A stretch of 30,050 nucleotides of DNA from a virus, in the IMG/VR virus record IMGVR_UViG_3300030107_000416, positions 1-30,050 of that record. One strand, given 5' to 3'. The notes beneath the pieces are model-generated. The model had not been told where the DNA came from. It saw nothing but the letters and a program-made list of their open reading frames with translations, and made no database searches. Shown one piece after another: positions 1 through 30,050 of the stretch; within the stretch, counting starts at the first letter, position 1, and every line of letters starts with the position of its first letter. A program made the translations under genes and the position numbers.

Positions 1-1
1 T

Positions 2-181
2 GTAGATGCAGAAGCGTTTTTAGATTTTTATGAAAGCAAAGATTGGAAAATTGGTAAGAATAAAATGAAAGATTGGAAAGCTGCAATAAGAACTTGGGAA
101 CGTAGAGAAACAAAGAAACCAACTATGAGTAAATTACATTCACAAATAAATGAATGGAAAGAAGCTAAAAAATTATTATGA
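2..181 (+). CDS. C-terminal end of a replication-initiation-type protein (5' truncated)
   Basis: An open frame runs in from the left edge and encodes 59 residues ending in KKLL and TGA; the start lies outside the window. The visible part contains FLDFYESKDWKIGKNKMKDW followed by AIRTWERR. It matches, almost residue for residue, the C-terminal domain of the protein at 29424-30038 (FFAFYEARGWMIGKNKMKNW, then CMITWEKN). That domain follows a winged-helix-like region in the right-hand gene, so this fragment is inferred to be the end of a paralogous replication or DNA-binding protein. The stop overlaps the next ATG (ATGA at 178-181), indicating translational coupling. Function of the domain itself is unknown to me. 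Confidence 0.7.
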   Translation, partial: VDAEAFLDFYESKDWKIGKNKMKDWKAAIRTWERRETKKPTMSKLHSQINEWKEAKKLL

Positions 182-447
182 AAAATTTTGCAATACTTTT
201 AATAATATTTGCAACATTAAATAGTTGTGTAAAAGAAACATACAATCCTATTAATAATAATATAAATACTTGTTTAGATACTTGTGGTATTATAATTGGT
301 GCTACTCACTTGATGAATGATTATCCAATTATTACATCAATATTAACAATAGAAACTTCTTGTGATAGTGTAGAAATAACGAGTATTCATACATTAGAAG
401 AAATATATTATTATACAGGAATGGATATTTGTTTTAATAGAAATTAA
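178..447 (+). CDS. small predicted lipoprotein
   Basis: 89 residues. The N-terminus is a lipoprotein signal: Met-Lys-Asn, a hydrophobic stretch (FAILLIIFATL), then the lipobox LNSC with the lipidated Cys at residue 17. After the Cys comes VKETYN; an early Lys-Glu next to the Cys is reminiscent of surface-export signals of Bacteroidetes lipoproteins, but this is weak. The mature part is about 73 residues with three further Cys. It starts inside the stop of the previous gene (ATGA). Phage lipoproteins of this size often alter the host envelope, for example superinfection exclusion; that role is inference from class and context only. I recognise no named family. Confidence 0.75.
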   Translation: MKNFAILLIIFATLNSCVKETYNPINNNINTCLDTCGIIIGATHLMNDYPIITSILTIETSCDSVEITSIHTLEEIYYYTGMDICFNRN

Positions 448-453
448 AAAAAT

Positions 454-822
454 ATGAAACCACTAAAAAACGAAAACGATAAAGACTTGACTAACAAAGT
501 GTTAGACTTAATTGCTAAAACATCAGTAGAGATAGGACACAAAATAGATAGAGATACTTTAGCTAGTCTAAGTAAAATATTTGCATCAGACTTAATACAA
601 GAAAAAAGATTTGGAAATATGACTTTTAATCAAATAGAAGATGCTTTTAGACTAGGAGTTAGATTTGGAAAAGATGAACCATTTTTAAATATAAGAACAT
701 TCTATAAATGGGTGTATCATCATAAAAAAGTAGTTGATGATGCTGAACATCAAGTAAGGGAGTTAGGTATGCCAAAAGAAAAGGTGCCATTTTATCAAGA
801 ACCTATAAAATTATTAAAATGA
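454..822 (+). CDS. conserved phage protein, unknown function
   Basis: 122 residues, soluble, mostly helical by composition. The central part has the pattern FNQIEDAFRLGVRFGKDEPF followed by LNIRTFYKWVYHHKK. I associate that pattern with hypothetical proteins near replication genes of Bacteroidetes phages, but cannot assign a function. The C-terminal tail is Pro/Lys-rich. It sits between the lipoprotein and a small basic protein and overlaps the latter by 4 nt (ATGA at 819), so it belongs to the same translated chain. A replication or helicase-loading accessory role would be a guess from position. Confidence 0.7.
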   Translation: MKPLKNENDKDLTNKVLDLIAKTSVEIGHKIDRDTLASLSKIFASDLIQEKRFGNMTFNQIEDAFRLGVRFGKDEPFLNIRTFYKWVYHHKKVVDDAEHQVRELGMPKEKVPFYQEPIKLLK

Positions 823-1115
823 AAACAAAAGACAAAGTAAGATATTGGCTTACAAAATACGAACATCTAAGAGATAATGACTATAAATTATGTTGTAATA
901 TTTGGAATCAAGAATTAAAAGAATATATTATTATGGATAATTCAACTGCTAGAGATTTTCTAAGAATATATGCTTTAGGAAAACTAACATCAGCACCAAG
1001 TATTAAAAGAGCAAGAGCAAAACTTCAAGAAGAAGAACCTGAATTAAGAGGTAGTAAATATAAGTTAAGAAAGAAAACTTATAACAAGGAATGGCGTAAA
1101 ATAGCAGGGGTATGA
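819..1115 (+). CDS. small basic phage protein, unknown
   Basis: 98 residues, strongly basic. The second half reads TSAPSIKRARAKLQEEEPEL and then RGSKYKLRKK, a helical segment followed by a Lys/Arg-rich tail, which would suit nucleic-acid binding. I recall similar short proteins directly upstream of NinG-type nucleases in Bacteroidetes phages, but know no tested function. Both ends overlap neighbours by the ATGA arrangement (819-822 and 1112-1115), tying it to the NinG-like gene downstream. Confidence 0.7.
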   Translation: MKTKDKVRYWLTKYEHLRDNDYKLCCNIWNQELKEYIIMDNSTARDFLRIYALGKLTSAPSIKRARAKLQEEEPELRGSKYKLRKKTYNKEWRKIAGV

Positions 1116-1519
1116 AAAAAACCATAACTAAACTAAAAAAAGAATTAGATAAATGGTTTAGTCTATATATTAGACTAAGAGAAGCATCTGATCTTGGAAT
1201 GTGTCAATGTTTTACTTGTGGCAAAGTAGATCACTATAAAAAAATGCAATGTGGTCATTTTCAAAGTCGCAGACATTTATCTACAAGATGGAATGAGCAA
1301 AATTGTCAAGTGCAATGTCCTGCTTGTAATGTGTTTAGATATGGAGAACAATGGAAGTTTGGTTTAAGGTTAGAATATAAATATGGTGAAGGAACATCTG
1401 AAGAATTAGAAGTGTTATCATTAAAAAAACACAAGAAATTAAGATGGGAATATGAAGATGGTATAAGTTATTACAAAAACTTTGTTAATAATTTAAAAAC
1501 GGAAAAAAGTATTTTGTAA
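1112..1519 (+). CDS. NinG/Rap-like recombination endonuclease
   Basis: 135 residues. After a helical basic N-terminus there is a zinc-binding core: C31, C33 and C36 (CQCFTC), the motif MQCGHFQSRRH (His49), and a second Cys pair in CQVQCPACN (C69, C72), followed by YGEQWKFGLRLEYKYG. This order of CxxC, GHF-x-SRR, N-x-Q-C-x-x-C-N and the G-L-KYG tail is the signature of the lambda NinG (Rap) family, structure-specific nucleases that act on recombination intermediates. Length is shorter than lambda NinG (about 200) but usual for the core. A NinB-like gene lies at 3756-4139, so the operon carries a lambda nin-type recombination pair. Confidence 0.85.
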   Translation: MKKTITKLKKELDKWFSLYIRLREASDLGMCQCFTCGKVDHYKKMQCGHFQSRRHLSTRWNEQNCQVQCPACNVFRYGEQWKFGLRLEYKYGEGTSEELEVLSLKKHKKLRWEYEDGISYYKNFVNNLKTEKSIL

Positions 1520-1540
1520 ATTATTCTTTTAAATTTGGAT

Positions 1541-1897
1541 ATGCTAAATCCAATATATACAAGTGAAGAACATAAAACACTTATAAATTTATATTTAAGC
1601 ACTTGTAAAGAATTTTGCAAAGACATCACTACTAAATCTAAATACAATAATTATTTAGAAGTGTTAGATACTATAATAGAATACCATAACAATTATGGTT
1701 CAGGAGTTAAGGAAAATAATTTTTATGATTGGATAATGATTATACCTATAAATGTATCAGTAGCAACAAATGCTTTTTTTGCAGGAGTAGAAACAAAAAG
1801 AAATGCTGCAACATTAAGAAGTTATAAGGTTATTTTAGAACAATTAGTAGAAGAAGTTGCAGACAAGATAAATGATTTTGAATTAACTAATGACTGA
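1541..1897 (+). CDS. phage protein, unknown
   Basis: 118 residues from ATG 1541 (MLNPIYTSEEHKTL). A TTG six bases earlier (1535) is also in frame, but ATG is preferred here. Acidic and helical by composition, with no motif I recognise. The end overlaps the sigma-like gene by 8 nt. The sequence TAAATTTG at 1530-1537 resembles a Bacteroidetes -7 box, but it has no correctly spaced TTG upstream and lies almost on the start codon, so I do not call a promoter. Confidence 0.7.
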   Translation: MLNPIYTSEEHKTLINLYLSTCKEFCKDITTKSKYNNYLEVLDTIIEYHNNYGSGVKENNFYDWIMIIPINVSVATNAFFAGVETKRNAATLRSYKVILEQLVEEVADKINDFELTND

Positions 1898-2465
1898 TAT
1901 ATATATAGAAATATCAAAATTATCAGATAAGTTTAAAGAAATGTGCTATGGTCTTACAACAGATGAAAACAAAATAAATAATTGTGTCCAGGAGTTAATG
2001 TTGTATTTTTTACAAATGAATCCTGACACATTAAAAGGTATTTGGGAAAAAGATGGAAAGCAAGGAATTATAAGATATGGTGCAGTAGTTTTAAAAAGAG
2101 CATTAACAAGTCCTAGAAGTCCATTTTATTATAAGTATGAAAAGTATTATACACGTATTGATAAATTCCATTGTGATTCTAAATCGGATATTACTAATAT
2201 TGATTATGGAGGTCATAATATTTATTATAACAATTTATCAAACATTTCAGAAGAAGAACAAAAATATCAATGGGAAAAATTAGAAGAAATAGATAGGCAG
2301 TTAGATAAATTAGATAGTTGGTATGATAGAGAATTATTTAAGTTATATTATTACGAAGGTAACACATTAGATAGTTTAGCAGCTAAAACTAAGATAAGTA
2401 GGAATAGTTTGTTTACAACAATAGATAAAGTAAGATCAATATTAAAAAAAGAATTAAATGAATAG
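1890..2465 (+). CDS. sigma-70-like factor / HTH transcription regulator
   Basis: 191 residues. The N-terminal half has a region-2-like helical pattern (CVQELMLYFLQMNPDTL, then IIRYGAVVLKRAL). The C-terminus (residues about 145-190) has the layout of sigma region 4: DRELFKLYYYEGNTLDSLAA followed by KTKISRNSLFTTIDKVR, a helix-turn-helix with the recognition helix around residues 171-182. The linker (95-135) is acidic and poorly conserved-looking. Phage proteins of this layout redirect RNA polymerase or regulate late genes. It is the only visible candidate for reading the TCTATTATAT element repeated upstream of late genes; that link is inference. It could instead be an ArpU/RinA-type late activator. 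Confidence 0.7.
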   Translation: MTDIYIEISKLSDKFKEMCYGLTTDENKINNCVQELMLYFLQMNPDTLKGIWEKDGKQGIIRYGAVVLKRALTSPRSPFYYKYEKYYTRIDKFHCDSKSDITNIDYGGHNIYYNNLSNISEEEQKYQWEKLEEIDRQLDKLDSWYDRELFKLYYYEGNTLDSLAAKTKISRNSLFTTIDKVRSILKKELNE

Positions 2466-2856
2466 ATTTTTTGTACCTAATCAAGTCTATGAAGATAGAT
2501 TAGCAATATGCAAAGAATGTGTTTATTATTTTAAACCAACAGGAACTTGTAAACGATGCTTATGCTTTATGAAAGTTAAAGCAAGATTAGCACCTATGGC
2601 TTGTCCACAAAAATATTGGGATAAAACAACTGAAGTAGAAACACCTGATGATTTGCCACAAGAAATAATAGATGAAATATTAGATATGTGGGATGATTTA
2701 AAAACAGGTAAAGCAAAGAACCAAGCAGCTAAAAAAAGAATGATTGAAACTTACAATACAATTTTTATGACTTCTTATTCACCAGGCACTAATTGTGGTT
2801 CCTGTATATCTACTTGTTATGAAGGAATAAAAAAATTATATAATAAATACAAATAA
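2458..2856 (+). CDS. cysteine-rich zinc-ribbon-like phage protein
   Basis: 132 residues with two Cys-rich parts. The first, near residues 18-50, is ICKECVYYF...GTCKRCLCFMKVKARL...ACPQKYW, a likely zinc site (CxxC, CxxCxC, CP). The C-terminus has SPGTNCGSCISTCYEGIKKL. I recognise the arrangement as a recurrent small phage protein of Bacteroidetes phages but know no function. It overlaps the sigma-like gene by 8 nt, so the two may be produced together. A protein- or nucleic-acid-binding accessory role is possible but not shown. Confidence 0.7.
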   Translation: MNRFFVPNQVYEDRLAICKECVYYFKPTGTCKRCLCFMKVKARLAPMACPQKYWDKTTEVETPDDLPQEIIDEILDMWDDLKTGKAKNQAAKKRMIETYNTIFMTSYSPGTNCGSCISTCYEGIKKLYNKYK

Positions 2857-2860
2857 AAAA

Positions 2861-3052
2861 ATGGAAATACCTAAAGAAATAGAAGTTATGTTAGATGCCC
2901 AAAGATGGTGTCATAAAAATGATATTGAACATTATACAAAACAATTAATTAGATTGTTTATAGTAATAAGAAAAAATGATAAAATCTATGAATTAGAATT
3001 ATCACAAAATGAAATAGAAAAAATAGCAGAAGAATATAAAAATGACAAATAA
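2861..3052 (+). CDS. small phage protein, unknown
   Basis: 63 residues, charged, starting MEIPKEIEVMLDAQRWCHKN, with a helical Lys/Glu C-terminus. An AAAAAA-ATGG context precedes the start, and the end overlaps the DUF3310 gene by 11 nt. No family recognised. The tight packing and the lack of another frame in this stretch support it as a real gene. Confidence 0.6.
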   Translation: MEIPKEIEVMLDAQRWCHKNDIEHYTKQLIRLFIVIRKNDKIYELELSQNEIEKIAEEYKNDK

Positions 3053-3305
3053 AAAAGACTATAAAAAACAAGCACAACCAAGTTATTATTCAGGAACACT
3101 ATATGGATATTCAGCTAAGGATATTGTAGATGATTTTAAACTTACTGCCTGGACAGCACAAGCTGTACAATATATATTAAGAGCAGGTAAAAAAGATGGT
3201 AGTCCTGCTGAACAAGATATACAGAAAGCTATAAATGTATTGCAATTTGAATTAGATAAATTATATGAAGAAAGTAAAACTAGAACAGGAGGATTAGTAA
3301 GATGA
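3042..3305 (+). CDS. DUF3310-type protein
   Basis: 87 residues. The core reads SYYSG...YSAKDIVDDFKLTAWTAQAVQYILRAGKKDG...EQDIQKAINVLQFELDKL. This is the DUF3310 pattern (Y-x-G, a helix, A-x-x-Y-I-x-R-A-G-K-K-D, then D-x-x-K-A-x-x-x-L), short helical proteins sometimes labelled nucleotide kinase-like in phages. Their biochemical role is not established; related helical folds occur in nucleotide pyrophosphohydrolases. It overlaps both neighbours and sits in the early gene block, compatible with nucleotide metabolism. Confidence 0.75.
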   Translation: MTNKKDYKKQAQPSYYSGTLYGYSAKDIVDDFKLTAWTAQAVQYILRAGKKDGSPAEQDIQKAINVLQFELDKLYEESKTRTGGLVR

Positions 3306-3562
3306 CAATATACAGATGCGAATGTGGTAAAGAAGAAAAAGAAATAGGTAAAGCAACCATAGTTTTAAGGGATGGTAAATGGGTATGTAAGGAAGCTGAA
3401 TGTAGTTGTGGTAAATATATGGATAGTAAACCTGAAGATGGTATGCCACAACTAAAAAGAACTGAAGCATCACTAAGTAAAAAAAAAAGACACGATAAGT
3501 TGTGGGATGGTGCGAAAGAAAAACTAATAGGAGAAAGAGGTGTTAACGAACCATTTAAGTAA
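3302..3562 (+). CDS. small zinc-ribbon-like protein
   Basis: 86 residues with paired cysteines: YRCECGKEEKE near residues 4-14, and VCKEAECSCGKYMDSK near 30-45, which could bind one zinc. The rest is Lys/Glu-rich and ends INxPF-like as VNEPFK. It begins inside the stop of the DUF3310 gene (ATGA) and ends at a TAATG junction with the next gene. No function recognised. Confidence 0.65.
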   Translation: MTIYRCECGKEEKEIGKATIVLRDGKWVCKEAECSCGKYMDSKPEDGMPQLKRTEASLSKKKRHDKLWDGAKEKLIGERGVNEPFK

Positions 3563-3759
3563 TGAAAAAAAGAAGATCAAGAACATATTTAAAAAGTCAA
3601 AGAAGTAAAGCAGTTAAATATTATTTCTTAAATCCTGATACTACTTTAAAATGTTTAGCAGAAAAATTTAGAGTAAATCAAGATAAATTAAGTAAAGATA
3701 TAAGCGCAAAATTACAAGAAAAATTTAATAATAGTGTAGCAAGAAAGTTTAACAAATGA
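3562..3759 (+). CDS. small basic HTH-like protein
   Basis: 65 residues, very basic. The middle, NPDTTLKCLAEKFRVNQDKL followed by SKDI, fits a helix-turn-helix (helix, turn at FRVN, recognition helix), as in resolvase- or sigma-type HTH segments, so DNA binding is plausible. It starts by TAATG overlap with the preceding gene and ends ATGA-coupled to the NinB-like gene. It could be a regulator of the operon or an accessory of recombination; neither is shown. Confidence 0.6.
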   Translation: MKKRRSRTYLKSQRSKAVKYYFLNPDTTLKCLAEKFRVNQDKLSKDISAKLQEKFNNSVARKFNK

Positions 3760-4139
3760 ATTTTGTAGTAAATACAACCCAAGACAAGCAGACATTATTT
3801 AACTACTTAAAAGAGTTAGGAAACGACTATATAGTAAAAGTAAAGAAACAAAGAAACAATAGAAGCAATATGCAGAACAATTATTATTGGGCTTGTATAG
3901 TACAACCATTAGCAAATGAATTAGGATATTTTCCTGATGAAATGCACGACACACTTAAAATAAAGTTTTCAAGTGAATGGCAAAGTATAGACATAAACGA
4001 CAAACAGATAGGACTTCAGAAAGTAAATAGCACAGCTAGAATGAATAGTAAAGAGTTTGAAATATATGCAGACCAAATAAGGATATGGGCAATGACAGAA
4101 CTAGGTATAAGATTAATGCTACCAAATGAATACGAATGA
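3756..4139 (+). CDS. NinB-like recombination protein
   Basis: 127 residues. The pattern NNRSNMQNNYYWACIVQPLANELGYFPDEMHDTLK, followed by an ST motif, EFEIYADQIRIWAMTELGI and a final LPNEYE, matches the NinB (lambda Orf/YbcN-type) family: Q-N-x-Y-W, G-Y-x-x-D-E-x-H, then E-F-x-x-Y-x-x-x-x-x-x-W. NinB proteins bind single-stranded DNA and act in RecBCD-independent phage recombination, linked to the NinG nuclease, which is also present at 1112-1519. The stop overlaps the start of the methyltransferase gene (ATGA). Confidence 0.8.
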   Translation: MNFVVNTTQDKQTLFNYLKELGNDYIVKVKKQRNNRSNMQNNYYWACIVQPLANELGYFPDEMHDTLKIKFSSEWQSIDINDKQIGLQKVNSTARMNSKEFEIYADQIRIWAMTELGIRLMLPNEYE

Positions 4140-4774
4140 AGATACTTAATTTATATGCAGGTATAGGTGGTAATAGAAAGTTATGGGGAGATGACCACGA
4201 AATAACAGCAGTAGAAATAAATAAAGACATTTCTAAAATATATAAAGATTTTTATCCTAATGACAATGTAATAGTGGCAGATGCACACGAATATTTAAGA
4301 TTTAATTTTAAAAATTATGATTTTATATGGAGTAGTCCGCCCTGTCCAACTCATTCAAGATTAAACTTTTCTAGCAGATCAAGAGGTAAAGAATATAAAT
4401 ATCCTGATATGAAGCTTTATGAAGAAATTATTTTTTTAAAAACTTGGTTTAAGGGAAAATGGATTGTAGAAAATGTAAGAAGCTATTATGAACCTTTAAT
4501 AAAACCTCAAGAACTATCAAGACATTATTTTTGGACTAATTTTTTAATGCAAAAAATTAATATTAAAAGTGTAATAGTAGGTAATAATAAAAATAATACA
4601 CTAGAACATAAAATGAAAGAAAGAAATATCTATATTAAAAATTGGCACAATTACAAAGGAGATAAAAGAACTTTGCTAAATAATTGTGTAGATAGTAAAA
4701 TTGGTTTACATATTTTAAATGCAGCTCTAGGAATTATTAAAGCAAATAACAGTCAGCAAAATAAATTGTTCTAA
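4136..4774 (+). CDS. divergent cytosine-C5 DNA methyltransferase
   Basis: 212 residues, about half the usual size of a bacterial C5-methyltransferase. Motif I is LNLYAGIGGNRKL (residues 4-16), motif II has VEIN with Glu27, and motif IV is WSSPPCPTHSR with the catalytic Cys at 70 in PPC. Motif VI is VENV (111-114). A recognisable motif VIII (QxRxR) and a separate target-recognition domain are missing; in their place stands SRHYFWTNF. The reaction would be transfer of methyl from S-adenosylmethionine to cytosine C5 in DNA, probably protecting phage DNA from host restriction. I have seen this short form in phages, but specificity cannot be read. It is the last gene before the packaging block. 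Confidence 0.75.
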   Translation: MKILNLYAGIGGNRKLWGDDHEITAVEINKDISKIYKDFYPNDNVIVADAHEYLRFNFKNYDFIWSSPPCPTHSRLNFSSRSRGKEYKYPDMKLYEEIIFLKTWFKGKWIVENVRSYYEPLIKPQELSRHYFWTNFLMQKINIKSVIVGNNKNNTLEHKMKERNIYIKNWHNYKGDKRTLLNNCVDSKIGLHILNAALGIIKANNSQQNKLF

Positions 4775-4790
4775 TTTCTATTATATAGTA
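4775..4790 (+). promoter_or_regulatory. late-gene element, copy 1 (TTTCTATTATATAGTA)
   Basis: One of five copies of a shared element with invariant core TCTATTATAT, all lying between genes. This copy is 27 nt upstream of the small terminase ATG. TATTAT matches a -10-like hexamer in five of six bases, so a promoter is the simplest reading, but no conserved -35 or -33 box is seen. Confidence 0.6.
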
Positions 4791-4794
4791 CAAC

Positions 4795-4806
4795 TTGATT
4801 AATCAA
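4795..4806. promoter_or_regulatory. perfect 12-bp palindrome before the terminase genes
   Basis: TTGATTAATCAA is a perfect inverted repeat without spacer, lying between the late element and the small terminase ATG. A dimeric regulator or the small terminase itself could bind here; either is inference. Confidence 0.4.
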
Positions 4807-4817
4807 ATTATTTCAAA

Positions 4818-5075
4818 ATGAATACACACGGAGGTAAAAGAATAGGTGCAGGTAGAAAACCTAAAGCAGATGAACAAAAGCTAATAGAGAAACTTACACC
4901 TTTAAATGAATTAGCATTAGATTCATTAAAAAAAGGATTAGAGAAAAAAGAACAATGGGCAGTTAAGTTATACTTTGAATATTTTTATGGTAGACCACAA
5001 CAAAGGGTTGATGTTACAACTAATGAAGAAAGTCTTAATATGCCATTAATAAACTTTGTAAAAACTGAATCTTAA
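4818..5075 (+). CDS. terminase small subunit (TerS-like)
   Basis: 85 residues. It begins NTHGGKRIGAGRKPKADEQK, the GGxRxGAGRKPK motif found at the start of many phage small terminases, followed by a helical region (NELALDSLKKGLEKKEQWAV, then KLYFEYFYGRPQQ) and a short tail. TerS recognises phage DNA and hands it to the large subunit; it usually acts as a ring in the infected cytoplasm. At 85 residues it is short for the family. It overlaps the large terminase frame by about 11 nt, and a late element plus palindrome precede it. Confidence 0.8.
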   Translation: MNTHGGKRIGAGRKPKADEQKLIEKLTPLNELALDSLKKGLEKKEQWAVKLYFEYFYGRPQQRVDVTTNEESLNMPLINFVKTES

Positions 5076-6267
5076 CGAAAAATATAATCCATTATTTGAA
5101 TCTGATGCACGTTATTTTATAATAACAGGTGGTAGAGGATCAGGAAAGTCATTTGCTGTAACAGTATTTCTAACACTACTTACAATGTCAGCAAACATTA
5201 GAGTATTGTTTACACGTTACACTATGGTGTCAGCACATCTATCAATAATACCTGAGTTCCTAGAAAAGATAGGTCTATTAGGATTTGATGATATATTTAA
5301 TGTAAACAAAGCTGAAGTAGTAAATACTAAAAACAATAGTGATATATTATTTAGAGGTATTAAGACATCAGCAGGAAACCAAACTGCAAGTTTAAAATCA
5401 TTAACAGGTGTTTCTAATTGGGTGCTTGATGAAGCAGAAGAATTAACAGATGAAGATATATTTGATACTATTGATTTAAGTATTAGAGAAAAAGATATAC
5501 AAAATAGAATTATACTTATATTGAATCCTGTTACTAAAGAACATTGGATATATAATAGGTTCTTTCAAAACAAAGGCGTAGAAGCAGGTTTTAATGGCGT
5601 TAAAGACAATGTATGCTATATCCATAGTACATACCTAGACAACATAGAAAACCTCTCTAAGAGCTTCCTAGAGCGTGTAGAAGCTATAAAGCATAGGAAC
5701 TTTAAGAAATACAAGCACAAAATACTTGGTGGATGGTTAGACAAGGCTGAGGGTGTAGTATTTGAAAATTGGAGTATAGGAGAATTTAATCCTGACAACC
5801 TACAAACATCTTGTGGAATGGATTTTGGTTTTAGTGTTGATCCTGATAGTCTTGTAGAGGTAGCAATAGATAAAAGAAAAAAGAAGATGTATCTTAAAGA
5901 ACATATATATCAAAATGGTTTAAAATCACACGAATTAGCGCAGATAGTTTTAGATAAGGTAGATAATAAACTTATTATAGCTGATAGTGCAGAACCAAGA
6001 TTAATTGAAGATTTAAGACATTTAGGAGTTAATATAAAACCTGTAAAAAAAGGAACAATAGAAAGTGGAATAACAAGGATGCAAGATTATGAATTAATTG
6101 TATCACCTGAATCTATAAACATAGCTAAAGAATTAAACAATTATGTGTACGCAGATAAAGGAAGTAAGTTGTATGTAGATGCATACAACCATAGTATTGA
6201 TGCCTGTCGTTATAATGTTATTTATCATTTAGATAATCCTAATTATGGTAAGTATTTTGTACAGTAA
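5065..6267 (+). CDS. terminase large subunit (PBSX-type ATPase/nuclease)
   Basis: About 400 residues. The first in-frame ATG (5185) would cut off the ATPase loop, because codons upstream encode NPLF..DARYFIITGGRGSGKS with Walker A at residues 22-29. The frame is open back to a stop at 5059-5061 and holds no ATG, GTG or TTG before 5185, so I place the start at CTG 5065 (or a +1 shift out of the small subunit). Walker B is WVLDEAEE (119-126, Asp122/Glu123). The nuclease domain has Asp253 (GMDFGFSVDPD), Asp307 (IIADSAEPR) and Asp379 (NHSIDACRY). The protein pumps DNA into the prohead and cuts it. Domain order and motifs fit the PBSX/Terminase_3 group. Confidence 0.9.
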   Translation: MNLNEKYNPLFESDARYFIITGGRGSGKSFAVTVFLTLLTMSANIRVLFTRYTMVSAHLSIIPEFLEKIGLLGFDDIFNVNKAEVVNTKNNSDILFRGIKTSAGNQTASLKSLTGVSNWVLDEAEELTDEDIFDTIDLSIREKDIQNRIILILNPVTKEHWIYNRFFQNKGVEAGFNGVKDNVCYIHSTYLDNIENLSKSFLERVEAIKHRNFKKYKHKILGGWLDKAEGVVFENWSIGEFNPDNLQTSCGMDFGFSVDPDSLVEVAIDKRKKKMYLKEHIYQNGLKSHELAQIVLDKVDNKLIIADSAEPRLIEDLRHLGVNIKPVKKGTIESGITRMQDYELIVSPESINIAKELNNYVYADKGSKLYVDAYNHSIDACRYNVIYHLDNPNYGKYFVQ

Positions 6268-6319
6268 ACCCCCAAAGATAATAATGTAAACGACAAGAGA
6301 AGAATTAGGGGATTTACTG
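6262..6319 (+). other. long imperfect hairpin at the end of the terminase gene
   Basis: CAGTAAACCCC (6262-6272) pairs with GGGGATTTACTG (6308-6319): 11 base pairs with one bulged A and a loop of about 35 nt. It spans the terminase stop codon. C5 and G4 runs are rare in this AT-rich DNA, which makes the match stand out. No U-tract follows, so a simple intrinsic terminator is unlikely; an mRNA processing or stability element is possible. Confidence 0.4.
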
Positions 6320-6372
6320 AACTTAATAAAATGAAGTAGCAAATATAATTATTTTAAACTAAAAAACAACTT

Positions 6373-6388
6373 TTTCTATTATATAGTA
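6373..6388 (+). promoter_or_regulatory. late-gene element, copy 2 (TTTCTATTATATAGTA)
   Basis: Identical over 16 bases to the copies at 4775 and 18435. Only one base separates it from the ATG at 6390. If TATTAT is the -10 box, transcription would start at or next to the ATG, giving a leaderless or nearly leaderless mRNA for the tail chaperone. Confidence 0.6.
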
Positions 6389-6389
6389 T

Positions 6390-7034
6390 ATGAAGGTCAA
6401 AATTAAGAAGCAGGGCAAAGTAAAAGAGTTCAAGCTAATAAAAAAATGGTCAGATGTAACTCTTGAAAAATGGCTAAAACTAATAGACTTTCATAAAGGA
6501 AGTAAGAGTAGTGAGGCGACAGAAACAATAGCAGTTTTATCTGATATTCCAAAGAAGTTAATAAAGCAATTGGAATTAAAAGATGTAGCAGTTATAATGA
6601 GTAACATTGCTGAACTACAAAAGAAGCAAAATAGTTCTTTAAAAAGAGTAATTGAAGTAGAGGGTAAGGAATATGGATTCCATCCTGATTTGGATAGTAT
6701 AACATTAGGTGAATATGCAGACATTGAAACATTTATAAAAAATGGAATTGAAAATCATTTACCTGAATTAATGGCGATACTATATAGACCAATAATGGAG
6801 AAAGGAGAAAATGGAGTCTATACAATACAAGCGTATGATGGCAATATACGGATTAGGACAGAGCAAATGAAAAAGATGTCAGCAGAACAAGTGCAAAGTG
6901 CATTGGTTTTTTTTTATCATTTCGGGAACGTATTGTTAACGACTTTGCCATTGTATTTGATGGAACGGCTGAAGGAAATGAAGATGCAGTTGCAACAGAA
7001 TCCTTCGCAGAAAAGTGGGGATGGTTTGGAGTAA
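6390..7034 (+). CDS. tail assembly chaperone, zero-frame (short) form
   Basis: 214 residues. The N-terminus (KFKL-like EFKLIKKWSDVTLEKWLKLI) and the later ITLGEYADIETFIK, PELMAILYRPI and SALVFFYHFGN segments look like Bacteroidetes-phage tail assembly chaperones acting on the tape measure; assignment rests on pattern and on the frameshift described next. After nine consecutive T residues (6907-6915) the zero frame suddenly uses codons rare elsewhere here (CGG, CTG, TCG, CAG, many TTG), while the -1 frame there uses normal codons. This is expected where two frames are both read. The gene stops at TAATG, where ATG 7034 lies in the -1 frame. A late element abuts the start. Confidence 0.7.
   Translation: MKVKIKKQGKVKEFKLIKKWSDVTLEKWLKLIDFHKGSKSSEATETIAVLSDIPKKLIKQLELKDVAVIMSNIAELQKKQNSSLKRVIEVEGKEYGFHPDLDSITLGEYADIETFIKNGIENHLPELMAILYRPIMEKGENGVYTIQAYDGNIRIRTEQMKKMSAEQVQSALVFFYHFGNVLLTTLPLYLMERLKEMKMQLQQNPSQKSGDGLE
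6908..6914 (+). other. probable -1 ribosomal frameshift site (T TTT TTT)
   Basis: In the zero frame the codons read GTT TTT TTT TAT, so positions 6908-6914 form a classic slippery heptamer U UUU UUU. The -1 frame is open from here to 7171. Slipping would join 175 zero-frame residues to 85 residues of the -1 frame (about 260 in total), the lambda G/GT arrangement conserved in long-tailed phages. Confidence 0.65.
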
Positions 7035-7171
7035 TGTATAGATTAACAAATGGTGAAATAGTAAATTTAGAAAGAATAACAAATCTTAGCTTGTTAGAAT
7101 GTTTAACTTGGCTAAGTTATGAAACAGATTTAAATGCACAAAATAAAGTAAAATATGGCAGTAAACAATAA
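6914..7171 (+). CDS. tail assembly chaperone, -1 frame extension (GT-like T domain)
   Basis: The -1 frame encodes 85 residues from the slip site to TAA at 7169-7171. The stretch TESFAEKWGWFGVMYRL followed by TNGEIVNLERITNL and ECLTWLSY is clearly protein-like and resembles the second domain of chaperones in Bacteroidetes phages. The part before ATG 7034 (which codes FAEKWGWFGV) has no ATG, GTG or TTG, so it can only be translated by frameshifting. A shorter 45-residue form could also start at ATG 7034. The end overlaps the next gene by 17 nt. Expected role: the minor fused product that binds the tape measure during tail assembly. Confidence 0.65.
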   Translation, partial: LSFRERIVNDFAIVFDGTAEGNEDAVATESFAEKWGWFGVMYRLTNGEIVNLERITNLSLLECLTWLSYETDLNAQNKVKYGSKQ

Positions 7172-7703
7172 GACATATAATAACGTAGTAAACACAATAG
7201 CTAGACTAGGTGAATACCACGAACAAATATCAACAGTATCTATTGGAGATATATATGATATTTCTTTGGAGAAGCTTGAAAAATATCCACTACTTCATAT
7301 AAATCCTGTAAACGTAACAACAGGAGATAGTGAGTTGGTTTATAACTTTCAATTATTCATAATGGATATGGTAAGTGAAAAAAGTGAATGGCAAACTGAA
7401 CAACATTCATTACTTACTAAATTAGTAAACACTAAGAATAACGAACAAGAAGTATTTAATCAATGTTTAGAAATAGCAACAGACTTTATAGGAATGTTAA
7501 GACATAGTTCAAGACAATCATTAGAGGGAACAAATGATATTAATGCACCACTATATTTTACACAAGATCAATTTACAATAGAACCATTTAGTGAAAGGTT
7601 TGATAATCTATGTTGTGGATGGGTGTTTAACATAGGTGTTAAAGTTATGAATGACTTTGATACTTGTAATATTCCTGTAACTAATGCAGGAGCAGGATAT
7701 TAA
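7155..7703 (+). CDS. virion/tail protein of Bacteroidetes-phage type
   Basis: 182 residues. The pattern EYHEQISTVSIGDIYDISLE, KYPLLHINPVNV, NFQLFIMDMV and a late C-C-G-W segment (NLCCGWVFNIGVKV) is a recurring layout in tail regions of Bacteroidetes phages; a tail terminator or completion role is possible by size and position. Overlaps the chaperone extension by 17 nt, and a TAATG junction follows. No catalytic motif seen. Confidence 0.65.
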   Translation: MAVNNKTYNNVVNTIARLGEYHEQISTVSIGDIYDISLEKLEKYPLLHINPVNVTTGDSELVYNFQLFIMDMVSEKSEWQTEQHSLLTKLVNTKNNEQEVFNQCLEIATDFIGMLRHSSRQSLEGTNDINAPLYFTQDQFTIEPFSERFDNLCCGWVFNIGVKVMNDFDTCNIPVTNAGAGY

Positions 7704-7768
7704 TGAAATTTAAAATAGGAAAATATACAATAGAAATAGGATTTTTTAAAATAACAATAAAATTATAA
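7703..7768 (+). CDS. possible 21-residue peptide
   Basis: ATG overlapping the previous stop (TAATG) opens a 21-codon frame: MKFKIGKYTIEIGFFKITIK then Leu and TAA. Alternating charged/aliphatic residues suggest a beta-type peptide. It fills the 67 nt between two virion genes exactly, in the manner of other coupled genes here, but at this length chance is a real alternative. Confidence 0.3.
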   Translation: MKFKIGKYTIEIGFFKITIKL

Positions 7769-7770
7769 AT

Positions 7771-8220
7771 ATGGCAGATTTAGTAACAACAATAAGTGAA
7801 AGCGTAACCTTAAATGGTTCTGTAAGAGGTTCATCTAATTCATTGACAACAACAGGAGTTGTAGATGTATTTGAAAGAATCTTAACTTGCACACATTCAC
7901 AAACAACAACAGTTGCAGTTTTTAACTCAACACCACACGGAGCAGCAGGTGCATTAGATGTAGAAAATTGTAAATATTTAAGAGTAACAAATTTAAGTTC
8001 AGACCAAGATATGAAATTAGCTTTAGTAACTGCTAACACTAATTATCAAGTAACTGTAAGAGCAGGAGGTTCACACGTTTTATTTCAAGCAGAAAACGCA
8101 CTTATAGGTGAAGAAGATGCAAGTCCTGCATTTCCAACACTAGAAGATATTGTTACTGTACAAGTAAGACCATCAGCAACAACTGATGTACAAGTAGAAG
8201 TGTTTGCAGGATTAGTATAA
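7771..8220 (+). CDS. beta-rich virion protein
   Basis: 149 residues rich in Thr, Ser and Val with alternating patterns (TTISESVTLNGSVRGSSNSL; LRVTNLSS; VTVQVRPSATTDVQVEVFAG), typical of a beta-sandwich virion protein such as a minor tail or decoration protein. No enzyme motif. Lies in the tail block and joins the next gene by TAATG at 8218-8222. Confidence 0.6.
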   Translation: MADLVTTISESVTLNGSVRGSSNSLTTTGVVDVFERILTCTHSQTTTVAVFNSTPHGAAGALDVENCKYLRVTNLSSDQDMKLALVTANTNYQVTVRAGGSHVLFQAENALIGEEDASPAFPTLEDIVTVQVRPSATTDVQVEVFAGLV

Positions 8221-8795
8221 TGAAAACTGAAAATTTAGAAAGGTACTTAAATTCTTTTGGTAAAGAAGTAGTTAAAAATGCTAGAAAAAACTTATCTAAA
8301 GCAGGAAAAGGTGGAGGTAAGTTGGAGCAATCAATAAAATTTCAAGTGGTTACTGATACTGATGGTTTTAAAGTACAATTCTATATGGCAGATTATGGAA
8401 CATTTGTAGATAAAGGAGTTAAAGGAGCAGGTGGTAAAATTAAGTCAGGAAAACATAAAGGAACTTGGGGTGGAAGAAGGCATTATATAACTTGGCAAGG
8501 CAAAAGAAAAGATAGTCCATACAAATTTGGTAGTGGAAAAGGAAAAAAAAATGGAATATATAAAGGTATTGGTTCTTTTATAAGAAAAAAGGGATTGCAA
8601 CCAAGAAGTGAGGGTGGACAATTTATGACAACAGCAGGATTAAAAATAGCAATAGTTAAAGTATTATGGACAAAAGGAATACACGGAATAAGTTTTTTTC
8701 AAAAGTCTTTAATGCTTGGAATGAAACAATTTGGTAAAGACTTACTAAGTAATGTAAAAGAAGATATAATAGCAGGATTAACAACAGTAAAATAA
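8220..8795 (+). CDS. tail completion (HK97 gp10-like) candidate
   Basis: 191 residues, very basic. It starts with a helix and a KNARKNLSKAGKGGGKLEQSI segment, followed by MADYGTFVDKGVKGAGG, and ends with a helix (GIHGISFFQKSLMLGMKQFG). An N-terminal helix, a Y-G-x-F-V-D-x-G-V-x-G turn and a C-terminal F-F-x-x-x-L helix are seen in HK97 gp10-type tail completion proteins; the central Gly/Lys-rich stretch is longer than usual. Assignment is by pattern and position only. Confidence 0.5.
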   Translation: MKTENLERYLNSFGKEVVKNARKNLSKAGKGGGKLEQSIKFQVVTDTDGFKVQFYMADYGTFVDKGVKGAGGKIKSGKHKGTWGGRRHYITWQGKRKDSPYKFGSGKGKKNGIYKGIGSFIRKKGLQPRSEGGQFMTTAGLKIAIVKVLWTKGIHGISFFQKSLMLGMKQFGKDLLSNVKEDIIAGLTTVK

Positions 8796-10216
8796 TGGCA
8801 TATTCAAATTCAACAATAGAACAACAACCTTTATATACTCAACTACCTGTTGGACAGGAGGTTATATTTGTAGTATCTAATGCACCAATAGTGTCAGCAG
8901 AAACAAAGGTTAAGTATTGTGCAGAAGTACACATAAGTGATTCAACACCACCAAATCCATCAGTAGCAACTGATTTAATTGGAACATTTAAAACAACACC
9001 AAATGCAACAGGTGTAGGGATTTTTGATTTTAGAAATGTTGTAGAAAATTATGTTTCAGCAGATAATTTAGCAGGAACAGGTAGTTCATACAAAACAAGT
9101 GTTGTAACAGCAAGTAATTCAAAACCTTTGCATTTAATAGATAAGTATTCTACAAATACAAATAGTGCTAGACATTTAGTAATACAATTTTATGTTGAAT
9201 ATTTAGGTGCTGATCCGTTAAGACCAACAATAGTATCAAAAGCTGCAGGAACTTCTGTTAATTCAAGTAGATATACATTATTTAATGGTTATCTAAAACA
9301 TACTGATGTATTGACACTTGGAGGTAGCACTAATCCTTTTGATTTTGGATATAGTTTAAGTAGTTTTAATTTATCATCTAGTTCAGATAAATTTCTTACT
9401 AATGCGCCTAAAACCCAAGATTGTAATATAAATGACTATGGAACTATTGCGTTTTTAGCACCAAATGATAATGTTAATGAATTTCTTTTAACTTATTTTG
9501 CTTCTGATGGTTCTACATTAGGAAGTGAAAGTGTTTATAAAACTTCAACAAATGGTGCTTATGATACTTTTACTGCTGATGTAAAAAATAGAATACTATA
9601 CTTTGGATGTTTTCCAGGAAACCTACAAAATTGGTCAAGCACATTTAGTGGAGCATTGTTCCTTGCAGGTATAAAAGGAGGTTCTATAAGAGTACAAGCA
9701 AAAGATTCAGGTGGTGGAAGAATTTCATCAGCATATACTATTAATGTAAATTGTGATGAATTAAAAGGTTATGAAAGCATAAGACTTTGTTGGTTAAATC
9801 AATGGGGTGCCTGGGATTATTACACATTTACTAAAAAATCAACAAGAAATATAACTACACAAGGGACTACATACAATCAATTAGGAGGAACTTGGAATGA
9901 AAGCAGATATAGAATAGATAGTTACAAAGGTGGTAAGAAAGCATTTAGAGTTAATGCTATGGAACGTATATCTATGAATACAGGTTTTATAAGTGAAGAT
10001 TTTAATACAATGTTAGAAGAATTAGTTAATAGTCCTGAAGTTTATATGTTAGAGGGTTATCAATCAGATGGAGCATCTTCAGCATTAAATCAATATGTAA
10101 CGCCTGTAAGACTTACAACATCTAACTTTACAAGAAAGACAATAGCTAACGATAAATTAATTCAATATACCTTTGAAGTAGAAAAAAGTAAAACACTAAG
10201 AACACAGGCAGTATAA
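8795..10216 (+). CDS. large tail/baseplate structural protein
   Basis: 473 residues. N-terminal QEVIFVVSNAPIVSAETKVKYCAEVHISD and FDFRNVVENYVSADN, then a C-terminal half with LCWLNQWGAWDYYTFTKKS, form a recurring layout in tail-tip proteins of Bacteroidetes phages (a conserved W-L-N-x-x-G-x-x-D-x-Y-x-F block). No catalytic motif. Between tail completion-type and tail-tip genes, coupled to both by TAATG. Probably part of the distal tail or baseplate. Confidence 0.65.
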   Translation: MAYSNSTIEQQPLYTQLPVGQEVIFVVSNAPIVSAETKVKYCAEVHISDSTPPNPSVATDLIGTFKTTPNATGVGIFDFRNVVENYVSADNLAGTGSSYKTSVVTASNSKPLHLIDKYSTNTNSARHLVIQFYVEYLGADPLRPTIVSKAAGTSVNSSRYTLFNGYLKHTDVLTLGGSTNPFDFGYSLSSFNLSSSSDKFLTNAPKTQDCNINDYGTIAFLAPNDNVNEFLLTYFASDGSTLGSESVYKTSTNGAYDTFTADVKNRILYFGCFPGNLQNWSSTFSGALFLAGIKGGSIRVQAKDSGGGRISSAYTINVNCDELKGYESIRLCWLNQWGAWDYYTFTKKSTRNITTQGTTYNQLGGTWNESRYRIDSYKGGKKAFRVNAMERISMNTGFISEDFNTMLEELVNSPEVYMLEGYQSDGASSALNQYVTPVRLTTSNFTRKTIANDKLIQYTFEVEKSKTLRTQAV

Positions 10217-12951
10217 TGAGCATACAACTTATAGTATATCCACAATCTTATGATGGTTCATTTAATCCAATAGTAGGAGCTTCATCACAATTTATTGTAG
10301 ATGGAATTAATTTTACTACTATAAATACATCAACATCAAGTTTAAATTTATCTACACCAACATATACTAATGCTATTAGCAATATGGGTGTAATACCAAT
10401 TAATACTTGGTATAGATTTAGTGGAGATGGTACAGCAGTAACAGAATCATCAGGAGCAATAACAATAGGTGCGCAAAGGGGTGTAATACAACAATTATCT
10501 AATTTATCTGTTGGAGCAAATTATAATGTTACAATAGATGTAGGTACTTATGCGTCAACATTACAATTAAAACACTACACAGGTACAATATTAAGAGGAA
10601 CATTTCCAATAACATCAGCAACATCAACAACTATTCAAATTGAAGCATATTCAACTTCTGATACTATTTTAATTTATAGTACAGCAACAAATGTTATTAA
10701 TAGTATATCTGTAATGCCTACAAGTATAGCACCATCAGGAGGAATTAATTTTTTAGGAACGGATGGTCAAGTAATATGTGATTTATATGAAGATGAAGAT
10801 ATCCCATTAAGTTTAAGTGTTGATGATTTTAAAAATGTTGCAGAAAAAGTTCAATCATATTCTAAAGCATTTAACTTACCAGGAACTAAAAGAAACAATA
10901 AGATATTTGATAATCTTTTTGATATAACAAGGTCAGATGATGGTGTTATTTTTAATCCTTATGTAAAAACACAATGTAAACTAAAGCAGGATGGTTTTAT
11001 ACTTTTTGAGGGTTATTTAAGAATGATAGACATTCAACAAAAGCAAGGTGAAATAAGCTATAATGTAAATTTGTATTCTGAAGTAATAGCATTAGCAGAT
11101 GTGTTAGGAGATAAAAAGTTTGCTGATATAGATTTAGAAGAATTAGATCACGCATATAATAAAACAAACATTAAAAATAGTTGGAATGAAAGCGGTACAG
11201 GAATTAGTTATTATAGTTCAAGCACATCAGGATTTAGAGATGATTATTCTACTTTAAAATATCCTTTTGTTAATTGGAACAATGAATGGATAATTGCTAA
11301 TAATCCTGGTGGAAGTGTAGGGGCTACTGATGGATTTCCACAACTTAAAACATTAGAACAAGCATTTAGACCTTTTATAAATATTAAATATTTAATAGAT
11401 AGAATATTTAACCAAGATGATGTTCCTTTTACTTATGAAAGTACATTTTTTGATACTACTGATTTTAAAAAATTATATATGGACTTTAATTGGGGTTCTG
11501 ATGATTTTCCAACCCAATTAGAAACAAGCACTTTTTCAGGCTATTACTTTTATCTTGTAGGAGATGGTAGTGCATCAAATTATGCTACAACATCTTATGA
11601 TGTAATGAATTTAAGTTATAATGTACCATTGGTTGGTGGATTAACACCACCTAATTATGATGATGCAACAAATATTATAACATCAACAGCAGTAAATGAA
11701 CATTACAACATACAATACACCTATAATATAGAAAATACAGATACAGTTGATAGAACTATTGAATGTAGATGGTTACACGAGGCACTTCCATTAAATTATT
11801 CAGGGGTTATAACTATCCCTGCTAATGGTGGAGTATTTACTTATACAGGAACAGTAAGTGTTTTGATGGCTACAATAGGAGAAACTTTAAAAGTTCAATT
11901 TAAAACAAATAGTGGTACAGCAAGTAAAGTAAGACAATTACAAAATAGTTTTCCAAATAATGGGGCTACTGTAGTATTTAATGTAGGTATACAATCAGCA
12001 ACATATAGTACATTTGTACAAACAGCAAGAGGTGAAATTGGACAATGGAATTTTTTAAAAGGATTAATGACAATGTTTAATTTAGTTAGTATACCTGAAA
12101 AAAATAATCCTAACCATATTAAAATAGAACCTTATAATGATATATTCTTAGAAAATTCAGATAGTAAACAATGGAATTGGACAGACAAAATAGATGTAGA
12201 AGAAATGAAGTTAGAACCATTAACTGATTTAAAAAAACATACTATATTTAAGTTTGTAGAAGATGATGATGATTTTGCTTTTCAAAATTACAAACTTCAA
12301 GTTGATGGACATTTATATGGTAGTCAAAAGTGGGATGCATCAACAAACTTTAATGGACAAAAAACTATTTTTGTAGATGAAGAAGAAATAGTAGCAGAAC
12401 CATTTGCAGCAACAGTTATAAAACCCTTAACATCACAATTTAGTGATTTTATTGTTCCTGCTATATATTCTTATAATCCTGATGATGGTACTTCAGAAGG
12501 GTTTGACAATAGTCCTAGAATTATGTATAATAATGGTAAAAAAACATTAACTACTTGCACCTATTATATACCTGCACAAAATGGTTTATCTAGTGAGAAT
12601 CAACCAGACTTTTTACAATTTAGTCATTTAACAGATATACCTACTATAACAAGTATTCCACCTGATGAAACAGACACTAGAGATTTTCATTTTGGTGTAT
12701 GTCAATTAATACCACCTATTGGAGATAGTACGTTTAATAATTTATTCTATCTATATTGGTTTGCATATATTAAAGAATTATATGATGGTAACACAAGAAC
12801 AATGACTATAAAAGTAAATCTAACACCTGGAGATATTTCTACATTTAGATTTTTTGATACAGTAATAATTAAAAATAGAGAATTTAGAGTTAATAAAATA
12901 GACTATAAACCAAACGACTTAGCAACAATAGAATTTATACTTATACCATAA
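10216..12951 (+). CDS. large tail-tip protein with an N-terminal carbohydrate-binding-like module
   Basis: 911 residues. Residues about 55-175 form a beta-sandwich-like module (INTWYRFSGDGTAV, GVIQQLSNLSVGANYNVTID, TNVINSISVMP) that resembles modules in the fibre at 19387-21918. From about 190 comes a tail-tip domain with DIPLSLSVDDFKN, YSKAFNLPGTKRNNKIFD and GFILFEGYLRMIDI, a layout I associate with baseplate/tail-tip proteins of Bacteroidetes phages. The C-terminus ends in beta-rich segments. Probably a structural hub component; a host-surface contact role for the N-terminal module is inference. Confidence 0.65.
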   Translation: MSIQLIVYPQSYDGSFNPIVGASSQFIVDGINFTTINTSTSSLNLSTPTYTNAISNMGVIPINTWYRFSGDGTAVTESSGAITIGAQRGVIQQLSNLSVGANYNVTIDVGTYASTLQLKHYTGTILRGTFPITSATSTTIQIEAYSTSDTILIYSTATNVINSISVMPTSIAPSGGINFLGTDGQVICDLYEDEDIPLSLSVDDFKNVAEKVQSYSKAFNLPGTKRNNKIFDNLFDITRSDDGVIFNPYVKTQCKLKQDGFILFEGYLRMIDIQQKQGEISYNVNLYSEVIALADVLGDKKFADIDLEELDHAYNKTNIKNSWNESGTGISYYSSSTSGFRDDYSTLKYPFVNWNNEWIIANNPGGSVGATDGFPQLKTLEQAFRPFINIKYLIDRIFNQDDVPFTYESTFFDTTDFKKLYMDFNWGSDDFPTQLETSTFSGYYFYLVGDGSASNYATTSYDVMNLSYNVPLVGGLTPPNYDDATNIITSTAVNEHYNIQYTYNIENTDTVDRTIECRWLHEALPLNYSGVITIPANGGVFTYTGTVSVLMATIGETLKVQFKTNSGTASKVRQLQNSFPNNGATVVFNVGIQSATYSTFVQTARGEIGQWNFLKGLMTMFNLVSIPEKNNPNHIKIEPYNDIFLENSDSKQWNWTDKIDVEEMKLEPLTDLKKHTIFKFVEDDDDFAFQNYKLQVDGHLYGSQKWDASTNFNGQKTIFVDEEEIVAEPFAATVIKPLTSQFSDFIVPAIYSYNPDDGTSEGFDNSPRIMYNNGKKTLTTCTYYIPAQNGLSSENQPDFLQFSHLTDIPTITSIPPDETDTRDFHFGVCQLIPPIGDSTFNNLFYLYWFAYIKELYDGNTRTMTIKVNLTPGDISTFRFFDTVIIKNREFRVNKIDYKPNDLATIEFILIP

Positions 12952-13811
12952 TGGCAACAATACCTTATTTAAACGGATATTCAATTAAACCACTTAATGC
13001 AACAGCAACAGGACAAGTGTTGTTTACTGATGGAACAGACCAAGTAATTCCTAATCAACAACAATGCGAAGCGTATGGATTTAGATATGACAAAGCTACA
13101 GGCACTTGTTTCGCTTTTAAATATACTGACCATTTAAGTAGAAGTATAAACAATCAGAACAACAATGTACAAGGGAGTAACAATACAATAGAAACAGGAA
13201 CTAATAACACCTATATAATGGGTGAAAATAATACAGTTAGAGGATTATCAAGAAACAACATAATAGCAGGAGTAAATAACGAAATACAAAACAATATAAA
13301 TAATACATCTGTATTTGGTGTAGGTGGTGATGGCGTGTTTAATAATGCAATGATTTTCGGTGGGAACAATCAAGATGATAGAGTAGGAACAAGACAGACT
13401 ATTAAATTAATGTATGGTGGACAAACAACTAACAATTCAACAGTAGATATATACCCAAATAACTCTTTAAGTGCTTTAGTATTTTTTGAACCTGAAGTAA
13501 ATAGAGTATATTATTTTCAATCAGAAACACTAGCAGTAAGAATAGGGGGTACAAGTGGTTCAGGAGCAGTTGGAGATTTTAAGGCTTGGGTAGAACGTGG
13601 AGTAGTAAAAAATGCAGGAGGTACTTTAAGTATAGACAGATCAAGAACATCACCTGCTGATAATGGTGGTGCTTTGTCAGGATGGTCGCCTATTAATGCA
13701 GTAAGTGGTTCTAATTTTAGGCAAACAGTAAAGGGAGCAAATAATATGACAATAGAGTGGGTAAGCACAATAAGATTTATGCAATTAAGCACAGGTGTAA
13801 CATTACCTTAA
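12951..13811 (+). CDS. fibre-like protein with Asn-rich trimeric-type repeats
   Basis: 286 residues. Residues 62-130 contain repeats of the form N-N-x-x-x-G-x-N-N-x-I (NNQNNNVQGSNNTIETGTNN, MGENNTVRGL, NNIIAGVNNEIQNN), like the left-handed beta-roll repeats of YadA-type trimeric adhesins. The C-terminal part is beta-rich (LVFFEPEVNRVYYFQS). A short trimeric tail fibre or tip protein is likely. Overlaps the upstream tail-tip gene by TAATG and precedes the tape measure. Confidence 0.6.
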   Translation: MATIPYLNGYSIKPLNATATGQVLFTDGTDQVIPNQQQCEAYGFRYDKATGTCFAFKYTDHLSRSINNQNNNVQGSNNTIETGTNNTYIMGENNTVRGLSRNNIIAGVNNEIQNNINNTSVFGVGGDGVFNNAMIFGGNNQDDRVGTRQTIKLMYGGQTTNNSTVDIYPNNSLSALVFFEPEVNRVYYFQSETLAVRIGGTSGSGAVGDFKAWVERGVVKNAGGTLSIDRSRTSPADNGGALSGWSPINAVSGSNFRQTVKGANNMTIEWVSTIRFMQLSTGVTLP

Positions 13812-13823
13812 AAAAATAAAGAT

Positions 13824-15293
13824 ATGGCAAATACAACAGAAACAGCAACATTTAATGTAAAATCAAATATAGGTGAAGTAACTAAAGATGCCGCAGGATT
13901 AGCAGGAGAATTTAAAATAATGGGCGTTTCTTTAAATTCTGTTAAAGCAGGATTTGTGTCAGTTGGCAAAACAGCAAAAGCATCATTTGCAACTATAAAG
14001 GCAGGAATAATGTCAACAGGGATTGGAGCATTATTAATAGCAGTAACTTCATTAATATCTTATTTTACAAATACTAAAAGGGGAGCAGACCAGTTAGACC
14101 AAGCATTTACGGCAATGGGAGCAACTATTGATGTAATAAAAGATAGATTAAGTAAAGTTGGTGAAGCATTGTCATTTGTATTTTCAGGAAAATTTAGAGA
14201 AGCAGGAGAAGCATTGAAAGGTACTTTTTCAGGTATTGCAGATGAAGTAGAAAGAGAGGTTGCAGCAATGGTTGCTTTAAAGAAAAGAACACAAGAACTT
14301 AGGGATGCTGATATGGAGTTTATGGTTCAAAAGGCAAAAACTAGACAAGAAATTGAAAAAGCTAGATTAATTGCAGAAGATGAAACAAAGTCAGCATCAG
14401 AAAGATTAGAAAATCTAAAAAAAGCATTAGAGCTAGAAGCAGAAACAACACAAGCAGAATTGGTACTTGCTAGAGAAAGAATGAAGATTCAGGAAGAAGA
14501 AATGGCATTAAGCGAAAATTCGGCAGAAGATGAGCAAGAATTAGCAAGACTAAAAACAGAAATTATAGAAAAAGAAACAGCGTCTATAAAAATGCGAAGA
14601 AGGGTTGTTACTGAAGTTAATGCATTAGAAAGAGAAATACAAGCAGAAGCAAAAGCTAGAGCAAAAGAAAAACAAGATATACTAGATGCTGAGATTGCAG
14701 CACAAATAAAAGCAAATGATGAATGGAATAAAGCACAAGAAGAAAAGTATAAAAAAGAAGTAGAAGAAGCTAAAAAAGCAGCAGATGAAAAAATAGCAGA
14801 AGCAAAAAGAGTAGCAAAAGAAGAAGAAGATATTGCTAAAGCTGTTGAAAGTGCAAAAGAAGGATTAATAAGACAAGGGTTTGGAATAGCACAAAGTTTA
14901 GCAGGAGAAAATGCAGCTTTATCCAAAGGGGTTGCAGTAGCACAAACAGTTTATTCTACTCAACAAGCAATAATGGCAGCTTTAGCAGCGACTTCTGTTG
15001 GTGATAAATTACTACCTTATCCTTTAAGATTAGCAAACGCAATAGGAGCAGGATTAATGGGTGCGATTGCTGTAAAAAAGATATTATCTACAAGCCCAAC
15101 AGGTGGAGGTACTGATAGTGTAAGCACACCATCAGCTACAACTCCTTCAACACCTGCACCACAAATGATGTCAGGAGCATTTGAATTAACAGGAGGACAA
15201 GCGCCTGAACCATTACGTGCTTATGTACTTACTGATGAAATGACTAATAGTCAAAACCAATTAGCAAACATAAGACGTAGAGCAACAATATAA
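13824..15293 (+). CDS. tail tape measure protein
   Basis: 489 residues. The N-terminus (FKIMGVSLNSVKAGFVSVGKTAK) leads into a hydrophobic segment near 58-82 (AGIMSTGIGALLIAVTSLIS). A long charged coiled coil follows, from about 150 to 350, rich in Ala/Glu/Lys (EAKARAKEKQ and similar). A second hydrophobic region (about 365-415) has AQTVYSTQQAIMAALAATSV and LANAIGAGLMGAIAV, then a Thr/Pro-rich linker. This layout is that of tail tape measures, which set tail length and move through the tube at infection. At roughly 0.15 nm per residue, the tail would be about 70 nm, consistent with a siphovirus. Confidence 0.8.
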   Translation: MANTTETATFNVKSNIGEVTKDAAGLAGEFKIMGVSLNSVKAGFVSVGKTAKASFATIKAGIMSTGIGALLIAVTSLISYFTNTKRGADQLDQAFTAMGATIDVIKDRLSKVGEALSFVFSGKFREAGEALKGTFSGIADEVEREVAAMVALKKRTQELRDADMEFMVQKAKTRQEIEKARLIAEDETKSASERLENLKKALELEAETTQAELVLARERMKIQEEEMALSENSAEDEQELARLKTEIIEKETASIKMRRRVVTEVNALEREIQAEAKARAKEKQDILDAEIAAQIKANDEWNKAQEEKYKKEVEEAKKAADEKIAEAKRVAKEEEDIAKAVESAKEGLIRQGFGIAQSLAGENAALSKGVAVAQTVYSTQQAIMAALAATSVGDKLLPYPLRLANAIGAGLMGAIAVKKILSTSPTGGGTDSVSTPSATTPSTPAPQMMSGAFELTGGQAPEPLRAYVLTDEMTNSQNQLANIRRRATI

Positions 15294-15314
15294 AAATCAA
15301 ATAAATATTAACTA

Positions 15315-15330
15315 AATCTATTATATAATA
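15315..15330 (+). promoter_or_regulatory. late-gene element, copy 3 (AATCTATTATATAATA)
   Basis: Shares TCTATTATATA with copies 1, 2 and 5. The final A is the A of the protease ATG, five bases after TATTAT, again implying an mRNA that starts at the initiation codon if this is a promoter. Confidence 0.6.
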
Positions 15331-16052
15331 TGCCGTGTAAGAAATGTAAAGATGGAAAAGTAAAGTGGGGAAACACAGGAGAATGTGAATATGATACTAT
15401 TGCTGAATGTGAAGAAGCAAATAGAGATTATTACGAAAACCTAAAGACTACCTCAATTAAAGAATTAATAATTGCAAATGAAAATGAAGAATTAGCTATT
15501 GATGCTATTTCTTTAGTTTCATCACCTGCTATTGAACAAGATTTTGTTTTTTTTGGAAAAGAAAAGAACAACTTGACTTTAGCAAAAATAGATGAAGAAA
15601 AAAGAATGTTAGTATCACCTGCTTTGATACCTAATAAGCAGATATTTAGATATGATCCAAATACAGATTCAGAATACTATGTATATTTTAGTCCTGAAAC
15701 AGTTAGAAAAGCTAGTGAACTTTATTTAAAACACAACAATCATCATAAAGCAACTTATGAACACCAAGATAGAGTAAGTGGAGTTCTAACAGTAGAATCT
15801 TGGATTAAAGAGGGTGATAGTGATAAGTCAAAGATGTTTGGCTACGACTTGCCTAATGGCACGTGGTTCGTTAAGATGAAGATAGAAAATGATGAATTAT
15901 GGTCAAGAATTAAGGATGGCGAATTAAAAGGGTTATCAATAGAGGGTTACTTTGCTGATAAAATGGAAAAAATGTCAGAAAGAGAACCAACAAATGAAGA
16001 AATATTACACGCACTTAATGAGATAATAAACGAAAATCAAATAAATAAATAA
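15330..16052 (+). CDS. XkdF-like prohead protease
   Basis: 240 residues. The N-terminus carries four Cys (PCKKCKDGKVKWGNTGECEY and AECEEAN; C3, C6, C19, C27), a possible zinc or disulfide knot. The protease part has AIDAISLVSSPAIEQDF, LYLKHNNHHKATYEHQD (His145 in YEHQD), GVLTVESWI, and GLSIEGYF with Ser203. This His-then-Ser layout and the recurring SxVxxPAI motif fit the XkdF-type phage serine protease family, which cleaves scaffold and capsid precursors during head maturation. The scaffold-like and capsid genes follow directly. Which residues form the catalytic set is not certain from sequence alone. Confidence 0.75.
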   Translation: MPCKKCKDGKVKWGNTGECEYDTIAECEEANRDYYENLKTTSIKELIIANENEELAIDAISLVSSPAIEQDFVFFGKEKNNLTLAKIDEEKRMLVSPALIPNKQIFRYDPNTDSEYYVYFSPETVRKASELYLKHNNHHKATYEHQDRVSGVLTVESWIKEGDSDKSKMFGYDLPNGTWFVKMKIENDELWSRIKDGELKGLSIEGYFADKMEKMSEREPTNEEILHALNEIINENQINK

Positions 16053-16054
16053 CT

Positions 16055-16070
16055 ATTCTATTATATTAAA
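16055..16070 (+). promoter_or_regulatory. late-gene element, copy 4 (ATTCTATTATATTAAA)
   Basis: Keeps the invariant TCTATTATAT but diverges after it. It lies 9 nt before the scaffold-like gene ATG at 16080, and 15 nt separate TATTAT from that ATG, so here a short A-rich leader would be transcribed. Confidence 0.55.
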
Positions 16071-16079
16071 AAAGAAACT

Positions 16080-16769
16080 ATGGACATTAAAGAAAAAATT
16101 TTAGTAGCACTTGGCTTAAACAAAGCTGAGGATGAAGTGAAATTAGCTTGGCAATCAAAATCAGAAGATGGAACAATTTTTGTTTCTACTGCTGAAGAAT
16201 TAGAAGCAGGTGTAGATATTTCAGTATTAACAGAAGATGGAACTACAATCCTATTACCTGTTGGAACTTACAAAACAGATACAGGTGTTAGTTTTCGTGT
16301 AGATACTGAAGGTATTGTTGCTGAAGTTATTGAATCAGAAACTGAAGAAAAAGAAGAAGCATCAGAAGAAGTTAAAGAAGAAATGGGCGAAGATAGAGGT
16401 GAAGATGATGATGAAGCAGCAGTTGATGATTGGGAAGGTATGGAGAAAAGAATCAAAAACCTAGAAGATGCAGTATCTGATCTTAAAAGACAAATAGGTG
16501 AAACAGGGGATGTAGAAGAAATGACTGAAGAAGTTGTTGAACCATCTACAAATCCTAAATCAATAAAGACTACTGAAGTAGTTGAGTTTTCAGCAGATGA
16601 TGAAATTGAAAAATTAAAAGCTGAGAATGAAGCGTTAAGAACTGAATTAGCAGAATCCCCTGCTGATGCACCAATTAACACAAATAAATTTAGTTCAGAA
16701 AGACCTTCAATGTCTAAGGCAGAATATAATAGATTGCCTAAGCGTGAAAGAATTTTAATGAATTTTTAA
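16080..16769 (+). CDS. scaffold-like head assembly protein
   Basis: 229 residues, strongly acidic. A small beta-rich N-terminal part (about 20-85, with TAEELEAGVDISVLTEDGTT) is followed by a Glu/Asp-rich stretch (95-125) and coiled-coil segments (KRIKNLEDAVSDLKRQIGE; DEIEKLKAENEALRTELAE). The C-terminus is basic (PKRERILMNF). Acidic coiled-coil proteins between the protease and the major capsid gene usually serve as scaffold, removed by the protease. Identification rests on position and composition. Confidence 0.65.
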   Translation: MDIKEKILVALGLNKAEDEVKLAWQSKSEDGTIFVSTAEELEAGVDISVLTEDGTTILLPVGTYKTDTGVSFRVDTEGIVAEVIESETEEKEEASEEVKEEMGEDRGEDDDEAAVDDWEGMEKRIKNLEDAVSDLKRQIGETGDVEEMTEEVVEPSTNPKSIKTTEVVEFSADDEIEKLKAENEALRTELAESPADAPINTNKFSSERPSMSKAEYNRLPKRERILMNF

Positions 16770-16808
16770 TAAAAAATAACAAAAATAATAACAAAAAAAT
16801 AAAAAATT
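16770..16808 (+). promoter_or_regulatory. A-rich translation leader of the major capsid gene
   Basis: The 39 bases before the capsid ATG are almost only A and T (AAAAATAACAAAAATAATAA and so on, ending AAAAAATTATGG), with no Shine-Dalgarno. Unstructured A-rich leaders mark highly translated genes in Bacteroidetes. Confidence 0.5.
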
Positions 16809-17720
16809 ATGGCTTTTAGCGTAACACAACCAAACTTCAATGGTAAGGCGGCAGGATTTTATATCTCAGCAGCTTTAAAAGAAGCAAAATCTTTAGAGTA
16901 TATGGTGGTTTTAGAAAACATCAAGTATAAAGAGAACATTCAAAAGATGGCAGGTTCATCACTAATAGTAGATAATACTTGTGACTTTACTAGTGCAGGG
17001 AATCTCGCACTTACAGAAGCGACTCTTGAACCAAAATCCTTACAAATAAACCTTGATATTTGCAAGGCAACATTATTAACATCTTGGGAGGCATTACAAA
17101 TGAGAGCAGGTAGAGATGCAGGTTCAGGTGTTTCTTTTGATGACTATGTAATTTCTTATATGGGAGAATTAATAGCAGATGCAACTGAAACTTCTATATG
17201 GCGAGGTACAGCAGGTACAACAGGGGAATTTAATGGATTTATGACTTATTGGTTACTTCCAGGAACAGATGGAACAGTAGTTCAATCATCAGCTTCAGCA
17301 GCTTATACAGCAGCTAATATCTTGGCTAACCTACAAACTTTTGTAGCGGATATTATTGGTGGTGATACTCTTGATGTATTAGGGAAAGATGATGCTTATA
17401 TCTTTATGAATCCAAAAACTTTCCACTTCTACATTCAAGCATTATCAGCTTTAGGATATGTAAATACATACCAACAACAAGAGTGGAATCCTTTATTTGA
17501 AGGAATAAAAATTGCAGTAGTACCAGGAATGATTGATAATCAATTATGTTTTGCCCAAACTTCAAACTTATATTTTGGAACTGACCTACTTTCAGATAGC
17601 ACACGTATATCTCTAATGGATATGTCAGGGCTTGATGGTTCAGACAATATTAGAATGGTAGCGCGTTATACAGCAGGAGTTGTTGCAGGTATCGGTGCTA
17701 ATGTAGCAAGACAATCATAA
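16809..17720 (+). CDS. major capsid protein (HK97-fold type)
   Basis: 303 residues. The order protease, acidic scaffold, capsid is standard. Features include a helical N-terminus (FYISAALKEAKSLEYMVVLE), KMAGSSLIVDNTCDF, the phrase LLTSWEALQMRAGRDAG, and AYIFMNPKTFHFYIQAL with a final IRMVARYTAGVVAGIGANVA. The last pattern (M-x-x-R-Y-T-A-G-V) resembles the C-terminal strand of capsid proteins from Bacteroidetes phages. It forms the head shell. An A-rich leader precedes it and a UUCG-loop terminator follows, fitting a highly expressed gene. Confidence 0.8.
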   Translation: MAFSVTQPNFNGKAAGFYISAALKEAKSLEYMVVLENIKYKENIQKMAGSSLIVDNTCDFTSAGNLALTEATLEPKSLQINLDICKATLLTSWEALQMRAGRDAGSGVSFDDYVISYMGELIADATETSIWRGTAGTTGEFNGFMTYWLLPGTDGTVVQSSASAAYTAANILANLQTFVADIIGGDTLDVLGKDDAYIFMNPKTFHFYIQALSALGYVNTYQQQEWNPLFEGIKIAVVPGMIDNQLCFAQTSNLYFGTDLLSDSTRISLMDMSGLDGSDNIRMVARYTAGVVAGIGANVARQS

Positions 17721-17736
17721 TAAACTTAATTCAAGA

Positions 17737-17758
17737 AGTGGGTGCTTCGGCACTCACT
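17737..17758 (+). terminator. hairpin with UUCG loop after the capsid gene
   Basis: AGTGGGTGC-TTCG-GCACTCACT forms nine base pairs (one G-U) closed by a UUCG tetraloop, an unusually stable loop. The following CCTTTAACCTT is only a weak U-tract, so it may terminate partly or protect the capsid mRNA 3' end. Confidence 0.75.
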
Positions 17759-17785
17759 CCTTTAACCTTAAAAAAATAAAAAAAT

Positions 17786-18352
17786 ATGGCTTGTACAGCG
17801 TTAACAAAAGGTAGAGGACTTGATTGTAATAGAATTAGTGGTGGAATAAAGTTTATATATTTCGCAGTTTATGACCAAGTAACTTCAATACCAACAGCAA
17901 ATGGTGAAATTACTGATTTAGAAATGGGTAGTAATATGTTGTATAGATACACAATGCCACTAGGTGTTGCTAGTCTTACAGATACTATTACAGGTTCAAG
18001 AGAGAACGGAACAATCTTTTATACACCAACAGTAAATATTATACTTAACAGACTGACTAAAGAAGATCAGAATGAAATAAAATTATTAGGACAAACTAAA
18101 GTTATTATATTTGCACAATTAAACCAAACAGTAACAGCAACAGGACACGATACTATTGTGTGTTTAGGTAGTGTTAATGGAATGGAACTTAATGCAGGTA
18201 CTATGGATAGTGGAGCAGCGTTTGGAGATAGAAATGGTTATACTTTAACCTTTGATGGTTTAGAGCAACAACCATTCCAATTTGTGCCTGACTATACTAC
18301 TAATCCATTTGATAATGGTGGATTTACATTAGGAGGTGTAGACAGCAACTAG
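17786..18352 (+). CDS. candidate major tail tube protein
   Basis: 188 residues. It begins ACTALTKGRGLDCNRISGGI and IKFIYFAVYDQV, with a central ILNRLTKEDQNEIKLLGQTK and a C-terminal AAFGDRNGYTLTFDGLEQQP. Two early Cys, a GGI strand and the D-x-N-G-Y-x-L-T-F block recur in virion proteins of Bacteroidetes phages, for which tail tube is the likely role; I cannot prove it. It lies between two hairpins (17737-17758 and 18383-18406), as a highly expressed single gene would. Its separation from the chaperone and tape measure genes is unusual. Confidence 0.55.
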   Translation: MACTALTKGRGLDCNRISGGIKFIYFAVYDQVTSIPTANGEITDLEMGSNMLYRYTMPLGVASLTDTITGSRENGTIFYTPTVNIILNRLTKEDQNEIKLLGQTKVIIFAQLNQTVTATGHDTIVCLGSVNGMELNAGTMDSGAAFGDRNGYTLTFDGLEQQPFQFVPDYTTNPFDNGGFTLGGVDSN

Positions 18353-18382
18353 ACTTGGTAGTTTTCATATATTTCTTAGATT

Positions 18383-18406
18383 AGGGTGGGCATTGTCCAC
18401 CTTTTT
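18383..18406 (+). terminator. intrinsic terminator
   Basis: AGGGTGGGC-ATT-GTCCACCTT forms a nine-pair stem (two G-U) with a three-base loop, followed by TTTTT within CTTTTTCTTTT. It is a clear Rho-independent terminator and is followed 29 nt later by late element copy 5. Confidence 0.85.
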
Positions 18407-18434
18407 CTTTTAATAAGCAAATAAAAACGGAGTT

Positions 18435-18450
18435 TTTCTATTATATAGTA
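18435..18450 (+). promoter_or_regulatory. late-gene element, copy 5 (TTTCTATTATATAGTA)
   Basis: Identical to copies 1 and 2 over 16 bases. The last A is the A of ATG 18450. It stands directly after an intrinsic terminator, so genes downstream need a new transcription start here; this is the best contextual support for the element being a promoter. Confidence 0.7.
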
Positions 18451-18929
18451 TGATACAAGCAGTAACTGAAACTGATTTAACTACATATCTACAAACAGAA
18501 GATAATCGTATTGATACTTCTGTTAGTTCTGACAAGATAAGATATTTAGTAAAGTTTACTAATGATATGGATAAGTCAATACAATATGCTTATTCTAATG
18601 TTCATTTGGTTTATGATAGATATACAAAATTCCATTTTACATATAACGCAACACCTGATGTATATACAGGAGATGTAAACTTTCTACCATCAGGATATTG
18701 GAAATATGAAGTATATGAAGTTAGTTGGACAGGAGCAGTAGCTATAAGCGCAGGAAACGCACCTGTAAACGAAGATGATGTGCTTCCAGTAGGTAGTACT
18801 CACGGAGTAGTTCAAGGGCTTGTAACGAAAGGAAAAATGTATGTAGCAGACAAATCAGGAACAGCACAAGTACAATATACACAACATCCTGAACCAAGTG
18901 GAACAAATTATATATATTACGGAAATTAA
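18450..18929 (+). CDS. virion structural protein, Bacteroidetes-phage type
   Basis: 159 residues. Segments KIRYLVKFTNDMDKSIQYAY, YDRYTKFHFTYNA, PSGYWKYEVYEVSW and VTKGKMYV form a beta-rich layout (F-T-N-D-M, R-Y-x-x-F, G-x-W-x-Y-x-V-Y-E) that I associate with small virion proteins next to tail or head-decoration genes of Bacteroidetes phages. The start overlaps late element copy 5, so it opens a new late transcription unit. Function unproven. Confidence 0.6.
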   Translation: MIQAVTETDLTTYLQTEDNRIDTSVSSDKIRYLVKFTNDMDKSIQYAYSNVHLVYDRYTKFHFTYNATPDVYTGDVNFLPSGYWKYEVYEVSWTGAVAISAGNAPVNEDDVLPVGSTHGVVQGLVTKGKMYVADKSGTAQVQYTQHPEPSGTNYIYYGN

Positions 18930-18939
18930 AAAATAAATT

Positions 18940-19215
18940 ATGGCAATAGAAAACGTACAACAATTATTAACTGAGCAACTAGGAAAAAATGGTGGCACAG
19001 TAGTATTTACAACAGTAGCACAAACTAGTAAAGATTTTTATGCAGTTTACTTTCCTGTTGAAAGTGTAATTTCAGCAATAACAGCAGCAGATGCAACAGG
19101 TGAAAGCGCTTTACAAACCACAATACCTGCGGGAACTACATTATTTATGAATATTACTGCAATCACTCTAACTAGTGGTATTGGAATAGGTTATCACGAA
19201 GGAGTAACTACATAG
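18940..19215 (+). CDS. small virion protein candidate
   Basis: 91 residues, Thr/Ala-rich and beta-patterned (TVVFTTVAQTSKDFYAVYFP; ISAITAADATGESALQTTIP; GIGIGYHEG). A spike or trimer-forming small protein would fit, but no family is recognised. An A-rich leader (AAAAAATAAATTATGG) precedes it. Confidence 0.55.
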   Translation: MAIENVQQLLTEQLGKNGGTVVFTTVAQTSKDFYAVYFPVESVISAITAADATGESALQTTIPAGTTLFMNITAITLTSGIGIGYHEGVTT

Positions 19216-19217
19216 AA

Positions 19218-19385
19218 ATGAAACTAGCGTTAGGAAATACATTAAGTTCAAACAAACCTGGAGGAGGTAGATCTACTGCTTTAATAGTAGATGATTTTAA
19301 AAGGAGAGTAGAAGCAAGGGATGGAGTATTTGAAGCAAAGTCTTGTTTGACTACACAATTAAATGCAATTAAAAACATAGCATAA
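19218..19385 (+). CDS. 55-residue protein before the fibre gene
   Basis: ATG 19218 opens a 55-codon frame ending at 19385, one base before the fibre ATG. The sequence contains NTLSSNKPGGGRSTALIVDD and FKRRVEARDGVFEAKSCL. A similar short protein (F-x-x-R-V-x-x-x-x-G-x-F-E-A-x-x-C-L) is familiar to me directly upstream of LamG-type fibres in Bacteroidetes phages. The tight fit between neighbours supports it. Possibly a small connector or chaperone of the fibre; function unknown. Confidence 0.6.
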   Translation: MKLALGNTLSSNKPGGGRSTALIVDDFKRRVEARDGVFEAKSCLTTQLNAIKNIA

Positions 19386-19386
19386 T

Positions 19387-21918
19387 ATGAGTTTATTAGA
19401 TGATGTAAGTTTAATGATAACACCTAATGGGGTAAAAGAAGGTGTATTATTTGGAGCATTACCTCAACCAATAATAGGTGCAGAAAAAGTAACTGATGGG
19501 GATTTTCCAACAGGTACTTCTGCTTGGACAACTGCTGCTGGATGGGCGATAGCGAATGGTTCTGCTACTTGTAGTAGTGGGAATGATAATTTGAGTCAAA
19601 ATGTAAGTGCTGCTGCAGGTAAAACTTATAAAATAACTTTAGATGTAACTCTAACCTCTGGAAGATTAGATATTGATATAGGAAATTGCACTAAACAATC
19701 TACCGAGAGTTCTGGAACTAAAACTTTTTATATGGTAGCAGTTAATACTGACGATTTAAGATTTTATGGAGGTGCGTTTAGAGGTTCGGTTTCTAATGTT
19801 TCTGTAAGAGAATACACATCAGCAGATATGGACTTTACTAGAGCAACTACTGCTACAAGAAATGGTTTTAGTGTAAATACAACAATAAATCCAACTTTTG
19901 ATACTACTACTGCTTTAGGTTCAGCAGGTAGTGGATGGAAAGGAGATGTAGGAGGTAGTAGTACAGTAGCATACTCTAATGGTGGTGTAAAACTTACAAG
20001 GGATGGTGGTGAATGCAAGTTAAAAGTACAAAACGCAGCAGGTTCTGTGGCGGCTATGACAATAACTTCAAAATATAAATTAGTTTATGATGTAGTTGAA
20101 AATAATGGCGCTTTATTACGTTTTAAGAATGGTGCAGCACTAACTAATGTAGAAGAGAGTGTTGGAACTCACACTTATTATTTTACTCAAACATCTACTG
20201 CTACTTGGCTAATAGAAAACTATAATGATGCTACTAACATAACCTTAGATAATGTTTATATATATGAATTATTAGTTGAAGATGTGCCTAGAAATTTACT
20301 TGAATATAGTGAGGATATTAGTCAAGGTTGGGTAGGTGTTAATTCACCATCTTTAACTTATAATATTGCTACTGCCCCTGATGGAACTACAACAGCAGAT
20401 GGTATACAGGCAGAAGATGCTACTAACTATAAAAGAATAAAACAAGCGATTACTGTTAATCCTAATTCTACAAATACTTTTTCTATATATATTAAAAAAG
20501 AAACGTCAGAAACTAATTTTGCTGGTATTGGAATGGTATATCAAGGTGTAAGCACTAAAACCACTTACGCAATTATTAATTCAGTAACTGGAACTATGGT
20601 TAATGCAGGTACGCTAACTGCTACCTTTAATATTGAAGATGTTGGAACTTATTGGAAGTTTGAGATGACTTCTACCGATAATGCTGCAAATACACAGTTA
20701 GAAATTTCTTTTTACGGAACATTATCTACTAATGGAACTTCACTAGCACCAGGAACAGGAAGTGTGAGAACAATATGGGGTGCGCAATTAGAAATAGGTT
20801 CACAAGCAACAGCATACATCCCAACAACAGATAGATTAAATGTACCTAGAATAGATTATACAGGTGGTGGATGTCCGCATATATTAGTAGAACCACAAAG
20901 AACAAATATTTGTTTACGAAGTCAAGAGTTAGATAATGCTTCTTGGACTAAAACTGATGTAACAGTTACTGCTAATTCAACTACAAGTCCTGATGGTACA
21001 ACTAATGCAGAAAAAGTAGCAAAAGATGGTGTTGCTGCTACTGATATGATAGAGCAAACTATAACAGTAAGTAATTCAACAGAATATTCTATAAGTGCTT
21101 TTTTAAAAAACAATGATAATCCATCAGGGGGTAAAACTACTTTAGCATTTAATGTAAGTAGTGGTACATTATTTAGAAAAACTTATGAATGGACAGGTTC
21201 TGCACTTGCTACTGCTACAACGTATGATAGTGGTACTAGAACTAATGAATTTTTAGAAGATTATGGAAATGGTTGGTACAGGGTTGGATATAGTTTTACT
21301 ACAAATGGAACATCAGGGGATATAGAAGTTGCAATAGACCAAAGTGGTGGAACATCAACAACAAGCATATATATGTGGGGAAGTCAATTTGAAGAAGGTT
21401 CTTACGCAACATCATACATACCAACAACTTCAGCAACAGTTACAAGAAATGCAGAAACATTGGAAAGACTAGGAATCGCAGATTTAATTAATAGTTCAGA
21501 AGGGGTGTTATATATTGAAACTGCTGCACTTTTTGATTCTGAAACAAATAGAATTATATCTTTATCTGATGGAACTAATGATGAAAGGGTATGTATAACT
21601 TATACAGATGCAAGTCAAACAATAGCAGGAGTTATAATAAAAGGTGGCGTTACCCAAGCAAGTATGTCTTATGTTGTATCAGATGAAACTGCATTTTCTA
21701 AAATAGCGGTTAAATGGAAGGTTAATGATTTTGCTTTATGGGTTGATGGAACTGAAAGAGCAACAGATTCAAGTGGGAATCCCCCAGTAGGATTAAATTC
21801 ATTACAATCTGATAATGGTCTAGCGGTTGCTGCTAATTTTTTCTATGGCAAAATAAGAAATATACAAGTATATAAAACAGCATTAAGTGATACTCAATTA
21901 GGTGCTTTAACAACATAG
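19387..21918 (+). CDS. large modular fibre / receptor-binding protein
   Basis: 843 residues built of beta-sandwich modules. Module A (about 31-145) has WTTAAGWAIANGSATCSSG and KTYKITLDVTL; module B (about 165-295) has a related layout. Modules C (about 300-480) and D (about 510-695) look like a tandem duplication: each opens with a Y/R-S-x-(D/E)...W motif and ends WGAQLEIGSQATAYIPTT or WGSQFEEGSYATSYIPTT. A CPHILVEPQRTN joint lies between them. The C-terminal 150 residues look LamG/concanavalin-like (VKWKVNDFALWVDGTERA, FYGKIRNIQVYKTALSD). Such modules bind sugars; recognition of host surface glycans is inferred. Confidence 0.75.
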   Translation: MSLLDDVSLMITPNGVKEGVLFGALPQPIIGAEKVTDGDFPTGTSAWTTAAGWAIANGSATCSSGNDNLSQNVSAAAGKTYKITLDVTLTSGRLDIDIGNCTKQSTESSGTKTFYMVAVNTDDLRFYGGAFRGSVSNVSVREYTSADMDFTRATTATRNGFSVNTTINPTFDTTTALGSAGSGWKGDVGGSSTVAYSNGGVKLTRDGGECKLKVQNAAGSVAAMTITSKYKLVYDVVENNGALLRFKNGAALTNVEESVGTHTYYFTQTSTATWLIENYNDATNITLDNVYIYELLVEDVPRNLLEYSEDISQGWVGVNSPSLTYNIATAPDGTTTADGIQAEDATNYKRIKQAITVNPNSTNTFSIYIKKETSETNFAGIGMVYQGVSTKTTYAIINSVTGTMVNAGTLTATFNIEDVGTYWKFEMTSTDNAANTQLEISFYGTLSTNGTSLAPGTGSVRTIWGAQLEIGSQATAYIPTTDRLNVPRIDYTGGGCPHILVEPQRTNICLRSQELDNASWTKTDVTVTANSTTSPDGTTNAEKVAKDGVAATDMIEQTITVSNSTEYSISAFLKNNDNPSGGKTTLAFNVSSGTLFRKTYEWTGSALATATTYDSGTRTNEFLEDYGNGWYRVGYSFTTNGTSGDIEVAIDQSGGTSTTSIYMWGSQFEEGSYATSYIPTTSATVTRNAETLERLGIADLINSSEGVLYIETAALFDSETNRIISLSDGTNDERVCITYTDASQTIAGVIIKGGVTQASMSYVVSDETAFSKIAVKWKVNDFALWVDGTERATDSSGNPPVGLNSLQSDNGLAVAANFFYGKIRNIQVYKTALSDTQLGALTT

Positions 21919-21921
21919 AAT

Positions 21922-22278
21922 ATGGAAGAATCAAAATATAAAATATATAAATTACATTATACAGATAAAGAAACAGGAGATGCTGATTTAATAGCAAAAG
22001 GTGTTTATGAAGTTGTTGAAGAAGAAACTGTTTATACTAATGGCACACAATCAGTAGTGTATATAGGTGAAATTGTAGAAACTCCTGGAACTTATGATCT
22101 TGATGGAAACGAAATAACACCACCTGTATATAAATATGATGGTGTATTTTATGATGTAATGACAGCAGCAGAAATAGATTTTTCACCTAATGAAGTGTTT
22201 CCTGAGAATTATGTTCATACATTTGCAGGTTATCCAACACATATTATTACCAATCCTGAAGTAGAAGAAGAAATATAA
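21922..22278 (+). CDS. small acidic fibre-associated protein candidate
   Basis: 118 residues, acidic, beta-patterned (YKIYKLHYTDKETGDADLIA; VYIGEIVETPGTYDLDGNEI), ending EVEEEI. No motif known to me. Three bases separate its ATG from the stop of the fibre gene, suggesting a partner or chaperone of the fibre, by position only. Confidence 0.55.
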   Translation: MEESKYKIYKLHYTDKETGDADLIAKGVYEVVEEETVYTNGTQSVVYIGEIVETPGTYDLDGNEITPPVYKYDGVFYDVMTAAEIDFSPNEVFPENYVHTFAGYPTHIITNPEVEEEI

Positions 22279-22288
22279 AATATAAAAT

Positions 22289-24247
22289 ATGAAAGACAAT
22301 ATTATTAATATTAACTTAGAAACATCAACTGCACCAATAGTACAAGAGGTACGTGGTCGTGATTGGATTGAGTATGGTACAGAAGATTGGAAAAACTTAT
22401 ATCCACAATTCCTTATAGACTTATATTATTCTAGTTCTATTTCAGCAGCTATTATAAATGCAACAGCAGAAATGATTGCAGGTGAAAATCTTATTATAGA
22501 AGATGAAGAAGATAGAGATTTAGAAGCTAGAGTTAAGTTGCAGAACTTTATGGACAGAGCAAATGGGAATGAAAGTTTGCACGAAGTCTTAAAGAAAGTA
22601 GCTTTTGATTTTAAATTACAAGGAGCATTTTGTCTTAATATTGTATGGTCAAAGGATAGAACTCAAATAGCTGAAATATACCACGTTGATGTTTCTAAAG
22701 TTCGTTGTGCAAGACCTGATGAATTTGGTAAGACAAAAGGTTACTACATATCAGCAGATTGGTCAAATACTAGACAAAATAAACCATATTACGTTCCTTG
22801 CTTTAATGTTAATGATAGAACATCAGCAAATCAAATAATGTATTCAGGATTATATAGTCCTAATATGAACTCTTATTATACACCTGATTATGTAAGTTGT
22901 AATAATTGGGCTTTAATTGATTCAAGAGTTTCTGAATATCATCTTAATAATATTAGCAATGGATTTGCAGGTAGCTATATGATTAGTTTTGCAAATGGTA
23001 TTCCAACACAAGAAGAAAGACTACAAATAGAAAGAAGTCTTACTGAAAAGTTTTGTTCAGAAACTAATTCAGGAAAATTTGTATTGACTTTTTCAGATGA
23101 TAAAACAAGAACTCCAGAGATAACTCCTATAAGTACAAGTGAACTAGACAAACAATATTTAGCACTTCAAGAGTTGCTTACACAAAATATACTTTCAGGA
23201 CATAGGGTTACAAGTCCTATGTTAATGGGTATTAAGAATGATACAGGATTAGGTAGTAATGTAGATGAATTAAATAGTGCTTCTAATTTTTATTTAAATA
23301 CAGTAGTAAAACCATTCCAAGATCATATTGTTAAAATGCTTAGAAAAATATTCCACGTTAATGATATGGATATGCCTGTTAACTTTGTACAGCTTAAACC
23401 AATTACATTAGAATTTACTTCTGAGGACTTAAAAGCAGTTATGACAGAAACAGAAATTAGAGATGAATTAGGTTTAGAACCTTTAGAAACAAGAATAGAT
23501 GTAGATTTAAATACAGATTGTGATTGTTCTAAGGAAAAAGAAACTTGTGATTGTAAAAAAACAAATCTTAAAGTTGAAAAAACAGAATTGGAAAGTTTTA
23601 TTGAAGAATTTGGAGAAGATATTCCAGAAGATTGGGAAATGGTAGATGAAGAAATAGTAGATGGGGAACATCAAGATTTTAATTTTGAACAAGTTTTAAA
23701 TGAAGCAGCTAATGAAAAGTTAGAATTAGCATCAACAGGAACTGCAAGACCAAATGCTAGAAGTAGTCAAGATGGAACAAACAAGTCTGATAATGATTTT
23801 TATAAAGTTAGGTATGTTTACACTAAAGATAATTTTTTAAAACAAGAAGGAGAAACTAGAGAATTTTGCAGATTAATGATGGCAGCTAAAAAGATTTATA
23901 GAAAAGAAGATATTGTAAGATTAAATGACATTGCAGTTAATCCAGGATGGGGACCTCGTGGTGCTGCAACGTATTCTATTTGGTTGGCTGACCAATACGA
24001 AGATTGTTGTAAGTCATTGAAAACTAATAAGTTAGAACTTTACAAAGGAGGTGGTAATTGTCATCATTTTTGGTTAAGACAAATTTATAAAACATCATTA
24101 AGAGGTGCAAAAAGTAAGATTAATTCTAGTCAATTAATATCATACACAAAAGCAAGAAGTGAAGGGTTTACTGCTGAAAAGAATGACAATTTAGTAGCAA
24201 GACCACCAAAAAGAATGAAGAATCAAGGATTTTTAGAACCAAGATAA
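22289..24247 (+). CDS. portal protein with extra C-terminal domain
   Basis: 652 residues. Residues 1-400 have portal character: YYSSSISAAIINATAEMIAG near 47-65, GAFCLNIVWSKD near 112-123, and TSPMLMGIKNDTGLGSNVDE near 308-327 (a P-x-x-M/L-x-G-I-x-x-x-x-G-L-G loop typical of portals), followed by a helix and EIRDELGLEPL. A Cys cluster (C411, C413, C420, C422) leads to an acidic linker, then a C-terminal domain (about 505-652) with FCRLMMAAKKIYRKEDIVRL, NPGWGPRGAATYSIW and YKGGGNCHHFWLR. Its function is unknown to me. The portal is the dodecameric DNA gate of the head. An AAATAT repeat leader precedes the ATG. Confidence 0.75.
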   Translation: MKDNIININLETSTAPIVQEVRGRDWIEYGTEDWKNLYPQFLIDLYYSSSISAAIINATAEMIAGENLIIEDEEDRDLEARVKLQNFMDRANGNESLHEVLKKVAFDFKLQGAFCLNIVWSKDRTQIAEIYHVDVSKVRCARPDEFGKTKGYYISADWSNTRQNKPYYVPCFNVNDRTSANQIMYSGLYSPNMNSYYTPDYVSCNNWALIDSRVSEYHLNNISNGFAGSYMISFANGIPTQEERLQIERSLTEKFCSETNSGKFVLTFSDDKTRTPEITPISTSELDKQYLALQELLTQNILSGHRVTSPMLMGIKNDTGLGSNVDELNSASNFYLNTVVKPFQDHIVKMLRKIFHVNDMDMPVNFVQLKPITLEFTSEDLKAVMTETEIRDELGLEPLETRIDVDLNTDCDCSKEKETCDCKKTNLKVEKTELESFIEEFGEDIPEDWEMVDEEIVDGEHQDFNFEQVLNEAANEKLELASTGTARPNARSSQDGTNKSDNDFYKVRYVYTKDNFLKQEGETREFCRLMMAAKKIYRKEDIVRLNDIAVNPGWGPRGAATYSIWLADQYEDCCKSLKTNKLELYKGGGNCHHFWLRQIYKTSLRGAKSKINSSQLISYTKARSEGFTAEKNDNLVARPPKRMKNQGFLEPR

Positions 24248-24249
24248 CT

Positions 24250-24810
24250 ATGGCATACGTATTATTTATATCAGAACAAAAACTTAAAGACTCAACAGCA
24301 ATCAATTTGAATGTTGATGTTAACTTGTTATTACCTTATGTAAGACAAGCACAGAAACTTTATGTAGAACCTAAATTGGGAACAGATTTATATGAAGCAT
24401 TAAAGACTAAAATTTCAGGAAGCACATTAACAGGTGCATATAAGACTTTAGTAGATGACTACATTGGTGATATGCTGCCTAATTGGGCGTTTTATCACGC
24501 TATTCCTTTTTTAAGATTTAAGATAGAAAATGGTAATATATATTCTAAGACTTCAGAAACAGGAACTGCTTTAAGTACAGAAGAAGCACAACACCTTAGA
24601 GAGGAAGTTAGAAATACAGCAGAGTATTATACTGAAAGAATGATTGAATATGTAACTAATAATACTACTGACTTTCCTGAATACAACACTAATAGTGGTG
24701 CTGAAATTTCACCTGATAGAAATGCTTATTATGCAGGAATGAATCTTGAAAGACCAACACCACAAGGAACTAAATTAACATTAAGAAACTTCTTAACAGC
24801 AGGAGAATAA
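24250..24810 (+). CDS. head-tail connector-like virion protein
   Basis: 186 residues, helical. It has FISEQKLKDSTAINLNVDVN, LLPYVRQAQKLYVEPKLGTD, a central WAFYHAIPFLRFKI and a helix with EEVRNTAEYYTERMIEYV. Helical adaptors following the portal usually connect head and tail, and I recall this layout in Bacteroidetes phages. It starts two bases after the portal stop and ends at a TAATG junction. Identification rests on pattern and position. Confidence 0.6.
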   Translation: MAYVLFISEQKLKDSTAINLNVDVNLLLPYVRQAQKLYVEPKLGTDLYEALKTKISGSTLTGAYKTLVDDYIGDMLPNWAFYHAIPFLRFKIENGNIYSKTSETGTALSTEEAQHLREEVRNTAEYYTERMIEYVTNNTTDFPEYNTNSGAEISPDRNAYYAGMNLERPTPQGTKLTLRNFLTAGE

Positions 24811-24932
24811 TGAAGAAACATTATAAACCTAAATTAATTAACATAACGAAGCTAAAATCCTACTTGGATAAGCAGACAAAGAATAAAGCAAATGACAGAC
24901 CTAAAAGACACAATACAAGTAGGAATAGCTAA
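24810..24932 (+). CDS. 40-residue basic peptide
   Basis: ATG overlaps the preceding stop (TAATG) and opens 40 codons: starts KKHYKPKLINITKLKSYLDK and ends with an Arg/Lys/Asn-rich tail. It overlaps the holin-like gene by 41 nt. The coupling pattern is the same as for true genes here, but no homology is recognised and the length is short, so it is tentative. Confidence 0.4.
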   Translation: MKKHYKPKLINITKLKSYLDKQTKNKANDRPKRHNTSRNS

Positions 24933-25056
24933 CGGATCAGCTATTGGGGTATCATTAGTAGAAGCAAATGAAATATTAACTTTTGTTTCACTATTACTAG
25001 CAATAGCATTTACAATTTACAAATTTTTTATATATGAAACGAAGAAAGCTAAATAG
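24892..25056 (+). CDS. holin-like single-span membrane protein
   Basis: 54 residues with one strong membrane segment (ILTFVSLLLAIAFTIYKFFI, residues about 28-47), a short polar N-terminus and a basic tail (YETKKAK). That topology and its place just before the DUF5675-type gene suggest a holin or pinholin that opens the inner membrane. It is shorter than most annotation cut-offs. Role is inferred. Confidence 0.55.
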   Translation: MTDLKDTIQVGIANGSAIGVSLVEANEILTFVSLLLAIAFTIYKFFIYETKKAK

Positions 25057-25082
25057 TAAGAATCCTAAATACTTAAAAAATA

Positions 25083-25574
25083 ATGAAAAACCTCGTAAAT
25101 TTCGTAAAGAGTTTGCTCAAGAAGTTAAGGGGTGTAAAATCTACAAGGTCTACTATCTCTAACTCTAACAACATAAACTTATTGCTTCTTAGAGATACAT
25201 TTACAGATGAATCTACAATAGGAGAATTGTTTGTCAATGGTGAAAGGTTTTGTGATACTTTAGAACTACCATATAGAGATAACCAAAAAAGTATATCCTG
25301 TATTCCAACAGGAGAATATAAGGTAAGATTAAGATTACCAAGAGAAAGTGCTACAAGGCACTATATACATTTATTAGTAAAAGATGTAAAAGACAGATCA
25401 CATATATTATTTCATAGAGGTAATACAGCTAAAGACTCAAGGGGGTGCATCCTAGTAGGTCAAGGAACTCAACAAGACATTGTTTATAATTCAACTTTAG
25501 CTATGGATTTACTCATCAAAGAAATAATTAATTTAGGTGGCAAGAATATAAGTTTAATAATCAAAAATAAATAA
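25083..25574 (+). CDS. DUF5675-type protein, probable lysis enzyme
   Basis: 163 residues. A 30-residue basic N-terminus is followed by a domain with LLLLRDTFTDESTIGELFVN, CDTLELPYRDN, IPTGEYKVRL and ILFHRGNTAKDSRGCILVGQ. The His111...Gly-Cys122-Ile arrangement (HxGN then GCIxxG) is the DUF5675 signature and recalls the H...S-x-G-C site of L,D-transpeptidase folds. It may act on peptidoglycan; I know no direct proof. Flanked by two holin-like membrane proteins, it takes the place of the endolysin, and no other muralytic gene is seen in the window. Confidence 0.65.
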   Translation: MKNLVNFVKSLLKKLRGVKSTRSTISNSNNINLLLLRDTFTDESTIGELFVNGERFCDTLELPYRDNQKSISCIPTGEYKVRLRLPRESATRHYIHLLVKDVKDRSHILFHRGNTAKDSRGCILVGQGTQQDIVYNSTLAMDLLIKEIINLGGKNISLIIKNK

Positions 25575-25576
25575 TT

Positions 25577-25768
25577 ATGAAATTCTTAGAAAACTTTTTA
25601 ATTGGACAAATGATTAAGTCTAAAAAATTCTGGTATGCAATTAGTTCAGTAGTTGTTCCTGCAATAGTAACTTATTTAGGAGTTGATGAAACAACTGCAA
25701 GTAATTTATACTATGCATTATTAGCTTTAGTGTTAGGGCAAGGAATAGCTGACATTGCAAAGAAATAA
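25577..25768 (+). CDS. holin-like two-span membrane protein
   Basis: 63 residues with two hydrophobic segments (FWYAISSVVVPAIVTYLGV, about 18-36; NLYYALLALVLGQGIADIA, about 43-61) separated by a short acidic turn (DETTAS). Small proteins of this shape are common phage holins in Bacteroidetes. It follows the DUF5675-type gene by two bases and overlaps the metallophosphoesterase frame. Holin by context and topology. Confidence 0.65.
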   Translation: MKFLENFLIGQMIKSKKFWYAISSVVVPAIVTYLGVDETTASNLYYALLALVLGQGIADIAKK

Positions 25769-26477
25769 TAGATATAGATTAAAACCACACGAGATTGTGG
25801 CTTTACAAAAAATGCGAGAAGCTGACACTAGGAACATCCTAGTTGTTGGCGACTTGCACGAACCATTTTGTCTTGATGGTTATTTAGAATTTTGCATTGA
25901 GCAATATGAAACTTATAATTGTAACCAGGTTATATTTATAGGTGATATTTTAGATAACCACGCTTTTAGTTACCACGAACCTGATCCTGATGGAATGTCA
26001 GCAGGTAATGAACTACAAGAAAGTATAAAAAAAATTCAAAAATGGTATGAGGTTTTTCCAAAAGCAGATGTATGTATTGGAAACCACGACAGAATGTGTT
26101 CAAGGAAAAGATTTACAGCAGGAATACCATCAGCTTGGATAAAAACCTATAATGAAGTATTAGGAACTCCTAAGTGGAATTGGGTAGAATCAATAGTATA
26201 TGATGATGTTCTTTATGAACACGGAGAGGGTGGACAAGCACAAACAAAAGCAAAAAACAATTTAATGTCTAGTGTTTGTGGACATACACATACTGAAGCA
26301 TATTGTCGTTGGTATGTTGGTAAAAAATACAGAATATTTGGTATGCAGGTAGGGTGTGGTGTTAATTCTAAATCTTATGCTGCTGCATACGCAAAAAACT
26401 TTAAGAAACAAGCAATAGGGTGTTCTGTTGTACTTAATAATGGTACACTACCTATAAATCTTTTAATGCCGTTATAA
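25755..26477 (+). CDS. calcineurin-like metallophosphoesterase
   Basis: Up to 240 residues from TTG 25755; ATG 25812 (residue 20) is an alternative start that keeps all motifs. All metal-binding blocks are present: GDLHEPF (D33, H35), GDILDNH (D64), GNHD (N110, H111, D112), YEHGEG (H156) and CGHTHTE (H177, H179). It is a complete enzyme of the phosphoprotein-phosphatase/nuclease-like superfamily. Substrate is unknown: phage members may act on nucleic acid ends, nucleotides or proteins. Position at the end of the lysis/late block gives no clear clue. Confidence 0.85.
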   Translation: MQRNNRYRLKPHEIVALQKMREADTRNILVVGDLHEPFCLDGYLEFCIEQYETYNCNQVIFIGDILDNHAFSYHEPDPDGMSAGNELQESIKKIQKWYEVFPKADVCIGNHDRMCSRKRFTAGIPSAWIKTYNEVLGTPKWNWVESIVYDDVLYEHGEGGQAQTKAKNNLMSSVCGHTHTEAYCRWYVGKKYRIFGMQVGCGVNSKSYAAAYAKNFKKQAIGCSVVLNNGTLPINLLMPL

Positions 26478-26575
26478 TGCCTAAAATACCTAAACATCCT
26501 GATTGGATAGAAACATATAGATTATTTGTATTGTATTTTATCATTATGTTATTTGTCTTTTTACTTTCTATTTAA
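26477..26575 (+). CDS. 32-residue membrane peptide
   Basis: TAATG overlap with the phosphoesterase stop opens 32 codons: PKIPKHPDWIETYR then a membrane segment (LFVLYFIIMLFVFLLSI) running to the stop. One membrane span with a basic/amphipathic N-terminus could be a spanin-like, antiholin or host-targeting peptide. It is too short for most gene finders. Last gene before the control region. Confidence 0.45.
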   Translation: MPKIPKHPDWIETYRLFVLYFIIMLFVFLLSI

Positions 26576-26666
26576 TTACCCCCCTTTAGTCGTTTTAGAC
26601 ACTTTCACAACTTTTTAATGGTAATATACTAGACAGCACTTAAAATGTCTTATCTAGTCAAAACAC

Positions 26667-26689
26667 TATTAACATTAATATTGTTAATA
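26667..26689. promoter_or_regulatory. inverted repeat in the early control region (operator candidate)
   Basis: TATTAACA-TTAATAT-TGTTAATA: eight-bp perfect arms and a 7-nt spacer, giving centres suited to a dimeric regulator. It lies 15 bases upstream of the TTG box of the promoter. The region 26576-26762 holds no gene otherwise. An ACTAGA/TCTAGT pair lies further upstream but is shorter. Confidence 0.45.
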
Positions 26690-26704
26690 ACTTTGTGTGT
26701 AAAG

Positions 26705-26735
26705 TTGTGTATAACAATATTTTTTTATATCTTTG
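26705..26735 (+). promoter_or_regulatory. Bacteroidetes-type promoter for the early operon
   Basis: TTG at 26705-26707 and TATCTTTG at 26728-26735, spaced by 20 nt, match the Bacteroidetes consensus TTG-N17-23-TAnnTTTG. Transcription would begin near 26741, leaving a leader of about 20 nt before ATG 26763. It drives the replication genes to the right and needs only the host sigma factor. Confidence 0.8.
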
Positions 26736-26762
26736 TGCTATTGTTTAACTAAACTTAATAAA

Positions 26763-27104
26763 ATGAAAACAAATTTTAAAATGAAAGAAGCTACAAACGC
26801 TTCAGAAGCAATTTTCTCAATAGAGAATGTTCTAATTGAGAACCCAGTATGGCTAAATAAATGTACTAGCGACTTGTTTGCAGTCGTAAAACAATGTTGG
26901 GATTTACCAATGATTAAAACAACCAAACCTCTTATAGAATGTGATTATACTGGTTGGAGTGAAGATGCAATTAAAGATGCGAAAAGCTATCACGAACACA
27001 AAGTTAGTATGCTTTCAATGTTAAATTCAGAACAAATCATTAACCTGTTTATTGAAATCAAAACCGAATACTATAACTTTTTAGATAATACACAATGGAG
27101 TTAA
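26763..27104 (+). CDS. early protein, unknown
   Basis: 113 residues from ATG 26763. An earlier in-frame TTG (26733) lies inside the promoter's -7 box and cannot be transcribed from it, so ATG 26763 is preferred. The protein has ATNASEAIFSIENVLIENPV and KSYHEHKVSMLSMLNSEQII segments, helical in character, with no recognised family. First gene after the host-type promoter, so probably among the first phage proteins made. Host-takeover roles are common for such genes, but nothing here shows one. Confidence 0.65.
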   Translation: MKTNFKMKEATNASEAIFSIENVLIENPVWLNKCTSDLFAVVKQCWDLPMIKTTKPLIECDYTGWSEDAIKDAKSYHEHKVSMLSMLNSEQIINLFIEIKTEYYNFLDNTQWS

Positions 27105-27379
27105 TTTGCGAGGACTACTATTTTTATAATAACGGAATGTTATATAAAACAATGAAATCATTATCATTGTCAGGAACTTTTACTGATTTAGTTAAAGTTG
27201 AACCAAAGATTAGAGTATTTGGTACAAGAGAACAAATAGACAAAGCAGTTGATGAATATTCGGAGATGACAGATTTAAATGTTGATGAAGTGTTTGATTA
27301 TGAAGATAAAGAAAAGTTAAAAGAATATAAAGAACGATATAATAAGATAAAAACTAATAAAGCATTAATAATAATATGA
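27095..27379 (+). CDS. early protein, unknown
   Basis: 94 residues: an N-terminal beta-type stretch (ICEDYYFYNNGMLYKTMKSL), VKVEPKIRVFGTREQIDKAV, then a charged helix (EDKEKLKEYKERYNKIKTNK) ending ALIII. It overlaps the previous gene by 10 nt and the next by 4 nt. No family known to me. Confidence 0.6.
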   Translation: MELICEDYYFYNNGMLYKTMKSLSLSGTFTDLVKVEPKIRVFGTREQIDKAVDEYSEMTDLNVDEVFDYEDKEKLKEYKERYNKIKTNKALIII

Positions 27380-27762
27380 AAACGGAAATACTAAAAGAAA
27401 AATATATTAAATACAACTTAACAAAAGATGATGTGTTTAAGCACCAACACTATATAATAATAACAAGAAGTGGGATAGAAAAAATACAAGCATTAGAAAA
27501 CATACATATAAATTATGATGTTATAAAATGTGAACCTAATTTTGCATCAGTAAAAGCAACAGCAATTAAAGATCAAAATACAATACAAACTTTTGGTTCA
27601 GCACTTAAAGGGAGTAACTTTAAAGATGGAAACACTAACACCTGGTATGTATTAGAAATGGCAGAGAAAAGAGCAATGTCAAGAGCTGTATTAAAACTTA
27701 CAGGATTCTATGAGTTAGGAGTATTTGGTGAAGATGAATCAGAAGATTTTAAAAAGAACTAA
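27376..27762 (+). CDS. possible single-strand annealing-like protein
   Basis: 128 residues. The middle has an IKCEPNFASVKATAIKDQNT stretch, and the end reads TWYVLEMAEKRAMSRAVLKL followed by TGFYELGVFGEDESEDF. An E-x-A-E-x-R-A-x-x-R-A-x-x-x-x-x-G-x-Y motif is seen near the end of Rad52/Sak/ERF-type annealing proteins (where it reads like AETKAIGRAL...GYG). The length is short and no other hallmark is clear, so annealing is a suggestion only. The near SSB-like gene fits a replication/recombination set. A structured RNA follows the stop. Confidence 0.5.
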   Translation: MKTEILKEKYIKYNLTKDDVFKHQHYIIITRSGIEKIQALENIHINYDVIKCEPNFASVKATAIKDQNTIQTFGSALKGSNFKDGNTNTWYVLEMAEKRAMSRAVLKLTGFYELGVFGEDESEDFKKN

Positions 27763-27765
27763 TAT

Positions 27766-27850
27766 AGGTGGTGAAAGGGTTAGATAATCAATTAATAACT
27801 GAGCGGTTATACTTTGTGGTTTTATCAATTCCTTTTCACTACCTTTTTTT
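27766..27850 (+). ncRNA. structured RNA / terminator-like element with nested stems
   Basis: Outer stem: AGGTGGTGAAAGG (27766-27778) with CCTTTTCACTACCT (27831-27844), 13 pairs with one bulged T and one G-U. Inside, GATAA (27783-27787) can pair with TTATC (27822-27826), and ATAAC (27795-27799) with GTTAT (27806-27810) around loop TGAGCG. Seven Ts (27844-27850) follow. It can be read as a large intrinsic terminator or a small phage RNA; it sits 3 bases after one gene and 4 before the next. Confidence 0.55.
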
Positions 27851-27853
27851 AAT

Positions 27854-28477
27854 ATGAATATAACTAACGAGGACAATATGAAGCTAATGTCAAGATATGA
27901 AGATAATCATTTTGACTTATGCTTAACCGACCCACCATACAATGTAGGTAGAAAGTATAATGAATATGATGATAATATGACAGAGGAAGAATATTATAAA
28001 TGGTGTATTAAGTGGTTTAATGAAGTAAAGCGAGTTAGTAAGACATTAGTTATGACAGTAGGATATAAAAACCTGCCTTTTTGGTTTTCTTTAAAACCTA
28101 AACATCAGATGATTTGGCACAAACCAAACCAAAACAGTCCAAGCCCTTTAGGTGGGTTTAATGCTTATGAATCAATTTTGATTTGGGGTAAAAACCATAA
28201 AAGAATAGGTCACGACATATTTACTAAAAATATTAGTATGCAGAAAGATGCAAGTTGGCACGATTGCCCCAAACATTTAAAAAGTTGGGAAATTATACTA
28301 GATAAGTTTATAGAAAAACCCGCAAAGATTTTAGATATATTTTTAGGTAGTGGAACAACTGCTATTGCTTGTCATAATTTAGGTTTTGATTTTACAGGTT
28401 GTGAAATTGATAAAGAATATTACGAAGCAGCTATGAAAAGAATAGAAAGACATAAACAACAATTAAGAATGTTTTAA
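27854..28477 (+). CDS. DPPY-type adenine-N6 (or cytosine-N4) DNA methyltransferase
   Basis: 207 residues. Motif IV is LTDPPYN (DPPY at 26-29) and motif I is ILDIFLGSGTTAIAC (FLGSGT at 163-168). The order IV before I, with the target-recognition region between, is the beta class. WHKPNQN and CEIDKEYYEAA are the usual parts flanking the AdoMet site. It transfers methyl groups to adenine N6, or less likely cytosine N4, in DNA; DPPY favours adenine. No restriction gene is adjacent, so it is an orphan methylase, likely for protection from host restriction. A second, C5-type methylase is at 4136-4774. Confidence 0.85.
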   Translation: MNITNEDNMKLMSRYEDNHFDLCLTDPPYNVGRKYNEYDDNMTEEEYYKWCIKWFNEVKRVSKTLVMTVGYKNLPFWFSLKPKHQMIWHKPNQNSPSPLGGFNAYESILIWGKNHKRIGHDIFTKNISMQKDASWHDCPKHLKSWEIILDKFIEKPAKILDIFLGSGTTAIACHNLGFDFTGCEIDKEYYEAAMKRIERHKQQLRMF

Positions 28478-28513
28478 ATAAAAATTTTTTAATAATTAAA
28501 TAAATAAATAGAT

Positions 28514-28912
28514 ATGGAAATTTCAGGAACAATTAAAAAAATCTTACCACTAAAAAGTGGAACAAGTGAAGCAGGTTATGAATGGAAAAAAAGAGATGTA
28601 GTTATTACACAATTTCATCCAGACCCAAAATATGTTAAAGATGTATGTGTTACTGCTTTTGGAGATAAAGCATTAGAATCAATTAGTAGGTTTATTATAG
28701 GTGATACTGTTGATGTAAAAGTTAATGCAGAGAGCAGAGAATTTAATGGAAAATATTATACAAATCTTAATGGACATTGGTGGGCAAATAAAAATTCACA
28801 TAATGAAGAAATAAATAAATCTGTTAAGGAAGAATTAAATGGGAGAATTGAAATGGATGCTAAAGACCAAAAACTTGTAACAACTGATGATGATAACGAT
28901 TTACCATTTTAA
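28514..28912 (+). CDS. single-stranded DNA-binding-like protein (DUF3127-type)
   Basis: 132 residues. The N-terminal 95 residues are beta-rich, OB-fold-like (ISGTIKKILPLKSG, YEWKKRDVVITQ, VCVTAFGDKALE, GDTVDVKVNAESREFNGKYY), in the pattern of DUF3127 proteins. The C-terminus is an acidic tail ending DDDNDLPF, the classic SSB tip that binds partner proteins. It would coat single-stranded DNA at phage forks. It is followed by the DnaA-like and initiation-like genes. Confidence 0.8.
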   Translation: MEISGTIKKILPLKSGTSEAGYEWKKRDVVITQFHPDPKYVKDVCVTAFGDKALESISRFIIGDTVDVKVNAESREFNGKYYTNLNGHWWANKNSHNEEINKSVKEELNGRIEMDAKDQKLVTTDDDNDLPF

Positions 28913-28914
28913 TT

Positions 28915-29424
28915 ATGACAGAAGAATTAAACTTTAAAGCAATTTGTGATTTAGCAATTAATGTTTGTAATGTTTCTAAAGATACATTGCTTTCTAAAAC
29001 TAGGAAAAGAAATGTACAAGCAGTTAGAGCATCAGTAGCTTATATTGCACGAACTGAAGAAGATATACATAGAAATGTAATTGCTAAAGTTTTAAATAGA
29101 GATAGGACTGCAACTTATCACTATGAAAGAAACCACAAAAACCTTTATAGTCGTTGTATAATTTATAGAAATATATTTACTAAAATCTACAAAGCATATA
29201 AAGATATTGATGGCACAAAAGAAATATTTATTGACAAAGATTATATGAAGTCTTTTTTACTTAAAGGAGGTGTTACAGAAAAACTTGATCCTGATGTATT
29301 ACTAGAAGTAAAAAGTGGTGAAGTTAAATGTATTATTAAGACTTCTTACTTTGATTTTTCTAATCAATTAAAAATAATTAATTTTGTGCTGAAGAATTAT
29401 CACTTTAGTGTAAAGATTATATAA
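28915..29424 (+). CDS. DnaA domain IV-like DNA-binding protein
   Basis: 169 residues. Residues about 15-72 read VCNVSKDTLLSKTRKRNVQA, VRASVAYIARTEEDIHRNVI, AKVLNRDRTATYHYERN. This follows the C-terminal domain of DnaA: a helix, R-K-R-x-V-x-x-x-R-x-x-x-x-Y-I-x-R, a helix, then L-N-R-D-R-T-A-T-Y-H-Y (compare RDHTTV). The ATPase domain of DnaA is absent, so it is a stand-alone origin-binding module with an extra C-terminal part (about 95-169) of unknown role. It probably binds the phage origin. It is coupled (TAATG) to the replication-initiation-like gene. Confidence 0.75.
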   Translation: MTEELNFKAICDLAINVCNVSKDTLLSKTRKRNVQAVRASVAYIARTEEDIHRNVIAKVLNRDRTATYHYERNHKNLYSRCIIYRNIFTKIYKAYKDIDGTKEIFIDKDYMKSFLLKGGVTEKLDPDVLLEVKSGEVKCIIKTSYFDFSNQLKIINFVLKNYHFSVKII

Positions 29425-30038
29425 TGGCAAAACCAAACTACTACTCTTATATTCCTGCACACGTTAGGTATGCAGATATAACACCTAATGCTAAATTGCT
29501 TTATGCTGAAATAACTGCTTTGCTACAAATGAATGGTGTTTGTTTTGCTTCTAACAGTTACTTTAGTAAACTTTATAATAAAAACAAGGTAACTATTTCA
29601 AGATGGATAAGTGAATTAAAAAGAAATGGTTTTATTAAAATAAGTTTTACTTACAAGGAAGGTAGTAAAGAAATTGCTAATAGGTATATACAAATTTGTT
29701 ATGAAGGTATTAGCAAAAATGATAAAGAGGTGTTAACAAAAATGCTAAAGAATAACAATACAATTAATAATACTAATACTACGTATAGTAATAAGGTGCG
29801 TTTTAAAAAACCAACTTTAGATCAAGTTAATGATTATTGTATTGAAAGAAAAAATAATATTGACGCAGAAAATTTCTTTGCATTTTACGAAGCAAGGGGT
29901 TGGATGATTGGTAAAAACAAAATGAAGAATTGGAAGATGTGTATGATTACTTGGGAGAAAAACAACAAAACAAATACAAGTATGTCAAAGATTGACATTC
30001 AGCTTAATGAATATAACAAAGGCAAACAATTATTATGA
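29424..30038 (+). CDS. replication-initiation-like winged-helix protein
   Basis: 204 residues. The N-terminal part (SYIPAHVRYADITPNAKLLY and then AEITALLQMNGVCFASNSYF, KNKVTISRWISELKRNGFIK) is a winged helix-turn-helix found in phage replication initiators or replisome organizers (first Y/A-D-x-x-x-x-x-x-A-K-L-L-Y pattern, recognition helix NKVTISRWISEL). A Thr/Asn-rich linker (110-125) leads to a C-terminal domain with FFAFYEARGWMIGKNKMKNW, shared with the fragment at 2-181. Likely initiates replication with the DnaA-like neighbour. Ends with the ATGA start of another gene. Confidence 0.75.
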   Translation: MAKPNYYSYIPAHVRYADITPNAKLLYAEITALLQMNGVCFASNSYFSKLYNKNKVTISRWISELKRNGFIKISFTYKEGSKEIANRYIQICYEGISKNDKEVLTKMLKNNNTINNTNTTYSNKVRFKKPTLDQVNDYCIERKNNIDAENFFAFYEARGWMIGKNKMKNWKMCMITWEKNNKTNTSMSKIDIQLNEYNKGKQLL

Positions 30039-30050
30039 AAGAAAAATTAT
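30035..30050 (+). CDS. start of the next gene (3' truncated)
   Basis: ATGA overlap with the previous stop opens a new frame (MKEKL...) that runs off the window after five codons. Joined to the window's left edge it would hit a stop at once, so the window is not a closed circle cut here. The same TTATTATGA junction occurs at the left (176-181). Confidence 0.45.

Follow-up and report, generated by a model that had tools for sequence, protein, structure and literature searches.

This locus raises the question of what is done by a short AT-rich sequence that stands in five copies ahead of packaging and virion genes of a phage, and which polymerase would read it. An exact search of the window (the whole analysed stretch, a virus record of 30,050 bases) with the 10-mer TCTATTATAT located five + strand copies, at 4777-4786, 6375-6384, 15317-15326, 16057-16066 and 18437-18446, all of them in short gaps before genes. 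The initial annotation had counted and placed these copies in the same way, but the coordinates it quoted for them were 2 too low. Its claim that chance would give few copies was supported by 100 dinucleotide shuffles, in which both strands together held a mean of 0.57 copies of TCTATTATAT (maximum 3). The 16-mer TTTCTATTATATAGTA common to copies 1, 2 and 5, the distances from TATTAT to the ATG (33, 7, 5, 15 and 5 nt in map order) and a terminator before copy 5, consisting of a hairpin at 18383-18403 followed by TTTCTTTTAA, were also found as it had described them. Gene 16080, which follows copy 4, stands upstream of the major capsid candidate. One further copy of TCTATTATAT on the - strand had been overlooked; it was ruled out as a sixth site, as its upstream half scores -28 bits and thus lacks the -35 half described below. 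A comparison of the window DNA with named phages gave no near match, and a scan with the sigma-70 consensus was uninformative (74 matches versus 81 in shuffles). The features are collected in Table 1.

Table 1. Coordinates of the promoter elements and associated features in the window; functions and RNA starts are predictions.
Feature	Position	Strand	Details
Likely phage ECF-like sigma factor, 191 aa	1890..2465	+	Region 2-like and region 4-like helical domains, flexible linker
Putative late promoter 1, before TerS 4818	4757..4790	+	-35 box 4757-4766; -10 region 4775-4787; predicted RNA start 4790; leader ~28 nt
Putative late promoter 2, before gene 6390	6355..6388	+	-35 box 6355-6364; -10 region 6373-6385; predicted RNA start 6388; leader ~2 nt
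Putative late promoter 3, before head protease 15330	15297..15330	+	-35 box 15297-15306; -10 region 15315-15327; predicted RNA start 15330 = A of ATG
Putative late promoter 4, before gene 16080	16037..16070	+	-35 box 16037-16046; -10 region 16055-16067; predicted RNA start 16070; leader ~10 nt
Antisense 10-mer copy inside gene 16080-16769	16724..16733	-	Judged a bystander
Intrinsic-terminator-like hairpin with T-rich tail	18383..18413	+	Just upstream of putative late promoter 5
Putative late promoter 5, before gene 18450	18417..18450	+	-35 box 18417-18426; -10 region 18435-18447; predicted RNA start 18450 = A of ATG
Predicted tandem host-type (Bacteroidota sigma-A) promoters, head of early operon	26688..26735	+	TAACTTTG 26688-26695; TTGTG (26706) with TATCTTTG 26728-26735

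The element had initially been described as having no common -35 box, and a phage-modified polymerase acting on a -10-only promoter had been proposed; neither view was upheld. All five copies carry AA[AC]TAAA exactly at -18 to -12 from the motif start, a pattern whose frequency is 0.0014 over all window positions and 0.0087 over the noncoding ones. An alignment of 123 distinct copies displayed a second conserved block at -20 to -10, (T/C)(A/C)AA(A/C)TAAAT, at constant spacing, and the full bipartite element in the relatives reads (T/C)(A/C)AA(A/C)TAAAT-N8-TTTCTATTATATAnTA. A matrix built from the relatives only returned exactly the five window sites, at 23-37 bits, and nothing else of 8 bits or more on either window strand. 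As the relatives' copies of any one site are not independent of each other, two stricter checks of the -35 box were employed, namely the AA[AC]TAAA count given above and matrices derived from single sites: that from the TerS site ranked all five window sites in the top 0.3% of window positions and that from the gene 6390 site ranked all five in the top 1%. The box reads AAC in some copies and AAAT in the others, and the overall layout is that of ECF-type promoters (AAC-like -35, spacing of ~16-17 nt, short -10), the window type having [AC]AA[AC]T at fixed spacing. Since this -35-like box recurs at fixed spacing in each of the five copies as well as in the relatives, the evidence argues for a two-box promoter used by a small ECF-like sigma factor rather than for a -10-only promoter.

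Conservation of the element was assessed in 80 TerL relatives taken from viral_contigs. On their + (coding) strand, TCTATTATAT occurs 148 times where a Markov model predicts 4.7; the opposite strand has 30 copies (a strand ratio of 148:30), which are devoid of the upstream box. Long ORFs on the + strand contain none of the 148 copies, and coding-strand copies inside genes, which the initial annotation had named as a refuting result, were not seen when both strands of the window and the relatives were searched for the exact motif. As judged by matrix score, the element is present before TerS in 88 of 92 loci, before gene 6390 in 114 of 115, before the protease in 18 of 19 and, with the window counted, before gene 16080 in 4 of 4 and before gene 18450 in 2 of 2; it was found before TerL in 0 of 123 loci and before the portal gene in 0 of 26. 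Scanning viral_contigs for the bipartite pattern gave at least 83 instances, and all 83 examined lie 11-25 nt upstream of the ATG of an ORF; among the matches listed, 81 of 83 fall in contigs encoding relatives of the window phage. On these comparisons, the element is very likely the late promoter of these phages, which form a large uncultivated marine group, probably infecting Bacteroidota. A search of genome_contigs gave no host: it yielded one phage-like contig placed in a 'Euryarchaeota' MAG and one weak match to a MAG of Bacteroidetes. The MAG titled Euryarchaeota archaeon SP3063 includes a 29-kb contig of the window's phage group, probably through a binning error.

The position of the RNA start was derived from the spacing between element and start codon. 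The ATG is found 13, 15-16, 23 or 41-43 nt from the motif start, with clusters at 13, 15-16 and 41-43 nt in the relatives, the last being that of the TerS sites, which have the same boxes; an ATG closer than 13 nt almost never occurs (one case, 11, in gene 6390). T12 and A13 are conserved (86% and 94%, respectively) also in copies whose ATG is more than 24 nt away. The floor at 13 together with this conservation places the predicted RNA start at motif position 13, and the T-A at positions 12-13 likely marks the transcription start. The ATGs of gene 6390 and the protease were accepted as the true starts because third-position variability begins at codon 2 in both, and because in-frame stops in gene 6390 are found mostly 3-9 nt upstream of the ATG. 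Predicted leaders in the window are ~28, 2, 0, 10 and 0 nt in map order: position 13 would be the A of the ATG in two of the five cases (protease 15330 and gene 18450) and would lie 2 nt ahead of it in a third (gene 6390), and the mRNAs of TerS 4818 (~28 nt) and gene 16080 (~10 nt) would be leadered. Leaderless or near-leaderless initiation, a call that follows from this geometry, is thus likely at three of the five sites, those of genes 6390, 15330 and 18450 with leaders of 0-2 nt, as had been proposed. In structures of Mtb sigma-L, the initiating base lies ~5 nt past the -10 element according to our own reading of PMC6372665, and this spacing fits if C1 of the motif is their -14, a correspondence that is assumed here.

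Leaders exceed 10 nt in 87% of the transcripts predicted for F. johnsoniae (PMC6847099). At most gene starts of the window, the stretch 7-17 nt ahead of the ATG is enriched in A-rich words (AAATAAA, TAAAAAA), as it also is in Polaribacter phage P12002L; this is consistent with leadered, Shine-Dalgarno-free translation. No motif at a fixed distance from the start codon was detected by a k-mer test in Riemerella phage CRP6 or in P12002L, where nothing but A-rich words or variable distances was seen; this negative result is weak, as the same test is not sensitive enough to flag the five sites of the window.

The suggestion that the phage encodes a sigma-like protein was borne out by sigma matches of the gene family concerned. 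Of 61 loci whose upstream sequence was long enough, 60 have the gene; members of the family match Sigma70_r4_2 (best E 3.7e-7), 42 of 75 match PHROG sigma factors at E <= 0.01, and the window protein by itself reaches Sigma70_r4 at E 0.038 only. Its AF2 model comprises a helical domain (residues 1-95), a low-confidence linker (~96-126) and a second helical domain (127-190), the arrangement of an ECF sigma with region 2, region 4 and a linker only. ECF sigmas are among its best PDB fold matches (probability 1.00, best full-length E 2.2e-3); TM is low, as the two domains have no fixed arrangement. Region 2 aligned with the Nonlabens phage sigma family in hhalign (E 2.2e-4, probability 45%) and gave no significant Foldseek match on its own; a PDB profile search with the family found nothing above chance, and tblastn found no named phage carrying this sigma. 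Motif variants sit mainly in genomes with diverged sigma genes (AUC 0.95-0.96). Sigma divergence as the sole predictor of these variants was rejected, the same relation being seen for g2458, g7155 and g10216, although not for TerL, and since several other genes diverge alongside, this relation is consistent with the assignment and not decisive. The protein is, by remote homology, likely an ECF-like sigma factor that reads the element.

The relatives continue from 29.9 kb of the window straight into its position 1, and the map is therefore circular or permuted; positions 1-178 and 29858-30038 of the window hold slightly different versions of the C-terminal part of the same gene. The early operon extends from ~26.76 kb round to 4.77 kb and includes the sigma gene, and promoter sites of the type at its head recur in several relatives. 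The Bacteroidota sigma-A consensus is TTTG/TAnnTTTG (PMC6847099). TAnnTTTG at -7 is absent from all five late sites; in + strand gaps it occurs at the early operon and once more as TAAATTTG at 1530, there without a -33 TTG. A DNA methyltransferase-like gene (4136-4774), present in only 8 of the loci compared, lies just ahead of the first late promoter. In the TerL segment at 5065-5184 of the window, none of the 122 loci compared offers an ATG ahead of the Walker A motif GGRGSGKS; all 122 have an in-frame CTG (at 5065 in the window, overlapping the end of TerS) and 26 have a TTG upstream, which suggests that translation of TerL begins at a conserved CUG or follows a frameshift out of TerS.

Taken in order, host sigma-A would read the early promoters at ~26.7 kb, and the early operon would produce the phage sigma. 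Host core RNA polymerase carrying this ECF-like sigma would then most likely read the late element, composed of the -35-like (T/C)(A/C)AA(A/C)TAAAT, a -10 region TTTCTATTATATA and the T-A start site, and would thereby open the late operons, each headed by the element. Since the predicted start in many cases coincides with the first ATG or immediately precedes it, mRNAs for packaging and virion proteins are probably made by the phage sigma with leaders that are very short or absent. The sequence itself shows a pair of boxes at fixed spacing, with their positions, conservation and strand specificity, as well as a sigma-like protein; the identity of the polymerase, the precise point at which RNA begins, the timing and the leaderless translation are inferred. 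Recognition by the phage sigma is likely, the pairing of sigma and promoter being deduced, and the reading as a whole, late promoters for a phage ECF-type sigma that yield mostly leaderless or near-leaderless mRNA, is considered probable on sequence grounds.

A second lineage was found in the Nonlabens phages. Phage P12024S, whose host is IMCC12024 and whose sigma is gp33, contains no copy of TCTATTATAT; it has exactly seven AAAAC-N16/17-CGTTA[AC]T sites (0.03 in simulations), all on the + strand and each leading into an annotated ATG, at 179, 3031, 5412, 21280, 23961, 25201 and 26802, and this motif also has the ECF-type promoter layout. A member of the Nonlabens sigma family passes the Pfam Sigma70_r2 cut-off, and among named phages this sigma was found only in the Nonlabens phages. 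Different sigma proteins and different letters in the same layout indicate a parallel sigma-promoter plan in the two lineages. It appears somewhat more probable than the contrary that two Bacteroidota-type phage lineages each combine their own ECF-like sigma with a private promoter code of the same geometry, both starting transcription on the AUG.

Four other explanations were weighed. Bacteroidota possess many ECF sigma factors of their own, and the late promoter could be read by a host alternative sigma, or by sigma-A with a phage activator, the sigma-like gene doing something else. The remoteness of the phage sigma match and the SigW-like geometry of the Nonlabens version would accord with this. 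However, the bipartite pattern occurred once in 198 cellular genomes, sampled from one phylum (that of a Bacteroidetes MAG), versus five times in the 30 kb here, which makes use of a host sigma look unlikely. The sigma-like gene is moreover present in nearly all loci (60/61), two phage lineages with different letters each have their own sigma, and the TTTG/TAnnTTTG boxes are missing at the late sites and present at the early operon, so that this explanation was judged unlikely. A similarly low probability was given to a promoter as described whose RNA start lies further up- or downstream, with mRNAs that are not leaderless: the exact start rests on geometry only, yet T12-A13 is conserved independently of the ATG and the ATG distance has its floor at 13.

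The element could instead act in RNA, as a processing site or translation enhancer at the 5' end; it is AU-rich and near start codons, and cleavage would also give short leaders. Against this stand the upstream box at fixed spacing, the TerS sites with the same boxes at 41-43 nt, the copy at 18437 directly after a terminator, the lack of the element at most other genes, which have A-rich stretches in its place, and, for the genes at offset 13, its location upstream of the predicted RNA; an action of this kind is very improbable. Chance AT-rich repetition of no function was rejected as having almost no probability: the 10-mer is AT-rich and has one bystander copy on the opposite strand, but the comparative data contradict this reading (148 copies versus 4.7 expected in the relatives, strand bias 148:30, none in coding-strand long ORFs, fixed ATG offsets). 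A late promoter read by the phage's own sigma was accordingly retained as the preferred interpretation.

The late promoter of T4, TATAAATA, is an AT-rich late -10 element used with a small phage sigma-like protein, gp55. T4 late promoters have no -35 box, whereas that of the window element is conserved. Sigma gp36 of phiEco32 serves middle and late promoters with tAATGTATAtA, and the late motif lies 6-8 nt before the RNA start (PMC4281155). phiEco32 resembles the window phage in its small phage sigma (annotated as ECF in phage SU10), AT-rich -10 and several late promoters per genome (PMC4281155, PMC4331800), and placement of promoters on start codons is not reported in the passages concerned; it differs in its motif and its enterobacterial hosts, the clear -35 box being a feature of the window phage. 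The B. subtilis SigW promoter, TGAAAC-N16,17-CGTA (PMC2375139), shares the AAAC-type -35, the 16-17 nt spacing and the short -10, and the Nonlabens version is near-identical to it in layout; the window element differs in that CTATT replaces CGTA and the -10 region is long, AT-rich and conserved, and it serves phage late genes whereas SigW serves stress genes. Bacteroidota sigma-A promoters (-33 TTTG / -7 TAnnTTTG) are used by the same phages at the early operon, and the late element differs from them in lacking the -7 consensus. TA-led leaderless bacterial genes, with TANNNT ~10-12 bp before the start codon, likewise have a -10 box directly ahead of the ATG, interpreted as leaderless (PMC3160421), whereas the window has a dedicated two-box promoter in Bacteroidota-type phages. 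A phage-encoded sigma with its own late promoters is thus already known, as in phiEco32; what is distinctive here is that transcription would begin on the start codon, that the setting is Bacteroidota and that two lineages have parallel sigma-promoter codes.

In the literature searched, no late promoters of Bacteroidota phages were found, and late gene control in these phages is little described. The present analysis names a concrete late promoter and a likely sigma factor for a phage group with hundreds of metagenomic members, and small sigma-promoter pairs functional in Bacteroidota would also be useful laboratory tools. In a phylum where translation is not dependent on Shine-Dalgarno sites, it predicts late mRNA without leaders, and the prediction is directly testable in a cultivated relative, Nonlabens phage P12024S, with its seven such sites. 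If the reading of two parallel lineages is true, late mRNAs would bypass the A-rich leaders apparently used by most other phage genes.

Follow-up and report, generated by a model that had tools for sequence, protein, structure and literature searches.

A conserved T9 run at the frame switch of a probable tail assembly chaperone gene in Bacteroidota phages: a candidate site of RNA polymerase slippage

Frameshifting in tail assembly chaperones is textbook ribosomal recoding in phages. In the lambda proteins gpG/gpGT, the N-terminal part coats the tape measure protein and the C-terminal domain of the long form recruits tail-tube subunits. The locus described here lies in a window of 30,050 nt (the whole stretch of viral DNA that was analysed, from IMG/VR record IMGVR_UViG_3300030107_000416) and raises the question of how a conserved C-terminal domain, located in the −1 frame behind nine consecutive Ts, is reached, and whether the ribosome or the host RNA polymerase is the agent that slips. 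A first-pass annotation had read the site as a programmed −1 ribosomal frameshift in a tail chaperone, with a codon signature of dual coding. The argument rests on the following features:

6390–7034, plus strand: zero-frame open reading frame of 214 aa, comprising the N-terminal part of the putative tail assembly chaperone and its own C-terminal tail after the run (phrog_32199, E 7.7e-14)
6907–6915, plus strand: T9 homopolymer, the site of the programmed frame change (run of at least nine Ts in 234/234 distinct complete relatives)
6908–6914, plus strand: ribosomal slippery heptamer T_TTT_TTT, in register, inside the T9 run
6914–7171, plus strand: −1 frame coding region after the slip, 85 codons, encoding the C-domain FFLSFRER..KWGW (positional substitutions; homologous in-frame in Duneviridae)
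6915–7034, plus strand: dual-coded stretch in which the zero and −1 frames are both open
7155–7703, plus strand: next gene, phrog_30964-like (weak), whose start overlaps the end of the −1 frame
13824–15293, plus strand: tape measure-like protein (phrog_3336 tape measure, E 1.2e-9) encoded 6.7 kb downstream, on which a tail chaperone would be expected to act

Read from ATG 6390, the zero frame runs through GTT TTT TTT TAT at 6906–6917, which confirms both the nine Ts and the in-register T_TTT_TTT; the run is the only one of nine or more Ts in the window. The −1 frame is open from 6857 (after TAG 6854) to TAA 7169–7171, and both the 85 open codons from 6914 and the fusion product of 260 residues are as first described. 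In 32 other genes tested, the longest stop-free −1 stretch was 51 codons. The earliest ATG, GTG or TTG of the −1 frame is ATG 7034, so the view that the C-domain requires a frameshift holds. Two A runs also lie inside genes of the window: an A9 run (8543–8551), which is not conserved, unlike T9, and is replaced by 4–6 As in relatives, and an A10 run (3479–3488).

The two-frame gene is carried by a family of viruses infecting marine and freshwater Bacteroidota. In IMG/VR, the zero-frame protein has at least 237 relatives and the −1 domain 546; wider searches reached relatives down to about 25–30% protein identity, including three Bacteroidota MAG contigs and the cultured Nonlabens phages P12024S/L. 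The C-domain lay in the −1 frame in all 160 sequences of the first round (window counted). An HMM of the C-domain applied to 308 sequences yielded 236 distinct ones, two of them cut at a contig edge, leaving 234 complete sequences, which fall into 41 clusters when grouped at 70% identity of the C-domain; the collection itself was scanned with a profile of a closer subset, since one built from every C-domain was too diverse. The run is T9 in 214 of these sequences, T10 in 19 and T12 in one, and a run of seven or eight Ts occurs in none of the 234. Its length of 9–10 is kept across differing codons and registers (NTT TTT TTT TAY/TGG, CGG TTT TTT TTT GTT, CTT TTT TTT TTC TAC and ATG TTT TTT TTT TAY). 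The first-pass annotation had named relatives without the run, or with the C-domain as a separate gene, as evidence against its reading: none of the 234 complete relatives lacks the run, and no close relative has a C-domain with a good start of its own. Length variation of the run at the DNA level, as in phase variation, was considered and rejected: a T10-pattern scan of IMG/VR gave two matches, both of them substitution variants that are still two-frame, and a T8-pattern scan gave three matches, all at unrelated loci.

Dual coding is borne out by the codon positions at which substitutions accumulate, which switch at the run. Among 109 close sequences, nucleotide diversity at zero-frame positions 1, 2 and 3 was 0.196, 0.099 and 0.403 before the run, 0.131, 0.274 and 0.218 in the first part of the overlap, 0.108, 0.405 and 0.138 in its second part, and 0.072, 0.316 and 0.142 in the region that codes in the −1 frame only. 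With a switch at the run and an intermediate stretch just after it, these substitution patterns show that the −1 frame is under selection directly from the T run onward, while constraint on the zero-frame tail beyond the intermediate stretch is weak. The codon signature, as originally proposed, held for one frame only. The zero frame does use rare codons (CGG, CTG, TCG and CAG occur 0, 4, 5 and 27 times among 8128 other codons) and has a codon adaptation of 0.264 over 6915–7031, below all 702 comparison windows, but the −1 frame, which had been called normal, reaches only 0.467 in the overlap, the 1st percentile of in-frame windows, and is normal (0.805) only beyond it. Codon usage is thus compromised in both frames within the overlap, as is predicted by overlapping constraint. 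Nor is a long dual-coded stretch unusual, as had been thought, since relatives have one too, with zero-frame overlaps of about 18–86 codons. In relatives L189, L191, L197 and similar ones, the zero frame overlaps almost the entire −1 domain, and in L194 and L214 the overlap after the run is about 80–86 codons, far longer than in the window.

The fusion of the N-part with the −1 C-domain is real. Its two halves recur in Duneviridae, where Cellulophaga phage Ingeline (gene 5) and Flavobacterium phages laban6-1 (gp017) and FPSV-F7 encode a homologous N-part that continues into a C-terminal region. The junction FF-x-x-[CFM]-[QR] is aligned between the two groups; unlike the gene studied here, those of Duneviridae consist of one continuous frame of 293–301 codons (293–301 aa) and have only T6 at the homologous place. 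The profile match of the N-part is modest (E 3e-6 to 1e-3 within a five-protein set) and that of the C-domain weak, and the single-frame arrangement would support the reality of the fusion, as backing and not as proof. Flavobacterium phage 6H (L428:10352-10927) was dropped as evidence of a split version, its relative FPSV-F7 having a 293-aa single frame; 6H has a 191-aa form, and the two genomes differ in a short patch around the T6 run, which puts their frames out of step.

Based on these observations, we propose the following hypothetical multistep scheme, in which (i) one gene would give rise to a short form of 214 residues, read straight through, and a long form of 260 residues, with an N-part of 175 residues in common and the last 85 residues of the long form read from the −1 frame; (ii) the host RNA polymerase, mainly, would slip on the T9 tract (rU:dA hybrid) and add one U in some transcripts; (iii) ribosomes on these U10 transcripts would read GUU UUU UUU UUA UCA... 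without translational frameshift; (iv) the N-part would form a coat on the tape measure protein; and (v) tail-tube subunits would be brought in by the C-domain, present only on the less abundant long form, as with gpG/gpGT in lambda. We consider it an even chance that the switch is made mainly by host RNA polymerase slippage on T9. Slippage by the polymerase would fit the sequences somewhat better than slippage by the ribosome, a tilt that comes from the conserved run length, the missing T7-C variants, the avoidance of A/T runs of nine or more, and the lack of a stimulator.

A homopolymer at or above the length for slippage (about nine) stands at the frame junction, with its length conserved. 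Where the run needs it, the last base of the heptamer is T (211 of 211 sequences); where upstream Ts already give T10, it is not T in 12 of 13. Variants with T7-C, in which both proteins and U_UUU_UUC are kept, numbered 0 in an IMG/VR scan against at least 120 with T9, a result that is suggestive only, P being about 0.05 at 36 independent clusters with the codon usage of both frames allowed for. The family's other genes avoid A/T runs of nine or more (4 seen, 15.8 expected, P 5e-4) and show no such deficit for runs of eight (24 seen, 25.3 expected); the avoidance could also reflect replication slippage. For bacterial RNA polymerase, 9 nt is the usual length of both run avoidance and slippage (PMC1088944; PMC5009743), and the E. 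coli enzyme slips preferentially on T runs (PMC6260861). Insertion, the direction of slip needed at T9 here, outnumbers deletion about threefold in mRNA sequencing, and T8 reporters give the two at similar levels (PMC6260861).

The main alternative is classic programmed −1 ribosomal frameshifting at U_UUU_UUU, in which the extra Ts would be by-products of the flanking V/L-F-F-Y/W residues; we regard it as a serious contender, somewhat less than evenly probable. What speaks against polymerase slippage is that the ribosomal heptamer, in register as T_TTT_TTT in all 234 complete relatives, also fits every sequence, and that the ribosomal route is established for tail chaperones. The gene type and the −1 direction agree with lambda G/GT and other phage tail chaperones (PMC5009743; PMC3711429), and in E. 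coli heptamers of the form H_HH.U_UU.Y rank with the efficient ones (PMC4066793). Phe-Phe and the flanking residues are conserved in both frames, and V/L/I-F-F-Y together with a strict heptamer gives T9 in most lineages. Conservation of the heptamer cannot separate the two kinds of slippage, because any T9 run contains an in-register T_TTT_TTT. Ribosomal frameshifting accounts less readily for the absence of U_UUU_UUC wherever additional upstream Ts have not made the run longer; in E. coli, ribosomes frameshift on U_UU.C no less well than on U_UU.U, and U_UUU_UUC is a natural IS heptamer (PMC4066793). Nor does it readily explain why run length stays at 9–10 when the register moves. A downstream stimulatory structure is frequent with ribosomal frameshifting, not obligatory; over 42 representatives, no conserved RNA structure was found beside the run (mean z −0.33 to −0.08, with pseudoknots outside the model). 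As both routes yield the same protein, proteomics cannot separate them. Of the programmed ribosomal −1 frameshift first proposed, programmed −1 access to a conserved C-domain stands, and the ribosome as the slipping agent is not established.

The identity of the product is a separate matter from the agent of the switch. Two products with a common N-part and a shifted, overlapping C-extension are conserved in relatives, and the gene is probably a frameshifted tail assembly chaperone, although its membership in this class is not proven. The first-pass naming as tail chaperone thus stands for the two-frame design and becomes probable for the identity, with weak profile and fold matches and the genomic context in its favour. 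Profile matches were found to Phage_TAC_7 (weak, E 0.028, in 2 of 44 members) and to phrog_166 'tail protein' (E 8.5e-4, in 5 of 44 members). The AlphaFold model of the N-part has a pLDDT of 83.5, and among its fold matches in BFVD are viral proteins that carry the name tail assembly chaperone (prob 0.99, E 7.6e-3; prob 0.97, E 0.21), with modest E values. Neither half had a significant match in PDB fold searches or in Pfam, a negative that is compatible with an undetected relative. We think it unlikely that the frame switch is real and the product another neck or tail-completion protein. This reading draws on the position of the gene, which has TerL as its immediate upstream neighbour, is followed by neck-like genes and precedes the tape measure-like gene by 6.7 kb and several genes, on its place in Duneviridae after portal and adaptor genes, and on the weakness of the Pfam and PHROG chaperone matches; it is opposed by the Ingeline homolog, with an annotated tape measure gene about 1 kb downstream of it, by the names of the BFVD fold matches, and by a two-frame architecture that is typical of tail chaperones. 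As to TerL itself, the first ATG (5185) comes only after the sequence for its Walker A segment (GGRGSGKS); CTG 5065 (5065–5067), which overlaps the end of the small-terminase-like ORF 4818–5075 and seems conserved in relatives, may be the real TerL start.

Very improbable, in our estimate, is translation of the C-domain alone by termination–reinitiation at the zero-frame stop (TAATG 7032–7036 in the window), where ATG 7034 overlaps TAA 7032–7034. P12024L_41 is annotated as a separate gene from such a TAATG, and a frame-matched ATG stands at the zero-frame stop in 49 of 230 relatives, but the remaining 181 of 230 have none, reinitiation in the window would begin past the conserved FFLSFRER and KWGWF segments, and both constraint and conservation of the −1 frame set in at the T run. 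In P12024S/L, too, annotators used the TAATG, yet the conserved −1 sequence starts upstream, at the run. An independent C-domain gene with its own start is rejected for the window (no start before 7034) and for most relatives. Least credible of all, to the point of being negligible, is a sequencing or assembly error in a gene that is truly one continuous frame, as the error-proneness of homopolymers and the single-frame homologs in Duneviridae might suggest: the same −1 arrangement, with at least nine Ts, recurs in 234 distinct sequences including cultured P12024S/L, which rules out an assembly artefact, the zero-frame ORF goes on with a conserved tail, and the only two matches of the T10 scan keep both frames.

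We suggest, with a confidence that falls just short of even, that polymerase slippage on T9–T10, in place of the lambda-type ribosomal frameshift, determines the ratio of short to long chaperone in a large and widespread family of Bacteroidota phages, and that, given the single-frame fusion in Duneviridae, the homopolymer is where the mode with two products arose or disappeared. Hundreds of phage genomes share the two-product design and yet conserve a polymerase-slippery homopolymer. Should the slip occur during transcription, it would be the host RNA polymerase, and not the ribosome, that fixes this ratio, with homopolymer length as the dial.

Among known systems, the gene resembles the lambda gpG/gpGT type (also P2 E/E', HK97 and the Mu gp41 region) in producing a short and a −1 extended form from one gene, in lying within the structural block of a long-tailed phage, and in a C-extension that forms a small helical domain in which aromatic residues are conserved. 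In contrast to that type, its N-part belongs to another sequence family (phrog_32199), its switch is T9–T10 instead of a short heptamer and has no stimulator that we could find, and it follows TerL, far from the tape measure gene. With the transcriptional slippage genes Thermus dnaX (9-nt run), Shigella mxiE/spa13, IS elements (A8–A10) and Citrobacter tssM1 (A11), it has in common a conserved homopolymer of about nine at a two-frame junction, whose length varies little, and frames that are joined by one inserted base. Those are cellular or IS genes, several of them proven by RNA or protein data, whereas here slippage is a prediction for a structural gene of a DNA phage. Frameshifted tail chaperones are already known, as is transcriptional slippage at T9/A9 (PMC5009743); in the open-licence PMC literature, we found neither a tail chaperone described with a T9 site nor one for which transcriptional slippage is reported, and within this limited literature the use of T9/A9-type slippage for a tail chaperone appears to be a new combination. 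The closest cultured counterparts are genes 38–39 and 40–41 of Nonlabens phages P12024S and P12024L (JQ823122, JQ823123), which have the same halves, the same position after TerL and T9 in the same register (CTT TTT TTT TAT). They differ in sequence (29% identity) and in being annotated as two hypothetical genes, the second from the ATG of the TAATG overlap. In P12024L, genes 40–41 (L160:5552-6246) are the halves of one frameshifted gene, and our analysis corrects the annotation of both phages by restoring the fusion that is now split in two.
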